64,000 bases of DNA from Terrimonas sp. (GTDB lineage: Bacteria; Bacteroidota; Bacteroidia; Chitinophagales; Chitinophagaceae), in assembly GCF_003075435.1 (NCBI RefSeq), contig NZ_QCZJ01000027.1, positions 1 to 64,000 of the forward strand. Direction: 5' to 3'. The translations under genes were made by a program, and so were the position numbers. The notes below the pieces were generated by a model that was not told the DNA's origin, made no database searches, and was given only the letters and a program-made list of their open reading frames with translations. Positions 1 to 64,000 of the stretch are shown here, in pieces (the stretch's first letter is position 1; the number at the start of each line of letters is the position of its first letter).

Positions 1-383
1 ACTTTTTCAAGAAAATTAACCGCCTGAACACTGAAGCGCTGGTGCAGGGCTTCCTTACTTATTTCTATACCATGAGCCTGCCTGAGCTCTGCCGTCAGAT
101 CCGGCAAGCTTATTTGACCTTGAGGGCTATCGGCTACCATTAGTGTAGTTAAAAAACCCTGTGCTGTTATTTTGCCACTGCTTCTTTTAATAAATCCTGT
201 TTGCCTGCCTATTTTCTCTGCCTGTGCAGAGCAAAGGAAGCCCTTGATGTTGGCAAAAATATCTGCAGCATGTTCTTCTAATAAAATTTCTCTGCGAATG
301 GTTAATTGGTTTCTCCTCTTAGGTAGTAAATGCTTACTTTTGCAACGGGCATGTATTATACAAATTCCCCTTACTTCATGCCC
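1..383 (-). CDS. IS4-type transposase, N-terminal part (cut by the window edge)
   Basis: Read on the minus strand, the frame is open from the stop at 384-386 to the left edge. Its product contains GRQTGFIKRSSGKIT, then LPDLTAELRQAHGIEISKEA and LHQRFSVQAVNFLEK, which is the usual N-terminal pattern of IS4-family transposases. The DDE catalytic core would lie beyond position 1. No in-frame ATG is present. An AAGAGGAGA tract sits just upstream of an ATT codon (297-299), where the conserved part begins, so the true start is unclear: a non-ATG start, a frameshift from an out-of-frame ATG near 350, or decay. The plus-strand ORFs over this stretch are shadows. The family call rests on pattern recognition only. 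Confidence 0.7.
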
Positions 384-663
384 TTAAATAATACTACAAT
401 GAGGAGAAAATAAAAAAACAACTCCCCACGAGGAGTTATTCATTATCAATTAGTTAGCTCCACTTTTCTTCTTAGCTTAACGACTATGGTGGTGACACAT
501 ACCAGTTCAAAGCTGCTTGTTCCAGCCTGACAAGTTCTTACTCAAACGAATGCAGACATTTTTGTCGATTTAGGGAATGTCTACTGGTGTAAAGCTATTT
601 TTAAGAATTGAAGGAGTTCGTTGCATTAATCTGAAAATCAACCAACGTTTGTTAAATGAAAAG

Positions 664-695
664 AAAAAAGGATTACCGGTTAAAGTAATCCTTTT
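664..695. terminator. Hairpin next to the left direct repeat
   Basis: AAAAGGATTAC (about 667-677) pairs with GTAATCCTTTT (about 685-695) around an 8-nt loop. A-rich and T-rich flanks make it look like a bidirectional terminator. The right repeat has its own hairpin in the same position with a different stem sequence, so the hairpin-plus-repeat layout is conserved while the stem is not. Confidence 0.6.
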
Positions 696-747
696 CGTGA
701 TCCCTGTGGTACAAAACTCGAACCACTTTTTAGCGGATTTAAAGCTG
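690..747. repeat. Left 58-bp direct repeat, candidate attL
   Basis: These 58 bases recur at 17860-17917 in the same orientation with two mismatches (T701/A17871 and C726/T17896). Read on the minus strand, the repeat contains AAGTGGTTCGAGT, which resembles a tRNA T-arm, and an inverted pair GTGGT/ACCAC. I infer that the two copies bound a mobile element, because a serine recombinase lies just inside the other copy and a run of defence-type genes fills the interval. Confidence 0.65.
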
Positions 748-836
748 CTAAGTGAATTATAGATTTTAATAACACTTTCAAAGATTTGTGTTGATTTTAT
801 TAAATACTGTCGTGCTAATTCTATTAAATGATGTAC

Positions 837-3800
837 TTAGCCATGCTCTTGTTTTTCACTCTTTCTAGTTAATCCAATAATACAGGCAGAAACCATCTCA
901 TCCAGCGTATTTGAATACTGGCAATTTTCAAGCAACCATACCAGATGCTCACTATTAAGTTTCACATTTTTATGGGTTAGGTCTTTTAAAGTGTATATTT
1001 TCCGTCGCTTTGTTTTGGGAGCTTTGAGTTTATCCAGTTCGGGTATAAGAATATCTAACCAAAGGTCAGCAAATTGATCCAAGTCCACATAATTGTCACC
1101 ATCGGATTCTGGATTAAATAACATAAGCAACCTTTCAGCATTTAGCTTATCCTTCTCTGATTTGAATGTTGGTGTAAAATGCTTTAATATTTTTTCTCCT
1201 TGCTCCAAGGCCCTTCTTTTTTTCCAGGGTAATAAAGCCTTTTCCTGCCTCCGGAGTTTATAAATAATCTGTTTTATAGTAAGGGATGCATCAACCTCTT
1301 TCCACCTACGTTGGATAATGTCTTTTTTAGTTAAATAATGTTTCAATTTCTCTGTTATCTCTGAGAAGTCTGTATATCCCTTATTGTTTTCATCAATAAA
1401 TAGCCATTTAGGGCTCTTACTCGTGCTACCTCTAAAGGCAAAAAAGCACCAATTATTATCAGTTTCGACAAAACTAACAGCTGTTTTAACGGTAGCATCA
1501 ACATCCTTATATAAGTCATAAATTTTGTGATCAATTAATGAATTTTCTCCTTCAATCAAACTATACAGATCTTGAGTGCTATCACGTACACCTTCCCATT
1601 CATGTTCTTCTTCCGTATATTCATTATAAGCACGAATGACATTGTGCGTGTTAAGGTTAGCTTTTAAATACTTTTCATAAATAGATTGAGGGATAGCTAC
1701 ATTATTCCCAATTAAATCTTCAGTTAACAGTAATGTATCTACCATGCGCTTATCTCCGTTTAAAGAAAAAGCATCTGAGTCATCGGGCCACAAAACCGTG
1801 ATTTCCTTGTGCTCGCAATCCATTCGTTCCAAACGGCCAATCCTTTGTTCGACTATTCGTAAAACGCTGGGCATATCTAACAGTAAAAGGCAACTAGCGT
1901 CTTGGAGATTAATTCCTTCAGACATGGCATCAGAACACAGGGCAATAAGTTTTTCCTCTGTCTGATTACCCAAGGCAAAAAGCTGCATAACCTCATTTCT
2001 ATCTCGGGTATTATGTCCTGCTGCTACAATTGTTTTTATATCAGGATGTTTCTCGCGAATGAGTTTATACAAATAGTCCAAGGTTATAACAGTAGCATCA
2101 AACGCGAGTATTTTTCTATGAGCTTTAGTATTATCAATGAGCGTATCGGCCTTGCTTTGCTCACGTTTTCCACTTAATTGCTCGGCTAATGCTCCTATTT
2201 TTTGATAAAGGTGTATCTCATGATCACAAGCGGATTTATATAAGCGTTCGTCATATAACCATTGCTGTTCCTGACTCAATAGTGAATCGTCAACATGCTT
2301 TTTAGGAAGGCTTGAGCTACATTTCTTTATTTTACCTAAAATGTCTCCTGATGGATTTTTAGTTGAATGAAGACTAAATTTCTGATTAGCAGCATCTGTG
2401 CCGTGGAGATATTCAAAGAGTGCACAATGAGAGGATCGTAATTTGACTCTGACCATGTAGGCCGCTAATGCAGTAGCTGATGTAAACCTTTGTTTAATGT
2501 ACATGTTCTGATCTTCTTCTGTATGCAGATAATCTGGTACTTTCAGAACCTGTAAATAATGGATACCCTTTAACTCTAAAGTTAGAGACAAAATCTGTTG
2601 GGCTATAGTTTTATCTCCCTCCGTTTCTCCAGTACTATATACGATGGAATTTGTTTTCGGGTACTTGCAAGTATGCCCTAATCTGTTCTTATAATGCTCA
2701 GGCTCCCGATCAATCATTCGGTTCAACTCTTTTTTCGTACGCCGAACAATAAACTGGTTCACGTACCGCTTTAATTTCTCGAGATGATTTTTGTCTATGC
2801 CTTTCTTCCTGTTTTTCCTCAATTCGAGATAAGTATTTAGATCATCATCGCTTAAATTGTCAATATCCAACAGCTCAATTAACCTCAGCAAGTCATCTAC
2901 CTTTTTATTGATAGGCGTAGCGGTAGAAAGAATTACATGGCTGGAGCCCTTTGGAATAATGGCCTTGCTTCGCTTCGACAGAGGATGTAAATAATTGTGC
3001 GCTTCGTCTATTACCAGTATATCGGAATTTTGAATTGCTTTCTGCAGTACACGTTGACTTTTGTCGGAGCCAAGACTTAACCTGCCCATGGACTCAATTT
3101 TATTATAAAGAGCAAAATGCTCCTGTTCTCTTTCCCAGTTATCCATTACCTGCTTTGGACAGATAATTAAGGCATTAGAACGATCTTTCCTTCCGTTTTC
3201 CCATAGCCAATGGAACAATGTATAGGCAAGGGCAGTAGCAAATTTTGTCTTTCCGCTTCCCGTAGGATCCGCGACCAGAACCCTTCCCTGATCCTGTATT
3301 ATTTTCATCGCCCGGGCAATGCCTATCTTTTGTGAAGGCCAAAGGTTGTGCGTGATCAGTGCCTGATACAAAACAGGATAGTCCTGCATCCATTTGCTTT
3401 CTAATATTTCCGCTATGGCTCTTGCCAAAGCCTCCTCCCAGGTAGCGTCTTTTAAAAGCTTGCTAAATAGTTCAATCAGGTCTTTATTATAATCCTGTGC
3501 AATGCCATAGTAATATTCTGCAATGCGTTTGATGTCATTATACTGATTTTTCTCTACTGGTGACGATTGCAATTCAACCCGGATATTCGCCTCCGTTTGG
3601 TACACAGTGCCGGATTTACTGAAATTGGATGATCCGAGAATTGCGGCCTCATCGCCTACATAGATCTTTGCATGTAACCGATCCTTTGCTTTGAAATAAT
3701 AAATGCCGTTGTTGATCTTTTCTATAATATTTAAGATGGGCCCACATAATCGAATGCTTACGTTCTGCCTTACCCAATAATTTTTGATCTCCGTGGGAAG

Positions 3801-4079
3801 TGAATAATGAGGTAATCGCCTACTAACCCGCTCATCCGGGTCAAAACCGATAACGATACGAAGTTCCTGTAATTTTGGATAATCTGTCGCGCCAAAAACA
3901 TCAATCAGATTGGATAGCGATGTAAATCCCGTAAGAATTAAATAGTTATCCGAATTCTTTATGTCCTTCAGCAGCATATCACGTACTGCTCTTGCCTGCT
4001 CTTTTAGATTCAATGGAAAATCCTCCTGACCAGGCAGGTTAAGATGATAGTTGAAGTCGAAGAGGTTAGGGGCTTTCAC
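837..4079 (-). CDS. PLD-like nuclease fused to an SF2 (SNF2-like) helicase
   Basis: A 1080-residue fusion. The N-terminal 200 residues form a phospholipase-D-type nuclease module with one HxK motif (H136, K138, D143) followed by GSSN (149-152). A superfamily 2 helicase follows: Walker A DPTGSGKT (about 271-278), DEAH box (358-361), STAT motif III (385-388), motif V SDAMSEGINLQ (about 716) and motif VI EQRIGRLERM (about 744). The last 300 residues match nothing I recognise. PLD enzymes normally use two HKD motifs, so this one probably dimerises. Such fusions are typical of phage-defence loci, where they would unwind and cut foreign DNA. The only usable start is a GTG. It is the last gene of the minus-strand cargo run, 57 bp after the STAND gene. 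Confidence 0.8.
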   Translation of the reverse strand: MKAPNLFDFNYHLNLPGQEDFPLNLKEQARAVRDMLLKDIKNSDNYLILTGFTSLSNLIDVFGATDYPKLQELRIVIGFDPDERVSRRLPHYSLPTEIKNYWVRQNVSIRLCGPILNIIEKINNGIYYFKAKDRLHAKIYVGDEAAILGSSNFSKSGTVYQTEANIRVELQSSPVEKNQYNDIKRIAEYYYGIAQDYNKDLIELFSKLLKDATWEEALARAIAEILESKWMQDYPVLYQALITHNLWPSQKIGIARAMKIIQDQGRVLVADPTGSGKTKFATALAYTLFHWLWENGRKDRSNALIICPKQVMDNWEREQEHFALYNKIESMGRLSLGSDKSQRVLQKAIQNSDILVIDEAHNYLHPLSKRSKAIIPKGSSHVILSTATPINKKVDDLLRLIELLDIDNLSDDDLNTYLELRKNRKKGIDKNHLEKLKRYVNQFIVRRTKKELNRMIDREPEHYKNRLGHTCKYPKTNSIVYSTGETEGDKTIAQQILSLTLELKGIHYLQVLKVPDYLHTEEDQNMYIKQRFTSATALAAYMVRVKLRSSHCALFEYLHGTDAANQKFSLHSTKNPSGDILGKIKKCSSSLPKKHVDDSLLSQEQQWLYDERLYKSACDHEIHLYQKIGALAEQLSGKREQSKADTLIDNTKAHRKILAFDATVITLDYLYKLIREKHPDIKTIVAAGHNTRDRNEVMQLFALGNQTEEKLIALCSDAMSEGINLQDASCLLLLDMPSVLRIVEQRIGRLERMDCEHKEITVLWPDDSDAFSLNGDKRMVDTLLLTEDLIGNNVAIPQSIYEKYLKANLNTHNVIRAYNEYTEEEHEWEGVRDSTQDLYSLIEGENSLIDHKIYDLYKDVDATVKTAVSFVETDNNWCFFAFRGSTSKSPKWLFIDENNKGYTDFSEITEKLKHYLTKKDIIQRRWKEVDASLTIKQIIYKLRRQEKALLPWKKRRALEQGEKILKHFTPTFKSEKDKLNAERLLMLFNPESDGDNYVDLDQFADLWLDILIPELDKLKAPKTKRRKIYTLKDLTHKNVKLNSEHLVWLLENCQYSNTLDEMVSACIIGLTRKSEKQEHG

Positions 4080-4136
4080 TGTCTTTTACTTTAAGAAATA
4101 TACTTAAAATTTGGAGTTACAAGCTCATATCACTGA

Positions 4137-6413
4137 TTATATATCGACATCATCGAAGATGCTTCTTGATGTTGTGATAATTGTTTTTTCTTCTGTTATA
4201 TCTAATACTCTATCGGGCCTTTCATCTTTTTGAAAAAGATGTTCATCTACCCAGTTTTTAGCTTTTGATACTTCGTTCTCAATTACCTCAATAACATTTT
4301 CTTCTTCCCGAAATTCTTCTTGAAGAATATTCATTTTGTCGAAAAAATCCTCCATATGCTCTTCTGACGTATCATCATTATATGTTTTGAATTCGTCCTC
4401 TCTTTTTCTCCTTACTCCTTCAAGCTTCGGTAATAGCTGTGTTTTTATCTTTTGTTTCAGCTCTTCTAATTCCATTGTAGTAAAGACTTTTTGTAAATCT
4501 TCATTGCGCAGTACGTAAAGATCATCTCCCGAAATTGTAAAATGAGCTATATAGTTCACAAATTCCTTCCTGTAATTTTCCGGCAGGAGCTGTAGTTCAT
4601 TCAGCTTGATGACTAGATCAATGTCTTCGGAATAATGAAAAGACATAGAAGGTTTTACTATCTGCTCGAATATTTTAGGATTTTTTGAAATGTAGAGATT
4701 TATGAAATCTTTTGAAGAGCGGCGCGATAGAAAGGTGTAGATTTTCCTTTTGGCCCCCCATCTTGATAGGTAATCTGTTTTATATGCCTCGGATTCGTTG
4801 AATAACAGTATCCGTTCTAAAATAATATTGTACATGGCTTTGGGGACTATGATGGTCTTTTCAAGTCCGACATTGCCGCACGTTACCTGTTCCATCACTT
4901 TTTCAATATCTGTGCCGTATAGGTATATTTCTAATTGTTCAGGACTCTTTGAAACGATTCGTGCGTAAGCGTCGCCGATAGTCGGATGCTTAAAGCGCCA
5001 AACAGAGTTATCTTCAATGAAAGTATATTGTACCAAGCTATCCTTCATAGCCTCAAGGGCTTGTATACAGCTTCCTATGTCGCTCCCTAGTTTATTGATA
5101 GCGTCGTATTCATTTTGCTCCAATTCTAACGGGCTTACTACTTGACCATTGTTCATATATATAAGAGCAAGTGCTGCTTTGCAATCATTATCAAGTCCAC
5201 GAATAACATCCTCTAAAAAGCTCTCTTGTTTTTCAACAAATTGCATAAGTGAGTATTTAGAGATGTACATTTGTTTTGTAAAAGCAGGATCCGCCAGACG
5301 CCTGGCGGTTTCCGGTATAAATCGACTATTATTGGCTATGTCATTTAAAAATGGCTTCATCTTGGTAAGAAATTGTTTGGGGTGGCGTCCAAGCTTTAAA
5401 TGATTATAAAGGATCTGCTCCTTTTCAGGCATTGTTAGTTTATGAAGGTCAATTACCACCTGGCTTTCGTTAAATAGTGGGAATGCACCTTCTTTCAAAT
5501 CATTCCTCGCCCTCCTGTAGATATAGTCACGAGAAGTCATTACTATTTTAATTCCTTGTTTGATCATGGCCTTAACCTGGGGCAATATATGATTCCAATT
5601 ATTGACCAAATTTGATTCATATTGTGTAACCCCAAACGCGTCATCAATCCAGAATAACTGAGTAGGAGCATCAGAATTCCAATGTTTAATCACCAGTTCT
5701 GGAGTATCCAGTTTAAGCGTAAACAATTTCCATTGGTCAACAGCCGCCATAGCTAAAAGCGATGCAATCGTCGTTTTTCCTGCAGCAGGCTCTCCGATAA
5801 TAAGGACAAAACCATGGTCACTCAACGCTTTTGCAGCTTTATAATAGGCCGTAGTTATAACAATTTTGGAAAGGTCATCTCTCATAGAAAGCAACAACTG
5901 TCTTGCTTGTGAATAGGCACGCTCGTCCAAGATTTGACTGAGGTCTCCAAGCCCGTATATACGAGGAACTAGCGTCCTCAACCGTGTACTTTCATGAATC
6001 TGGGAATATATCCAATTGCTTCCAAACACTCTCCACGTTTTAACACCAAGAGCGGAGAGTTGTCTGCTGAACGTTGTTTCGAATCGTCCAGAAATACCTG
6101 CGTTTGTCATCAAGACATAACAGTCACACCGTTTTTCTAAGACTAGTCTTTCAATTTTAGAAAACTCATCATCAAGATCACTTAATCTTAAGTTTTTATC
6201 TGATTTATTTGTGAACTTACATTGTATAACAAAATTTCCTGTCAAATCTTCGCCGTCCTTTTGCTTCCAAATACCTGAAAAAGCACCGTCTTTACCAGCA
6301 TCATTGCTGTCTAGGAAAGTCATAACAGTTTGGCCCAGAATCTCTTGTGTAATTGTCAAGCATAATTTTTGAAATTCATACCAACCTAAAAGATGTAAAT
6401 CGTATTTAATCAT
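4137..6413 (-). CDS. Mrr-like restriction endonuclease fused to an nSTAND3-type NTPase
   Basis: About 758 residues. The N-terminal 80 residues carry an Mrr/PD-(D/E)XK pattern: FQKLC, then GKDG (D near 44), then FVIQCKF (QxK near 66-68). The NTPase that follows has Walker A GEPAAGKTT (about 209-217), Walker B LFWIDD (about 255-260) and a TSRDY sensor (about 295-299), the layout of nSTAND3 proteins. The charged helical C-terminus has no clear repeats. In such proteins the STAND module is thought to sense an infection cue and license the nuclease; that role is inferred here. An in-frame TTG lies 6 bp upstream of the ATG used as start. It lies 42 bp after the ABC-3C ATPase gene and 57 bp before the PLD-helicase gene, both on the same strand. 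Confidence 0.75.
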   Translation of the reverse strand: MIKYDLHLLGWYEFQKLCLTITQEILGQTVMTFLDSNDAGKDGAFSGIWKQKDGEDLTGNFVIQCKFTNKSDKNLRLSDLDDEFSKIERLVLEKRCDCYVLMTNAGISGRFETTFSRQLSALGVKTWRVFGSNWIYSQIHESTRLRTLVPRIYGLGDLSQILDERAYSQARQLLLSMRDDLSKIVITTAYYKAAKALSDHGFVLIIGEPAAGKTTIASLLAMAAVDQWKLFTLKLDTPELVIKHWNSDAPTQLFWIDDAFGVTQYESNLVNNWNHILPQVKAMIKQGIKIVMTSRDYIYRRARNDLKEGAFPLFNESQVVIDLHKLTMPEKEQILYNHLKLGRHPKQFLTKMKPFLNDIANNSRFIPETARRLADPAFTKQMYISKYSLMQFVEKQESFLEDVIRGLDNDCKAALALIYMNNGQVVSPLELEQNEYDAINKLGSDIGSCIQALEAMKDSLVQYTFIEDNSVWRFKHPTIGDAYARIVSKSPEQLEIYLYGTDIEKVMEQVTCGNVGLEKTIIVPKAMYNIILERILLFNESEAYKTDYLSRWGAKRKIYTFLSRRSSKDFINLYISKNPKIFEQIVKPSMSFHYSEDIDLVIKLNELQLLPENYRKEFVNYIAHFTISGDDLYVLRNEDLQKVFTTMELEELKQKIKTQLLPKLEGVRRKREDEFKTYNDDTSEEHMEDFFDKMNILQEEFREEENVIEVIENEVSKAKNWVDEHLFQKDERPDRVLDITEEKTIITTSRSIFDDVDI

Positions 6414-6455
6414 TTTCAAACATATCCAATTTTAGTTCTGTAACAGTCGATAACT

Positions 6456-8750
6456 TTATGATATCTCTTTGAGATTTAACCGTTTTTCATTGAGATTATA
6501 GTTTTTGAATTTATACCTCATGAAGGCAGACATCATATCTTCGTGAGTGGACATGACAATCTGATTATCACTAAATTCGTTTCTAAGAAGGTCAATAAAT
6601 CCATACATATTTAACTCATCCATCGTTTGAACCGGATCGTCAATCAACACTATTTTATTCTGCGAATACTTTTTGTGAAGCGCCAATGTGAAGGCAATAA
6701 TGAGGGCAGATAGCTGACCAGAACTCATGGTAAAGACAGCATCGTATGTTTTATTTGAGTCTGTCTGAAATCTTATGCCATCTTTTTCCGAAAAAATAAA
6801 TAGCCCAATTCCTCCTTGAAAGGATTGCATAATCCTTCCAGAGTATACATGAAAAACTATTTCTATATCCTTAATAATCTTTTTCTGGTAAGATTTTAAT
6901 GAAGCATTATAGATGTTTTTTAACCCATTTAATTTTTGAGAAGTTTCTCTGGCTTCATCTCTGCTTTTAGTCACCTCAAGTAGTTTTGTTGATTTGTCTT
7001 GCAAAAGTTGGTTTTGGTTTAAAGACCATTTGTGAGATAGGTACCTTTTCTTTGCTTCTATATTTTCAACGGGGACAGCATCAATTTGATTGAATTCATT
7101 GTCAAAATACTCGCGGAAATAGGCCAAAAAATAAGTCTCGATCAGCTCCATCTCGGAGTCATCTTTTAAAGGAGTGATTGCATTTTTAAATCTATCGAAG
7201 AGTGCTGAAACATCAAGTAGTTGTTCGTTACCTAGATATTGTGAATAGTCCACTTTAAGGAACTCAAAAGATTTTATTACATCATTAAAGCGGTTAATTT
7301 CTGTTTCGAGTAACCTCGTTACAAATTCTTCATTGTAATTAACCTTAGATAAGTCTTCCTTTATAATGTCAATTAAGTGTTTAACGGTTCCTGATTTAAA
7401 CGCTACAAAAGATTCTTGAAGCCTGTTACTTTTATCAGAATTAATTACTTTGATTTGCTCTGATTTATTTTCGATTTGAAGAAAAAGTTCCTCTATGTTA
7501 CCCCAATCGTAACCACATAAGATACATTCACTAATCGAAGTTCCTGCTTCTCTTAAAATTGTGATTTCACCTATTAATTCATTTCTCGATCTGGAAATAT
7601 CTGAGTATATTCTATCCAGTCCCGAAAGTTCCTGGAAGCCAGACAAAAGTTCTTTTTTTGTTGCAGCAAAATCAACTTTAAGCTCAGCCGGGATAAATTC
7701 ATAAGTTTCTAAATCTATTGTCTGATCAAGCGTATTATTATTTAGAGATTCTAGTTGGTTAATCAAGTTTTGTAGTTGGGATACCCTTGTGCGTAAATCA
7801 CGTAATTCGTCCTTTTTTGGCAAAAAATTGTAAAATTTGAAGAAATCCTGGGTCAAATCTTCATTTTCCAGTAGATAATCTACCGCCCTGTTTATTCTAT
7901 ATTGATTAAATAAGTTTTTTCGCTCAATAAATATTTTTAAACGTTCCAGAACACCATCATTACCCACTACATCTAAATAGTTAAACGAATTTGTGTCTAC
8001 GTCTTCTTTATCCCAACTCAACTCTTTTTTTTCAAAAAGTCTAATGTAAGTGGACGGTTCTTGCTCTTCAGTTAGACTTTCTTTCAACCTATCTATCTCT
8101 TCAGCTAGACTTTCTGCTTCGCTGAAGTTATTATTAAAAATAGTGTCGATTCTCTTTTTTAAATTTTCAATTCTTTTAATTTTTTCTTCAAATTCTTTAA
8201 GGTCAAATAAATGACCAATATGGCTCTTTCTGGTACTATCCTTATGTTTCAGTAGAAAAAGACATTCTTCCTGTTCTACATAATTGAGAAACTGGAAATT
8301 TGAGTTATAGTTCTTGCCCAGTATCCCTGCCAAGAATAGTTCCTCGTTGTCAACAGGGCTTTTTTCTACTGAAGAAAAATCATCTTTTGTGAACAGTTTG
8401 TATATTGAAAAGTCTATATAAGGACTTATGGTGTCAACTTGTGCAAGGCGCTCCAATACATAAATTTGCTCATTTTTAGCAAACTCGATCGTAATTACGA
8501 TATCTCCGTCCTGTGCATTTGCATGCTGGAAGGGGTTCTCTGAAAAGCTTTGTCTTCCATCAATCAATTTTAACTTTAAATCATTATACCGTCTTATTTT
8601 GCCGGTAAAAACTAATTCAATGGCATCATAAATGGTTGTTTTGCCAAATCCGTTTGGACCGTCAAATACAATGATGTCTGAAGAGTTGAAGTCTAAAGTA
8701 ATATCTTTAAATACTTTAAAGTTCTGGATTCTGATTTTGTTGATTTTCAT
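6456..8750 (-). CDS. SMC/Rad50-like ATPase, ATPase component of an ABC-3C system
   Basis: 764 residues with a split ABC ATPase head around a long coiled coil. Walker A is GPNGFGKT (31-38), the Q-loop is near 160, the signature is MSSGQ (675-679), Walker B is VLIDDP (701-706) and the switch histidine is H736. The usual Glu after Walker B is Asp. CILC (409-412) sits mid-coil where Rad50 has its zinc hook, so dimers may join at the coil tips. The start overlaps the preceding gene by 35 bp, which implies translational coupling. With the two upstream genes it fits the ABC-three-component layout (ATPase, middle component, effector with a C-terminal domain) described for prokaryotic conflict systems. 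Confidence 0.8.
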   Translation of the reverse strand: MKINKIRIQNFKVFKDITLDFNSSDIIVFDGPNGFGKTTIYDAIELVFTGKIRRYNDLKLKLIDGRQSFSENPFQHANAQDGDIVITIEFAKNEQIYVLERLAQVDTISPYIDFSIYKLFTKDDFSSVEKSPVDNEELFLAGILGKNYNSNFQFLNYVEQEECLFLLKHKDSTRKSHIGHLFDLKEFEEKIKRIENLKKRIDTIFNNNFSEAESLAEEIDRLKESLTEEQEPSTYIRLFEKKELSWDKEDVDTNSFNYLDVVGNDGVLERLKIFIERKNLFNQYRINRAVDYLLENEDLTQDFFKFYNFLPKKDELRDLRTRVSQLQNLINQLESLNNNTLDQTIDLETYEFIPAELKVDFAATKKELLSGFQELSGLDRIYSDISRSRNELIGEITILREAGTSISECILCGYDWGNIEELFLQIENKSEQIKVINSDKSNRLQESFVAFKSGTVKHLIDIIKEDLSKVNYNEEFVTRLLETEINRFNDVIKSFEFLKVDYSQYLGNEQLLDVSALFDRFKNAITPLKDDSEMELIETYFLAYFREYFDNEFNQIDAVPVENIEAKKRYLSHKWSLNQNQLLQDKSTKLLEVTKSRDEARETSQKLNGLKNIYNASLKSYQKKIIKDIEIVFHVYSGRIMQSFQGGIGLFIFSEKDGIRFQTDSNKTYDAVFTMSSGQLSALIIAFTLALHKKYSQNKIVLIDDPVQTMDELNMYGFIDLLRNEFSDNQIVMSTHEDMMSAFMRYKFKNYNLNEKRLNLKEIS

Positions 8751-9414
8751 CCGGCAATACTGATTTTAATTTTTCAAGAATGGCTTCATCTGTCATAGCA
8801 CTAAAGTCTTCATCACTCAGCGAAAAAAAATTTTGCTCTAACAAATCATTAAGCTGATTATTCTCGACTGACTTTTTATTGATTTCCTCTAATGATTTGA
8901 GGTTATTGGTCTGCGTGATCTTTATTTTAATGAATGGTATTTTGATGGCCATTCGGTATACTAATGATTCGAAATCATTAGCATCGAAATACATTTTATG
9001 TTTTTCAAATATTGTATCTGTCAAAATCAATGATTCAATGGTGGGGAGTGCTATTGAATCTCCAATTGTGTCACTTAAATTTTTCAGTTCCACTTCTGTG
9101 TAATAAAGAATACTCTTTTTAAAGTGGTACGGATTTTCCTCAATTTGTAACAAGCTTTCTGGTTTAATATTGGAAATTGCGTCAACCTTGTTTAAAACAA
9201 GCAGATTAGCGTTCTTATCAAATGTTGGCTCTTGGATAATTTCTTTTGCTTTTACAAAAAGCTCAATTTGTTCACTTATAATCTTGTCAAGATCATCATA
9301 CTGAACAATCACCCAGTAATTTTGCTGCTCTTTCAGTGCATAGATTTTAAAGTCTGTATTTGCTTTTTCTTCAAGCCCAGCCTCTTCGAATATTCTACTA
9401 ATTAGATTAATCAT
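8716..9414 (-). CDS. Probable ABC-3C middle component
   Basis: A 232-residue soluble protein with no catalytic motif that I can see. Its middle is beta-strand-rich and its C-terminus is acidic and disordered-looking (LPDENQQNQNPEL). Length and position fit the middle component of ABC-3C systems, a small protein encoded between the effector and the SMC-like ATPase and thought to bridge them. It overlaps the upstream gene by 8 bp and the ATPase gene by 35 bp, so the three should be made in a fixed ratio. The assignment rests mainly on context. Confidence 0.6.
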   Translation of the reverse strand: MINLISRIFEEAGLEEKANTDFKIYALKEQQNYWVIVQYDDLDKIISEQIELFVKAKEIIQEPTFDKNANLLVLNKVDAISNIKPESLLQIEENPYHFKKSILYYTEVELKNLSDTIGDSIALPTIESLILTDTIFEKHKMYFDANDFESLVYRMAIKIPFIKIKITQTNNLKSLEEINKKSVENNQLNDLLEQNFFSLSDEDFSAMTDEAILEKLKSVLPDENQQNQNPEL

Positions 9415-10702
9415 TTAATTTATTTTTTGCTGTTTCGAGATCAATTAAGCTAACCTTTTTCCATTGGGTTATTCTATTTCGTTTTTCATCGTCATCTATC
9501 CCTAGGTCGCCGGTATTTAAGTGACTTACATTATTTGCACAAGCTTCTATATCATCGACATTGCATTCGCTCGTGATAAGATAATCCGAGTTAAAAGGAA
9601 CATCTACCATCGTATTAAATGCTGTTTTTAATATGCGTTCACTCGCATTTTTTTTGTTAGCATCTGAATTAGAATAGGTTATCGAAGTCGGGTAATATTG
9701 CTTTTTTTCGGAACACGTCCAACCAATTCCATTTCCATTATTTGATTCTTTAATTGTCAGCAGTATTTGGAAAAAGGCGTCTTTCATTTCGTCGTCACTC
9801 AAACAATCCCCATATTCCTGTAAATCACGATACGATATTTCTTTGTGTGGTCTAATACTCTGTAAAAAAGCCTTAAAATCGGTGGAATGGAGAGCGTTGA
9901 ACAGATATAGATAATTGTCCATTTTTGTCCTGATATCATCCGTCAACTGCTTTTCTTCACAATCCAAACAGAATTCTTGGTAATAGCGGTTTAGATTAGA
10001 TTTGATTTTGCCCTCAAAATATTCCTCATCTTGAATGATAGCTGTGATATCTTGGCGTATTGCATCGAGGAAATCTGACAAACAAATTGGATTTTCGTAA
10101 GCTGCGACAGCGATAGCCTCTCCTCCATGGTTCTTAGCATGAATGTATGTTACCTTATCAGCTATTTTCTTCTCCAATATATCATATAATATTTGTATGT
10201 TATTGTTGTTTTGATGCCCTGGAATATTATATTTCTGAAGTGCAATAACTATAATTGCCTTTACCTTATTGTCAATTTCTGGTAATGGACAAAAGCCATC
10301 GTTATTATCATAGCAATATATTTTTAATCTTGGATGTTGATTTTCTATTTCATCATTTGTAGATGTATTTTGGGTTGATAAATGAAAATAGGCCTCTACA
10401 TCTGCTATGCCGGTAGCTACTTTCTTTTGTTCAAGTTGATTAAAGTCAGCCTCATAAGTTGAATAATGATTGCTTTTGACTGCTTTGACTTGGTGCAATG
10501 TTATAGGTATAATATTCCCTTGTTGATTATATTTAACAATTGCAAAATCCTCCAAAGAATCAAGTTGTAAGTGTAATGCATTTATCTCATCTGGACTTTT
10601 TTCAGCTATAAGCTTTAAAGCATGATAAAGTGCCACTCTTCCCTGATATATAAACCCACTCCAAGTTGCTGCTGCTGTATGTGGTAGTATTTGTTTCGCC
10701 AT
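9407..10702 (-). CDS. ABC-3C effector: Cap4/Mrr-like nuclease domain plus C-terminal domain
   Basis: About 431 residues from the ATG; an in-frame TTG lies 9 bp upstream. The N-terminus reads ATWSGFIYQGRVAL, the G-F-x-Y-Q motif seen at the start of Cap4/DUF4297-type dsDNA nuclease domains. LDSLEDFAIV and then ITLHQVKAVK follow, which fit the acidic residues and the QxK of a restriction-endonuclease fold. The remaining 300 residues probably form the domain that docks on the middle component. In ABC-3C systems this protein is the effector, so this copy would cut DNA when the ATPase senses invading DNA or a DNA-end structure. It starts the three-gene overlapping set and lies 36 bp after sbcC. Confidence 0.7.
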   Translation of the reverse strand: MAKQILPHTAAATWSGFIYQGRVALYHALKLIAEKSPDEINALHLQLDSLEDFAIVKYNQQGNIIPITLHQVKAVKSNHYSTYEADFNQLEQKKVATGIADVEAYFHLSTQNTSTNDEIENQHPRLKIYCYDNNDGFCPLPEIDNKVKAIIVIALQKYNIPGHQNNNNIQILYDILEKKIADKVTYIHAKNHGGEAIAVAAYENPICLSDFLDAIRQDITAIIQDEEYFEGKIKSNLNRYYQEFCLDCEEKQLTDDIRTKMDNYLYLFNALHSTDFKAFLQSIRPHKEISYRDLQEYGDCLSDDEMKDAFFQILLTIKESNNGNGIGWTCSEKKQYYPTSITYSNSDANKKNASERILKTAFNTMVDVPFNSDYLITSECNVDDIEACANNVSHLNTGDLGIDDDEKRNRITQWKKVSLIDLETAKNKLND

Positions 10703-10738
10703 AATGGTCAAATTGTTTCTTTACTTTTATTGTTTTAA

Positions 10739-13700
10739 TCAGATTCCCATCACCTCCACCTTACTCCTCCCACTCTGCTGTTTACTCACCTTGATCTGTA
10801 CAGGTATCCGCTCCGTCATTTCCTGCACGTGTGAGATGACGCCTACCTTGCGCCCCTGGTTGTGCAGGCGTTCGAGCGCATCCATGGCGATATTGAGCGT
10901 GGCGGGATCGAGCGAACCGAAGCCTTCGTCGATGAATAGGGATTCCACCTTCATGCGGCTGGACGAAAGTGAGGCCAGTCCCAATGCCAGTGCCAGTGAT
11001 ACGAGGAAGGATTCTCCACCCGAAAGGGAATACACGGTACGTACTTCATCGCCCATATCCTGGTCTATCACCTGCAGGCCCAACGTGTTTGGTATACGTT
11101 GTAGCAGGTAGCGATTGCTAAGCATGCCCAGGTGTACATTGGCGAAACTGATCAATACGTCCAGGGTATATTCTTGTGCTATGAGCCGGAACTTTTTGCC
11201 ATCTGCGGAGCCAATGATGTCGTTAAGCTTAGCCCAGTTTTCGGCAATAAGCTCTTTAGCGTTAATGATGCCCAGCAGGTCGCCTATTTTTTGCTTATTG
11301 GCAATATCCTGTTGTAGCTGGAAACCGATCTCATTCTTTCGCTGTACCTGCTGTTGCAGGTCTGTTCTCACTATATTCAGTAATTCGGTCAGCGCTTCTG
11401 CACTTCGTTCTGAAAGCCGTTGCTGTTCATGTTGCTGCAGCTGTGCCGTGCGTTCCTGTAATATGGATTGTGCTTGTGTAATGGCATCATCTATCGCCCT
11501 CAATGCGGTGCGTTCTGTTTCTATCCAGGCGGCATCATACGTCAACAATTGCGATAATCGCTCTTCATCCAATGCCAACGTATTGCGGCTATTAAATGCG
11601 GCAAGCCATTCGTGTATCTTTTGAGCAAAGGTTATAGCATGTTGCCGTAAAGACGCTATATCTTTTTCGGTCTGTTCACTTTGTGTGAGGGTACGGGTAA
11701 GACTTGTTTGTAACAGGTCACGTACCGTCTTAATTTTTTCCAGTGCCTGCTGTGCTGCTGTTACAGCCTGCTTTAAACCTTGCTCTACGGTTGCGGCAGC
11801 CTCACCATTAAAGATGGCTTGACGCTTTTGGTTAAGGATATCCTGTTGTTTCTTTACAGTGCTAAGTGTGTCTTGTTTTTTTTGTACATCCACTGAAGCA
11901 TGGTGTAGTTGTCCTTCTGTTGCTTCGAGGGTTGCCGTCAATATGCCATGCTGCCGGAAATCTCCTTCCAGCTTTTGGGTAGCGGTTTTCCATTGTTCAG
12001 CAAAGTCGCCGATGCGTTGCAGAAATGCCGCAGGATCAGCTTTCCAATTGGTAAACCAACCCGGTGCAGTAAAGTAAACAGATAAGTTTTGTTCTATTGT
12101 GGCAAGCGCCTGGTTGTTGTTTTGCTGCTCTTTATGGTATTGCGCCTCTTGTTCCTGTAAGGACTGCAGGTGCCGGTCTGTATCTTTTACGGAATTGCTG
12201 TTTTCGTTCTGCTGGCGTTCCAGCTCGTTTATAGTGTTTTGCAAAGCATCCAGTTCCTGCTTTTTTGTGGCATACAACAGTATCTGTTGTTGCAGGTGTT
12301 TTTGTTGCGCCCGTGCATCCTGTAATTGCTGTACCAGCCACGTTGCTTTTTGTTGGTTGGGTATTTCAGCAGCATGAGTGTATATGGCAAAGCCTTCCCA
12401 TGTTTTTTGATGGGCAGCAAATGCTGTTGTTTTAGTGCTTGTTTCCTGTTCCTGCAAGGCGATTGTTTCTTTTAAATAGTTAACCGTTTCTTGCAGACTG
12501 CTTTCTGTTTGCAGGCAGCTTGTATAAGCTTTATCATTTTGCTGGTGTGCCGCTTCCAGTTCTGCTAACACATGATTCAATTGGGGCTGTTCTGCAACGT
12601 AGGGATGCTCCAGGCTGCCACAAACGGGGCAGGGCTCTTCAGGGACTAATTGTAATCGAAGGGATTCCACGTTTTCAGCGGCCGCAAGACGTGCTTTATC
12701 CAGCATACGGAGCGATGCATCCCGCTCAGCGGTGGCAATTACTAACTGCGCTGCTGCCCGTGCGAGTGCCTGCGATTTATCGTTTAGTTCGCTTTTATTG
12801 TCGGTGAGTTTTTGCTTTAGGGTATCTAGGTCTGCCTCGCCGTGGGATAATATTTTCCAGTGCGCTTCCGCTGCAATCATATCTTCTATGCGTGAGTCAG
12901 TAGACACCTTTTCTTTTTCTAAAGATGCAATGGGTATAGCCACTAAAGCCTCCGAAGCTTCGATATGCTTTTTCTTTTCTACCTGCAATTGTTGGACAAT
13001 AGCTGCCGATATTGTTTTCAACCCGGTTTTTACCTGTTTCGCTTCGGCTATTGAGGTTTGTGTATGTTCCAGATGAGGTAACAATACTTGTGCAGCATCC
13101 CGCAGTGTCCCTGCATCCCCAAGCTTTGCACTGATGAGGTTGTGATTTTCAGCAATGGGCTGTCGTGCGCTATTGTCTTGTTTCCATTGCTGTAATTGCG
13201 AAATATACGCAAGTAATTCTTCGGATTGCTGCTGCTGTGCCTGTAGCTGTTGCTGCAGTTGCTCATGATTAACTTCTGCGGTCTTTACTTCTGTTGCCGC
13301 CTGATTTACCTGTTCTGCTTTTTCTTTGATCTGTACATCCAACGCCCTTGCTTCTTCCAGGTGCGGTAGCGCTGCTTCCTGCTTCTGTATAGCGGCGGCC
13401 ACTGTTTCATTTGCGGTTTGCAATTGCTTATCCAATTCTTCCTGCTGCTGTTGCAGGCTATCAAGCGTTGTCTGTAAATCTTGCAGCGATGCTGTTTTTT
13501 CGGCCAGTTGCTTTTCGGCCGCCTGTTGTCCATCCACCCAAGTCCGGGTAGGCTGCACTTGTTCCACCTGCTTTAGTTGTTGCTCACGACCTGCTGCATT
13601 TTGTTTGGCTTCAATGGCCTGTGCCTGTGTTGTATATGCGGCACTGACGCTGGTTTGTAACACCGCAAGCTGGGTATACCATGCAATTTCATTGATTAAC

Positions 13701-14473
13701 GCCTCCGCTTCTTTTTCCTGTATGATTATGTTTTGTTCAAGTGTTGCTTTTTGCTGCTTTAGATCTTCTACTTCTTCTGATGTCAGTGTGAGAATGCCTT
13801 CCCGTTGCAGGTTTAGATCTTCCAACTCTCTTTTTTCTTTACTGTAATTGACAAATATCTGCTTAGATATTTCAGAATAGATACGGGTTCCCGTAAGCTT
13901 TTCCAAAAGAGCAGATTTTTCGTCTTTGGCTGCTTTGAGAAAAGCTGTAAAATCCCCCTGGGCAAGTAATACGGATCGGGTAAACTGTTCAAAATTCAAT
14001 CCCACCAACCGTTCTATTTGTTCCAGTATTTCATTCTTTCTGCCAGGGATATCTGTGTTGGTGTCAATGTTTTTTAAAGTAATGGAATATTGTTGCAGGC
14101 TTCCATCAGCCTTATCCCTTGCTCTTCGCACCCGCCAAGTAGCCCTGTAGCGTTGCCCATCAACACCTGCAAAATCCACTTCTGCAAACCCTTCGCCGGT
14201 GCCGTCTCTTAATATACCCCGCACATCTCCCTGGCTGATGGCGCTTCCCTGCACATCGGTTATTTCGATGCCGGATTCCCTAGCCTGCAAGTACCTCGGC
14301 GTTTTGCTATATAATGCCAGACAAAGTGCGTCCAGGATAGTAGATTTGCCTGCACCAGTAGGGCCAGTAATGGCAAATATCCCTGCGGAACAAAGAGGTT
14401 CACTACAGAAATTTATTTCTGTATTTCCTTCGAGAGAAGCAAGATTTTTGATTCGAATGGCCAGTATTTTCAT
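10739..14473 (-). CDS. sbcC: Exonuclease SbcC, ATPase subunit
   Basis: 1244 residues, longer than the roughly 1050 of E. coli SbcC, with the extra length in Gln-rich coiled coil. It shows Walker A GPTGAGKS (37-44), a zinc hook CPVC (about residues 615-618), the ABC signature SLSGGES (about 1148) and Walker B LFIDEGFG (about 1179). With SbcD it forms the Mre11-Rad50-like nuclease that opens hairpins and trims blocked or palindromic DNA ends. The gene begins 2 bp after sbcD and ends 36 bp before the ABC-3C effector start on the same strand, so the defence genes may share its transcript. Codon use is more GC-rich than in the genes after it, which suggests a separate origin. Confidence 0.95.
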   Translation of the reverse strand: MKILAIRIKNLASLEGNTEINFCSEPLCSAGIFAITGPTGAGKSTILDALCLALYSKTPRYLQARESGIEITDVQGSAISQGDVRGILRDGTGEGFAEVDFAGVDGQRYRATWRVRRARDKADGSLQQYSITLKNIDTNTDIPGRKNEILEQIERLVGLNFEQFTRSVLLAQGDFTAFLKAAKDEKSALLEKLTGTRIYSEISKQIFVNYSKEKRELEDLNLQREGILTLTSEEVEDLKQQKATLEQNIIIQEKEAEALINEIAWYTQLAVLQTSVSAAYTTQAQAIEAKQNAAGREQQLKQVEQVQPTRTWVDGQQAAEKQLAEKTASLQDLQTTLDSLQQQQEELDKQLQTANETVAAAIQKQEAALPHLEEARALDVQIKEKAEQVNQAATEVKTAEVNHEQLQQQLQAQQQQSEELLAYISQLQQWKQDNSARQPIAENHNLISAKLGDAGTLRDAAQVLLPHLEHTQTSIAEAKQVKTGLKTISAAIVQQLQVEKKKHIEASEALVAIPIASLEKEKVSTDSRIEDMIAAEAHWKILSHGEADLDTLKQKLTDNKSELNDKSQALARAAAQLVIATAERDASLRMLDKARLAAAENVESLRLQLVPEEPCPVCGSLEHPYVAEQPQLNHVLAELEAAHQQNDKAYTSCLQTESSLQETVNYLKETIALQEQETSTKTTAFAAHQKTWEGFAIYTHAAEIPNQQKATWLVQQLQDARAQQKHLQQQILLYATKKQELDALQNTINELERQQNENSNSVKDTDRHLQSLQEQEAQYHKEQQNNNQALATIEQNLSVYFTAPGWFTNWKADPAAFLQRIGDFAEQWKTATQKLEGDFRQHGILTATLEATEGQLHHASVDVQKKQDTLSTVKKQQDILNQKRQAIFNGEAAATVEQGLKQAVTAAQQALEKIKTVRDLLQTSLTRTLTQSEQTEKDIASLRQHAITFAQKIHEWLAAFNSRNTLALDEERLSQLLTYDAAWIETERTALRAIDDAITQAQSILQERTAQLQQHEQQRLSERSAEALTELLNIVRTDLQQQVQRKNEIGFQLQQDIANKQKIGDLLGIINAKELIAENWAKLNDIIGSADGKKFRLIAQEYTLDVLISFANVHLGMLSNRYLLQRIPNTLGLQVIDQDMGDEVRTVYSLSGGESFLVSLALALGLASLSSSRMKVESLFIDEGFGSLDPATLNIAMDALERLHNQGRKVGVISHVQEMTERIPVQIKVSKQQSGRSKVEVMGI

Positions 14474-14475
14474 CG

Positions 14476-15720
14476 TTATGCTTCCATTTCACTTACTTCC
14501 TGAGCCACCTGCTGAAACAGTTTTACCAGATCCTCGGGAATTGGGGTGTTATATTTATTTTGATACACTTTATGTAATACATCTAGTGGTTTTAGCTCAT
14601 TGAGCTGCGTTCGATCTGCCGCTGTATTTTTTTCCGAATCTGTTAACACAATATTATAGCGTACATCAATTTTCGCCAATCGTATATTTTTACCGGCAAG
14701 TGCTGTTTCCACCTTATGCCGAAGACCAGGTTCGGGGCCATCTAATAGCACCCGTACCTCTAGGTACGGAGCTATATTGTAGCTTCCTTCCAATGGTGGC
14801 AATTGTTGCAGTGAAGCAAGAACGTCTACCAGTGAGCTATGAACCGTTGGCACCTGTATTAGAGGGACCGTAACAGGAATCTCAATTGATTTAAAGCTTT
14901 CTATTTTCTCATCTATTAAATCAAATACAATCACCTGATGCTTGTAATTGGTTTCTGAAAAAGACATAGGTAATGGGCTTCCGCAATAACGGATGTGTTC
15001 CTTGCCGCCAATTCTTTGTGCTTTATGGATATGTCCCAACGCGACGTAAGAAATGCTTTCGTGAAATGCTGATGCCGAAATGCACTCTACACCACCCATG
15101 ATCAATCGCTCCATTTTGTCTATATCACTTATTTCAGCCTGTTGGGTATGTAAATGTCCCATTACGATTATGGCCTGGCCAGCTTGCCTTTTTGAATCTA
15201 CATATTCAAAAGCTTCTTTATAAAACGCTGCTACACCTTCGGAATATGGATTATCACAATTGGCGATTAAGGGATAATCCCCCATTCTTAGAAAAGGGGC
15301 AGCGATGCACCATGCTTTTATATTACCATCGTTACCCTTTAACGGTATCATGATTTTACTGTAATCAATCGTCCCATTTTCGTCTTTTTCTATCAAGCCT
15401 ATAATATGAATATTGGAAGATTCCAATAGTGGTTTGGGAGACTCCAACCTTGCCGGAGAATCATGGTTCCCTGCTGTAATAATTATTTGTAGATCAGCAT
15501 TTGCCTTTACGGCCTGATTTAAGAAGGAATAAAACATTTTGATGGACGCCGCAGACGGATTAGATAGATCGAATACGTCGCCGCTGATTAGCAGAATATC
15601 TATATGCTCATTGATAAGAGTTTCCAACAGCCAATTCAAGAATTGCTGATGTTCGTAAGTGCGGTCGTACTCATGGAAAAGTTGACCAATGTGCCAATCG
15701 GCGGTATGTAGAATTTTCAT
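14476..15720 (-). CDS. sbcD: Exonuclease SbcD, nuclease subunit
   Basis: 414 residues with the full calcineurin-like phosphoesterase motif set: HTADWHIG (5-12), ISGDVFD, GNHDSP, GHLHTQQ and ALGHIHKAQ. These ligate the two manganese ions of Mre11/SbcD nucleases. The C-terminal part matches the capping and SbcC-binding region. It is the first gene of the minus-strand run. The 111-bp gap to the divergent serine recombinase gene (start 15832 or 15865) must hold the promoters for both directions. A second chromosomal sbcCD could exist elsewhere, in which case this pair would be accessory. Confidence 0.93.
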   Translation of the reverse strand: MKILHTADWHIGQLFHEYDRTYEHQQFLNWLLETLINEHIDILLISGDVFDLSNPSAASIKMFYSFLNQAVKANADLQIIITAGNHDSPARLESPKPLLESSNIHIIGLIEKDENGTIDYSKIMIPLKGNDGNIKAWCIAAPFLRMGDYPLIANCDNPYSEGVAAFYKEAFEYVDSKRQAGQAIIVMGHLHTQQAEISDIDKMERLIMGGVECISASAFHESISYVALGHIHKAQRIGGKEHIRYCGSPLPMSFSETNYKHQVIVFDLIDEKIESFKSIEIPVTVPLIQVPTVHSSLVDVLASLQQLPPLEGSYNIAPYLEVRVLLDGPEPGLRHKVETALAGKNIRLAKIDVRYNIVLTDSEKNTAADRTQLNELKPLDVLHKVYQNKYNTPIPEDLVKLFQQVAQEVSEMEA

Positions 15721-15864
15721 AATGGACTAAGGTTGTATCTAAAATTGCTCGATGAAATTGCAAGCAATTTGCTTATAAAATAATAATATAATATCAAAAG
15801 AATACATATTTCAGGTTTTTTTATTAAAAAAATGAAGGCAGAGCCATTTTCGATAAAATTCAAA

Positions 15865-17541
15865 ATGAAAAAAGCAGATTTATACATTCGCGTCAGCACA
15901 GATGAGCAAGCTGAAAAAGGATTTTCGGTAAAATATCAGGAAGACATGTTGCGTCGACATTGCCTGATAAATAGTATCCAAGTTCAAAATGTCTACTTTG
16001 AGGATTTTCCCGCAAGGAATTTCAAACGTCCAACATGGTCCTCTTTATTGGTGGGTTACAAAACCCACAAAGCCCATAGACCGGATTATGTTCTTTTTAC
16101 TAAATGGGACAGGTTTAGCAGAAATATAGCCGAAGCCTACCTGATGATTAAAAAGCTTCAGGATATAAATATCATTCCGCAAGCCATAGAACAGCCATTG
16201 GATATAAGTATTCCTGAAAACAAGATGGTCCTGGCAATTTACCTGGTAACGCCTGAAGTAGAAAATGATATACGTTCCTTGAATGTAAAGGAAAAGATGC
16301 AAAAAGCACGTGCGATGGGTAGATGGATGGGAAGTGCTCCTATTGGGTATCGAAACACGCAATCGGCGACTGGAGAAAAATATATAACGATACAAGAACC
16401 TGAAGCGACATTGATGCGAGAAGCATTTGAACAGGTTAGCCTGGGATTATTTAGTATCCGTGAAATCCACAGAATGTCTGTAAAAAAGGGTCTGGTTTGC
16501 TCGTTAAATAACTTCTGTCAGGCACTACGAAATCCGGTTTACTGCGGAAAAATCATCATAGATAGAAAACAGGTTATACCACAGATGGCAAGTGGCAAAC
16601 ATGCAAAAATCATTTCGCAACTGCTTTTCGACAAAGTACAAAATGTCCTTAAAAACAAAAGCAGGATGATAACGAATGCAAGCAAGAAAATCGCCAATGA
16701 AATGTTACCCTTCAGGGGATTTCTTTATTGCCCTCTCTGTTTTCAAAAGCTAACAGGCAGTAGATCAAAAGGGAGAACGAATTGGTATTTTTATTATCAC
16801 TGTAATTGTGGCTTCAGAATAAGAACAGAAAAAGTGCATAACTCCTTTATCAGCATGATAAAATCATTAAAGCCAAATGTAGAATACAACATATTATTCC
16901 ATTCAATTCTTAGAAAAAATTACAAGGCCTTTTCTTTTTTAACCATGATCAATCAGCATCGCACTGTCAAAAAGATTGAAGAGTTAGAGGATCATATGAT
17001 AACAGCACGTTCGTTACTTCTTTCAAAAGATATTGATGCGCCGGAATATTATAAACTAAAAAAGGAGTGCCAGACAAAAAGGGAAATGTTGAAACGTAAA
17101 ATCGACAATTCATCTATTTCCCTTAAACTTTGGGAAGGAAGACTCGACGCCATGTCAGGAACACTGTCTTCGCTTGATTACATATACGAAAGCGCAAGCA
17201 TTGATCAAAAAAGACGGTTGATCACCTTACTGTTTAGAAATCCGATATTATGGAATGAGAACTGCTTTAGAAATTTACTTGAAGATAGTGTGAAGACCAT
17301 TTATAATCATCTCATAAAAACACCAATTACTAATGAACCCAATTTAATAGAACTGGATGCACTGTCAGCAGACTATAAACTGATTATCGAAATAGAGCAA
17401 CGAAGAGGAGTGCATCATTCAGCTTCCCAGATTCAGCATACCCTGTCATTTTTATATGATCTAGCGAACTTTACAGTTGAGTTTTACAACAGTCAATTCA
17501 TCCTTAAGAATACGAATTTACCCACCTATAATTATGATTAA
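15865..17541 (+). CDS. Large serine recombinase, probable element integrase
   Basis: The start is placed at the ATG giving KKADLYIRVSTDEQ, because serine resolvase domains begin with Y-x-R-V-S; an in-frame ATG at 15832 would add 11 residues. The catalytic serine is in YIRVS, and FTKWDRFSRN is the conserved active-site arginine region. A recombinase domain follows, then a zinc ribbon (CPLC ... CNCGF, about residues 295-330) and a coiled-coil C-terminus, all typical of large serine integrases. It reads away from the cargo genes and ends 320 bp before the right direct repeat, the usual place for an integrase. It probably inserts and excises the 690-17917 block. Confidence 0.9.
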   Translation: MKKADLYIRVSTDEQAEKGFSVKYQEDMLRRHCLINSIQVQNVYFEDFPARNFKRPTWSSLLVGYKTHKAHRPDYVLFTKWDRFSRNIAEAYLMIKKLQDINIIPQAIEQPLDISIPENKMVLAIYLVTPEVENDIRSLNVKEKMQKARAMGRWMGSAPIGYRNTQSATGEKYITIQEPEATLMREAFEQVSLGLFSIREIHRMSVKKGLVCSLNNFCQALRNPVYCGKIIIDRKQVIPQMASGKHAKIISQLLFDKVQNVLKNKSRMITNASKKIANEMLPFRGFLYCPLCFQKLTGSRSKGRTNWYFYYHCNCGFRIRTEKVHNSFISMIKSLKPNVEYNILFHSILRKNYKAFSFLTMINQHRTVKKIEELEDHMITARSLLLSKDIDAPEYYKLKKECQTKREMLKRKIDNSSISLKLWEGRLDAMSGTLSSLDYIYESASIDQKRRLITLLFRNPILWNENCFRNLLEDSVKTIYNHLIKTPITNEPNLIELDALSADYKLIIEIEQRRGVHHSASQIQHTLSFLYDLANFTVEFYNSQFILKNTNLPTYNYD

Positions 17542-17828
17542 GCGGTTCGATGTATATTCAAGCCGCTCTGAACTTCCGTTAAAACTTATTGTCTATTAAT
17601 GATTTAAGTGGTTCGAGTCCCAAGAGGTCATCCCTATGGGACTAGGACATAAATGTGTTATTTTATCTCGGAAAGTCTTTGTAATCAACTTATTTTAAGT
17701 CAGTTAAATTATCAAGTAATTACAGATTTTGGTTCGATGTATAAAATGAGTGCCTTTGAAAACTTTTCAGGATAAAGAAAAATGGAAAATATGAAAATAC
17801 CTGGCAATTAGATACTTACTGAAAAACA

Positions 17829-17867
17829 AAAGGGACAAGATGAAAAATTTCATTTTGTCCCTTTTCG
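17829..17867. terminator. Hairpin next to the right direct repeat
   Basis: AAAAGGGACAAGATGAAA pairs with TTTCATTTTGTCCCTTTT across a 3-nt loop, with one G-T wobble. The T-rich 3' side fits a rho-independent terminator and could stop transcription from the recombinase. It sits against the right repeat exactly as another hairpin sits against the left one. Confidence 0.65.
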
Positions 17868-17917
17868 TGAACCCTGTGGTACAAAACTCGAACCATTTTT
17901 TAGCGGATTTAAAGCTG
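17860..17917. repeat. Right 58-bp direct repeat, candidate attR
   Basis: The partner of 690-747, in the same orientation with two mismatches. The sequences diverge on both sides, which sets its limits. The interval between the copies is about 17.1 kb. Large serine integrases usually leave a shared core of only a few bases, so a 58-bp identity is longer than expected and could instead reflect a duplicated insertion target. Confidence 0.65.
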
Positions 17918-18198
17918 TTGACCGATATTTCAGCAACATAATAAACTGGCTTTCAGTATGGCATTGTGATTTGGCAGACGCATCGCCTTACTGATGTACG
18001 TAATTTTTTAAAATCAATATGTAGTGCAGAAGCCTGCAAAATATCAATCAATAAATGCCACAGTCTGTTGTACGGAAACGGATGCCGGGATATGTGATCG
18101 GTGGAAATCCGATTACGGACAAGTGGCTGTACCGCTTCCCGCACAGCGGCGTTCCGCCTACGGGGGAAAGGTATGCCGATGTGCCGCCTGGGAGGGCT

Positions 18199-19005
18199 TT
18201 AGGCGACCTTTATCGGTTGGGTAGTGAAGTTGTCAAGGTTATGAAAGAAGCCTTTATTTTCGGTCATTCCGTGACGGAAAAGGTTCCATAGCAGGGAACA
18301 ACCCATTTGGGCAAGGGAGGAATTAATGTACAAGTCTTGCTTTTCCAATGCTTCAGCCAGTGAACAGCTTGGCGTATTATCTGTTTCTTCAGACCGTTTC
18401 AGCAGTTCGCCATATTCATCTGTAATAAATGGGAGGCTTGCCACCGCCTGATATTTTTCAGACTTTGGTTGCTTGATACTGCCGATAGTGGATAGCAGTA
18501 CCTGCCCTGTGGATTGGCTATTGCCGAAATCCATCCAGTATTTGGCTTGGTTGCGGTATGCCCTGTTATTATTTAGCCCTTTAAGTATTTCAGCTATTTC
18601 AAACCGTGCTTTCACGCTGTCAACGCATGAGATGTAAATACCTGCCTGTGCGTGTTCGGGCAGCCTGTCTAAACTATCCCTCTCAAACTTTGCGGTTTCA
18701 GCTTTCCAGTTCGTGCCAGCCCATCTGTTGGAACGGTTTATCAGGGCAACGGACTTATACAGCCCTACTTCACATTCGGCAAACCGTTGTCTGCCTAAAT
18801 TGGCATCTGTTACTATATCATCATCCCAAAGCCTGACCGCTATCCCTGCATGTCCTAATTCATTCAGGCTATAATTCATTTCTACCAATGCGGTCAGCAC
18901 CTTTGAACCTGTGCCTCCAGCTCCTATAAGGTTTACCTCAATGGGGTTGGTGGGAGCGATTAGGTCATTGTCTGTAAAGTGTACCTTTATTTTATCCGTT
19001 TTCAT
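18199..19005 (-). CDS. PRTRC system ThiF-family (E1-like) protein
   Basis: 268 residues. A Rossmann loop GAGGTGS (28-34) is followed by LWDDDIV and NLGRQRF, the ATP/Mg and Arg-finger motifs of ThiF/MoeB/E1 adenylating enzymes. SCVDSV and MDFGNS follow the E1-type pattern. Its start overlaps the end of the E2-like gene by 4 bp, so the two are translationally coupled. E1-like enzymes activate the C-terminal glycine of a ubiquitin-like protein; the candidate substrate is encoded at 20901-21119. The biological role of PRTRC loci on plasmids and integrative elements is not established. Confidence 0.85.
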   Translation of the reverse strand: MKTDKIKVHFTDNDLIAPTNPIEVNLIGAGGTGSKVLTALVEMNYSLNELGHAGIAVRLWDDDIVTDANLGRQRFAECEVGLYKSVALINRSNRWAGTNWKAETAKFERDSLDRLPEHAQAGIYISCVDSVKARFEIAEILKGLNNNRAYRNQAKYWMDFGNSQSTGQVLLSTIGSIKQPKSEKYQAVASLPFITDEYGELLKRSEETDNTPSCSLAEALEKQDLYINSSLAQMGCSLLWNLFRHGMTENKGFFHNLDNFTTQPIKVA

Positions 19006-19718
19006 CTTAGTATATTTTTTATTGTTCTGCCTGTTTTTTTCAATACGTCTTTTGGAAATGGCTCACCTGTTTTTCGCAGCTTCTTCCATAAACTAACACA
19101 GTTGCCTTGTATTGGGTCATGGTTTTGCATCAGGTGGCTGAAATAGCTGTTAAAGAAATAGGCTTCCCATGCGGCTGTAAATTCCTCCAATGATGCTGAC
19201 CTTCTAATATTGACATCCACCGTACCCATACATACGCTTCCCTCCGCATATACATTGAAAAATGGAGCATGATAAAGTGGCGTGTTTTCGGTGGGTTTCC
19301 TGTCGCTTTTTAAGGCATAAACATGCAGCTTTTCTTTGTTGGCTATCCAAAGTAAAGCGGGTACACCTGCCATACCGTTTGAAATGCCTAAACCTTCAAC
19401 GAAAAAGAGATTTTTACAGGTCGCCTTTGTAAACCACATCACAAAGCCGTTTTCTGAAGGGTCTGTGTAAAGGATATTTGAAGCAATGATGCCTTTAGGC
19501 TTCAGAAAAGCCTTACAGCCTTCTCTTGCTGTGTCCAAAGCCTTTGACAAACGCTGTGCTTCCTTAATGGTTAAGGGATGGGCATTAATAGGATTGCCAT
19601 TCTTATCCATATCAAAATATTCTACATAGACTTCTGCGTTCATTCCTTTTGCTTCATAAAATACCAAAGCCGTTTTAGGATGGTAAAGTGTGCCGATATT
19701 TTCCATTACATCTTTCAT
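19002..19718 (-). CDS. PRTRC system protein B, E2-like
   Basis: 238 residues. Near the middle it reads YHAPFFNVYAEGSVCMGT (H150, C163), which mirrors the H-P-N ... G-x-x-C active-site region of ubiquitin-conjugating enzymes, so C163 is the likely thioester cysteine. From family knowledge, PRTRC protein B is related to prokaryotic E2 families. It sits between the unknown 384-residue protein gene and the E1-like gene, overlapping the latter by 4 bp. The target of conjugation, if any, is unknown. Confidence 0.8.
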   Translation of the reverse strand: MKDVMENIGTLYHPKTALVFYEAKGMNAEVYVEYFDMDKNGNPINAHPLTIKEAQRLSKALDTAREGCKAFLKPKGIIASNILYTDPSENGFVMWFTKATCKNLFFVEGLGISNGMAGVPALLWIANKEKLHVYALKSDRKPTENTPLYHAPFFNVYAEGSVCMGTVDVNIRRSASLEEFTAAWEAYFFNSYFSHLMQNHDPIQGNCVSLWKKLRKTGEPFPKDVLKKTGRTIKNILR

Positions 19719-19728
19719 GGTAATTACT

Positions 19729-20883
19729 TTAATCGTTATTCAGCAGGTAACATAAATCGCCTATCAATGGGAATAACCTGTTTTCAAATTCGAGGCTGCA
19801 ATCGGTAATTGCTGTACCGTTAAACTTTTTTAATACGGTAGGTTCTTCTGTTGTACCACATTCATTGAACTCATTGTTTACACTTTCAGCAACCGTTTCA
19901 TAAAGCCATCCCTTTGTATCTGCTATAAAGGAGATATACTTTCTCATTGCAATTACTTCGTCCTCCTGTTCTTCATCATCCTGTACATATTTTGCGTTTT
20001 GGAAAACCGTTGTTGCAGGATAATCAGTATAAAGTGAAAACATTCCCTTCGCTACATTCAGGCACTCCTGTTCAAAATCGTTTGCAGGTATGAATGCCTT
20101 TATCCGTTCTGCAAACACATCCAGATTTTTACGGTTGAATATTTTCTGCTCCATCTTTTCACCGCACCATTGAGCAACCTTCAATTCTTCTTTACGGCTG
20201 TCCAATTCTGCTTCATCGTCCTGTTCAATCCAATCAGCAATCATTTCGTATTGCCAATAGATGTAAGCATCCTCCTGCCTGTAATAAGGTATATCAGCTA
20301 CATGATACAGGTAAGCAAATACTGATAATAATAGTCGGGCTGCTCTTTTTGTCTTCGGTTCTTTGAGCATTTTATATAACGGTATCACAGGGATGTAAAA
20401 CAAGGTTGTTCCTGTATTGTATTGTTCCTCGCTTATGAAAAAGGTCTTTCCCTTATCATCCTGTACCAACTGCAAACTGTTCCAGTTTCTAATGTTCCGT
20501 TTTAAATGATTCTCCACTTCCCATACAGAAAGGGCGATATTATAAGGATAGCCGAACATCCTTGTATCCGTAGGCTCGAAGCCGTTGTAATGCCTGGCAA
20601 CTGCACAAAGGGAGCAATAAAAATCAGTTTCTATTTTTTCCACTTTTGTAGGAGGTTGTACCGTTTTCATCGCCTCCAGTTTAGGCAGAAAAGTGGTTCT
20701 TAAAAAACCATTGGCAACATCTGTTGCGGTACTGACCTGCGTTTGTCCTTGCTTATTTCGTGTGCGTCTTTTGTCCTTTGTACCCATGCTGTGAACTCGC
20801 CCAACTGTTTGTAGAGCTTTCTTTGCCTTTGCTTTTGGGGCATTTGGATAATGCCCGATATAATATTGTGCTGCATATTCCAT
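19729..20883 (-). CDS. PRTRC-locus protein of unknown function
   Basis: 384 residues, no signal peptide and no motif I recognise. The N-terminus is basic (KAKAKKAL, KDKRRTRNKQG), followed by a mostly helical body with acidic patches (DDEEQEDE). Its place between the ubiquitin-like and E2-like genes, 10 bp before the E2-like gene, suggests a role in the same complex. It could be the protein named PRTRC system protein F in other genomes; I could not confirm that from sequence alone. Confidence 0.7.
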   Translation of the reverse strand: MEYAAQYYIGHYPNAPKAKAKKALQTVGRVHSMGTKDKRRTRNKQGQTQVSTATDVANGFLRTTFLPKLEAMKTVQPPTKVEKIETDFYCSLCAVARHYNGFEPTDTRMFGYPYNIALSVWEVENHLKRNIRNWNSLQLVQDDKGKTFFISEEQYNTGTTLFYIPVIPLYKMLKEPKTKRAARLLLSVFAYLYHVADIPYYRQEDAYIYWQYEMIADWIEQDDEAELDSRKEELKVAQWCGEKMEQKIFNRKNLDVFAERIKAFIPANDFEQECLNVAKGMFSLYTDYPATTVFQNAKYVQDDEEQEDEVIAMRKYISFIADTKGWLYETVAESVNNEFNECGTTEEPTVLKKFNGTAITDCSLEFENRLFPLIGDLCYLLNND

Positions 20884-20900
20884 TGCTTTAAATTTTAAGA

Positions 20901-21119
20901 TTAACCTTTTGTTCCCATCACACTTTCAAAACGATACTGTACGGTATCATCTTCAATTCGTGGTGCGGATATTTTGGCGGTGGTGAGTATGGGATAAGTA
21001 TTGGTGTAAAAGTTCATTACGGCTTCCACACTCCATGAAGGTTCAGGGTCTGTAAGCCTTATATCCGTTCCGTTTTCTTTGAGTAGGAAAACCCTGTCTA
21101 ATTGCTTTGCTATTAACAT
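20901..21119 (-). CDS. PRTRC system protein C, ubiquitin-like
   Basis: A 72-residue protein ending FESVMGTKG, so its last residue is glycine, as expected of a ubiquitin-like modifier that is adenylated without processing. From family knowledge, PRTRC protein C belongs to the prokaryotic ubiquitin-like (Prok_Ub) group. With the E2-like and E1-like genes downstream, it completes a minimal conjugation set. No JAB-type deconjugase (PRTRC protein A) is visible in the window. Confidence 0.8.
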   Translation of the reverse strand: MLIAKQLDRVFLLKENGTDIRLTDPEPSWSVEAVMNFYTNTYPILTTAKISAPRIEDDTVQYRFESVMGTKG

Positions 21120-21137
21120 GACTTTTCGTTTTACAGG

Positions 21138-21782
21138 TTATTGATTTGTTTCTTCATCTTCTTCCCAATCTTCGTCGGTTGTTTCGGCATTTTCTTCGTT
21201 GCCTTCTTCTTCGGCATTCACTTCATCCCTTTGTGGCTGCTCGTCAGCTACTGGCGTTGCACTGCTACCAAACAAGTCAGGTGCAAACTTTGAGGATAAG
21301 GATGATTTTCGTTTGCGGATAGTTTCTGCCTGTTCGGGATATTCTGATGGGTCAGGCACTTTCATCCATGCGTCCCTGTATTTCCCTTCCTTCTCCAGTT
21401 CATCTACTTTTTGCATCGCTTCTTTGTATTTCTTCTCTCTGGCTTCTTTTTCCTTTCGCTCCCTGTCTGCCTTTTCTTTTTCCATAGCAGACTGCTTTTT
21501 CACTTCTTCCAACTGTTTCATAAAGCCTTCCATGTCCACCATTAAACCTGAAACGGTCTGTATTGGTGCAGTTATTCGTTCAAAGAAACCGTTATCCAGT
21601 TCTTCGGCACTTCCTCTAAGATTAAGAGGCGGTATCAGTTTCCTTGCTTCGTCCCCGCATTGCTCATTGTTGAGCATAACCGATACTATCCAGTTACTTT
21701 CTGCTCCCTTCCGTATAGTTACTTGCAGGTCGCCTGTTATATTCAATGCAGCTACGCTGCTGAAAAAATTTGTTGTTTCCAT
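21138..21782 (-). CDS. PRTRC system protein E
   Basis: 214 residues. The N-terminal 90 residues (starting METTNFFSSVAALNITGDL) match my memory of PRTRC system protein E. A long charged coiled coil with KEKADRERKEKEAREKKYKE follows, then an acidic tail rich in E and D. It is the first gene of the PRTRC set on the minus strand, 18 bp before the ubiquitin-like gene. Its function is unknown; the coil suggests a scaffold. Confidence 0.8.
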   Translation of the reverse strand: METTNFFSSVAALNITGDLQVTIRKGAESNWIVSVMLNNEQCGDEARKLIPPLNLRGSAEELDNGFFERITAPIQTVSGLMVDMEGFMKQLEEVKKQSAMEKEKADRERKEKEAREKKYKEAMQKVDELEKEGKYRDAWMKVPDPSEYPEQAETIRKRKSSLSSKFAPDLFGSSATPVADEQPQRDEVNAEEEGNEENAETTDEDWEEDEETNQ

Positions 21783-21846
21783 TGTTCAATTTTTTTTGTT
21801 ATTAGAATTTCTATACAGCCCTGTATAGTTTTGCCTCAATATTGTT

Positions 21847-22080
21847 TTATCGAAACAGCCATCCCCACAGCCCACACAGCATTAGGGCTAATGCTGCCCA
21901 TTTCAACATCCATTCTATTGCAAGTGTGATTAATCCCAAGAAATAGTTATTGAAATGCTGTAACCCACCTAAGCCCCTGCGGTTGAATTGTCGCATACCA
22001 ACAAACAACCTGATTGCTAAACCGACAAAAAACATAGTCGGATATGGCATAGCTTCTAATAGTTTTATCAATGCTTCCAT
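21847..22080 (-). CDS. Small membrane protein of unknown function
   Basis: 77 residues with hydrophobic segments near residues 10-27 and 46-76, separated by a basic stretch (RQFNRRG). This fits a protein with two or three membrane helices and a short positive loop. It sits between the PRTRC genes and another conserved hypothetical gene on the same strand, so it is probably part of the element backbone. I do not recognise the family. Confidence 0.6.
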   Translation of the reverse strand: MEALIKLLEAMPYPTMFFVGLAIRLFVGMRQFNRRGLGGLQHFNNYFLGLITLAIEWMLKWAALALMLCGLWGWLFR

Positions 22081-22091
22081 AACCTTGTATT

Positions 22092-22469
22092 TTACGGGTT
22101 AAATAATAGATCAATGGCTAATGTGAACTTAGGATTATTGTGCTTCCTGATAGTGGTGTATAAGGTCATACAATGCACCATGTACAATGCGACATAACCA
22201 TCAAAAAGTTGGTCGGCAAATAAGCGGCTTTGCGTATGCAGTCGTTTTCCATACCTGCTTATCTTATTCCTCACTTCCTCAACAAAGGATAACCATGCTT
22301 CAATGGTCAGCAAGCCGTTTTCCCACTGGTTGCGTATTAATTGTTCGTCCTCCTGTATGGTAAGACACATATTGTTAGTGTACTCCAATAAGGCAGGAAT
22401 TTCCTGCGGGAATAATTCGTGCAACAACTTTGCTTTCTCTACGTTTATCAAATTATCTAACGGTTTCAT
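22092..22469 (-). CDS. Conserved hypothetical protein of the element backbone
   Basis: The start is placed at the ATG giving MKPLDNLINVEKAKLL (125 residues); the in-frame upstream part is unlike the rest. The product is helical and soluble, with no motif I recognise. Ten bases separate it from the small membrane protein gene and 55 from DUF932, all on the same strand, so it likely belongs to one transcript with them. Confidence 0.6.
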   Translation of the reverse strand: MKPLDNLINVEKAKLLHELFPQEIPALLEYTNNMCLTIQEDEQLIRNQWENGLLTIEAWLSFVEEVRNKISRYGKRLHTQSRLFADQLFDGYVALYMVHCMTLYTTIRKHNNPKFTLAIDLLFNP

Positions 22470-22524
22470 ATACTTGATTTGTAAGTGGATAATAAGGACA
22501 GGCATTGCTGCCTGTCCTGTTACT

Positions 22525-23598
22525 TCAGTTCAATGCAAGCACATCTGCACCATCCTTTGCAAACTGGCTGCACAACTCAAATGCTCGTTGTGCTTTAGCC
22601 TGTGCTGTGCCTCCCATTACAATAGATTGGAGTTTGCTTTCATCATCCTTGTAATTGCGTACATTCTGATAGTAACCTGTTACCGCATTGTATGCCCCGA
22701 ACACTGTTCCTTTGGTAGTATTCAACTGTTGTGTATCTGCCATCATTGCGTAAGCAAAGGCATCTTCCACCGTATTTTTAAAAACGGTTGACAGTTCATC
22801 CTCTGCACCTTTTTTGAGTGCGTCCAATGTTTCCTTGTTGGGGCAAAGTGCCAGTTGGATAAGTTTCTTTACCTCTTCATCACAGATACGCACCTTTGTC
22901 CATTGATTGAATATGCCCTCCAGTTGTACACTTAGCTGATTAGCCAGTCCCATTACTTTATGAGCATTTTCCAAACGTTGTTTTGCACCTGATGTGTGGC
23001 GAATGCGTACCACGTTGGACATATTCCCCAATGCTGCATTGAGAGTGTTTTGGCAAACGATACGTACAGGCGTAAATGCTGCGGTAATACTTCCTGTACC
23101 ATCGTGTGAGGTGGTCAGGAAGATGTATTTTTCGGTAACATCATCACCGTTACCTACTCGGATATAGTCAGGGAGTTTAGCCGTAATAAATATGCGTTCT
23201 CCGTTTCCTAATGCACCTGCTGTTTCATACAGGATACCATCACCACCACCTACGATAGCATCGAAAAAGGCAAAGGCATCTGCATTCTGTACTATTTGGT
23301 AATCTTTTCCTACTACGCCAAAAACCGTATTGGTATCGGTACGCATAGTTGCGAAATTGTCGGGCAGTAAGATGTTGCCACCTTCTTTTATTTCACCGTC
23401 ATTGCTTATGCTTATGCCTGTGCCACGAGTATATAAAGGAGATTTGATAACCTCGAAATCAAGCCCTGCGTATTTGATAGCTTCTGCACTGGTGGGATAT
23501 TGCTCTACTATCTGTCCCAAATTGTGCCATGCTTTCTGCTGTACGCTAAAGAAGCTGTATTTGCCTGTACGTTCGTTATAATTAAGATTATGTGCCAT
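22525..23598 (-). CDS. DUF932 (phage/plasmid-like) protein
   Basis: 357 residues with the DUF932 layout: the AWHNLGQIVEQYPTSAEAIK opening, then FGVVGKDYQIVQNADAFAFF and FLTTSHDGTGSITAAFTPVRIVCQNTL. DUF932 proteins are frequent on plasmids, phages and integrative elements beside SSB and PRTRC genes, but their activity is unknown. It lies 39 bp after ssb on the same strand. Confidence 0.9.
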   Translation of the reverse strand: MAHNLNYNERTGKYSFFSVQQKAWHNLGQIVEQYPTSAEAIKYAGLDFEVIKSPLYTRGTGISISNDGEIKEGGNILLPDNFATMRTDTNTVFGVVGKDYQIVQNADAFAFFDAIVGGGDGILYETAGALGNGERIFITAKLPDYIRVGNGDDVTEKYIFLTTSHDGTGSITAAFTPVRIVCQNTLNAALGNMSNVVRIRHTSGAKQRLENAHKVMGLANQLSVQLEGIFNQWTKVRICDEEVKKLIQLALCPNKETLDALKKGAEDELSTVFKNTVEDAFAYAMMADTQQLNTTKGTVFGAYNAVTGYYQNVRNYKDDESKLQSIVMGGTAQAKAQRAFELCSQFAKDGADVLALN

Positions 23599-23637
23599 GA
23601 TTGTAATTTTTAAAAGTTGATAAATGAAAATGAGTGA

Positions 23638-24021
23638 TTAGAAAGGCAAATCGTCTGTGCCATTGTTAGCAGGTACTGCGGAGTCGTTTCTGTTACCACC
23701 TGCTACGGACCGTTTACCGCCTCCATACAATTTGATTTTTGATGTATGGAAATTGAGTGCTGCGTGTGCCTCACCATCTCCACCAATCCATGCTCTTGCA
23801 CTCACCCTGCCATTGAGTTCTACCAATGTTCCTTTGGTGAGTACCTTTGCTACATTTGTTGAAATCCAGTAGGCGCAGTTGAAATACTCGGTGTGTTCCA
23901 CTCGTTCGCCCTGTTTGTTACGGTAGCTGTCATTCACTGCTACGGAAAAATTCACTACCTGTTTGTCGCTCAGCAAGGTGCTGATTTGTGCGTCCCTCGT
24001 TAATCTGCCAATGATGTTCAT
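23638..24021 (-). CDS. ssb: Single-stranded DNA-binding protein of the element
   Basis: The start is the ATG giving MNIIGRLTRDAQIS, as in SSB families; an upstream in-frame extension lacks similarity. 127 residues form one OB fold (VVNFSVAVNDSYRNKQGE, TEYFNCAYW) and the tail ends DDLPF, the acidic tip that recruits DNA-metabolism partners. It is probably the element's own SSB, used to coat transferred single strands. It is the first gene of the minus-strand backbone run, and its upstream region is the long noncoding stretch to 24541. Confidence 0.92.
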   Translation of the reverse strand: MNIIGRLTRDAQISTLLSDKQVVNFSVAVNDSYRNKQGERVEHTEYFNCAYWISTNVAKVLTKGTLVELNGRVSARAWIGGDGEAHAALNFHTSKIKLYGGGKRSVAGGNRNDSAVPANNGTDDLPF

Positions 24022-24479
24022 GATTTTTAATTTTAATTGTGAAACCATTTTGTTTACTTTTTTTTCACCCGCCTGCCCTAAAAGCATTTTTCCAAAAGAA
24101 AAAACGGGAAAAAAGAAAGCAGCGACAGAGTGGAGACGGAGGCGCGGAGAGCTATAAGTCCCGAAGGGTGCAAGCGCAGCGCAGCATTATGCGCTCGTAG
24201 CAACGAAGGCGTAACTATCTTAGCTGCCTTTTTACCCGTTTCGTTGGAAAATGCCAAAGCAGGTTGGTTGCTATCTCAACCAATCAGGACTTGTTATTCA
24301 CTTGTATAATAAAGCATGAGGGGGATGTAAGGCGGTGAGGTACGAGCCGGTCCCGATGAAAGAGGGACGGAAGCGAAGCGTACCCTGGAATGACCCGACC
24401 CAAAGGGACATGCACTTTTAAAGAAAAATGAATTTTAATGGGTGTTTTGTGAGTATGTCTTATGGAGTATCTATATTAT

Positions 24480-24499
24480 ATTTAAGTATTTGCTTAAAT
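24480..24499. promoter_or_regulatory. Dyad operator for the ArsR-family repressor
   Basis: ATTTAAG and CTTAAAT form a perfect 7-bp dyad around a 6-base spacer, the AT-rich type bound by ArsR/SmtB repressors. It overlaps the -33 TTTG of the promoter, so bound repressor would block polymerase. Metal release of the repressor would then induce the three downstream genes. Confidence 0.65.
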
Positions 24500-24521
24500 A
24501 AGTAAATAATTCTTACATTTG
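24489..24521 (+). promoter_or_regulatory. Bacteroidota-type promoter of the arsR-merTP operon
   Basis: TTTG at 24489-24492 and TACATTTG at 24514-24521 match the -33 and -7 (TAnnTTTG) boxes with 21 bp between. The ATG of the ArsR gene is 20 bp downstream. Confidence 0.7.
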
Positions 24522-24541
24522 CTAAAACAAAAAGTTTGACA

Positions 24542-24910
24542 ATGGGTGATACCTGCATCAGGTTGCAAGCAGACATCGGACAAATTAAAAGTTGCCGTGA
24601 AAAATTAAAGGCTAATTCAAAAGCCTTTTTACAGTTGGGACAGGTTCTTGCTTTGGCAGGCAACGAAGCACGATTGAAAATCCTATTTTTGCTTGAAGAA
24701 GAAAATGAACTCTGCCCCTGCGACCTTAGCGATATTTTAGGAATGAGCATCCCGGCTGTTTCTCAACACTTACGCAAACTAAAAGATAGGAATATTATTG
24801 AAGCCAGAAAGGAAGGACAAACTATTTTCTATTCATTACGCAGTGAACATTTGAAAATTTTAAGACCGTTTTTTAAAATTATCAATCACCAAAATTTGGC
24901 GACAGTATGA
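24542..24910 (+). CDS. ArsR/SmtB-family metal-responsive repressor
   Basis: 122 residues from the ATG; an in-frame TTG lies 6 bp upstream. A winged helix is seen in NEARLKILFLLEEENELCPCDLSDILGMSIPAVSQHLRKLKDR. ELCPCDL carries the cysteine pair of the alpha-3 metal site (ELCxCDL in ArsR/CadC), with a further Cys in the N-terminal region (TCIRLQ). It probably represses its own operon through the dyad at 24480. The stop overlaps the next start (ATGA). The linked genes point to mercury; other thiophilic metals are possible. Confidence 0.88.
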   Translation: MGDTCIRLQADIGQIKSCREKLKANSKAFLQLGQVLALAGNEARLKILFLLEEENELCPCDLSDILGMSIPAVSQHLRKLKDRNIIEARKEGQTIFYSLRSEHLKILRPFFKIINHQNLATV

Positions 24911-25527
24911 CAATGACAACAAAAAAAAATAAAAGCTGGATTGCAGGACTGTTGACGGCAGTTGCAGCTTCGCTTTGCTGCATTACTCCTGTTTTGGCTT
25001 TCTTGGGTGGTGCAAGCGGACTTGCCTCATCTTTTTCGTGGATGGATCCATACAGACCTTACTTAATTTGTTTAACAATTGCAATTTTCGCATTTGCCTG
25101 GTATAAAAAATTGAAACCACAAAAACAGGTTGATTGCGATTGCGAAGCAGATAACAAAAAATCATTTTGGCAATCAAAATCATTTTTAGCCATCGTCACA
25201 ATTATAGCGGGACTTCTAATTGCGTTTCCTTACTATGCTAAAATATTTTATTCCAAGCCACAAGAAACAAAAGTAATCATAGTTGATAAAGCCAATATTG
25301 CAACGGTTCAACTCAACATTAGCGGAATGGACTGTGAAGGTTGTACAGCTCACATAAACGGAGAACTTTCCAAAGTAAACGGAGTTATTGAAGCTAATAC
25401 ATCTTACAAAAATGGAAATGCAATCGTAAAGTTTGACAATAGTAAAACATCTGCTGACACTATTGCAAACAGTATAAACAGCATCGGCTATAAAGTAACT
25501 TCATCAACCATCATTGACAACAAATAA
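24907..25527 (+). CDS. Mercuric transport protein MerTP (MerT-MerP fusion)
   Basis: 206 residues. MerT part: a membrane helix with the metal-binding pair in AASLCCITPVLAF, two further helices and a second cysteine pair (VDCDCEAD) in the loop. MerP part (from about residue 125): an HMA domain with GMDCEGCTAHI. It takes up Hg(II) and passes it across the inner membrane, normally to mercuric reductase MerA. No MerA is encoded nearby, so import without reduction would be harmful unless a reductase exists elsewhere. Coupled to the ArsR gene by a 4-bp overlap. Confidence 0.9.
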   Translation: MTMTTKKNKSWIAGLLTAVAASLCCITPVLAFLGGASGLASSFSWMDPYRPYLICLTIAIFAFAWYKKLKPQKQVDCDCEADNKKSFWQSKSFLAIVTIIAGLLIAFPYYAKIFYSKPQETKVIIVDKANIATVQLNISGMDCEGCTAHINGELSKVNGVIEANTSYKNGNAIVKFDNSKTSADTIANSINSIGYKVTSSTIIDNK

Positions 25528-25528
25528 A

Positions 25529-25741
25529 ATGGGCACAACAATAATACTTCAATCAGTAATCACCTGCCCCAACTGCGGGCACCAAAAAGAAGAAACAATG
25601 CCAACTGATGCTTGCCAGTTTTTTTATGAATGTGAAAACTGCAAAACAAGACTAAAACCCAAACAAGGTGACTGTTGCGTTTATTGCAGTTATGGAACCA
25701 TTAAATGCCCTCCTAAACAATTGGGGACTTCCTGCTGCTGA
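25529..25741 (+). CDS. GDCCVxC-domain protein
   Basis: About 70 residues, with the start put at the ATG just after the merTP stop. It has a zinc-ribbon-like CPNCGH ... CENCKT pair, then the signature GDCCVYCSYG and a tail KCPPKQLGTSCC. This family (GDCCVxC, in some organisms with selenocysteine) accompanies MerT-type genes in Bacteroidota and other phyla; its chemistry is unknown to me. With ten cysteines it probably binds a soft metal. Confidence 0.85.
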   Translation: MGTTIILQSVITCPNCGHQKEETMPTDACQFFYECENCKTRLKPKQGDCCVYCSYGTIKCPPKQLGTSCC

Positions 25742-25802
25742 TAGCCTATAACATTGAATTGAATGCAAAATTGGTACAGACGGAAATTGTGTTTCAACCT
25801 TT

Positions 25803-27800
25803 TTATTCTTTATTGACCACCAAATGACTCAGGCTTGGGTTATTTAATAATCGTTCCATTTCCGATTGAATAATATCTTTTATATCCTGCTTTATCTGTA
25901 AATAATTGCGCTGTACCATGCCATTATCCAGCTTGCGGATCATCTCTATCTCCTTATAGCTTTCCTCCTCTCTTTTTAGTGCATCGTGGTCATTGATAAT
26001 TTCACAATGGAAGGCTTTCAGGTCTATTTTATTATCAGGGTCGTCAGCTACCATGCCCACGAACTCGCCAGAACTTAACGCCGATATTTTTGATGGAGGT
26101 ATAGCGGCCTCCAGTTGCTTTGAGCGACTGATAGAAGTATCCCCGCTGTTGATGGAATAACTTTCCCTGTCCTGCATGATTTTCCCGAAGCGTTCGGAGA
26201 GCTGTTTTGCGGTATCGCCTGTAACCTGCCCCGCTACGATATTGCCGGTAATATTCATAATTACATCTGCCTGCTCCCGGCCATAATCCTTGCGAAGCTG
26301 GCTGAAATCCTGGATGCCTAAGCAGGTAGAAACCTTATTGCTCCTTGCAGTGGCTATAAGGCTGTCCATGTTGTTCAAATAAATCGTTGGAAACTCGTCA
26401 AAAACCAAACTGCTTTTCAATTTTCCTTTTTTGTTTACCTGTTTTACAAGACGGGTTACATAAAGAGAAAGCACCGCTCCATAGATCTGTATCTTTTGCG
26501 GATTATTGCCCATGCAAACGACTTTTGGGTCGTCAGGATTATTTACATCGAGATTGAAGTCATTGCCGGATAAAACATAATACAACTGTGGTGATGAAAG
26601 CCTTGCCATAGCCACTTTAGCAGATGCTATCTGGCCTTCCAGTTGTTCCATCACATCATTTAAGTAGGCATTTAAAAACGGATTGATCAATACCTCGCAT
26701 TCTTTAGCCGCTTCTGTCCTGAACAGCGTAAAAAGGCTGTCATAATCTGCCTGCATCAGTTCTATGACGTGTGGCAACGTGCAAAATTCTCCGTCCTTAT
26801 ATTTCTTCAGATACCATATCACAGCCGTTAGGAAGTTAATTGGCGATTCCACGAAAAAATCGCCCTGACGCTTTATCCACTCTCTATTTAGTCCCATTAA
26901 AATGGTGCGGGCTGATTCCGCAGCATCAGTAATATCGGTCATGGCTGATGGCTCCAAAGGATTGCACCGATGGCTTCTTGTTAAGTCGTCAAAATTGATC
27001 ACAAAAAATCGCGGAGGCTTGGCGTACCTATGCTTGTTTTTCAACCAGGAATTGTAGGCAATCCTTGAAAGATCGTCGAACTTAAAGTCGTACACAAACA
27101 TGGTAAACCCCTTACGGATATGTTGGGTAATGACGTGCCTGATTACGAAATAGGATTTACCTGCTCCGGGAGTACCTAATACCATTATCGCCCTGAAAGG
27201 ATTAATGATATTTATCCAGCTATTGCGAACCTTGTTTTTAAGGCGGTAGCGTGCCGGCAGGTTGATGGAAAATTCATTTTCCAGTAAGCGTTCTTCCTGC
27301 GGGAACGTCTCGTTTTCCTTGTTAAAAATATCCTTGTTATTGAACTTGCTTTTAATGATCCGGGAAAGCAATGTGCCTCCAGAAAGTATCAGTAAAAAAC
27401 CTATTGCGGTAATGCTTATATAAACAATTGTCTTCTCCTGTGCAGGCAACTGAAGCATCAAGGAAAGGTAGCTGGCAAAATAGAGCAACAGCCCCGTTAT
27501 GAGGTAGGCGAAAGCTGTTTTATAATTCAGTTTCTCATCCTTTCGGCCTTTGGCTCCGAGCAACGAAATCGCCAGAAAGCCTAAAGCAATCAGCTTGCTT
27601 TTAACAAAGTTGCTGAAGATACCTGTTCGGTAAATATTACCTAAAATGCGGTCGCTGAAAGTGCTGCTCAACTCCCATTCCTGAAAGGCAGCATAGCAAT
27701 AATAATAGAAGTGTATCACTAAAATAACGATACTGATCAACCTGGTCATGTCCAGAATTTTCCTCAGCGCCTGTTCGTTCTCACCTGTCTGTACAGCCAT
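25803..27800 (-). CDS. Coupling ATPase of conjugation, MobC/TraG/VirD4-type
   Basis: 665 residues. About four membrane helices occupy the first 145 residues, then an ATPase with Walker A GTPGAGKS (209-216), Walker B SSLVFDEFPTIY and the late GQVTGDTAKQLSERFGKI region typical of TraG/TraD proteins. It brings the relaxase-DNA complex to the transfer channel at the inner membrane. It follows the relaxase gene by 11 bp on the same strand, in the order seen in Bacteroidota mobABC operons. Its 3' end converges on the mercury operon. Confidence 0.9.
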   Translation of the reverse strand: MAVQTGENEQALRKILDMTRLISIVILVIHFYYYCYAAFQEWELSSTFSDRILGNIYRTGIFSNFVKSKLIALGFLAISLLGAKGRKDEKLNYKTAFAYLITGLLLYFASYLSLMLQLPAQEKTIVYISITAIGFLLILSGGTLLSRIIKSKFNNKDIFNKENETFPQEERLLENEFSINLPARYRLKNKVRNSWINIINPFRAIMVLGTPGAGKSYFVIRHVITQHIRKGFTMFVYDFKFDDLSRIAYNSWLKNKHRYAKPPRFFVINFDDLTRSHRCNPLEPSAMTDITDAAESARTILMGLNREWIKRQGDFFVESPINFLTAVIWYLKKYKDGEFCTLPHVIELMQADYDSLFTLFRTEAAKECEVLINPFLNAYLNDVMEQLEGQIASAKVAMARLSSPQLYYVLSGNDFNLDVNNPDDPKVVCMGNNPQKIQIYGAVLSLYVTRLVKQVNKKGKLKSSLVFDEFPTIYLNNMDSLIATARSNKVSTCLGIQDFSQLRKDYGREQADVIMNITGNIVAGQVTGDTAKQLSERFGKIMQDRESYSINSGDTSISRSKQLEAAIPPSKISALSSGEFVGMVADDPDNKIDLKAFHCEIINDHDALKREEESYKEIEMIRKLDNGMVQRNYLQIKQDIKDIIQSEMERLLNNPSLSHLVVNKE

Positions 27801-27811
27801 TGTTTTATGTT

Positions 27812-29119
27812 TTATTGGTTATTGGAAACGTTCTTGTTTCTTTTTCTTTTCTTGCCTTTTTTCTTTAGCTGACCGGGTATATAATCAGCTACTTGGTCGG
27901 GTTGTATCAAGGCATCCAGTGCATTGCCAACAGGGATGCTAATTGGATCTGGCGTATGATCCTGGGGAAGCGTTTTAACGTCGCGGTCGGTCACTTGCGC
28001 AGGCTGTGTAGCTTTGCCTGCTTTTTGAGCTGTCTGTGGTAATAACTCTGACTTCATCACTTCTTTCAAGCCGCATCGTTCCTGTATGGCTTTGGCACTG
28101 TATTGCTTACCCAATGCACTTCCGTTGAAGATACTTTTGGTCTGATGATCCACGTAGGTTATGCCATATATCAACCCGGCATCATTTTGACGCAAGGCAA
28201 CGTGTATGCCCTTTCTTTCGAGTTGATTTACCAGTTCGTCCAATGTTGGCGTTTTACCAATAAACAACCTGTCTATTTCATTTTTTACGCGGCTTTTAAA
28301 TGGTTGTCGTTTGGCATCATTCGGGTTAAATTTTTCTTCCAGAAATTTCAGAGTAGGCTTATTATAAAAGTCGCTGGCCTTAATGGGTACGCCTACAGGC
28401 TTTCCATCCTCATCCAGTATGCGGTAAACCAATCCGCCACCCTGAAAAATTCTTGAATGTTCACTGCCTCGATCCGCCAGTACATTGTACTGTTTCAATA
28501 CTGCATTCAGCTCCGGCAGACTGGTGTAGTGATATTTAAACAGTACCGAATCGAGTACATTGGTGATGGCTCTTTTTGTTTCTGTACGCCCGTATTGTAC
28601 CTTCTTTGCATCAATAGGTTTTAACCTGAATGCCTGCCTTCTTGCATGGGCATCGGCGACTACAAGACCAAACATTTTTTCAATCTCTTTTCTTGCAGGC
28701 TCTGACTTGCGAATGCCGAGGTGATGCAGGTCAATGCGATTGCCGTTAGACTGGATATTAGTAGTAACTATATGAATATGCGGGTGACCTGCGTCATGGT
28801 GCTGATAAACAAGATAGGGCTGCTCACCAAAGCCTAATTTCTGCATATAAACGTTGGCAATTCCCATCAACTTTTCCTTGCTCAAATGTGTTTCCGAAGG
28901 GTCAAAATTGAGGGAAATATGTACGCTGTTTCGTTTAACATTCCCTCTCAGTTCTGTCCTTTTCAGCAGATAGCCTAACTTAATCTTCAGGCTCATTTCA
29001 TCAGCATTCAGCGGAAAATTTTCTGCTCCGATGCACTCTGCTACACCTTCTTTAACTTTGTTCTCATTGTAGTTGAAAATACGGTGCATAGAGTGGCCAG
29101 GCTTTATCACTGCAACCAT
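27812..29119 (-). CDS. Relaxase/mobilization nuclease (MobB-type, MOBP-like)
   Basis: 435 residues. The histidine triad is HHDAGHPHIHIVTTN (HPHIH at 112-116), and a tyrosine-bearing motif is near the N-terminus (IFNYNENKV, Y17). HISLNFDPSET is the preceding conserved strand. It would nick one strand at oriT and stay bound to the 5' end during transfer. The gene starts inside the preceding accessory gene (13-bp overlap). The C-terminus is basic, ending KKKGKKRKRNKNVSNNQ. Confidence 0.92.
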   Translation of the reverse strand: MVAVIKPGHSMHRIFNYNENKVKEGVAECIGAENFPLNADEMSLKIKLGYLLKRTELRGNVKRNSVHISLNFDPSETHLSKEKLMGIANVYMQKLGFGEQPYLVYQHHDAGHPHIHIVTTNIQSNGNRIDLHHLGIRKSEPARKEIEKMFGLVVADAHARRQAFRLKPIDAKKVQYGRTETKRAITNVLDSVLFKYHYTSLPELNAVLKQYNVLADRGSEHSRIFQGGGLVYRILDEDGKPVGVPIKASDFYNKPTLKFLEEKFNPNDAKRQPFKSRVKNEIDRLFIGKTPTLDELVNQLERKGIHVALRQNDAGLIYGITYVDHQTKSIFNGSALGKQYSAKAIQERCGLKEVMKSELLPQTAQKAGKATQPAQVTDRDVKTLPQDHTPDPISIPVGNALDALIQPDQVADYIPGQLKKKGKKRKRNKNVSNNQ

Positions 29120-29496
29120 ATTTCCAGTATTTTTTTTACGTTTATCCTGACCTCATCTACCTTACTGCTAAGGATATTTTTCTCCACTTCATACGCTATC
29201 AACCAGCTTTTAAATTCAGCGATCTGGCTGAGTGTATGGAGCTTTTTAACAGCTTGATTGAAGTTGTTTCCTACTGCATTTAGCTCGCTGCGAAGCCGGG
29301 TAAGCTCTGCCATTAAGTCATCCTGTGAGCTGTTACGGTAGGTTGTTACAACGGGTTTATCGAACAGGCTTCGACGTACATAATCGCTTAGCTTTCGACA
29401 GGTAGAAGCCTTCCACTTCTTTTCAATTTTAGCATACTCATCGGGTGTCAGACGCAGCCCGATAATGCGTGTCCTGTTTGAATTTTGTTCTTTCAT
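29107..29496 (-). CDS. Relaxosome accessory protein (MobA-type)
   Basis: About 129 residues from the ATG; a GTG lies one codon upstream. An N-terminal ribbon-helix-helix-like segment (RIIGLRLTPDEYAKIEKKW, then LSDYVRRSLFDKP) is followed by helices with the MobC-like stretch LNAVGNNFNQAVKKLH. It probably binds DNA near oriT and positions the relaxase. It overlaps the relaxase gene by 13 bp and is the first gene of the mob operon. Confidence 0.88.
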   Translation of the reverse strand: MKEQNSNRTRIIGLRLTPDEYAKIEKKWKASTCRKLSDYVRRSLFDKPVVTTYRNSSQDDLMAELTRLRSELNAVGNNFNQAVKKLHTLSQIAEFKSWLIAYEVEKNILSSKVDEVRINVKKILEIWLQ

Positions 29497-29499
29497 CAC

Positions 29500-29731
29500 T
29501 GATCATTTTCACGTTTTCAAACTCATTTTCACCTTTCAGACGCCCTGCCCACGAGTTCCGAGTGATGGGCAGCCAGATCCGGTTGTTTAACAACCGTTCA
29601 TCTGGCCGATTGCGGGAAAGTTGCAATCTTTCAGCTTTTAGAACCTCTTCAGACATTGATAAGGCTCTAAAGCATGTAAGAGGCTAAAGCACTTTAAGAA
29701 GCTAAAGCGGCTCTTATAGTTCTGTTATCAC
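29500..29731. other. Candidate origin of transfer upstream of the mob operon
   Basis: This gene-free 232-bp stretch holds three kinds of repeats: CTGCCCA/TGGGCAG arms (29545-29551, 29566-29572), a near-perfect 17-bp palindrome with arms CGGTTGTT/AACAACCG (29580-29596), and three CTAAAGC copies at 29667, 29684 and 29702 with 17-18 bp spacing. Position before the accessory and relaxase genes plus these repeats fits oriT; the nick site is not identified. Confidence 0.5.
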
Positions 29732-30634
29732 TTATTTCAACTTCTGTTTTTGATGTTTCCTTTGCGGCTTACCGAAATTCACTATCCAGTCGTTGAAGTC
29801 TTTGTGGTTTTGATACAGACTGCTTTCGTCCTTGTAGTTACTGCTCAGGGAAAGTGCATACCGACTGCAATTTTGTCCGGTAGCATCTCTGTCCAGATAA
29901 AGCCTGATGGTATTATGTTTTTCCAGAAAAGGGCGTGCAGTTTCAAAGAAGGATACAGAGTTCAGCACTACAAAATCAAAGCGGTCTTCGGGGTCTTGTT
30001 GGTGGGTAGCCTTGAAGGAAAGGAAGTCGGTAAAGCCTTCAAAAACGATGACCTCACCGGCACTGTTATCAATGGTGGTGATGCCTTTTGGCGAGCTACT
30101 GGCTTTGAAGTAAGGATTGCGTATTTCAAAGCCTCCCAGGTCATTTTTGAAGCCGATACCATAATACACTTTTCCGTTAAGTTCGTACCGAACCTCACGG
30201 CAGTAGCGGTCAGCTATATCAATGGGTATGCGGCGTTGCTGCAAGTAGCGTAGAAGGGCGGTAGAGGAAAGTATGAAGTCTCCCAAAATCTTTATTTGGT
30301 TCTCAGGTTCAGGTCTGGTGATAGACTGCTGAATTGAGGGCTTTTGAAGGGAAAGATTACCGCTTAAATTCTGTAGCAATTCGGAAACGGTGCAGCCGTG
30401 ATAAAGGATAGCAAAATCAACCAGGTTACCGCCTTTGCCGAGGCCGTGATCATACCAGCGGTTCAGCTTGCGATTAACTTTGAAGGAAGGCGTTTTTTCA
30501 TCCCGAAGTGGTGAAAAATACCAATGATCGTTGTTCCTGATTTTTGATGGTTCATACCCTAAGTCAGCAAGGAAATGAACTATGTCTATTTCTTTGGCTT
30601 CACTAACGGAAAGCCTTTTATTCCTGAAATTCAT
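29732..30634 (-). CDS. Toprim-domain primase-like protein
   Basis: About 300 residues from the ATG. The N-terminal region resembles the CHC2 primase zinc-finger domain (SPLRDEKTPSFKVNRKLNRW, GLGKGGNLVDFAI), but the cysteine/histidine metal ligands are not obvious. A Toprim domain follows with VIVFEGFTDF (catalytic Glu) and RLYLDRDATG (DxD). Proteins of this type occur on many Bacteroidota mobile elements and may prime the complementary strand after transfer. It faces away from the gene at 30791. Confidence 0.85.
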   Translation of the reverse strand: MNFRNKRLSVSEAKEIDIVHFLADLGYEPSKIRNNDHWYFSPLRDEKTPSFKVNRKLNRWYDHGLGKGGNLVDFAILYHGCTVSELLQNLSGNLSLQKPSIQQSITRPEPENQIKILGDFILSSTALLRYLQQRRIPIDIADRYCREVRYELNGKVYYGIGFKNDLGGFEIRNPYFKASSSPKGITTIDNSAGEVIVFEGFTDFLSFKATHQQDPEDRFDFVVLNSVSFFETARPFLEKHNTIRLYLDRDATGQNCSRYALSLSSNYKDESSLYQNHKDFNDWIVNFGKPQRKHQKQKLK

Positions 30635-30703
30635 AACCACACATTTTCAAACACACATTCAGTTCTTCTATGCGAAGTTAAACAGGCGATATTGCATTAA
30701 CCT

Positions 30704-30728
30704 ATCCTCATCATATTTTGATGAGGAT
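30704..30728. promoter_or_regulatory. Palindrome in the divergent gap between primase-like gene and 30791
   Basis: ATCCTCATCA and TGATGAGGAT are perfect 10-bp arms around a 5-base centre. Its place between two divergent genes suggests an operator, although a terminator is not excluded. Confidence 0.5.
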
Positions 30729-30746
30729 GCAAAAACCTTTGTCATT

Positions 30747-30754
30747 TACTTTTG
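30747..30754 (+). promoter_or_regulatory. Candidate -7 box upstream of 30791
   Basis: TACTTTTG fits TAnnTTTG. A TTTG at 30717-30720 is 26 bp upstream, rather far for a -33 box, so this is a weak call. Confidence 0.3.
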
Positions 30755-30790
30755 TGCAGTGAGTATTGTTTAAATTAAAACCGTGTGATT

Positions 30791-31078
30791 ATGCTAACAA
30801 CGAGTGATGTAGCCAAAGTGTATGATACTATTCTCAGTATCCCTGGCATGAGTGAAACAGTGAAGATTGACATGAGGATTTCCCGCAAGAACGTATTGTT
30901 GTTGCATAGTGTCCTCAAGCGTGGGTTGATGGCGAAAGACGATGATAAATCATCTGCCTTGCTGGAAAGTATTCCAAAGGAAGCATTGGACGAATTACAC
31001 GTAATTGCCGATGAATACCTAACCAAAGCAGGATTGACTGAACTTAGCGAGAAGCTGAAGGCGCTAAGTACAAAGTAG
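30791..31078 (+). CDS. Small conserved-looking hypothetical protein
   Basis: 95 residues from the ATG; a GTG lies two codons upstream. The product is a helical soluble protein (DVAKVYDTILSIPGMSETVK, RISRKNVLLLHSVLKRGL). I recognise no domain. It is divergent from the primase-like gene across a region with a 25-bp palindrome, and a terminator hairpin follows. It may be a regulator or part of the element's maintenance genes. Confidence 0.6.
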   Translation: MLTTSDVAKVYDTILSIPGMSETVKIDMRISRKNVLLLHSVLKRGLMAKDDDKSSALLESIPKEALDELHVIADEYLTKAGLTELSEKLKALSTK

Positions 31079-31096
31079 CCAGGAATGCAGCAAAGC

Positions 31097-31160
31097 CATT
31101 TGGAGGGAAACGGATGTTTACAGCATAACCATAAGCAATTCCTTCAAATGGTTTTTTTAT
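31097..31160. terminator. Terminator after the 30791 gene
   Basis: CCATTTGGAGG near 31097 pairs with CCTTCAAATGG near 31142, followed by a run of seven T. The loop is long (about 35 nt). It could also serve the convergent gene at 31181. Confidence 0.55.
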
Positions 31161-31180
31161 TATTCAACTACCCTGGATTA

Positions 31181-31645
31181 TCATGGAATTTCCTTTACGG
31201 TGAAAGTGGCAACCATTAATTTTTTATTATTAGTATCACGTTGAATAACGTCTATTTCGTCTATCCATATACTATCAATACCACTGTAAGAAATAGGCAC
31301 TCCCCCGGCGCGTGCATCGCCACACATCAATTGACGCAACCTGCCTTCTGGCTGCACATAGTAATAGTTATTCCATTTCTTCTTATAGGTGCTTTGCGTA
31401 TATAAAGTACCTGAAGCGGGAATTTCAAAAACCCTTCTCTTTGCGTCCCTTTTTTCGGGCATACCATCAGGGTCATTAAAGAATACGGTAGCGGTTCCCT
31501 TAAAGCCATCAGGTATCAGGTACATATCGGCTCTTTTCTCCCAATACCCTGTCAATAAAATGACACCGCCAAAGATCACTGCACTTGCAATCAGGATAAG
31601 CAATATCATGCGGTTATCTGTAATGGGAACAATCTTGAATTTCAT
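31181..31645 (-). CDS. DUF6843-like membrane-anchored protein
   Basis: About 154 residues from the second Met. A single N-terminal membrane helix (MILLILIASAVIFGGVILL) precedes a domain reading MYLIPDGFKGTATVFFNDP and FEIPASGTLYTQ, the pattern I associate with DUF6843. The function is unknown. It would be anchored with its domain outside the cytoplasm. It converges on the 30791 gene across the terminator. Confidence 0.65.
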   Translation of the reverse strand: MKFKIVPITDNRMILLILIASAVIFGGVILLTGYWEKRADMYLIPDGFKGTATVFFNDPDGMPEKRDAKRRVFEIPASGTLYTQSTYKKKWNNYYYVQPEGRLRQLMCGDARAGGVPISYSGIDSIWIDEIDVIQRDTNNKKLMVATFTVKEIP

Positions 31646-31727
31646 AAACAAGGAAGTTTCGGATTAACAATTTGGGGCGAATTTCAAAAAAGAAGAGAGG
31701 TAACAGCGCAACAGGGAAACTACGTTG

Positions 31728-31943
31728 TCAAGTCTTCTTCGTGATCACCCATCCTTCCTGCGTTCGGATGCTCGGTATGTTATTTTGCTCTAACCACTTC
31801 TGGAAAGCAGCTACGTCTTTAGGGGTAAAATGAATGATGTCACCATCTTTGAGCATAATGGTGAAGAAGTCACTTGCAGCAAGAAACTTTGCTAATTGTC
31901 CGGCAGTGTACTTAAAATCCGGGTAGCGGTTGGCTGAAGTCAT
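31728..31943 (-). CDS. Small hypothetical protein
   Basis: 71 residues, soluble, ending GWVITKKT. I recognise no family. The sequence DFFTIMLKDGDIIHFTPKDV looks like a small beta-rich fold. It lies just before the structured noncoding stretch at 31981-32125. It has a plausible start and composition but little other support. Confidence 0.45.
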   Translation of the reverse strand: MTSANRYPDFKYTAGQLAKFLAASDFFTIMLKDGDIIHFTPKDVAAFQKWLEQNNIPSIRTQEGWVITKKT

Positions 31944-32386
31944 ACTATGTTGCTTTTAGTAGGTTCCCTTTTGACTTGCCGCCTGCACAAAAAAGAGCGC
32001 AGGCAACAACTCACCGCACTGAGGTCTTAGGAAACCCGGCAACGATAAGTGCGCCCACGCCGTAGCATGAGCGTTCTCACTTATTGTCCCATTGCCTTTT
32101 TGAAAGTTCCTAAGTTTCAGTGCGGGACTTAAAGCTAAAACGCTTCAAGAATATTTTGTGCAAAGATATAATTTTAAGCGGATTTCTTTGAATGTTAGCA
32201 TAACATCATGGTTTAGCACAGTGAAATAAAGGCAGGGTTTCGCGCATGACGGAAATCAGTTTTTTCATTGATAACGGTCATTCTTTAAACGACTGTTCAC
32301 GGTTTACCTTTATGCAAGATTTTATACAACCTGGTTTTTGATACAGGACGTTCAAAATGCGAAGTCTATTGCAAGCGTAATAAAGA
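31944..32386. other. Gene-free stretch with strong secondary structure
   Basis: No gene seen in 443 bp. It contains the nested hairpin described at 31981-32125. The last 60 bases before the AraC-type gene contain GTTCAAAATGC (about 32349), similar to a site before the gene at 33055. Confidence 0.6.
31981..32125. ncRNA. Highly structured noncoding element, candidate small RNA or cis-acting site
   Basis: A first hairpin is GCCTGC/GCAGGC (31981-31986 with 31999-32004). Then five nested perfect stems close one on another: CCGCACTGA (32014-32022) with TCAGTGCGG (32117-32125), CTTAGGAA (32026) with TTCCTAAG (32107), GGCAA (32038) with TTGCC (32092), ATAAGTG (32045) with CACTTAT (32078), and ACGC (32057) with GCGT (32071). 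This is far more order than chance would give. I know no RNA family that it matches. It could be a small RNA, a recombination site or a transfer origin. Confidence 0.5.
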
Positions 32387-32989
32387 ATGAAACAAAATCA
32401 ATTATATATCAAAGGCATGTGCTGTGAACGTTGTATTGACAAGGTGAAACAACTGCTTGGTGAAGGAAATTACAAGGCCCTGAAAACAACCCTCGGCGAA
32501 GTAACGCTTGAAAATAAACTAACAGAAAAAGATTTAGCGGCATTAAACCGAAAGCTGGCAACCTGGGGCTTTACCGTGGTGAACTCACATACAGAGCAGG
32601 TAGTTGCCAAAGCAAAGACAGCCATTTTTGAGTATATGAATGAAATGATCGGCAAAAGCTCAAAATTGCGATTATCAGATTATGTAGCAAAAAAAGTCGG
32701 CATGAGTTACTACTACATCAGCCGCATTTTTTCAGAGGCAGAAAAAATAACAATGGAAAAGTTCCTGATCCTGTTAAAAGTGGAACGGGTGAAGGAACTG
32801 CTTTTACAGGACGAAACAACAATCAGCAATATCGCATACGATTTGGGTTACAGTTCGTCACAAAGCATGTCCTCCCAGTTTAAAAAGGTTACCGGAAAAA
32901 CACCTGGACAATACCGGCTCAGTCCGGTTCCGGCGCGTGTTCATCTGGATAAAATAGAGGTGCAAAATTTTATACAAAATCCAAAATAA
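32387..32989 (+). CDS. AraC-family regulator with an N-terminal metal-binding-like domain
   Basis: 200 residues. The N-terminal 70 residues resemble an HMA fold with KGMCCERCIDKV (Cys near 11, 12 and 15), then an AraC-type HTH at the C-terminus (TISNIAYDLGYSSSQSMSSQ, FKKVTGKTPGQYR). The domain order suggests direct sensing of a thiophilic metal, probably copper. It opens the first efflux cluster, reading into it, and is a paralogue of the gene at 49628. Confidence 0.85.
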   Translation: MKQNQLYIKGMCCERCIDKVKQLLGEGNYKALKTTLGEVTLENKLTEKDLAALNRKLATWGFTVVNSHTEQVVAKAKTAIFEYMNEMIGKSSKLRLSDYVAKKVGMSYYYISRIFSEAEKITMEKFLILLKVERVKELLLQDETTISNIAYDLGYSSSQSMSSQFKKVTGKTPGQYRLSPVPARVHLDKIEVQNFIQNPK

Positions 32990-33017
32990 TGCGTACAAAG
33001 TTCAAAACGCCTAAAAC

Positions 33018-33025
33018 TAACTTTG
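33018..33025 (+). promoter_or_regulatory. Candidate -7 box upstream of the first HYC_CC_PP gene
   Basis: TAACTTTG matches TAnnTTTG 30 bp before the ATG. GTTCAAAACGC (about 33000-33010) just upstream resembles GTTCAAAATGC before the AraC gene at 32387 and may be a regulator site. Confidence 0.4.
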
Positions 33026-33054
33026 CTAAAATTGAAATAGTTGTAAAATAAACA

Positions 33055-33444
33055 ATGAAACCAATAGCCGTCATAGCGTTAATGTTCGTTTACCTGATCG
33101 CATCATCAGGTATCAGCGGCTCCATACACTATTGCGGCGATACCGTTGCCTCTGTTTCTTTTGGGCACAACCATACCAATAAATGTGCCTGTGGCAGCGA
33201 GGATATGAAGGACTGCTGCCATGACAAAGATTTTTACCTGCATCTGGATGATGGTCATCAAAAATCAACGCAGGTATCCTTCGACCTGTCCAAAACATTT
33301 GACGTTGATATCGCATTGGTACCAGCCTCTCATTCCGATTTTCAACTATTCTCCTGGTCAGCCAGTCCCAAACCATCCTTCTATCATCCCCCCGACCAGC
33401 TACATCCCCGGCTGTATGTTTTAAACCGGGTTTTCCGGATTTGA
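33055..33444 (+). CDS. HYC_CC_PP family protein, first copy
   Basis: 129 residues with an N-terminal hydrophobic export signal. The family's three marks are visible: SIHYCGD (HYC), DCCHD (CC) and HPPDQ (PP). Histidine and cysteine clusters (GHNHTNKCACG) suggest metal binding in the periplasm. These proteins often sit before copper/silver efflux genes in Bacteroidota, as here and at 52436. The activity is unknown. Confidence 0.88.
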   Translation: MKPIAVIALMFVYLIASSGISGSIHYCGDTVASVSFGHNHTNKCACGSEDMKDCCHDKDFYLHLDDGHQKSTQVSFDLSKTFDVDIALVPASHSDFQLFSWSASPKPSFYHPPDQLHPRLYVLNRVFRI

Positions 33445-33688
33445 TGTTCCAAAATCATTAACCAACACGCCCGGCTCAGGCAGGTTGATGAGATCCCCCT
33501 TGTGTGCGGCGCTGCCGGTCTGTTACATTCAGACGGAAGATATACTTATGTCTATTCTTCAGTTGGCATGAATGATTTTCCAGTCCTGTTTGATGTGGTA
33601 AATGTTGTCAAAGCTTCCGCAGGCAGCTCAGCCGTTTGTTATTTCAATTCGTTCATTAATCAATATTTCACAATTAAAATCAAAAACA

Positions 33689-34087
33689 ATGAAAAGGTTC
33701 CTTTTCTTTTTTATGCTGGCAGGAAGCCTGCTGGCATTCTCACAAAATTCGGTAGCACAGAAAAATTCAGTAACGGCTGCAACCGCTACTAAAAAGAACG
33801 GCTATACCGTTCTGAACGCCGGAGAGAAAGTCGTCCTGTATAAATACGAACACAAGGCACATGCGCCCAAACAGGCAGACAAGTATCCGATCACCTATTT
33901 CTTTACAACGGGAGATTCCGACGTACTGCAACCGCTTACAAAGACAAACCTGAAAAAAGCGTTTCCGCAAAACCATCCTTTCCACGACGCTTTGGATCAG
34001 ACCTTCAAAGAAGACGGTGAACTTACCGCATATGACAGTTTCCACAAAATGTATAAAGTAAACTGGGTGTTGAAAAACCATCTCTGA
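33689..34087 (+). CDS. Secreted hypothetical protein of the efflux cluster
   Basis: 132 residues from the ATG giving MKRFLFFFMLAGSLLAFSQN, a clear signal peptide cleaved near residue 23. The mature part has many Lys and His residues but no motif I know. It lies between the HYC_CC_PP gene and the RND pump and is followed by a strong terminator, so it may be transcribed apart from the pump. In-frame sequence upstream of the ATG looks noncoding. Confidence 0.7.
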   Translation: MKRFLFFFMLAGSLLAFSQNSVAQKNSVTAATATKKNGYTVLNAGEKVVLYKYEHKAHAPKQADKYPITYFFTTGDSDVLQPLTKTNLKKAFPQNHPFHDALDQTFKEDGELTAYDSFHKMYKVNWVLKNHL

Positions 34088-34095
34088 TTATTCAG

Positions 34096-34125
34096 GGGCT
34101 GCCTCTTTGCGGGCGGCAGCCCTTT
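34096..34125 (+). terminator. Terminator after the 33689 gene
   Basis: GGGCTGCC (34096-34103) pairs with GGCAGCCC (34115-34122), followed by TTT. It separates the small secreted genes from the RND pump genes. Confidence 0.7.
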
Positions 34126-34183
34126 GATTAAAACCACAACCATCGTAGTGTTATGAAAAGACAACTACTAAAACAATGATATC

Positions 34184-35461
34184 ATGATAGAAAAAATAAT
34201 TTCATGGTCTATACGGAACCGGTTCTTTGTCTGGATCGGGATTATCATGATCGTAGTTGGTGGCATCTACTCCATAAAAGAGACGCCGGTAGATGCATTG
34301 CCCGACCTTTCCGAAAACCAGGTGATCATTTATACAGAATACATGGGGCGAAATCCCAAGATCATGGAAGACCAGATCACCTACCCGTTAGTCTCCAACC
34401 TGCAAGGCATACCCAGCATCAAGTCCATCAGAGCGGCATCCATGTTCGGGATGAGTTTCATATTTGTCGTGTTCAAGGATGACGTGGATGTTTACTGGGC
34501 AAGAACCAGGGTTTTGGAAAGGCTCAATTATGCGCAGAAATTCCTGCCACAGGGGGTTACGCCTTCTTTGGGGCCGGACGGTACCGGGCTGGGTCATGTT
34601 TTTTGGTACACACTCGATGGAAAGGGTTATAATCTTGGGGAACTCAGGGCACTGCAAGACTGGTACGTAAAGTTCGCGCTTCAGAATGTGGAAGGTGTCA
34701 GCGAAGTAGCTTCCTTTGGCGGCTTCCAGAAAGGCTACCAGGTTACAATAGATCCGCATAAGCTGGTGTACTATGGGGTTTCACTCATGGATGTAACCCG
34801 TGCCGTCTCCGCCAATAATAAAGATGTCGGGGGCAGCTTGTATGAGATGAATTCAACCGGCTATTTGATCCGGGGTCAGGGCTATATTACCAGCCTTGAT
34901 GACATCAAGGAAATCCCTATCGGCACCTATAAATCCATACCGATTACACTGAGTGATATTGCGGAAGTGCAGATGAGTCCCGATCTCAGACTGGGGATCG
35001 TTGATGAGAATGGCGAAGGAGAAGTGGTCGGAGGCATTGTTGTGGCCAGGTTCGGGGAAAACGCGAAGGACGTGATTGAAAGGGCAAAGGCCAAAATGAA
35101 AGACATTGAAAAAGGATTGCCTGCCGGTGTCAAATTTAAAACGGCCTACGACCGCAGCGACCTCATATTGGCTGCAATAGATACCCTCAAAGAGGCCCTT
35201 TGGCAGGAAATACTGATTGTTTGTATCGTTGTCATCTTATTTCTCTTTAGCGGCAAAAGCGGGCTGGTCGCGATTGTTTCCATTCTCCTGTCGGTACTTA
35301 TCGGATTTATCCTCATGAAATTATTCGGGGTTACGGCCAATATCCTCTCACTGGGCGGTATTGCGCTTGCCATTGGTGATGTGGTAGATCCGGGAATTGT
35401 CATGGCAGAGAATGCCTACAGGATGTTAACCAACAGAGTTCTTAACGTAGAAAACAAGTAA
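34184..35461 (+). CDS. RND heavy-metal efflux pump, N-terminal half (CusA/CzcA-type), cluster 1
   Basis: 425 residues, about 40% of a usual CusA/CzcA of roughly 1040. It starts with the RND N-terminal helix (IISWSIRNRFFVWIGIIMIV) and ends after the membrane helix with the proton-relay aspartate (DVVDPGIVMAEN). The frame then stops, and the rest of the pump is encoded from 35468. The same break occurs in the paralogue at 52941, so it is not a random frameshift. With the second half, the TolC-like channel and the adaptors it would export Cu(I)/Ag(I) or a related cation. A nine-codon ATG-to-TGA frame (34153-34179) ends 4 bp before the start. Confidence 0.9.
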   Translation: MIEKIISWSIRNRFFVWIGIIMIVVGGIYSIKETPVDALPDLSENQVIIYTEYMGRNPKIMEDQITYPLVSNLQGIPSIKSIRAASMFGMSFIFVVFKDDVDVYWARTRVLERLNYAQKFLPQGVTPSLGPDGTGLGHVFWYTLDGKGYNLGELRALQDWYVKFALQNVEGVSEVASFGGFQKGYQVTIDPHKLVYYGVSLMDVTRAVSANNKDVGGSLYEMNSTGYLIRGQGYITSLDDIKEIPIGTYKSIPITLSDIAEVQMSPDLRLGIVDENGEGEVVGGIVVARFGENAKDVIERAKAKMKDIEKGLPAGVKFKTAYDRSDLILAAIDTLKEALWQEILIVCIVVILFLFSGKSGLVAIVSILLSVLIGFILMKLFGVTANILSLGGIALAIGDVVDPGIVMAENAYRMLTNRVLNVENK

Positions 35462-35467
35462 CCAGGT

Positions 35468-37414
35468 ATGGCAAGCGAAAAACAAACGAAAGTAAAAGAA
35501 CGAATAGGCCACACCAGGGAGATCCCTGAAGCGGAAAGAGTGGCTATTATAGAAGAATCATCACGGACGGTGGGCCGCTCGGTATTTTTTTCTGTGGTGA
35601 TCATGGTCATCTCCTTTGCACCCATTCTTTTCCTGACCGGCCAGGAACGGAAACTGTTTGCACCGCTGGTGCTTACCAAAACGTTTTCCCTGATTGGTGC
35701 GGCCATTCTTGCCATAACGGTTGCGCCGATGTTAACGCGCACTTTGATGAAATGCCGCTTAGTGCCGGAAAGTAGAAATCCCGTATCCAATTTCTTTATT
35801 CTCCTTTATCAGCCGCTGGCAAGATGGTGTTTGAAATGGCGCAAAACAGTCCTGGCCATGTGTTTCGTACTCATTGCAGGAAGCGTACCCCTGGTTATAA
35901 ACCTCGGTACAGAGTTTATGCCACCGCTGGATGAAGGCTCTTTGTTATTAATGCCCGTTACATTACCGGATGTATCCAATTCAGAGGCTAAACGCATCAC
36001 CCAGTTACAGGACAAGATCATCAAAGACTTCCCGGAAGTGGATAATGTACTTGGTAAAGCCGGACGCGCCTATACTGCCACAGACAATGCGCCCATCAGC
36101 ATGATCGAAACGATCATCGTGCTGAAGCCAAAAAGTCAATGGCGCAGTGGGATGACCAAAGAGAAACTGATCAAGGAAATGAATGAAAAAGTGCAGATAC
36201 CAGGTGTTGTTGTCGGCTGGACACAACCGATCATCAATCGCATCAATATGTTATCCACCGGTATCCGGACAGATGTGGGCGTTAAAATCTATGGAAGTAA
36301 CCTTGACAGCATTTATAATATCAGCCGCAAGGTAGAAGCGTCCCTCAAAGGAATTGAGGGTTTGGAAGATCTGTATGTTGAGCAACTCACCGGGGGCAAA
36401 TATCTTGATATTAAGATCAGGAGGAAGGATGCTGCCCGTTATGGATTGAATATTGACGACGTGAACATGGTTATTGAAAGTGCGTTGGGCGGCATGATCC
36501 TCACCACCACCGTTGAAGGCCGGGAAAGGTTCAGTGTAAACCTGAGACTGGCGCAGGAATACCGCAATGATATTGACGAGATCAAACGCATTCCCATCCA
36601 AACGATGAAGTACGGGGTATTGCCACTTTCTTCCGTGGCGGATGTAAAAGTATCGGAAGGGCCTCCGATGATCAATTCTGAAAATGCCATGCTCAGGGGC
36701 ACAGTGCTTTTCAATGTGCGGGGAAGGGATATGGGTAGCGTGGTAAACGATGCCAAAAAAAGGATAGAAGAAACCTTCAAACAACTTCCCCAGGGTTACT
36801 ATATAGACTGGAGCGGCCAGTATGAGAACCAGGTAAGAGCAGAGCAGCGGTTAAAGGTAATCATACCGATTGTGATGCTGATCATCGCCTTCATTCTCTA
36901 CGTCACCTTTAATTCATTCAAGGCAGTGGCGATTGTGTTTATCAGCGTGCCGGTGGCGCTGATGGGCGGTGTATATTCCCTGTACTACTATAATGTCAAT
37001 TTCTCGGTGGCTGTAGCAGTGGGTTTTATAGCATTGTTCGGTGTTGCCGTGGAAACCGGCGTACTGATGATCGCCTATCTGAATGACTCCATCAAAAAGC
37101 TTGTAGCAGCTAAAGGGAACGGCCCTGAAAACATCAGCGACGATGATCTGAAAGAAACTTTCCTGCTGGGTGCTACCCAACGTGTGCGGCCACTGCTCAT
37201 GACCGTATTAGCCAATATACTTGGCCTGATACCCGTAATGACCGCTACAGGAACCGGTAGTGATGTGATGAAGCCAATTGCGATTCCCTTTGTATTCGGC
37301 CTGATCACCTCCACGCTGTTTGTCCTGATTGTACTGCCGGTAATCTATAATCTTTTAAAAGAATGGGAACTGAAAAAGCATGGCAAACTGGTGGTGCTTG
37401 AAATCAAAGACTAA
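35468..37414 (+). CDS. RND heavy-metal efflux pump, C-terminal half, cluster 1
   Basis: 648 residues that continue a CusA-type pump from the cytoplasmic loop after helix 4: GRSVFFSVVIMVISFAPILFLTGQE is helix 5, and the second periplasmic domain and helices 7-12 follow. Of the three Cu/Ag-binding methionines of E. coli CusA, the first (INMLSTGIRTDVG) and third (GPPMINSEN) have counterparts, while the second position reads RYGLN, so it is Leu. It starts 6 bp after the stop of the first half. Confidence 0.9.
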   Translation: MASEKQTKVKERIGHTREIPEAERVAIIEESSRTVGRSVFFSVVIMVISFAPILFLTGQERKLFAPLVLTKTFSLIGAAILAITVAPMLTRTLMKCRLVPESRNPVSNFFILLYQPLARWCLKWRKTVLAMCFVLIAGSVPLVINLGTEFMPPLDEGSLLLMPVTLPDVSNSEAKRITQLQDKIIKDFPEVDNVLGKAGRAYTATDNAPISMIETIIVLKPKSQWRSGMTKEKLIKEMNEKVQIPGVVVGWTQPIINRINMLSTGIRTDVGVKIYGSNLDSIYNISRKVEASLKGIEGLEDLYVEQLTGGKYLDIKIRRKDAARYGLNIDDVNMVIESALGGMILTTTVEGRERFSVNLRLAQEYRNDIDEIKRIPIQTMKYGVLPLSSVADVKVSEGPPMINSENAMLRGTVLFNVRGRDMGSVVNDAKKRIEETFKQLPQGYYIDWSGQYENQVRAEQRLKVIIPIVMLIIAFILYVTFNSFKAVAIVFISVPVALMGGVYSLYYYNVNFSVAVAVGFIALFGVAVETGVLMIAYLNDSIKKLVAAKGNGPENISDDDLKETFLLGATQRVRPLLMTVLANILGLIPVMTATGTGSDVMKPIAIPFVFGLITSTLFVLIVLPVIYNLLKEWELKKHGKLVVLEIKD

Positions 37415-37425
37415 AACCCGGATTC

Positions 37426-38685
37426 ATGAAAAGTAATAAGCTATATACAATCTTCCTGCTGCTGATCGCTTCTGTAAATGTTGCGGCACAAGACAGCGTG
37501 AAGCTGAGCATGCAGGAAGTTTTTACCGCTATAGACAAATCCTATCCACAGCTTCAGTATTACGACGCTAAAATAGCTTCCATTCGTTCGCTGGTTGACG
37601 GTGCAAAAGCATGGATGCCTCCCACCGTGTCACTGGCCTTTGACCGGTTCCCTTACCGGCTTTCCCTGATAAAGGAAATGATGCCCGATAACCAGGCGGG
37701 TATGATGGTGTCCGTGCAACAGATGATCCCCAACGCTGCCAAATTAAATGCAAAAAAAGATTACCTCGGTTCCCTGGAAAATGTACAGCGCAATGACGCT
37801 GAGTGGCAGCGAAACACCCTGCATTTTACCGCAAGGCTTTATTATTACCGCCGGTTTATTGCCGAAAACAAACTAAGGACCATTCAACAATACCGCGACC
37901 TGCTCAAAATACTGATCCAAACAGCAAAGGATAAATACACCTATAACCAGTCTGACCTGCCGGCAATATTCAAGGGGGAAGCCGCGCTGAGCGAACTGGA
38001 AAACATGGAAACGATGAGCCTGGCACAGATCGCGGAAAGCAACATCGGCCTTAATACCCTGATGAGCCGTGACGTGAATGCCCCGTTTGCCATTGACACG
38101 CTCTTGCTGCCTGTTGACTACCGGGCAGATTACCTGATGGTCAATGATACCTCAGCACTTTTGAGAAACGACATTCTTTCTATGGAGAGCCGCATCAGTT
38201 CTATGAAATTCAATCAGAAATGGGCCGCTACCGGTTCCCGGCCCGACTTCGGTGTGCAAATATCACACGGGCAGATGTTCGGCATGCCTAACCAGTTCTC
38301 CATCATGGGAATGATGACCATTCCCATAGTGCCCTGGTCATCGAAGATGTACAAGTCCGATGTACGGTCTATGGAGTTTGAGATTGATGCCATGCGGCAA
38401 GAAAAATCAACCATGCAGCTCATGGCCACACAAATGGTAAGGGAAAAGATCACCATGTTGATCTATGAGACGAGGCAGTTGGATAACTATGATAAAAATG
38501 TAGTGCCTTCCTACAAAAAGAACCTGGAAAGTAACCTATTGGCCTATCGCCAGAACACAGGTAACTTCTTTGTACTGCTGGATGCATGGAACATGCTGCT
38601 CATGAAGGAACTTGAACGTACCGATAAATTGGGACAGGTGTTTACGATACAATCTGAATACGAATATCAACGGGAAATAAAATAG
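37426..38685 (+). CDS. TolC-family outer-membrane channel, cluster 1
   Basis: 419 residues with a signal peptide (cut near VAAQ) and the long helices of CusC/CzcC-type channels. AWMPPTVSLAFDRFPY and IMGMMTIPIVPWSSKMYKS are shared with the paralogue at 56154. It would join the inner-membrane pump to the outside. The mature protein is Met-rich, as in copper and silver channels. It starts 11 bp after the pump gene stop. Confidence 0.88.
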   Translation: MKSNKLYTIFLLLIASVNVAAQDSVKLSMQEVFTAIDKSYPQLQYYDAKIASIRSLVDGAKAWMPPTVSLAFDRFPYRLSLIKEMMPDNQAGMMVSVQQMIPNAAKLNAKKDYLGSLENVQRNDAEWQRNTLHFTARLYYYRRFIAENKLRTIQQYRDLLKILIQTAKDKYTYNQSDLPAIFKGEAALSELENMETMSLAQIAESNIGLNTLMSRDVNAPFAIDTLLLPVDYRADYLMVNDTSALLRNDILSMESRISSMKFNQKWAATGSRPDFGVQISHGQMFGMPNQFSIMGMMTIPIVPWSSKMYKSDVRSMEFEIDAMRQEKSTMQLMATQMVREKITMLIYETRQLDNYDKNVVPSYKKNLESNLLAYRQNTGNFFVLLDAWNMLLMKELERTDKLGQVFTIQSEYEYQREIK

Positions 38686-38686
38686 C

Positions 38687-40042
38687 ATGTGTAATCATAA
38701 TCAACATACCAGCTTCAGCGGGCACAAAAGCCGGGTATATTTTATATGCATCGCGTTTGCTTTTGTGTTGCTTGCCTGCAACAATCGCAGCGCAGATCAC
38801 GGTGCCCATTCCGGCGGCACAGCAGATCATGCCACCATGAAGGACAGCAGCGGCATGAAAATGAGCGGGGTAAAGGATAGCAGCAACGCCCATGCTGCGC
38901 ATGGCAGTATGGCCGGTATGGATATGCCCGGTGAACAGGCGTCCACTGATACGATAGCGGATGAAACGTACTGGAATACACTGCCGACCAACCGAACCGT
39001 GATCTCTACCCAACAGGCAATCGAACCGCTTGACCAACCGGCGAATTTTACGGTTCACGGTAACGGGTATATTGACTTTGACTACAGGCGCAACCGGAAA
39101 GTACCCGTTCGCGTTGGCGGCAGGATTGAAAGGCTGTATGTAAAATACAATTACCAGTATGTGCGCAAAGGCGAAAAGATACTGGAACTCTACAGCCCCG
39201 ACATAAGCACCTATATCGAAGAATTGCTTTACCTGCAAAAGTCTTCCGGCGACAGTATCCTCGCGGGCAGGGCCAGGCAAAAGCTCTTATTGCTCGGGCT
39301 TACCTCCAGCCAGGTAAAACAGATTGAAAAATCAGGGGAAGCGCCTTATACCATAGCCATTTACAGCCCTTTTGAAGGATTTGTGCTTTTTGACCCATCG
39401 GCACCGTCAGCTATGGCCGGAGGCGCAGGTAATGACGCAGGAATGGGTGGTGGAATGGCTGGCAGTACTGGTTCATCGGCGGTAAGTCCGGCTACGCGGT
39501 TAAGCGATAACAGCATTCGCGAAGGGATGTACGTGAGTAAAGACCAGACCCTTTTTTGGATCAATGATTTCAGGGAAGCCTGGGGCATAGTGGCATTTAC
39601 CAAAGAGAATGAAAAGTATATCCGCAAAGGCCAACCGCTGTCCGTTACCAGTGAGCTGATGCCGGAAAAGACCTTTACAACCCCTGTTCAATTCCTGGAG
39701 CTGGTGTATCAGCGCGGGCAAAAATTCAGCCAGGCAAGGGTGTATTTACCCAATACTTCGGGGATACTTAAACAAAATTCCCTGATCACAGCCACGGCAT
39801 CCGTAACGGCCAGTTCCCTTACGGTTCCGGCAGGCAGTGTCTTTTATCTTGGAAAGGTAGCCATTGTGTGGGTGCGGGCCGGTGTCACAAAGGACGGAAG
39901 CAACATCTTCCAGTCAAGGGTGGTACGGATCGGTCACCGGGACCACGAACGGGTCGAAATACTGCAAGGACTGCAAAAAGGAGAATGGATAGCCAGGGAT
40001 GCTGCTTACCTCGCAGACGGGGAGACAATTATCAAATATTAA
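38687..40042 (+). CDS. RND periplasmic adaptor, lipoprotein (CusB-type), cluster 1, first
   Basis: 451 residues. A membrane segment with lipobox VLLAC precedes a His/Met-rich stretch (HGAHSGGTADHATMKDSSGM), then the membrane-fusion core GGRIERLYVKYNYQYVRKGE and the C-terminal barrel QGLQKGEWIARDAAY. A Gly/Met-rich insert (GGAGNDAGMGGGMAG) lies in the hairpin region. It would bridge pump and channel and may deliver metal from the periplasm. A second adaptor follows 10 bp later. Confidence 0.88.
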   Translation: MCNHNQHTSFSGHKSRVYFICIAFAFVLLACNNRSADHGAHSGGTADHATMKDSSGMKMSGVKDSSNAHAAHGSMAGMDMPGEQASTDTIADETYWNTLPTNRTVISTQQAIEPLDQPANFTVHGNGYIDFDYRRNRKVPVRVGGRIERLYVKYNYQYVRKGEKILELYSPDISTYIEELLYLQKSSGDSILAGRARQKLLLLGLTSSQVKQIEKSGEAPYTIAIYSPFEGFVLFDPSAPSAMAGGAGNDAGMGGGMAGSTGSSAVSPATRLSDNSIREGMYVSKDQTLFWINDFREAWGIVAFTKENEKYIRKGQPLSVTSELMPEKTFTTPVQFLELVYQRGQKFSQARVYLPNTSGILKQNSLITATASVTASSLTVPAGSVFYLGKVAIVWVRAGVTKDGSNIFQSRVVRIGHRDHERVEILQGLQKGEWIARDAAYLADGETIIKY

Positions 40043-40052
40043 TGCTGTAGGT

Positions 40053-41183
40053 ATGAACAAGAAAATATGGATGATCATTACTGCGCTACCGCTCATTGTT
40101 TCCATTGCTTCATGCACCGGAAAGGATGGGGATGCACAAAAGCCGGAACATAGCCAACATGGCGCGGACGGGCCGGCGCCGGAACAAATGGAGATGGTGA
40201 CGCTTTCAAAACGGGACGAACAGTATGCCAACATTGCGGTGGACACGGTGAAGAGGCAGGCTATTTCGGAATATACCACCCTGGTAGGCGCTACCAGCAT
40301 TGACGAACGTAATGTAAGTGTTGTCACATCACGCATCAGGGGAAGGCTGGAAAAATTATTTGTCCGCAATCCGCAGGAAAACATCAGCAAGGGCATGCCC
40401 TTATATGCCATCTACAGTGAAGAGTTATTGTCTGATGAAAATGAATTGCTCAATGTACTGCGGCAGGAGGTGCAACTCGCCGATATGAAGCAGGTAATGG
40501 CGCAACTGGTGGAAGCGGCGAGAAAAAAATTACTATTGTGGGGATTATCGAGGGATCAAATCACACAGATCGAACAAAGCGGCGAAGCCTCCCCTTTGAT
40601 TACCATCCATAGCCCTGTCGGGGGCACGCTGGTTGACCTTTCTGTAAGCGAGGGTCAGTATGTAGAGATCGGAACCCCGCTTTTCCGGTTGGCAGACCTG
40701 TCACAATTATGGATCGAAGCCCAGATGTACACGGGTGAACTCAGGTGGTTAACGGAACAGCCCATCATTACTGCGGATTTTGATGCTTATCCCAACCAGG
40801 TATTTTCCGTTACGCCGGTGTTCGATAATCCTTCCGTGGAACCAGATCAAAAGATCAGCCTTGTAAGATTTCTGATCGGTAACAAAAGCGCTTCGCTAAA
40901 GCCGGGTATGATGGCATACGTCAACATTAAACGGAATCAAAAATATACGATGGTCATTCCCAAGTCGTCCATCCTGGTCGGCAACATGGTAACGGCATGG
41001 GTGAAAAAAGGCGATGGCATGTATGAAAACCGGGTCATTCAATTAGGCATTCAGAATAAAAAGGAAGTGGAGGTGACCGGTGGCCTCAAGGAGGGCGAAC
41101 TGGTGGTAACCAGTGGCGCTTACCTGTTAAACAGCGCATTGGTGCTGAAGAAGGGCACCGGCATGGAGGGAATGAAGATGTAA
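40053..41183 (+). CDS. RND periplasmic adaptor, lipoprotein, cluster 1, second
   Basis: 376 residues from the ATG giving MNKKIWMIITALPLIV, a lipoprotein signal with lipobox IASC. The core has RIRGRLEKLFVRNPQENISKG, YVEIGTPLFRLADLSQLWIE and GGLKEGELVVTSGAYLLNS, as in CusB/CzcB. Two adaptors per pump also occur in cluster 2, so they may form a mixed ring. The His-rich N-terminus (PEHSQHGADG) could bind metal. Confidence 0.88.
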   Translation: MNKKIWMIITALPLIVSIASCTGKDGDAQKPEHSQHGADGPAPEQMEMVTLSKRDEQYANIAVDTVKRQAISEYTTLVGATSIDERNVSVVTSRIRGRLEKLFVRNPQENISKGMPLYAIYSEELLSDENELLNVLRQEVQLADMKQVMAQLVEAARKKLLLWGLSRDQITQIEQSGEASPLITIHSPVGGTLVDLSVSEGQYVEIGTPLFRLADLSQLWIEAQMYTGELRWLTEQPIITADFDAYPNQVFSVTPVFDNPSVEPDQKISLVRFLIGNKSASLKPGMMAYVNIKRNQKYTMVIPKSSILVGNMVTAWVKKGDGMYENRVIQLGIQNKKEVEVTGGLKEGELVVTSGAYLLNSALVLKKGTGMEGMKM

Positions 41184-41333
41184 CAGCGTCTCCAAAGCGC
41201 CAACAACAAAAAGAAAATGTTGCGCTGGACTTCATTGCCAAAGAAAACTTGAGACAGACAGGTGCGGATAATTTGTAAACAGTCACTAAAACCGAGCACG
41301 TCAGTAATACTGCTTTGACTTAATAAATAAGAT

Positions 41334-44033
41334 ATGTTACTACAAGAATTTAATAAAGTGAGCAAACCCTGGTCAGTTGACCGCTCAACCATCCTGGATG
41401 AACTGGATACCACGCAGGAAGCCGGGCTTACTGCGGCGGAAGCCGAACGCAGGCTTTCCATTGCAGGATATAACAGGATTGAATCGGGGAAAAAAGTAAG
41501 CCCGCTCATGATCCTGGTCAACCAGTTTATCAGCCCGTTTGTGCTGTTGTTGGCCATTGCTGCAGGGCTGTCGTTTTTCTTCCAGGAATGGCTCGATGGG
41601 ATTGCCATCATCGCCGTGATCGTGATCAATGCCGTCATCGGATTTTTGATGGAGTTTCAGGCAGAACGCTCAATGGAAGCCTTAAAAAAACTAACCACCG
41701 TACCGGCCCGCGTGCTGCGAGATGGGACACTTGGTGCAATATCTTCCGAGGAGCTGGTACCGGGTGATATTCTATTTGTGGAAGGCGGAGACATGGTTAC
41801 AGCAGATGCCAGGCTGATCAGTTCGGCTCAGTTACAATCGGATGAATCCGCACTTACCGGCGAGTCCTTGCCGGTGGAAAAACAGACCGGCCAATTGCTG
41901 GAAACAGTTCCCCTGGCCGAACGGGACAATATGTTGTACAAAGGCACTTTTGTAACAAAAGGAAATGGTTTTGCCGTTGTGGTGCGCACCGGCATGGCCA
42001 CCGAGTTGGGAACCGTTGCCCGCATGGTGCAACAGGCGCAGCAATCGGCTACACCGCTTGAAAAGAAAATACAGAAGCTCAGTAAGAACCTGCTATGGAT
42101 CACTGTGGGGCTTTTGGTTGCCATATTTACTGCCGGGATATTAAACGGGAAGGATTTTGTACAGATGCTCGAAACATCCATTGCACTTGCCGTTGCCGCA
42201 ATTCCTGAAGGGCTGCCCATCGTTTCCACGTTAGCGCTGGCATTCGGCATGTTACGGATGGCCAGGCACCAGGTCATCGTAAAGAAGCTGTCATCGGTGG
42301 AAACCCTGGGTGGTACCAACGTGATCTGCACCGATAAAACCGGGACACTTACACAGAACAAAATTGAAGCGGCCTACATTGAATTTAAGGAGGGCGGCTC
42401 CCGCATAGAAGTGGACGTTGCAGGCTGTGTGATACGCTTTAAGGATAATGATCAGTTGCCCCATTACCCGGCCTATGGGCATTTGCATCGGATTGCTGCC
42501 CTGTGTAACACCGCAACGTATCAGTATGATGCTACCTCGGCCAAAGAATCAGGTGACCCGCTGGAAGTGGGACTACTCAAAATGGTCTATTGTTCACCCG
42601 TTAAACCGGATGAATACCAGCGGGCTTTTTCAAAAATAAATGAAGTGCCTTTTTCTTCCGATACGAAGGTCATGGCTACCCTTCACCACAAAGACAGTGA
42701 CTATTATGTAGCCGCAAAAGGAGCAGTGGAAGAACTATTATCCTGCTGTTCATCCGTACTGGAAGGAAGTGATGTTGTTGCACTGACTGAAGAAAGAAAA
42801 ACAACATGGCTATCCAATGCTGAAAAGCACGCGCAATCCGGGTTAAGAATGCTTGCTTTTGCTTTTAGAAGCGCTGATACGGAAGAAGAAGATTTCTTGC
42901 ATCATCTTACATTGGTAGGCGTGGTCGGCTTTTTAGATCCGCCCCGCCCCGAGGTACGTGCAGCCATTCAGGAATGCAGATCAGCAGGCATAAAAGTAGT
43001 GATGATCACCGGAGACCACCCGGCCACCGCTAAGAACATTGCCATGCAATTGGGGCTGGCAGAAGAAAGCGATGAGGTAGTTCACGGAAACAGCATGAAG
43101 CCCTACGATCAACTGACGCCGGAGGACAAGCAAAAGTGGCTGCAATCCCCCGTATTTGCGCGTGTATCTCCGGAACACAAGCTGGACCTGGTGACCCTGT
43201 TCCAGGCAAATAAAATGGTCGTAGGGATGACCGGCGACGGCGTGAATGACGCTCCGGCCCTGAAGAAAGCAGATATCGGTATTGCAATGGGACAAAGGGG
43301 TACGCAGGTAGCGCAGGAAGTAGCAGATATGGTCCTGAAAGATGATGCCTTCTCATCCATCGTCCTGGCCATCAAACAGGGACGGGTAATTTTCGATAAT
43401 ATCAGGAAATTTGTGATCTACCTGCTTTCCTGCAATCTCAGTGAACTGCTGATCATTGCCACTGCATCCATTCTGAATTTGCATTTTCAGCTTTTTCCGC
43501 TCCAGATACTTTTCATCAATCTTGTAACAGATGTATTGCCGGCGCTTGCCCTGGGTGTCACCGAAGCGCCTGCGCATATCATGCAGCGAAAACCTTATTC
43601 GGCCGGTACGCTGATCATTGATAAAAAAAGATGGACAGCCATTTTTGCCTATTCTACGGTGATCTCCATTACCACCATCGGTGCGGTACTTACCAGTCAC
43701 GAGTGGCTGCACAAGCAGGAAGGTTGGAACGGTGAGCTGTGTAACAATATGCTTTTCTATACCCTTATTTTTTCGCAGATACTCCACGTCTTTAATATGT
43801 CATTTGAAAAGGGCGTTGCATTTTATAAATCAGAAGTGTTCCGCAACAGGTATGTATGGTATGCAGTGCTGGGATGTATAGTTATAGCGTTGCTCTCTTA
43901 CTTCGTTGTTCCTTTAAGAAAAGTCCTTGAAGTTTCAATTTACGGATGGCAGGATTGGTCAATCGTCATTGTGTTCTCCTTTCTTTCACTCATTATCAAC
44001 CAGGCTTTAAAAAGAAGCCGCTGGATTATATGA
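41334..44033 (+). CDS. P-type cation ATPase (P2/Ca2+-ATPase-like)
   Basis: 899 residues. It shows LTGESLPVEK (actuator), helix 4 with IPEGLP (as in calcium and PMR1-type pumps, not the CPC of copper pumps), ICTDKTGTLTQNK (phosphorylated Asp near 334), MITGDHPATAKN and MTGDGVNDAPALKKADIGIAMG. It lacks an HMA domain. The ion cannot be set from sequence; Ca, Mn or a monovalent ion are possible. It stands 150 bp after the efflux genes and just before the nucleotide-linked cassette. Confidence 0.88.
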   Translation: MLLQEFNKVSKPWSVDRSTILDELDTTQEAGLTAAEAERRLSIAGYNRIESGKKVSPLMILVNQFISPFVLLLAIAAGLSFFFQEWLDGIAIIAVIVINAVIGFLMEFQAERSMEALKKLTTVPARVLRDGTLGAISSEELVPGDILFVEGGDMVTADARLISSAQLQSDESALTGESLPVEKQTGQLLETVPLAERDNMLYKGTFVTKGNGFAVVVRTGMATELGTVARMVQQAQQSATPLEKKIQKLSKNLLWITVGLLVAIFTAGILNGKDFVQMLETSIALAVAAIPEGLPIVSTLALAFGMLRMARHQVIVKKLSSVETLGGTNVICTDKTGTLTQNKIEAAYIEFKEGGSRIEVDVAGCVIRFKDNDQLPHYPAYGHLHRIAALCNTATYQYDATSAKESGDPLEVGLLKMVYCSPVKPDEYQRAFSKINEVPFSSDTKVMATLHHKDSDYYVAAKGAVEELLSCCSSVLEGSDVVALTEERKTTWLSNAEKHAQSGLRMLAFAFRSADTEEEDFLHHLTLVGVVGFLDPPRPEVRAAIQECRSAGIKVVMITGDHPATAKNIAMQLGLAEESDEVVHGNSMKPYDQLTPEDKQKWLQSPVFARVSPEHKLDLVTLFQANKMVVGMTGDGVNDAPALKKADIGIAMGQRGTQVAQEVADMVLKDDAFSSIVLAIKQGRVIFDNIRKFVIYLLSCNLSELLIIATASILNLHFQLFPLQILFINLVTDVLPALALGVTEAPAHIMQRKPYSAGTLIIDKKRWTAIFAYSTVISITTIGAVLTSHEWLHKQEGWNGELCNNMLFYTLIFSQILHVFNMSFEKGVAFYKSEVFRNRYVWYAVLGCIVIALLSYFVVPLRKVLEVSIYGWQDWSIVIVFSFLSLIINQALKRSRWII

Positions 44034-44094
44034 GCTGTGAACGGATAACAGGTTGTAAGCAACCTTAAAGACAACAGCAAAAACTCAATAGCAC

Positions 44095-44964
44095 ATGCGG
44101 GATAACAACAGAAATATAAATGTTACAAAGGCATCGGGTATCAGGGTGCCCTTCAATAAGAACAAATTGAAACAGTCGCTGCTCCGCTCAGGAGCCAGCG
44201 GCCAGCAGGCTGAGGGTATTGCCAATGAAATTGTGAACAGGCTGGTAGATAATATGTCTACTAAGGAAATCTACAGGAAAGCTTTCCGGTTATTGAAAGA
44301 CAGGTCGCGTCCAATGGCTGCAAGGTATAAACTGAAGCGTGCGCTGATGGAATTGGGACCTTCGGGTTTCCCCTTTGAGCAGTTTGTAGCTGAATTACTG
44401 ACATACAAAGGGTATAAAACTGAAGTTGGCGTAACCATACAGGGGCATTGTGTGAAGCACGAAATAGATGTTATAGCTGAAAAGGATGACCAGCACTTTA
44501 TGATCGAGTGCAAGTTTCATAATCAACAGGGTTATATATGCGATGTCAAGATTCCCCTGTACATACAAGCCCGGTTCCTGGATGTGGAGCGCCAATGGAA
44601 ACAGATCGACGGGCATGACAAGAAGATCCATCAGGGCTGGGTGGTTACCAACACGCGTTTCTCAGACGATGCCGCCCAGTATGGCAGGTGTATGAAAATG
44701 AACCTGGTCAGTTGGGATTATCCTAAAAATAACGGCATAAAAGACTGGATCAACCTGTCTGGTCTCCATCCCATAACAAGTCTTACCACGCTCACCGGAA
44801 AGGAAAAGCAAGCGCTGCTCAACAGGAAGATTGTTTTATGCAAGGCCCTGCACCATGGTGAGGGTATTTTGGAAAGCATCGGCGTAAGACCTCCCAAGTT
44901 GCAAAAGGTGTTGGAAGAATGTGCTGCACTATGTCAAGCGCTTGAAAAATCATATAGATACTAA
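44095..44964 (+). CDS. ATP-cone domain fused to an Mrr-like nuclease
   Basis: 289 residues. The first 90 residues form an ATP-cone (VTKASGIRVPFNKNKLKQSL, then STKEIYRKAFRLL), a nucleotide-sensing module known from ribonucleotide reductase and NrdR. Residues 100-190 hold a restriction-endonuclease core: FEQFVAELLTYKGYKT, HEIDVIAE and MIECKFH (D, then ExK). ATP or dATP could therefore control the nuclease; that is inference. It lies 10 bp before the beta-CASP hydrolase gene and probably shares its transcript. Confidence 0.82.
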   Translation: MRDNNRNINVTKASGIRVPFNKNKLKQSLLRSGASGQQAEGIANEIVNRLVDNMSTKEIYRKAFRLLKDRSRPMAARYKLKRALMELGPSGFPFEQFVAELLTYKGYKTEVGVTIQGHCVKHEIDVIAEKDDQHFMIECKFHNQQGYICDVKIPLYIQARFLDVERQWKQIDGHDKKIHQGWVVTNTRFSDDAAQYGRCMKMNLVSWDYPKNNGIKDWINLSGLHPITSLTTLTGKEKQALLNRKIVLCKALHHGEGILESIGVRPPKLQKVLEECAALCQALEKSYRY

Positions 44965-44974
44965 TACAACAGAT

Positions 44975-46351
44975 ATGGAAAAATCAGGTTTAAAAATACA
45001 ATTTTTAGGTGCTGCGCAAACAGTAACCGGCTCCAGGCACCTTGTTTCCGCTTATGGCAAAAACATACTGGTGGATTGCGGCATGTTCCAGGGACTAAAG
45101 GAACTCCGGCTGCTTAACTGGCAACCGCTCTCTTTTCCTGCTAAAGACATTGATATCGTTTTACTGACGCATGGGCATTTAGATCATACCGGTTTCCTCC
45201 CGCGTCTTGTAAAGGAAGGTTTTTCAGGAAAGATCATCGCTACGGCCCCTACAGTCCAGATTGCGGAAATTATTTTAAAGGACAGCGCAAAAATCCAGGA
45301 AGAGGATGCCTTGCGGGCTAATAAGCATAAATACACTAAGCATAGCCCCGCTGTTCCGCTTTACGGGCTGCAGGATGTGGACCGTACACTGCCGCTTTTT
45401 CAGACGGCGCCATTGAACCAGTGGGTGCCGTTTGGTGAACAGATCAGTTACAGGTTCAGGTATAATGGACATATCCTGGGAGCAACCTTTATCGAGCTGC
45501 GGATCGGGGAGAAAACGATTGTGTTTTCAGGCGATATCGGCCGCAAACAAGATCCGCTGCTTTTCCCACCGGAAAAACCTGAGAAGGCGGATATCCTGTT
45601 TATCGAATCGACCTATGGTGACCGGCTCCACCCGAAGGAACCGGCAATGGATATTTTAGAACGCATTATCATTCGGGCTGCATTAAAAAAAGGCACCATC
45701 GTCATACCAAGTTTTGCTGTTGAGCGCACACAGTTGCTGATGTACCTGTTCTGGCAGTTGAAACAAAAAGGCAGATTGCCCGATATACCGATTTACATGG
45801 ATAGCCCGATGGGGAAAAATGTACTGGAGGTATTTCACAAAAATGGCACCTGGCATAAGCTGTCTGTCGAAGAATGTTCGCAAATGTGCGATACGATCCG
45901 GCGTATAACAACGCTGGAAGAAACAACTGCACTGATAAACAGCAAGCAGCCGAAAATTGTGATCGCAGGAAGTGGTATGGCAACCGGCGGACGGGTATTG
46001 AGCTACTTTGCAAAGTACCTGGGCGATACGAATGCCACGGTACTGCTGGTGGGCTACCAGGCAGCGGGAACACGGGGCCGCGCTTTACTGGAGGGCGCAA
46101 AGGAAGTTAAGTTGTATGGCAAATATTTCGCGGTCCGCGCAGCCATAGAAAACATCGAAGGCTTATCCGGCCATGCTGATCAGCAGGAACTCATTGAGTG
46201 GCTGCAAGAGCTGAAGCAACAGCCTGAAAAGATATTTATCGTACATGGAGAGCCGCCATCTGCAAAGGCGCTCAGGGATAAAGTGAAAGAGGTTTACGGA
46301 TGGACATGCGAAATACCGGCATTAAATGACACCATAACAATCAATGAATAA
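44975..46351 (+). CDS. Metallo-beta-lactamase fold, beta-CASP-type hydrolase
   Basis: 458 residues from the ATG giving MEKSGLKIQFLGAAQTVTGS. THGHLDHTG is the HxHxDH metal motif, FSGDIGR the Asp ligand and IEGLSGHADQ a late His ligand. IPSFAVERTQLL and IVIAGSGMATGGRVL belong to the beta-CASP region of CPSF-like RNA nucleases. It probably cleaves RNA, although other phosphodiesters are possible. Its stop touches the next start (TAA then ATG). Confidence 0.88.
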   Translation: MEKSGLKIQFLGAAQTVTGSRHLVSAYGKNILVDCGMFQGLKELRLLNWQPLSFPAKDIDIVLLTHGHLDHTGFLPRLVKEGFSGKIIATAPTVQIAEIILKDSAKIQEEDALRANKHKYTKHSPAVPLYGLQDVDRTLPLFQTAPLNQWVPFGEQISYRFRYNGHILGATFIELRIGEKTIVFSGDIGRKQDPLLFPPEKPEKADILFIESTYGDRLHPKEPAMDILERIIIRAALKKGTIVIPSFAVERTQLLMYLFWQLKQKGRLPDIPIYMDSPMGKNVLEVFHKNGTWHKLSVEECSQMCDTIRRITTLEETTALINSKQPKIVIAGSGMATGGRVLSYFAKYLGDTNATVLLVGYQAAGTRGRALLEGAKEVKLYGKYFAVRAAIENIEGLSGHADQQELIEWLQELKQQPEKIFIVHGEPPSAKALRDKVKEVYGWTCEIPALNDTITINE

Positions 46352-47857
46352 ATGGAACATCATCATTCCTACAACACGTTAAGGGTTAAATCTATCGGTA
46401 TTGATACGTACCGGGAGAACATTGTCTACATGCGTGCTGATTGCCACATATGCCAGTCAGAAGGCTTTACAGCACTCACCCGCATAGTGATACACCACCA
46501 TGAAAAAACCATTGTAGCGACCCTCAACGTGGTTCACTCAGATCTGCTTGCCGTGGATGAAGCGGCATTGTCAATGGAAGCTATGAAAAGGCTGGGCGTT
46601 GTTGATGGGGACTGTCTCACGTTCTCCCACCTGGAGAACATCAATTCCCTGAGCTATGTACGGGCAAAAATGTATCACGATCAACTGACGGAGCAACAGT
46701 TCAACGAGATCATGAAGGATATCGTTGCAGGGAAATATTCTAACATTGAACTGGCTGCGTTTATTTCAGCCTGTTCTGACGATAACCTTTCAGTACCTGA
46801 GATCATCGGGCTTACAAAGGCGATGATCAATGCAGGACAAAGTATCTCCTGGGAAAAATCCGTGGTACTGGACAAGCACTGCGTGGGCGGACTGCCCGGT
46901 AACCGTACCACACCTATTGTTGTCAGCATTGTTGCCGCAGCCGGGCTGACGATTCCAAAAACCTCATCAAGGGCCATTACTTCCCCCGCAGGAACTGCCG
47001 ACACGATGGAAGTGATAGCACCGGTTGACCTGGATATGGATGAGATCAAAAAAGTGGTTGAAAAAGAAAATGGCTGTATTGTGTGGGGCGGTGCTGTAAA
47101 ACTAAGCCCCGCAGATGACATATTGATTTCAGTGGAGAAATCGCTGGACGTAGACAGCCAGGGGCAGATGATTGCCTCCGTACTGTCAAAAAAATCGGCA
47201 GCCGGTGCCACGCACGTGGTCATAGATCTCCCGGTCGGTAAAACAGCCAAAGTACGCACGCATGAAATCGCCCTCCAACTGCAACATGATTTTGAATCGG
47301 TGGCACAGGCCATTGGCCTGCAATTACAGGTCATTATCACCGATGGACAACAGCCGGTAGGAAGAGGTATTGGTCCTGCATTGGAGGCAATGGATGTGCT
47401 GGCTGTTTTGCGCAACGAGAAAACGGCTCCAACGGATTTGAAGGAAAGGGCTATTACGCTTGCAGGTGCGCTCCTGGAATTATCGGGCGAATATGCACCT
47501 GGAACCGGTAACAATATGGCCAGAAGCATTCTTGAAACCGGAAGTGCCTGGGCAAAATTCCAGGCCATTTGTCAAAGTCAGGGCGGTTTCAGGGAACCTG
47601 CATTTGCACCCTACCATTTTGAAGTCTGCTCGGACAAGGAGGGCGTTGTTACCGCAATAGACAATCGTAAACTGGCGCGGGTAGCGAAGCTGGCAGGAGC
47701 GCCGCAGTCGGCCTCAGCCGGCATCCTGTTCAATGCGCCCCTCGGCAAACAGGTGAGCGTGGGCGACACGCTGTTTACCCTGTACGCCCATACAAAAGGA
47801 GAACTGGAGTACGCCCTTACTTATTTAAAAACAGATAACATCATTACTATCGAATAA
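46352..47857 (+). CDS. AMP/thymidine phosphorylase family enzyme (archaeal-type)
   Basis: 501 residues, the size of archaeal AMP phosphorylases and longer than bacterial thymidine phosphorylase (about 440) because of an N-terminal domain. The phosphate/nucleoside motif is DKHCVGGLPGNRTT, followed by KTSSRAITSPAGTADTMEV. AMP phosphorylases split a nucleoside monophosphate and phosphate into base and ribose-1,5-bisphosphate. No R15P isomerase or Rubisco is nearby; the PRPP-synthetase-like gene at 48708 may supply the linked step. Confidence 0.85.
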   Translation: MEHHHSYNTLRVKSIGIDTYRENIVYMRADCHICQSEGFTALTRIVIHHHEKTIVATLNVVHSDLLAVDEAALSMEAMKRLGVVDGDCLTFSHLENINSLSYVRAKMYHDQLTEQQFNEIMKDIVAGKYSNIELAAFISACSDDNLSVPEIIGLTKAMINAGQSISWEKSVVLDKHCVGGLPGNRTTPIVVSIVAAAGLTIPKTSSRAITSPAGTADTMEVIAPVDLDMDEIKKVVEKENGCIVWGGAVKLSPADDILISVEKSLDVDSQGQMIASVLSKKSAAGATHVVIDLPVGKTAKVRTHEIALQLQHDFESVAQAIGLQLQVIITDGQQPVGRGIGPALEAMDVLAVLRNEKTAPTDLKERAITLAGALLELSGEYAPGTGNNMARSILETGSAWAKFQAICQSQGGFREPAFAPYHFEVCSDKEGVVTAIDNRKLARVAKLAGAPQSASAGILFNAPLGKQVSVGDTLFTLYAHTKGELEYALTYLKTDNIITIE

Positions 47858-47870
47858 AAAAATCAAAACA

Positions 47871-48626
47871 ATGGAAACAACATTTAAAGATAAAGTAGCC
47901 ATAGTGACCGGGGGAAGCTTTGGCATTGGCAGGTCAGCCGCCATAGGTTTTGCCAAACGGGGAGCCAAAGTAGTTATTGCCGACTGGGTGGAAGATACTG
48001 AAACACTCCATCTTATTCAGGCTTTAGGAGGTGAAGCCCTGTTTGTAAAATGCGACGTATCCAGCACCGAAGAGGTCAGGGAAATGGTGGCTACAACAAT
48101 TAAATCCTTTGGCCGCCTGGATTATGCTTTCAACAATGCCGGTATTGAAGGGGTTACTGCCATCACCCATGAATGCACGGAAGAGAACTGGGAAAAAACC
48201 ATTGGGATCAACCTGAAAGGTGTCTGGCTTTGCATGAAATATGAGATACAGGAAATGCTGAAGCAGGGAAAAGGCGCTATCGTGAACAATGCTTCCATCG
48301 CCGGGCTGGGCGGATTCCCCGGATCTCCCGCTTACGTGGCAAGTAAACACGGCGTACTCGGTCTGACCAGAACTGCTGCGCTGGAATATGCCAAATCAGG
48401 TATCCGGGTAAATGCAGTTTGTCCGGGAGTTATTCAAACCCCGATGATCGACCGTTTTACCGGAGCGGATCAGGAAACCGTGAAGCAGTTTGAGAGCATG
48501 GAACCGATAGGCAGAATGGGACAGCCGGAAGAAGTGGCCGAGGCCGCTATCTGGCTGTGTGCTGATGCCGCTTCCTTTGTGACCGGCAACGCTATGACCG
48601 TTGACGGCGGTTGGGGCGCTCAGTAA
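47871..48626 (+). CDS. Short-chain dehydrogenase/reductase (SDR)
   Basis: 251 residues with the classical SDR motifs: TGGSFGIG (cofactor loop, near 14-21), NNAGIEG, a Ser in NNASIAG, catalytic YVASKHG and the C-terminal GNAMTVDGGWG. The Asp after the second strand (VVIADW) favours NAD(H). The substrate is unknown. It lies 13 bp after the phosphorylase gene, so it is probably in the same operon. Confidence 0.9.
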   Translation: METTFKDKVAIVTGGSFGIGRSAAIGFAKRGAKVVIADWVEDTETLHLIQALGGEALFVKCDVSSTEEVREMVATTIKSFGRLDYAFNNAGIEGVTAITHECTEENWEKTIGINLKGVWLCMKYEIQEMLKQGKGAIVNNASIAGLGGFPGSPAYVASKHGVLGLTRTAALEYAKSGIRVNAVCPGVIQTPMIDRFTGADQETVKQFESMEPIGRMGQPEEVAEAAIWLCADAASFVTGNAMTVDGGWGAQ

Positions 48627-48707
48627 CACAGCGGTTAACCTGAACTGCTGCCAGCAAAGCATACTGTTATAGAAAATGATCTTTATTTTTTTAAAACTAT
48701 TGAGTCA

Positions 48708-49598
48708 ATGAAACCCATTGTATTTGCCCTACCGGGAAACGAAACATTTGCACAGCAACTTGCTACAGCTTTAGAAGCTGATACCGGGGAAACCACCATA
48801 CGCAATTTCCCTGATGGGGAAACATACGTCCGCGTATTGACCGATGTAAATGGCAGGGAGGTGATCTTGGTCTGTACGCTTGATCACCCTGATGGCAAAT
48901 TGCTGCCATTATATTTTCTTTCTCATACGCTAAAATCGCTGGGCGCAAAATGCACCTGTATTGTAGCCCCGTATCTTGCCTACATGCGGCAGGATAAGGT
49001 CTTCCATCCAGGGGAGGGAATAACCTCTGCATATTTTGCCAAACTGATTTCCGGTTTTGCAGAAAGACTTTTTACGATTGATCCGCATTTACACCGCAGA
49101 ACTTCAATGGCCGAAATTTATTCGGTTCCCTGCATGGTACTGCACGCATCAACTCTTATTTCGGATTATATCCGCGATCATATCGGCAATCCCCTGTTGA
49201 TAGGGCCTGATAGTGAAAGCGAGCAATGGGTTTCGCAGGTAGCTAAAGATGCCAATGCTCCTTACATAGTGCTGGAAAAAGTAAGAAAGGGCGATACGGA
49301 AGTAAATGTAACCGTTCCGCAGGTTGAAAAATACAAGGATCACACCCCGGTATTGGTGGATGATATCATTTCCACTGCACGTACCATGATAGAAACGGTG
49401 AATCACCTGAAAAAAGCAGGAATGAAGCCGCCGGTCTGTATTGGTGTACATGCCGTTTTTGCCGGTAACGCTTATGAGGAACTCCAAAATGCCGGAGTAG
49501 ACAGCATTATTACCTGTAATACTATTGCGCATGCCTCCAATGCACTGGATGTAACAGCACTAATGGCTGCTTCCCTAAACAAGATTTTCCTTTCGTAA
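48708..49598 (+). CDS. PRPP-synthetase-like phosphoribosyl enzyme
   Basis: 296 residues, a short member of the ribose-phosphate pyrophosphokinase family. ALPGNETFAQQLA opens the protein, DPHLHRRTSM replaces the usual DPHxxQ loop, GPDSESEQWV stands where SPDxGG is normal, and VLVDDIISTARTM is the PRPP loop. These differences suggest a substrate other than plain ribose-5-phosphate, or a reverse role consuming PRPP. Found with the AMP-phosphorylase-like gene, it points to nucleotide-ribose recycling. Confidence 0.85.
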   Translation: MKPIVFALPGNETFAQQLATALEADTGETTIRNFPDGETYVRVLTDVNGREVILVCTLDHPDGKLLPLYFLSHTLKSLGAKCTCIVAPYLAYMRQDKVFHPGEGITSAYFAKLISGFAERLFTIDPHLHRRTSMAEIYSVPCMVLHASTLISDYIRDHIGNPLLIGPDSESEQWVSQVAKDANAPYIVLEKVRKGDTEVNVTVPQVEKYKDHTPVLVDDIISTARTMIETVNHLKKAGMKPPVCIGVHAVFAGNAYEELQNAGVDSIITCNTIAHASNALDVTALMAASLNKIFLS

Positions 49599-49627
49599 CT
49601 TTGGCAAGGATAATCGTAACAAATTCA

Positions 49628-50215
49628 ATGTCTGTAAATGAACCCTTTAGTATGGTTACCTTATTTATCAAGAACATGGTTTGCGACCGCTGTGTACTGG
49701 TCGTAGCCGGTGAGTTAAAGAAAATTGGCATAAATGCCCAAAAAATCACGTTGGGAGAAGTGACCCTTGAAAAGGAACTTACGGCCGATCAAAAGGAGCA
49801 GCTTCATCAAGCTTTACTTGACCTGGGGTTTGAACCTATAGACAGTAAGAAGGGACGCATCATTGAAAAAATAAAAACGGTGATCATAAACATGGTACAT
49901 CATAGCGACCATGATGAAAAAACCAATTTATCCGATTTATTAAGCAAAGCGTTGCATCATGATTACAATTACCTGTCCAATCTGTTTTCGGAAGTGGAAG
50001 GTATCACTATTGAAAAATACTTTATCGCTCAAAAAATTGAGAAGGTTAAAGAATTACTGGTGTACGACGAGCTTTCATTAAGTGAAATTGCTTTGCGTAT
50101 GAATTACTCCAGTGTTGCCTATCTGAGCAACCAATTCAAAAAAGTTACCGGTCTTACGCCAAGCCATTTCAGACAAATCAGGGAAGAAAAGCGGAAACCG
50201 TTGGATAAAGTCTAA
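49628..50215 (+). CDS. AraC-family regulator with an N-terminal metal-binding-like domain, second copy
   Basis: About 195 residues from the ATG at 49628. The N-terminal HMA-like part has FIKNMVCDRCVLVVAG, and the C-terminal AraC HTH has LSEIALRMNYSSVAYLSNQF and FKKVTGLTPSHFRQ. It matches the regulator at 32387 along its length, including the ITLGEVTLEKELT strand. It precedes the second efflux cluster. Its 3' end is partly duplicated at 51725. Confidence 0.82.
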   Translation: MSVNEPFSMVTLFIKNMVCDRCVLVVAGELKKIGINAQKITLGEVTLEKELTADQKEQLHQALLDLGFEPIDSKKGRIIEKIKTVIINMVHHSDHDEKTNLSDLLSKALHHDYNYLSNLFSEVEGITIEKYFIAQKIEKVKELLVYDELSLSEIALRMNYSSVAYLSNQFKKVTGLTPSHFRQIREEKRKPLDKV

Positions 50216-50280
50216 TTTTATAGGGTAAAACAAATTGGTGTTACGAAGTAGCGGCCTTCCGCAAATGACAAAAGCAAAAG

Positions 50281-50460
50281 ATGGACTGGTGTTTCTTCCC
50301 ATGTTTTTCTCCTATCTCCACCGCCAATAAAAGGATTGTTTTGCAGGATCTGTTACCTGGCTATATCGAAAAAGCTGGATGTAAAAATGTGGAAGAAACA
50401 CGCTATTTTAATACCCTGTTCGGTACCGTAAAACTCATTAAAGCCATCAAAGATGAATAG
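50281..50460 (+). pseudogene. Remnant of a SAM-dependent methyltransferase (C-terminal end)
   Basis: A frame ending at TAG 50458 reads VLQDLLPGYIEKAGCKNVEE and then [17 protein letters not shown], which looks like the tail of small-molecule class I methyltransferases. The catalytic N-terminal region is absent, and the sequence upstream of about 50320 does not fit. It overlaps the start of the next gene by 8 bp. Confidence 0.55.
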
Positions 50461-51709
50461 CCATCTTCATTCAATCATCCAACAGTATAAAGCTGACAGG
50501 GAATCAGTTTATAATACCTGGTTTACTAATAACGAAGAACGTTTGAAAGCATTCCGCTCCATCCGCAGAGGCGTACAGCAGATAGTGGATGATATTAAAA
50601 ACAAGAAATTCGGAAATGATTTTAAAGGATCTTCTCTTGAATTTGTGCTCACCTGTATAACCGAACAAAAGCAGGTGTTTGAGGGAGCTGCGCACCCCTT
50701 CTATTGGAAGCCCAAGCTGAGAATCCCCGACATTTACGAAAATGAAACAAATAAGCAGCACTTTGGCCAGTTCCTTGAAAATTGCCTGAATGCAAAAGCA
50801 GAGGCGCAAATCATTAAAGAAATTATCCGGCTGGACAGCTACAAGATAAAAGGACTGGGGCCTGCCGTATCGAACATTCTTTATTTCCTGCATCCCACCA
50901 TTGTACCACCCTTTAATACAGCCATCCTGAATGGATTCAATTATCTGTTCAAAGACAGGAAGAAATTAGGAAGTTGGAGCGAGTACCTGGCGCTGCGGGA
51001 AGTGTTGATCGATACCAATAAGCAATACCGCTCGGAACTTTCGCTGGATTTGGGAGCGATTGCAGGATTGCTTTTTGAAATAGGCACCCAAAAAATCATA
51101 TTGGGTACAGATGAATATTTGTCAGAACCAGAGAGAAAGAAATTGGAAAAGCTGATTGAAAAAAGACGAGAAGAAGTAGAACATGAAAAACAGGAAGAGG
51201 ATCTGCATACAGAAATGCAGTATCACTTACTAAAAATTGGTCACGCTTTGGGGTATGATGTCATTGCAGCTTCCAATGACCGCTCCAAATCACATTGCGG
51301 CAACAATTTTTCTTTTATTTGTTTGCAGGCATTTCCGGAGATTGATTTAGACCGGGAAACATTGAATACCGTAAAACTGATTGATGTATTATGGTTTCAA
51401 AAAGCAACCAATAATGTCATTGCTGCCTTTGAGGTGGAAAAAAGTACCAGCATCTATTCCGGTATCTTACGGCTTACAGATTTGAGTTACACGATCGCCG
51501 ATGATGACGAAGTATTTTATCTGATCGTACCCGATAAAAGAGAAAAAGATGTGGTGGGGCAATTGTCACGGCCGGCCATAAAACAGAACAAGGTAATGAT
51601 CAAGTATATTCTTTTTTCCGATTTGCGCCAACATTGCGACGCGCTCTGCAAATTTGGCGACAGCCACCTGATCATGGAAAAAATTGCAAGAAACGTGGCA
51701 ACCAGGTAA
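50453..51709 (+). CDS. Probable PD-(D/E)XK restriction-endonuclease-like protein
   Basis: 418 residues. The N-terminal half is helical ([20 protein letters not shown]) and might bind DNA. A charged linker ([18 protein letters not shown]) leads to a C-terminal domain with KLIDVLWFQ and [15 protein letters not shown], which fits D and ExE/K of a nuclease core. No partner DNA methyltransferase is intact beside it; only an unrelated-looking methyltransferase tail precedes it. The function is inferred from these motifs alone. Confidence 0.6.
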
Positions 51710-51724
51710 GCCTGCTCTACACCC

Positions 51725-51778
51725 AGTCATTGTAAACAAATCAGGGAAGATAAACGCAAATCGTTGGATCAGGTGTAA
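51725..51778 (+). pseudogene. Fragment of a third AraC/HMA-type regulator
   Basis: Eighteen codons read SHCKQIREDKRKSLDQV and stop. The intact regulator at 49628 ends SHFRQIREEKRKPLDKV. The DNA is similar too, so this is the 3' end of another copy whose body has been lost. It marks a recombination joint. Confidence 0.7.
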
Positions 51779-51855
51779 ACTTATAAATCAGTTCCTAATA
51801 ATGCCCTTCCGGTTGTGCTATTATGTCAAACGATTTGGATACAACTAAAAGCAGT

Positions 51856-51897
51856 TGGACACATGCAGATGAAGATACTTATATAGCGGTGTGTCCA
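51856..51897. repeat. Short inverted repeat at a gene-remnant joint
   Basis: TGGACACA (51856-51863) and TGTGTCCA (51890-51897) form a 42-bp unit with 26 bases between. It lies exactly between the regulator fragment and the channel remnant and may be a trace of an excised insertion element. No target duplication was seen. Confidence 0.35.
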
Positions 51898-51910
51898 CTA
51901 ATGATATTGC

Positions 51911-52319
51911 CGCCCACACCGGCTTACCGTTCCCTGAGTGCCGGGTTAAGCACTCCTGTAAAGTTCTCCAATCGTTATAAAGGCGACATCAAAGCAGCAA
52001 CATTTTCTATGCAGCAGGCAGAAGTGCAGTACCAACAGGTAGTACAGCAAATCCAGGTAGAGGTTACGCAAGCCTTCATTAACTACCAGGCTGCCCAAAA
52101 GCAAGTGCAGCAGTTCGACAATGGAATGCTAACGGATGCAAAAGAAGTTTTAGAGGGCAAGATCTACAGTTACAAGCGTGGTGAAACTTCTTTGCTGGAA
52201 GTATTAAATGCCCAACGAACCTATAATGATGTACAACAGATTATTACCAGGCGCTGCTGAACTATGCCTCCGCCCTGATCAACCTGGAAAGGTCGGCCGG
52301 AATCTGGGACATACATTAG
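51911..52319 (+). pseudogene. Broken TolC-family channel gene
   Basis: Starting near 51911, the frame reads AYRSLSAGLSTPVKFSNRYK and continues through VQQIQVEVTQAFINYQAAQK to YNDVQQ, a TolC/CzcC-type C-terminal half. The frame then stops at 52260, but one base over it continues YYQALLNYASALINLERSAG and IWDI to a stop at 52317. So it is truncated at the 5' end and carries a one-base frameshift near 52235. The signal peptide and N-terminal half are absent. Confidence 0.75.
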
Positions 52320-52417
52320 CCCGGAGACTTAGCCGTATAGCACGCCAAATCCAATTATCTTATCATGTATCATCGGGCTAAAAAATTATTACGCTACATT
52401 CTCAAAAAAAATGTTTA

Positions 52418-52425
52418 TATATTTG
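52418..52425 (+). promoter_or_regulatory. Candidate -7 box of the second efflux cluster
   Basis: TATATTTG matches TAnnTTTG 10 bp before the ATG at 52436. No clear -33 TTTG is seen, so an activator such as the AraC-type regulator may be needed. Confidence 0.4.
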
Positions 52426-52435
52426 CAACGACAAA

Positions 52436-52834
52436 ATGAAAAAGATTTTCCTTTTCATATTAGCCTTTACTTACTTTGCCTCTACTTCAGGCGCTACCCT
52501 GCATTTGCATTATTGTATGGGCAAAATGGTAGAATGGAGTGTATCAGACAATGAAGAGGAAAACTGCCCGATTTGCGGCAGCGACAAGGGCAAAATGGTG
52601 GAAAAGGGCTGCTGCAAGGATGAACACAAGCAGCTCAAAATTACCAATGATCACAGCATAACAGAAACGGCTTTCCAGGGATTGTATTTGATGGCGGTAG
52701 CCTTGCCTGATTCTTTCATTGACATTCCAGCTATCACCTTTTCTTCTATTACTGAGGAAAATCCCACCAGTAACGCACCACCCTACAGCACCGGAACTCC
52801 GATCTACAAGCGAAATTGCGTTTTCCGTATTTAG
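52436..52834 (+). CDS. HYC_CC_PP family protein, second copy
   Basis: 132 residues with a signal peptide (FLFILAFTYFASTSGA). The marks are LHLHYCMGK (HYC), KGCCKDEH (CC) and NAPPYS (PP), plus a CPICG zinc-ribbon-like pair. It shares the C-terminal VFRI with the copy at 33055. It begins the second efflux cluster, 106 bp before the pump, and probably binds metal in the periplasm. Confidence 0.87.
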   Translation: MKKIFLFILAFTYFASTSGATLHLHYCMGKMVEWSVSDNEEENCPICGSDKGKMVEKGCCKDEHKQLKITNDHSITETAFQGLYLMAVALPDSFIDIPAITFSSITEENPTSNAPPYSTGTPIYKRNCVFRI

Positions 52835-52940
52835 ACTCCGCTCCACATTTTGAGCCTGACAGTATGCTGTTGGGCTAAAGGCATTTCTATCCACCGCTGA
52901 TCTACCATCAGCATTACTTATCGTTCCTTATTTATCATTT

Positions 52941-54239
52941 ATGGTACATCGTATTATAGAATGGTCGCTGCGCAACCGTTTCATCGTGTTAGTCCTGGCG
53001 GCAGCTTTTTTTGCGTGGGGCGTTTTTGCTGTTAAAAACAACCCCATAGATGCCATTCCCGACCTTTCCGAAAACCAGGTCATCGTTTTCAGCGAATGGA
53101 TGGGACGGGGACCGCAGTTGATCGAAGACCAGGTAACCTACCCGCTGGTTACCAATTTACAGGGCCTTCCTAAGATCAAGTACGTGCGGGGCACGTCCAT
53201 GTTCGGCATGAGCTTTATTTACATCATTTTTGAAGACAACGTAGACATTTATTGGGCAAGGGAACGGGTGCTGGAACGGCTTAGCACTATTTCCCGCAAC
53301 CTGCCGCCAGGCGTCAGCCCGCAGTTAGGCCCCGATGGTACCGGCGTTGGGCATGTCCTGTGGTACACCCTCGATGCACCGGGCATGGATCTCGGTGAAC
53401 AAAGAGCCTTGCAGGACTGGTATATCAAGTTCGCGCTGCAAAATGTACGAGGCGTAAGCGAGATCGCTTCCTTTGGCGGGTTCCAAAAGCAGTATCAGAT
53501 CACGCTCGATCCCAACAAGCTTTTATACTATAAACTTGCTGTAAGTGATGTCATCAGCGCCGTTCGTGCCAATAACAACGAAACGGGCGGCAGTAAGTTT
53601 GAGTTAAGTGATATCGGCTATGTGATCAAGACCTCCGGCTATTTACAGTCCATCGGGGAAATCCAAAACATTGCCGTAAAAAGCAGTAACGGTATTGCCG
53701 TTAAAGTATCGGACATAGCCAGTGTGCAAACTTCCGGTGAAACAAGATTAGGGATTTTTGACCAGAATGGCGAAGGAGAACGGGTCGGCGGCATTGTGGT
53801 CATGCGCTATGGCGAAAATGCCGCGGAGGTAATTGAAAACGTGAAGGCCAAAATGCAGGAAGTAGCCAAAGGCTTTCCAGAAGGGGTAAAATTTGATATT
53901 GTTTATGACCGTGGCCAACTAATAAAGCAATCCATTTCCTCCGTCAAAGGCACACTTATCGAAGAGATCATAGCGGTTTCATTGATCGTTATCATCTTCC
54001 TGTTTCACTGGCGCAGTGCGCTGAGCATTATTATTCAAATTCCCGTCACCATTGCCATCAGCTTCATCCTGCTCAACGCTTTTGGTATTTCCTCTAATAT
54101 CATGTCGCTTACCGGTATCGCATTGGCCATCGGGGTAATTGTGGATAATGGCATTGTGATGAGTGAAAATGCTTACAAGCACCTGGCAGACCGCTACGCA
54201 CATTGGCAACAAGAACAAAAAGACAATCCTCAATTATGA
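52941..54239 (+). CDS. RND heavy-metal efflux pump, N-terminal half (CusA/CzcA-type), cluster 2
   Basis: 432 residues with the RND N-terminal helix (IEWSLRNRFIVLVLAAAFF) and periplasmic domain, ending soon after the proton-relay helix (GVIVDNGIVMSENAYKHLAD). The frame stops at the same structural place as in cluster 1. The stop overlaps the next start (ATGA), so the ribosome can pass directly to the second half. The N-terminal half is closely similar to the product of 34184. Confidence 0.9.
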   Translation: MVHRIIEWSLRNRFIVLVLAAAFFAWGVFAVKNNPIDAIPDLSENQVIVFSEWMGRGPQLIEDQVTYPLVTNLQGLPKIKYVRGTSMFGMSFIYIIFEDNVDIYWARERVLERLSTISRNLPPGVSPQLGPDGTGVGHVLWYTLDAPGMDLGEQRALQDWYIKFALQNVRGVSEIASFGGFQKQYQITLDPNKLLYYKLAVSDVISAVRANNNETGGSKFELSDIGYVIKTSGYLQSIGEIQNIAVKSSNGIAVKVSDIASVQTSGETRLGIFDQNGEGERVGGIVVMRYGENAAEVIENVKAKMQEVAKGFPEGVKFDIVYDRGQLIKQSISSVKGTLIEEIIAVSLIVIIFLFHWRSALSIIIQIPVTIAISFILLNAFGISSNIMSLTGIALAIGVIVDNGIVMSENAYKHLADRYAHWQQEQKDNPQL

Positions 54240-56170
54240 TCTGGCACAAAAAAAATAAAAAAGCAAAAGAAAAATGGATCACCGAGGAAGAGCGGTTATC
54301 CATTATTGAAAAATCCAGCAAGCAGGTATCCAGGGGTGTCTTCTTTGCCACGGTTATCATCATTACTTCTTTTCTTCCGGTGTTTTTACTCACCGGGCAG
54401 GAAGGGAAAATGTTTCACCCGATGGCCTACACCAAAACCTTTATACTCATAGTGGATGCGCTATTGGTATTAACCCTTGCGCCGGTGCTGATTTCCTTCT
54501 TCATGAAAGGAAAGTTCCGCCCCGACAGTGCTAATCCGGTAAACCGCTTTCTGGAGCGGATCTATACCCCGGTGATCCAATGGGTGATGAAGTGGAGAAA
54601 GACCACCCTTGCCATCAATATTCTGGCATTGCTGGTTTCCATTCCCCTGCTCAGAAGTTTGGGCACAGAGTTTATGCCGCCGCTGGATGAGCAAAGCATT
54701 TTGTTCATGCCTGTTACGCTACCGGATGTTTCCAACTCCGAGATGAAAAGGATATTACAGGTGCAGGATAAGATCATCAAATCCGTTCCGGAAGTGGACA
54801 AGGTGTTGGGGAAGGCTGGCAGGGCCAGTACCGCCACCGATAATTCGCCTATCAGCATGATTGAAACCATCATTATGCTCAAACCGCACAAAGAATGGCG
54901 GGAAGGCATCACCAAAGCGAAGATCATTAACGAACTGGACGCCAAACTGCAAATTCCCGGCGTGGTAAACGGCTGGACGCAGCCAATCATCAACCGTATC
55001 AATATGCTTTCTACTGGTATCCGCACGGATGTGGGTGTAAAGGTCTATGGACAAAACCTCGATACGATTGCCGTCGTATCAGAGCGGGTAAAAACAGCAC
55101 TTGAAGGCACGGCCGGTATAGCTGATCTGTATGTTGAACCGATCACAGGCGGCAAATACCTGGCTATTGACACACGCCGGGCAGATTTAGGTCGCTATGG
55201 TCTGAGCGTGGACGATGTCAACCAAACCGTAGAAACGGCATTGGGCGGTGCGCCCATCGGGCAAACAGTAGAAGGCAGGCAGCGCTTTAGCATTAATGTA
55301 CGGCTGGCGCAGGATTACCGCAACAGTGTAGACAACATTAAACGCATACCACTTCGGTCAGCCGGTTTCGGCGAAGTGCCGTTGAGCGCCGTAGCCGATG
55401 TAAAATTTGAAGACGGCCCACCCATGATCAACTCCGAAAACGCCTTGCTGCGAGGAGCTGTATTGTTTAATGTAAGAGACAGGGATTTGGGCAGCACGGT
55501 AAAAGAAGCAATAGAAAAGCTCAATCAGCAAAAAGGCATTTTACCGGCAGGCTATTTTCTGGAATGGAGCGGGCAGTATGAAAGTTTGATCAGGGGGCAG
55601 CAAACGCTGATGTGGATCGCGCCTATTGTGCTGGTGATTATCTTCTTCTCCCTGTACTTCGCCTTTCACTCCATCCGTGAAGCGTTTTTAAGCCTGATCA
55701 CCGTTCCGTTTGCGTTGATCGGCGGAGCCTATATCATCTATTTCTGGGGCGTCAACCTTTCGGTAGCGGTTGCCGTGGGCTTTATCGCCTTATTTGGTAT
55801 TGCGGTGGAAACCGGTATCGTCATGGTGATCTACCTCAACGATGCCATGCAGCAATTGATCAAACGCAAAGGCAATTCCAGTGAAGCCATTACCAGGGAA
55901 GATCTGCGGGAGTATGTCATTCAGGGTGCCGCCAAAAGGCTGCGTCCAAAGATCATGACGGTTTGTGTTTCGCTGTTTGGGTTGGTGCCGGTGCTGTGGG
56001 CCACCGGCGTGGGAACCGATGTGATGAAACCGGTAGTGCTGCCAATGATTGGCGGTGTGTTTACTTCAGCCATTCACATCCTGCTGGTAACGCCGCTCAT
56101 CTTCTTAATGGCAAAAGAGTACGAATTAAAAAAATACGGAAAACTGGAGGTATATGATGTTCACCATTAA
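54236..56170 (+). CDS. RND heavy-metal efflux pump, C-terminal half, cluster 2
   Basis: About 644 residues from the ATG that overlaps the stop of the first half. It contains GVFFATVIIITSFLPVFLLTGQE (helix 5), the second periplasmic domain and helices 7-12. INMLSTGIRTDVG and GPPMINSEN keep two of the three CusA binding methionines, and RYGLS has Leu at the other. The charged N-terminal tail (HKKNKKAKEKW) is unlike that in cluster 1. Confidence 0.9.
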   Translation: MIWHKKNKKAKEKWITEEERLSIIEKSSKQVSRGVFFATVIIITSFLPVFLLTGQEGKMFHPMAYTKTFILIVDALLVLTLAPVLISFFMKGKFRPDSANPVNRFLERIYTPVIQWVMKWRKTTLAINILALLVSIPLLRSLGTEFMPPLDEQSILFMPVTLPDVSNSEMKRILQVQDKIIKSVPEVDKVLGKAGRASTATDNSPISMIETIIMLKPHKEWREGITKAKIINELDAKLQIPGVVNGWTQPIINRINMLSTGIRTDVGVKVYGQNLDTIAVVSERVKTALEGTAGIADLYVEPITGGKYLAIDTRRADLGRYGLSVDDVNQTVETALGGAPIGQTVEGRQRFSINVRLAQDYRNSVDNIKRIPLRSAGFGEVPLSAVADVKFEDGPPMINSENALLRGAVLFNVRDRDLGSTVKEAIEKLNQQKGILPAGYFLEWSGQYESLIRGQQTLMWIAPIVLVIIFFSLYFAFHSIREAFLSLITVPFALIGGAYIIYFWGVNLSVAVAVGFIALFGIAVETGIVMVIYLNDAMQQLIKRKGNSSEAITREDLREYVIQGAAKRLRPKIMTVCVSLFGLVPVLWATGVGTDVMKPVVLPMIGGVFTSAIHILLVTPLIFLMAKEYELKKYGKLEVYDVHH

Positions 56171-57407
56171 AAAATGTTTGTGGCTGCTCGTACTGCTTCC
56201 TTTCAGTGCCCTTGCACAACAAAAGGAAGTGCTGAGCCTGCCCGATGTGCTGCAAAAAATAGACAGCAATAATATCCTGCTCAGAACCTACGGATTAAAA
56301 GCGGAAGGATACAAGTACAGCGCCGATGCCGCCACTGCCTGGATGCCGCCGATGGTGGGCTTAGGGTCGTTTATGACGCCTTATCCTTTTCAGAAAATAA
56401 TGGAGGCCAGGGACAAAGGTTCCCTTATGCTGCGGCTGGAACAGGAAATTCCGAACGGCAAAAAATTGCAGGCGAAAAAAAGATACATCCAGTCGCAGGG
56501 CAATGTGGAAAATGCCAATCGTGCGGTAACGCTTAATGAGCTGAAAGCACAGGCAAAATCACAGTATTTTAACTGGCTGGTAGCGTTGGAGAAAATCAGG
56601 ATCATCCAACAAAACGAAAAAGTGCTGGAGATGATGAAGAAGATTGAAGAGGTACGCTATCCTTACAACCAGTCGCAGCTAAGCACAGTTTACCGGGCAG
56701 AAGCATCCATCGAAAAGAACCGCAATATGCTCTTTATGCCACAGAGCGAAATTGCGAAGGCAAAAGCCTATCTGAATGCTTTAATGAACCGTCCGGGCAA
56801 TGCAGATCTTCAGATAGATACGGTGTATGAACCACGCTTTGTTGCCGCAACATTCTATGACACGGCCAGTCTTGCCACCCAGCGAAAAGATGTGCTGCGG
56901 ATGAATGAAAGCATCCACGCCATGCAGCTCAATATCGAAGCCATGAAACTGGAACGGAAGCCCTCGTTTCGCATTCAATACGACCACATGTCGCCGTTGT
57001 CTTCCATGATGCCACAGGCATTCAGTGTGATGGGCATGGTCTCTATTCCTATTGCGCCGTGGTCAAAAAAAATGTATCAGTCGGAAATCAAATCCATGCG
57101 GTCCAATATCCAGGCGATGGAACAGGAACGTGCTGCCATGCTCCAGGAGACACAGGGCATGTTGTACGGCATGCAGGCAGAAATTCAAACGATGCAGCAG
57201 CGCATTCAATCCATAGAAGAAAAAGTGATACCGGCATTGCAAAAAACCTTTGATGCCAGCTTCATTACCTACCAGGAAAATAAGCTCACCCTCACAGTGG
57301 TTTTGGATAACTGGGACGCCCTGAACATGATGCGACTTGATGTGCTGGACGAAAAACAAAAATTATATCAAATGATCGTCGATTATGAAAAGGAATTATT
57401 CAGATAA
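56154..57407 (+). CDS. TolC-family outer-membrane channel, cluster 2
   Basis: 417 residues with a signal peptide cut near ALAQQ. AWMPPMVGLGSFMTPYPFQK and FSVMGMVSIPIAPWSKKMYQ parallel the channel at 37426. The C-terminal helices are Met-rich. It overlaps the pump gene by 17 bp and the next adaptor by 23 bp, so all are translated as one operon. Confidence 0.88.
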   Translation: MMFTIKKCLWLLVLLPFSALAQQKEVLSLPDVLQKIDSNNILLRTYGLKAEGYKYSADAATAWMPPMVGLGSFMTPYPFQKIMEARDKGSLMLRLEQEIPNGKKLQAKKRYIQSQGNVENANRAVTLNELKAQAKSQYFNWLVALEKIRIIQQNEKVLEMMKKIEEVRYPYNQSQLSTVYRAEASIEKNRNMLFMPQSEIAKAKAYLNALMNRPGNADLQIDTVYEPRFVAATFYDTASLATQRKDVLRMNESIHAMQLNIEAMKLERKPSFRIQYDHMSPLSSMMPQAFSVMGMVSIPIAPWSKKMYQSEIKSMRSNIQAMEQERAAMLQETQGMLYGMQAEIQTMQQRIQSIEEKVIPALQKTFDASFITYQENKLTLTVVLDNWDALNMMRLDVLDEKQKLYQMIVDYEKELFR

Positions 57408-58722
57408 ACTGCTCATCGCGCTGCTGTTCTCACTATTGCTTTTTTCCTGCAAGGAAAAAACAGGAACAGCCACTGCGGATTCAATGCATGCCCACGACAA
57501 AGCAACGGCCTATACCTGCCCCATGCACCCGGAAATTGTGCGGGATCATCCGGGTAAATGTCCTATCTGTGGCATGGACCTGGTACCCATGAGCCATTCC
57601 AATGAGCTTCATGTAGATAGCAGCATTTTGCCGTTGCTGAAGCCGGTGAACGAACAGGTGGTTTCCGGTATCAGCACGATCACTCCGGACAGCGGCCGCC
57701 AGGCTTTTGCCGTCCCGGTGCAGGGCATCGTTACCTATGATATCAGGCACCAGGAAAGCATTTCCAGCCGTGTTGCCGGAAGAATTGAAAAAATGTATAT
57801 CAGGTACAATTACCAGCCGGTACGCAAAGGACAGCTCATTATGGAAATTTATTCACCTGACCTGGCCGCCGCACAACGAGAATTGATTTACATCAGCAGC
57901 AGCGATGACAATGCTTTATTGCTGCAAAGGGCAACGCAACGGCTTAATTTGTTGGGCATGCAAACGGCACAGATCAACCAGGTCATTAAAACCGGAAAGC
58001 CTTTGTACCGTGTGCCCGTGTACAGCAGTGTCGATGGTTACATCGTAGAAAAAAAGGTAGCTGCCAACGCATCGCCCGCCAATACGGCGATGCCACCCTC
58101 ACCCGCCGCCGCTGCAGATGGTATGGGCGCAATGGGCGGTGGTACCGCTTTGTCAAATACTACCGCAGCGCAGCAAGCCATTAATCCAACGCCGGTGCTC
58201 ATCCGGGAAGGGCAGTATGTTGGTGCCGGAGAAACGGTTTTCACCATTTACAAAAGCAATAGCCTGATAGCAGCGTTTTCGTTTGCCCCTTCCATTGCAG
58301 CAACCCTAAAACGGGGTCAACAACTGACGTATCATACCGATGCCAACCCCGGCGATATAAAAACCGGCAGCATTGGCCTGATTGAACCCACGCAGAAAAA
58401 TGGCGAAAATTTTACGGTAGCACGGGTGTACCTGTCGGGTAGTGATTTAAAGCCGGGGCAGTTACTCACTGCCAATATGCACGTAATAAAAGACGGTACC
58501 TACTGGCTGCCTCAAAATGCCGTGCTTCAACTGGGGACAAAAGCCGTGGTATTTAAAAAAGAAAAGGGCGTGTTTATTCCCAGGCAGGTGCAGGCAGGCA
58601 TCAAAATCAATGACATGATAGAAATAAAAGATTCCATTGGCTATTGGCAGATAGCAAAAAATGCCAGTTTCCTGGTGGACAGTGAAAGCTTTATCAGACT
58701 GACATCAAATTATTCAAAATGA
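57385..58722 (+). CDS. RND periplasmic adaptor with heavy-metal-binding domain, cluster 2, first
   Basis: 445 residues, a lipoprotein (LLLFSC). A small metal-binding domain YTCPMHPEIVRDHPGKCPIC (about residues 43-62) is followed by GMDLVP, the HMBD pattern often attached to CusB-like adaptors. The fusion core RVAGRIEKMYIRYNYQPVRK and a Gly/Met-rich insert match the first-cluster adaptor. It overlaps both neighbours. Confidence 0.9.
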   Translation: MKRNYSDKLLIALLFSLLLFSCKEKTGTATADSMHAHDKATAYTCPMHPEIVRDHPGKCPICGMDLVPMSHSNELHVDSSILPLLKPVNEQVVSGISTITPDSGRQAFAVPVQGIVTYDIRHQESISSRVAGRIEKMYIRYNYQPVRKGQLIMEIYSPDLAAAQRELIYISSSDDNALLLQRATQRLNLLGMQTAQINQVIKTGKPLYRVPVYSSVDGYIVEKKVAANASPANTAMPPSPAAAADGMGAMGGGTALSNTTAAQQAINPTPVLIREGQYVGAGETVFTIYKSNSLIAAFSFAPSIAATLKRGQQLTYHTDANPGDIKTGSIGLIEPTQKNGENFTVARVYLSGSDLKPGQLLTANMHVIKDGTYWLPQNAVLQLGTKAVVFKKEKGVFIPRQVQAGIKINDMIEIKDSIGYWQIAKNASFLVDSESFIRLTSNYSK

Positions 58723-59930
58723 ACCAGAAAATAAACATCCTCTCCGTTTTCCTACTTGCCGCTATCGCCATGTTGGGCTTGGGTTCGTGTAAAAACAAGG
58801 ACACGAAAACACAAACGGAAACCACCCAAAAACAAACCTATACCTGCCCCATGCACCCGCAGATCGTAAGCGACAAGCCTGGTAGCTGTCCGATTTGCGG
58901 AATGGATCTGGTTCCGTTTGATAAAACCAATGCCGGTGATTTCTTAACGCTTAGCGTCCCACAACAGATGCTGGGAAACATCAATACAGACACGGTGAGA
59001 ACGGGTTCCTTTTCCTCCTTTAAACAACTAAACGGCAGGCTTGCCGTAAACCCTTCACAAACGGATATGATATCCAGCCGGACAGCGGGCAGAATAGAAG
59101 CCCTGTATGTGAAAGAGACAGGCGTTCCGGTGCGTAAAGGGCAGCCCTTGTATAAAATATATTCAGAACAACTCGCAGCATTGCAACAGGAATACCTGGT
59201 TGCCGTTGCGCAGGCATCACAGTTTCCGGAAGACAAAAAATTTCAGCAACTCCTGGATGCTTCCCGGCAGAAATTGTTGCTCTATGATCAAAGTGAAGCG
59301 CAGGTACACCAGTTAAAAACCAGCAAAAAAACCAGCCCTTATATTACCTATATGGCTCCGGTAGATGGTATTGTTGCTGAAGTGTTGGTTACCGAAGGGC
59401 AATATGTAGCAGAAGGTTCCCCCATTATGAGCCTGGAAGGCTACCATAACATCTGGGTAGAAGCAGATCTGTATCCTGCCGAAGCAAGCCTGGTAAAAAC
59501 GGGTGACCTGGTAAATGTGACCGTAGCCGGCTTTGAGAACGAACCGCAAAAAATGCGGGTTGAATTTATCGCACCGGCCTTACAGGAAGGCAGCCAGTTG
59601 CTCACGATCAGGGGCAATATACCCAACCTGCACAACCAGCTAAGAGCAGGCATGCAGGCCGTGGTGGAACTACCTGTGGCCAATACATCCCGAGCCGTCA
59701 CCGTACCGGTAGATGCGGTCATTCATGACGGTAAAGGCGCTCACATCTGGGTAGAAACAGGTGCCGGAAAGTTTGAACCGAGGATGGTGGAAACAGGTGC
59801 CGAAAACGCACTATGGATCGAGATTACATCAGGAGTGCAACCCGGAGAAGTAGTGGTTACAGATGGTGCCTACCTGCTGAGCAGTGAGTTTATCCTCAAA
59901 AAGGGAGCAAGCAAGATGCATGACCATTAA
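58719..59930 (+). CDS. RND periplasmic adaptor with heavy-metal-binding domain, cluster 2, second
   Basis: 403 residues, a lipoprotein (LGLGSC). It has the HMBD motif YTCPMHPQIVSDKPGSCPIC then GMDLVPF (about 41-67), the core RTAGRIEALYVKETGVPVRK and a C-terminal barrel with GVQPGEVVVTDGAYLLSS. Cluster 1 adaptors lack the HMBD domain, which is the main difference between the two systems. It overlaps the preceding adaptor by 4 bp; a strong terminator follows about 120 bp later. Confidence 0.9.
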   Translation: MNQKINILSVFLLAAIAMLGLGSCKNKDTKTQTETTQKQTYTCPMHPQIVSDKPGSCPICGMDLVPFDKTNAGDFLTLSVPQQMLGNINTDTVRTGSFSSFKQLNGRLAVNPSQTDMISSRTAGRIEALYVKETGVPVRKGQPLYKIYSEQLAALQQEYLVAVAQASQFPEDKKFQQLLDASRQKLLLYDQSEAQVHQLKTSKKTSPYITYMAPVDGIVAEVLVTEGQYVAEGSPIMSLEGYHNIWVEADLYPAEASLVKTGDLVNVTVAGFENEPQKMRVEFIAPALQEGSQLLTIRGNIPNLHNQLRAGMQAVVELPVANTSRAVTVPVDAVIHDGKGAHIWVETGAGKFEPRMVETGAENALWIEITSGVQPGEVVVTDGAYLLSSEFILKKGASKMHDH

Positions 59931-60052
59931 TGGCGATGGTGCGCCTGTGCGGGTTATTATCAGGCAGGGTGTATTTGCTATGGGCAGGAATTTTGGTTTC
60001 AAAATAAACGTGCCACTGAACTTTAACTGGTAACCAGTGAAGAAGTTAAAAC

Positions 60053-60088
60053 AAACAGGCTGTTTCCCGTGCGGATCAGCCTGTTTTT
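60053..60088 (+). terminator. Terminator of the second efflux operon
   Basis: AAACAGGCTG (60053-60062) pairs with CAGCCTGTTT (60077-60086) and a T run follows. The stem is GC-rich, a classical rho-independent terminator. Confidence 0.8.
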
Positions 60089-60158
60089 GCTTTGGCAACA
60101 TGAAACGGAATAGCAGCGAACAGTATCCCTGGCAAGGTTAACCCTGTTCCATGAAATT

Positions 60159-60217
60159 TTATAAATCAATTCCAAAATTTCGTAATAGTAGCCACTGGCA
60201 TTATGGTCAAATTTGCA
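60159..60217 (+). promoter_or_regulatory. copA promoter/operator region, first copy of a 59-bp conserved block
   Basis: Begins TTATAAAT and ends AAATTTGCA, with CGTAATA in the middle (60181-60187). A block of the same length and similar sequence occurs at 63829-63887 before the HMA gene. AAATTTGC near the end resembles a -7 box. It probably binds a shared copper regulator. Confidence 0.5.
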
Positions 60218-60239
60218 TTATTCAATAAAGCAGCAAAAT

Positions 60240-62660
60240 ATGACGACAGATAATAATAAAGAAATCATCTATCTGCCTTTGGAAAACGTAGAGAGTGACC
60301 ATTGCGCATCCATCGTTGACAGGGGGCTGGCACAAGTCAAGGGGATCACCACCCATAAAGTAGAGCTGAACAACCGCAGGGCCGCCATAACGGTAAATGA
60401 CCATGAGGCAATACCCGAAGCGGTGAAGGCAGTAAAGGATCTCGGGTATAACATTACCACCACTAAGGGAGCTTTTCCTGTCCTGGGAATGACCTGCGCA
60501 TCCTGTGCAGGAAGTGCTGAAAGTATCGTAAAATACCAACCCGGCGTAGTCAGTGCATCCGTCAACTTTGCTACCGGGAATCTTACCGTGGAATATCTTC
60601 CGAATATGACCAGCGCTTCAACGTTGCAAAAAGCGGTACAATCCGTAGGGTACGATTTACTGATTGAAGATGAAACCAGGCAGCAGGAAACATTGGAAGC
60701 CATCCACGCCCAAAACTTCAGCAAGCTGAAGACTAAAACCGTATGGGCAATCATCCTGTCTTTACCTGTGGTAGTGATAGGGATGTTCTTCATGGATATA
60801 CCTTATGCCAACCAGATCATGTGGGCATTCGCTACGCCTGTTGTGGCATGGCTGGGCAGGGATTTCTTTATCAATGCCTGGAAACAGGCCAGACACCGTT
60901 CCGCCAATATGGACACGCTCGTGGCGTTAAGTACGGGGATTGCCTATGTCTTCAGCGTATTCAATATGCTGTTTGCTGACTTTTGGCATCACAGAGGGTT
61001 GCATGCGCACGTATATTTTGAAGCCGCAGCCGTTATCATAGCATTTATCCTGTTAGGGAAATTGCTGGAAGAAAAAGCCAAAGGAAATACATCATCGGCC
61101 ATTAAAAAACTGATGGGCTTACAACCTAAAACCGTAATGGTGATCCAGGCCGACGGGTCAGAAAAGCAGACCGCCATTGAAGAGGTAAACCCGGGTGATG
61201 TGATACTGGTAAAGCCCGGTGAAAAAATTGCTGTAGACGGTATGGTAACATCAGGCAGCTCGTATGTGGATGAAAGCATGTTAAGCGGAGAGCCGGTCCC
61301 GGTACTTAAAAATGAAAACGAAAAAGTGTTTGCAGGAACGATCAACCAAAAAGGCAGCTTCCAGTTTAAAGCAGTGAAGGTAGGTAAAGAGACCATGCTT
61401 GCCCACATCATCAAAATGGTGCAGGATGCACAGGGAAGCAAAGCGCCTGTTCAGAAATTGGTAGATAAAATTGCGGGCATTTTTGTTCCGGTTGTCATGG
61501 GCATTGCCATCCTGGCCTTTTTGCTGTGGCTGGTGCTGGGTGGCGATGACGGGATCGTACAGGGATTACTGGCAGCCGTCACCGTACTCGTCATTGCCTG
61601 TCCATGCGCATTGGGACTGGCCACGCCTACGGCTATCATGGTGGGCGTAGGCAAAGGAGCAGAAAAGGGTATCCTCATTAAAGATGCGGAAAGCCTCGAA
61701 CTGGCCAAGAAAATAAATGCCGTCGTACTGGATAAAACGGGAACCATTACCGAAGGAAAACCACAGGTAACCGGCATCCAATGGCTGAATAATGACGACG
61801 CTGCCAAAAATGTGCTGTTGAGCATTGAAAAGCAATCGGAGCATCCATTGGCAGAAGCAGTGGCAAAACACTATGAAGGGATAGGGACCACCTCTTTGTC
61901 CCTGTTCGACAGTATTACGGGTAAAGGGGCAAAAGCCAATCACAACGGCGAAACCTATTTTGTAGGAAATAAAAAGCTGTTGGCAGAAAACAAGATTGCC
62001 ATTGCCGGCGAATTACAAGACAAAGCTGAAGAATGGGGCAAACAGTCCAAAACCGTTATCTGGTTTGCAAACAGCAAACAGGCTCTTGCTGTCATTGCCA
62101 TAGCCGATAAGATTAAAGACACATCAGTACAGGCCATCAAAGAAATGCAGGATATGGGCATTGACCTGTATATGCTCACCGGGGATAATGACGCTACCGC
62201 AAAATCCATTGCAGAGCAGACAGGCATCAGGCATTACAAGGCCGAGGTATTGCCACAGCACAAAGCCGATTTTGTGAAAGAACTGCAACAGCAGGGTAAA
62301 ACAGTGGCGATGGTAGGCGATGGCATTAATGACAGCACCGCTTTGGCAACAGCCGATGTAAGTATCGCAATGGGCAAAGGCAGCGATATAGCAATGGATG
62401 TTGCCAAGATGACCATCATCTCCTCAGACCTTACCAAGATACCGCAGGCAATACGCTTGTCAAAACAGACTGTAGCCACTATCAAACAAAACCTGTTTTG
62501 GGCGTTTATTTACAATGTAATTGGCATTCCGATAGCCGCAGGTATCCTTTATCCTGTGAATGGCTTCCTGCTTAACCCCATGATTGCAGGGGCGGCAATG
62601 GCACTCAGCAGCGTAAGTGTAGTCAGCAATAGCCTGCTACTGAAATGGAAAAATAGGTAA
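60240..62660 (+). CDS. copA: Copper-translocating P1B-type ATPase
   Basis: 806 residues from the ATG giving MTTDNNKEIIYLPLENV. A first HMA-like domain has lost its CxxC (only DHCAS), and the second keeps GMTCASCAG (about 83-91). The membrane CPC motif is in IACPCALGLATPTA (near 454), the phosphorylated Asp in VLDKTGTITEGK (near 498), and SEHPLAEA, MLTGDNDATAKS and MVGDGINDS follow. It pumps Cu(I)/Ag(I) from cytoplasm to periplasm, where the RND system can take it on. It has its own promoter region after a terminator. Confidence 0.95.
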   Translation: MTTDNNKEIIYLPLENVESDHCASIVDRGLAQVKGITTHKVELNNRRAAITVNDHEAIPEAVKAVKDLGYNITTTKGAFPVLGMTCASCAGSAESIVKYQPGVVSASVNFATGNLTVEYLPNMTSASTLQKAVQSVGYDLLIEDETRQQETLEAIHAQNFSKLKTKTVWAIILSLPVVVIGMFFMDIPYANQIMWAFATPVVAWLGRDFFINAWKQARHRSANMDTLVALSTGIAYVFSVFNMLFADFWHHRGLHAHVYFEAAAVIIAFILLGKLLEEKAKGNTSSAIKKLMGLQPKTVMVIQADGSEKQTAIEEVNPGDVILVKPGEKIAVDGMVTSGSSYVDESMLSGEPVPVLKNENEKVFAGTINQKGSFQFKAVKVGKETMLAHIIKMVQDAQGSKAPVQKLVDKIAGIFVPVVMGIAILAFLLWLVLGGDDGIVQGLLAAVTVLVIACPCALGLATPTAIMVGVGKGAEKGILIKDAESLELAKKINAVVLDKTGTITEGKPQVTGIQWLNNDDAAKNVLLSIEKQSEHPLAEAVAKHYEGIGTTSLSLFDSITGKGAKANHNGETYFVGNKKLLAENKIAIAGELQDKAEEWGKQSKTVIWFANSKQALAVIAIADKIKDTSVQAIKEMQDMGIDLYMLTGDNDATAKSIAEQTGIRHYKAEVLPQHKADFVKELQQQGKTVAMVGDGINDSTALATADVSIAMGKGSDIAMDVAKMTIISSDLTKIPQAIRLSKQTVATIKQNLFWAFIYNVIGIPIAAGILYPVNGFLLNPMIAGAAMALSSVSVVSNSLLLKWKNR

Positions 62661-62861
62661 GGATAAAACGCGTAATATAACCGTACATAAAAACATACAA
62701 TGTGCAAATAAATCTACTGGCATTGGGGATATTTGGGTCCAACTTTTAAAAAAGGCAGGGACTTGTTTGCTCATTATCAACGCAGGACACGTAATTAAAC
62801 TAAATAGAGCCTCAAGCTGGCTAATGGCACAGTTTTTACCCTCCTTACTAAAATCTATGTT

Positions 62862-63470
62862 ATGAAAAAAATTATGCCCATTGCCGCATTGATAATATTC
62901 ATTCTTGCTGCCTGCAACAAAAATAGTGATGAACTGCGCCTGCAAAGCCATGACGAAAACCGCATGATGGATAGTTTGCACGCCATGATGAGCCGAATGG
63001 AAGCTATGCCTATGACCGACGATCCTGAGATCGACTTCGCGAAAATGATGATTATGCACCATGATGGAGCAATAAACATGAGTACCGTTCAAAGCCAGGA
63101 AGGACAGAATGACTCTTTAAAGCGGTTTTCTCAAAAGGTAATTAGTGCTCAAACCCTGGAAATACAGGAATTGAAAGATTTCTTAACCACACAGTCAGTA
63201 AATAACGCTGTACCGGCCCATTCAGCCGAGCACATGGCCCACATGAAGAAAATGGATCAGATGGCAGATGTTCAGCTTATAACCGGTGATCTGGACAATG
63301 ACTATGCTACGCTGTTGATTCTACATCACAACAGTGCGATTGAAGACGCAGAAGCCTACATTATGTTTGGCAATAACGCTCAATTGAAGTCGATGGCACA
63401 GATGATGATTGACGACCAGACAAAAGAAATTCAAGAGTTAAGCAATTGGATAAAATCAAACAAACGTTGA
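62862..63470 (+). CDS. DUF305-family lipoprotein
   Basis: 202 residues. The lipoprotein signal is IFILAAC. Two DUF305 repeats follow, with DFAKMMIMHHDGAINM and then YATLLILHHNSAIEDAE. His and Met are abundant (HAMMSRMEAMPM, HSAEHMAHMKKM), so the protein may bind copper or silver in the periplasm. It follows copA by 201 bp. The family fold is ferritin-like, but its role is not settled. Confidence 0.88.
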   Translation: MKKIMPIAALIIFILAACNKNSDELRLQSHDENRMMDSLHAMMSRMEAMPMTDDPEIDFAKMMIMHHDGAINMSTVQSQEGQNDSLKRFSQKVISAQTLEIQELKDFLTTQSVNNAVPAHSAEHMAHMKKMDQMADVQLITGDLDNDYATLLILHHNSAIEDAEAYIMFGNNAQLKSMAQMMIDDQTKEIQELSNWIKSNKR

Positions 63471-63570
63471 TGGCTACTGATTATTGATAAAAGCGCTGTC
63501 ACTAAAAAGGAAACTTTATCAAGGTGCATAATAACAACACCGAATTTAGACAGCATGTAAGTACTTCAAA

Positions 63571-63820
63571 AAACAAAGGCATTAACATCGCAATGGATGT
63601 TAGCAGATACCTTCATTTCTTCTGACCTTGCCGAGATCCCGTAAGCCATAAGGTTGTCAGACAAAAGCAAGCCCTGCTTTAGGTATTTCTTTACAATGTA
63701 ATCAGCTTTCCGGTAACGGAATATATCCGTTAACCGCGTAAGCAGCCTCCTGCTTAACCAAAAGAATGCAGGATCGGAAATAGAACGCTATAGCTTGCGG
63801 TTGAGAGGGGAAAAGAAATC
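63571..63820 (+). pseudogene. Decayed 3' end of a second copA gene
   Basis: Stretches such as GCAATGGATGTTA, CTTCTGACCTTGCCGAGAT, TATTTCTTTACAATGTAATC and CCTCCTGCTTAACC align in order with the last 300 bases of the intact copA (GCAATGGATGTTG, CCTCAGACCTTACCAAGAT, and so on). Stops and small deletions break the frame. The alignment was made by eye. Confidence 0.75.
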
Positions 63821-63828
63821 CGTAAATC

Positions 63829-63887
63829 TTATAAATTAAACCCGAAATTACGTAATACAGCCATGCAGCATTTTATGGAAATTTGCA
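63829..63887 (+). promoter_or_regulatory. Second copy of the 59-bp copA-type promoter block
   Basis: Same length and order as 60159-60217: TTATAAAT at the start, CGTAATA 23 bases in, AAATTTGCA at the end. It lies 30 bp before the HMA gene, so the chaperone and copA may share a regulator. Confidence 0.5.
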
Positions 63888-63917
63888 GTATCAGATAACT
63901 GTAAAAATTTTTAAGCA

Positions 63918-64000
63918 ATGGAAAATAAAGAATTTCAATTCAAGACAAACATTAATTGTGGCGGTTGTATCGCATCAGTAAAGCCGCATTTGGATAATGC
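63918..64000 (+). CDS. HMA-domain metallochaperone, start only (cut by the window edge)
   Basis: The first 27 codons read MENKEFQFKTNINCGGCIAS and continue VKPHLDN. NCGGC is the CxxC metal site of HMA (CopZ-like) chaperones, although the usual GM before it is replaced by IN. It would hand copper to CopA. The rest lies outside the window. Confidence 0.75.
   Translation, partial: MENKEFQFKTNINCGGCIASVKPHLDN

Follow-up and report, generated by a model that had tools for sequence, protein, structure and literature searches.

Gene content of the island

The window, a 64,000-nt stretch of Terrimonas sp. DNA taken from contig C27 (66,285 bp), carries near its left end a block of eight genes between two direct repeats. 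As the first-pass annotation had it, the rightmost of these genes is a serine recombinase on the plus strand (15832-17541), here called LSR1, and the other seven all lie on the minus strand (837-15720).

837-4079, minus strand: PLD-like/SNF2 helicase, 1080 aa (Pfam SNF2-rel_dom 2.1e-18, Helicase_C 1.7e-12, PLDc_2 3e-06; DpdE/DrmD-like in PADLOC)
4137-6419, minus strand: nSTAND3 NTPase, 760 aa, PADLOC candidate PDC-S73 (Pfam 7e-42; PADLOC 1.3e-31)
6456-8750, minus strand: LmuB-type SMC-like ATPase, 764 aa (PADLOC LmuB 4.9e-68; Pfam AAA_23)
8716-9414, minus strand: ABC-3C middle component 1, 232 aa (Pfam MComp1 1.6e-15)
9407-10711, minus strand: LmuA-type protein with CTD1, 434 aa (Pfam CTD1 7.7e-47; PADLOC LmuA 2.3e-19)
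10739-14473, minus strand: SbcC-like ATPase, 1244 aa (NCBIfam SbcC 1.6e-125, 420 bits, under the cut-off of 750)
14476-15720, minus strand: SbcD-like nuclease, 414 aa (NCBIfam TIGR00619, 189 bits, over the cut-off)
15817-17869, plus strand: right-end module of LSR1, about 330 bp and a terminator-like hairpin (99.8% identical to locus L093, 89-91% to L092 and L091)
15832-17541, plus strand: LSR1 serine recombinase, 569 aa (Pfam Resolvase 5.5e-18, Recombinase 8.7e-07)

The seven minus-strand genes had all been described as nuclease or ATPase types, and Pfam agrees for five (the SNF2/PLD helicase, nSTAND3, AAA_23, SbcC-like and SbcD-like genes) but places the other two as ABC-3C MComp1 and CTD1. 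Judged from these profiles, the cargo probably acts against phages. By domain content LSR1 is a large serine recombinase, with Resolvase and Recombinase both over the Pfam cut-off and zinc-ribbon-like cysteines; direct reading gives the motifs YIRVST and, in the zinc-ribbon-like part, CPLC..CNC, and the best NCBIfam matches are CcrB and XisF (E ~4e-23). Its stop codon falls about 330 bp short of the attachment site described below. A second tRNA-arm-like stretch (17612-17655, GTGGTTCGAGTCCC...GTCATCCCTATGGGAC), also present in L091-L093, separates LSR1 from the right border and is perhaps an old attachment site.

Borders of the island and its neighbours

The 58-bp direct repeats with two mismatches were recovered exactly as first reported, at 690-747 and 17860-17917 (56/58 identical), and no third full copy occurs in the 6.18-Mb, 82-contig genome, where all other matches are partial. 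Each repeat does have a hairpin of its own, folding at 666-695 (-11.7 kcal/mol, z -3.4) and 17826-17868 (-23.0 kcal/mol, z -7.0); both lie mostly just left of the repeats, with a few bases of overlap, and look like terminators that each unit would bring to the tRNA. A point absent from the first-pass annotation is that the island is one unit of a tandem array at a tRNA-Lys gene, beside an ICE, the order being unit X, island, ICE (about 87 kb) and tRNA-Lys.

561-699, plus strand: right end of left neighbour X with terminator-like hairpin 666-695 (match in genome G151; fold)
690-747, plus strand: repeat copy 1, the junction of X and island, with exchange placed within GTGA 697-700
697-762, plus strand: left end of the island, an attachment half-site and coding tail VIPVVQNSNHFLADLKLLSEL up to the stop
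17826-17868, plus strand: hairpin of the island right end (fold)
17860-17917, plus strand: repeat copy 2, the junction of island and ICE, with exchange placed within GTGA 17867-17870
17867-17941, plus strand: left end of the ICE, a half-site and tail VNPVVQNSNHFLADLKLLTDISAT up to the stop, the proposed 3' end of the ICE recombinase gene
17870-64000, no strand: ICE, continuing to the end of C27 and then on C17 to tRNA-Lys(TTT) at C17:38938 (synteny with G004:C5)

The right neighbour is, judged by synteny, an ICE, with a relaxase (3.8e-28), a coupling protein (T4SS-DNA_transf, 9.2e-24) and, beside the tRNA at its end, two serine recombinases; the ICE recombinase is 42% identical to LSR1. Contig C27 aligns with G004:C5 at 90% over 18121-24416 and at 99.96% over 24325-66171, and C17 continues the same stretch of G004:C5 at 97.9% over 40.2 kb, past the tRNA-Lys at C17:38938, so that C27-C17 is the probable contig order on synteny. 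The 99.96% identity of the ICE over 41.8 kb (24325 onward) to that of G004, a genome of the same genus, points to recent transfer. Two diverged copies of one gene run lie inside the ICE at 34184-37414 and 52941-56170, with about 66% DNA identity in matched pieces. On the other side, unit X cannot be read further because the contig ends at position 1; the minus-strand frame at 1-330 is one that we take, by eye, to resemble an IS-type transposase.

Junctions in other genomes and the point of exchange

A scan of named genomes with LSR1 returned four loci. One, in a Ferruginibacter MAG (L093), matches LSR1 at 100%, and its module is 99.8% identical from 15817; another, in the isolate Pseudoflavitalea rhizosphaerae KACC 18655 (L092), matches at 88%, and its module is 89% identical from 15861. 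In both, what comes after the module is the reverse strand of tRNA-Lys(TTT), CCCTTTTCGTGATCCCGCTGGGACTCGAACCC, instead of the repeat. The left flank of the window (561-704) likewise recurs in G151 (L202) at 82% over 149 columns and there runs into tRNA-Lys(TTT) at GTGATCCC, and a shorter similar end (39 nt) leads into tRNA-Arg in G009. Two pairs of junctions with exchanged partners can thus be compared, unit X with tRNA-Lys in G151 against X with the island in the window, and the island right end with tRNA-Lys in L092/L093 against the same end with the ICE in the window; a further unit, Y, is joined to tRNA-Lys in G011 and, in G004, to the ICE (97.9% over 1490 nt). Behind tRNA-Lys(TTT), the sequence differs between most of the 12 genus genomes, G000 and G004 being alike.

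Because GTGA is common to all junctions, we place the exchange at these bases, the very end of the tRNA gene; only GTGA is resolved because one left end, that of the window's left junction, shares A/T with tRNA-Lys. An exchange at GTAC (17882), as taken from the end of the L092/L093 homology, was rejected, since tRNA-Lys and the left ends already differ before it. Measured in six left ends, TCGAAC stands 17 bp from GTGA; measured in three tRNA-Lys sites, the distance is 12 bp. In serine integrases, the zinc-domain motif is shifted by 5 bp between attP and attB, according to the excerpts of PMC3783163 used here, and at our locus, too, the half-site motif of the element site lies farther out than that of the target, by 5 bp; as against the sites covered by those excerpts (PMC3783163), only one half-site is compared here, the other half being variable hairpin sequence. 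In G005 (L043, G005:C18:54725-54799), the junctions at 9.8-39 kb lie 5' of a tRNA-Lys(CTT).

Both repeat copies are, on this evidence, attachment-site junctions. The borders first given as 690-17917 hold for the repeats, but the element itself spans about 700-17869 (17,170 bp), because the exchange point falls inside the repeats. To the right of that point, the two copies belong to different units, one to the island and one to the ICE. The length of 58 bp, flagged earlier as odd for a serine recombinase, now likely has a cause in two alike left ends: the island and the ICE share the same coding tail beside the short tRNA-end junction.

The left-end tail and the ICE recombinase gene

The tail common to the left ends of the island and the ICE, VQNSN..L.DL..L and stop, belongs to a segment that reads as coding up to its stop codon, V(I/N)PVVQNSNHFLADLKLL..., and the most likely reading makes it the 3' end of the ICE serine recombinase gene, the frame of which extends across the crossover point. 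As it stands, that frame reads NGTSRLNFDLSHMV and then IPLGLEPRTLTLKVLCSTN to the stop, with the last part being antisense tRNA-Lys, and the hairpin falls inside it. This arrangement recurs among relatives: out of 34 ORFs read for related recombinases, 29 continue into the antisense strand of a tRNA (Lys, Pro, Arg, Val or Leu), and the exceptions are L031 (the first recombinase of the G004 ICE pair), L033, L168, L179 and L193. The 34 ORFs came from 35 loci (7 in the genus and 28 of the best matches; one locus gave no ORF) and so represent closer homologues rather than a random draw; matches to the recombinase clade occur in 109/394 family genomes. In two more distant recombinases, L029 (which adjoins tRNA-Met) and L030, the stop codon is a TGA with ACC after it, as though that stop came from the end of an RNA gene.

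Relatives of the tail were found in 13/394 family genomes and, mostly with weak E-values, in 17/395 phylum genomes. None lies in an open frame of more than 82 aa among the 394 family genomes, and matches in frames of more than 200 aa among the 395 phylum genomes are weak, with E-values of at least 0.26. The idea that the tail ends a chromosomal target gene was accordingly rejected, no longer open frame with the tail being present in 12 genus genomes (<=79 aa) or in the 394 family genomes (<=82 aa). Where 100 kb could be followed in each of four complete-contig genomes, two had in-frame left ends, at distances of 17.4 and 23.2 kb from the end of the recombinase, and two had none within 100 kb; in G178 a wrong ORF served as the recombinase. 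The left end in G295 is a tandem junction at which a frameshifted recombinase remnant is joined in frame to the tail, KRKKSVLSCLVTPSIQFSNKFLGDLTRLAKLAV and stop. A full-length recombinase fused to the tail was found at none of five viral loci, plasmids gave no recombinase match at E 1e-40, and the tail itself had no match in plasmids or phages.

The tails also carry a coding signature. A 15-base DNA pattern hit 14 places, against 6 for a reversed control, and nearest-neighbour differences among the tails found in this way fell 18/3/21 by codon position (chi-square p 0.0013, with linked changes treated as independent). Scored by codon, this frame has 27 synonymous changes to 8 non-synonymous ones, the other two frames having 11/23 and 1/32; the test took all 14 DNA-pattern sites (11 distinct, 8 nearest-neighbour pairs), without two weaker places, G001:C3 (decayed) and G002:C13. 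A larger set of 28 distinct tails gave 41/21/75, a sample biased because many of them came from a peptide search, and the four LSR1-type left ends alone gave 15/9/26 over all pairs, though LSR1 stops about 330 bp before the site.

These counts bear on whether the tail is DNA only, an attachment half-site whose coding look is inherited or accidental, with the antisense-tRNA reading a harmless read-through. The spacing of TCGAAC would fit a half-site, and the tail is kept by islands and satellites whose recombinase does not use it or that have none at all; against this, the codon-position and synonymous bias extends over 48 nt from a conserved Gln codon, beyond the TCGAAC-GTGA spacing, and homologues are open across the site in the matching frame. 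We consider a DNA-only tail unlikely, if the best of the alternatives.

Sister islands and the mobility of the element

Three sister islands with a related recombinase, one of them broken, carry other defence systems, and a fifth copy lies beside copper genes. The G005 island holds an AbiL-type pair, PDC-S06, an LmuB-like protein and Wadjet JetABCD (9/11 ORFs scanned), and the Pseudoflavitalea island holds an AbiL/RloB pair, Avs3a/b and an MksE-like protein, with 3/8 of its proteins lacking a match in either library. The G004 island, whose LSR1 is broken, has proteins related to the AbiL ATPase and to JetA-D of G005. The window cargo has no protein in common with that of G005 or Pseudoflavitalea at E 1e-5. 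The Ferruginibacter copy (L093) adjoins RteC and copper-type genes with no PADLOC hit among seven, which rules out LSR1 as a vehicle of defence genes only; a left end that lies about 75 kb away on that contig might belong to it. A unit of 9.9 kb flanked by two junctions is present in both G005 (L041/L042, G005:C18:9828-19740) and G004 (L046/L047, G004:C18:20177-30089), with the same succession of ORF sizes and no recombinase match inside; it is possibly a satellite.

Matching junctions elsewhere and three sister islands with related ends bear out the original proposal of one mobile element with defence-type cargo and its own recombinase. The island might instead be fixed, with old junctions remaining and nothing excising now; such a state would agree with the broken LSR1 of the G004 sister, with the decayed repeat copy in G001 and with the fact that no circle or excision product was seen. 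LSR1 is intact in the window, though, and the 99.8% identity of its module to a copy in another genus suggests that this module, at least, moved recently; we regard fixation as improbable, somewhat more so than a DNA-only tail. That the repeats arose by an unrelated process (duplication or homologous recombination), with the recombinase a passenger, is very improbable: repeat copies without a recombinase, set beforehand as evidence against a single element, do occur in part (G001, G002 and G009, no LSR1 match at E 1e-10) but read as junctions of the same integration system, so that the element stands, while LSR1 lies at the tRNA-side end of the island in the window, L091, L092 and L093, and junctions change partners at the same four bases.

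Proposed mechanism

From the junctions, frames and coding signature observed here, we propose, with a probability of roughly 0.83, a defence island within a tandem array at tRNA-Lys(UUU), with exchange at GTGA and an ICE recombinase gene that runs across the site. The right end of the island (LSR1 and its terminator-like hairpin) is of a type that, in two other genera, lies directly against tRNA-Lys; here the ICE intervenes. Exchange would occur within GTGA, and since these are the last bases of the tRNA gene, the tRNA would stay whole and gain a new downstream hairpin. In each junction, the left unit's hairpin is followed by GTGA and then by the left end of the unit to its right. The island would be moved by LSR1 or, in trans, by the ICE recombinase. 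The left-end tails match, in frame, the missing 3' end of the ICE-type recombinase gene, so that integration would swap the C-terminus of the ICE recombinase for antisense-tRNA codons and excision would restore the tail, which would be translated in the circle.

As a gene arrangement, this C-terminal swap is well supported; as a switch, we offer it as a hypothesis only, possible and still doubtful. The tail carried on the circle might complete the recombinase, the antisense-tRNA codons gained on integration might alter or stop it, and the tails of neighbours might complete it again, linking excisions. A tail-completed recombinase in the circle could integrate, no separate directionality factor would be needed, and islands and recombinase-less units might keep their tails so that the recombinase to their left is completed again. 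If true, excision of neighbours would be linked, defence cargo included.

The array suggests a way in which Chitinophagaceae stack and swap anti-phage genes at tRNA genes, with changing defence cargo between a shared right-end module and a shared left end. The control of direction in serine integrases is a standing question; a recombinase with a C-terminus rewritten by its own reaction would be a natural experiment.

Comparison with known systems

Archaeal suicidal integrases of the SSV1/pTN3/pT26-2 type are tyrosine recombinases for which integration costs half the protein, and in the excerpted part of the review self-disrupting recombinases are called exclusively archaeal (PMC8371274). The likeness to that account (PMC8371274) is an attachment site within a recombinase gene, which holds here for the ICE recombinase only; the difference is that a serine recombinase is concerned and that a C-terminal tail is exchanged. 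The cargo resembles Lamassu/ABC-3C in having LmuA-type, LmuB-type and MComp1 genes in one run, with LmuA and LmuB both called by PADLOC, and differs in the SbcC/SbcD-like, nSTAND3 and PLD-SNF2 genes that follow in the island.

The target of SCC elements is rlmH; here it is tRNA-Lys instead, the island has one recombinase, and LSR1 scores 81.8 bits against the CcrB equivalog, whose cut-off is 900. The likeness to SCC with CcrA/B, as far as the excerpts of PMC3146451 go, lies in serine-recombinase islands with changeable cargo.

The Dehalococcoides ssrA islands, in the same excerpts (PMC3146451), are tandem islands behind a stable-RNA gene with repeats of its 3' end, and their DsiB is a CcrB-like serine recombinase on the RNA-gene side; our locus likewise has tandem units, island and ICE, toward tRNA-Lys. 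There, dsiB overlaps the attachment site, and its full function, the authors suggest, may depend on the circular form or on a neighbouring island that carries the 3' fragment (PMC3146451). Here, the ICE recombinase gene overlaps the site and the island's LSR1 does not, stopping about 330 bp before it. The target described in that part of the paper is tmRNA (ssrA) with a 20-bp repeat, as against tRNA-Lys here, and of the integration module given there (DsiA and RecF-, ParB- and Mom-like proteins) Pfam finds none among the eight island genes (PMC3146451). In comparison with those excerpts (PMC3146451), the 3' fragment is found here at left ends and with a coding signature, which makes the 2011 remark testable as a rule for a common recombinase clade, namely that an element stores the 3' end of its recombinase gene at its opposite end. 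Nothing closer was found in the literature searched than the systems in the excerpts of PMC3146451, PMC8371274 and PMC3783163. The island works like SCC and the Dehalococcoides ssrA islands, yet by the defining features of each it is a member of neither.
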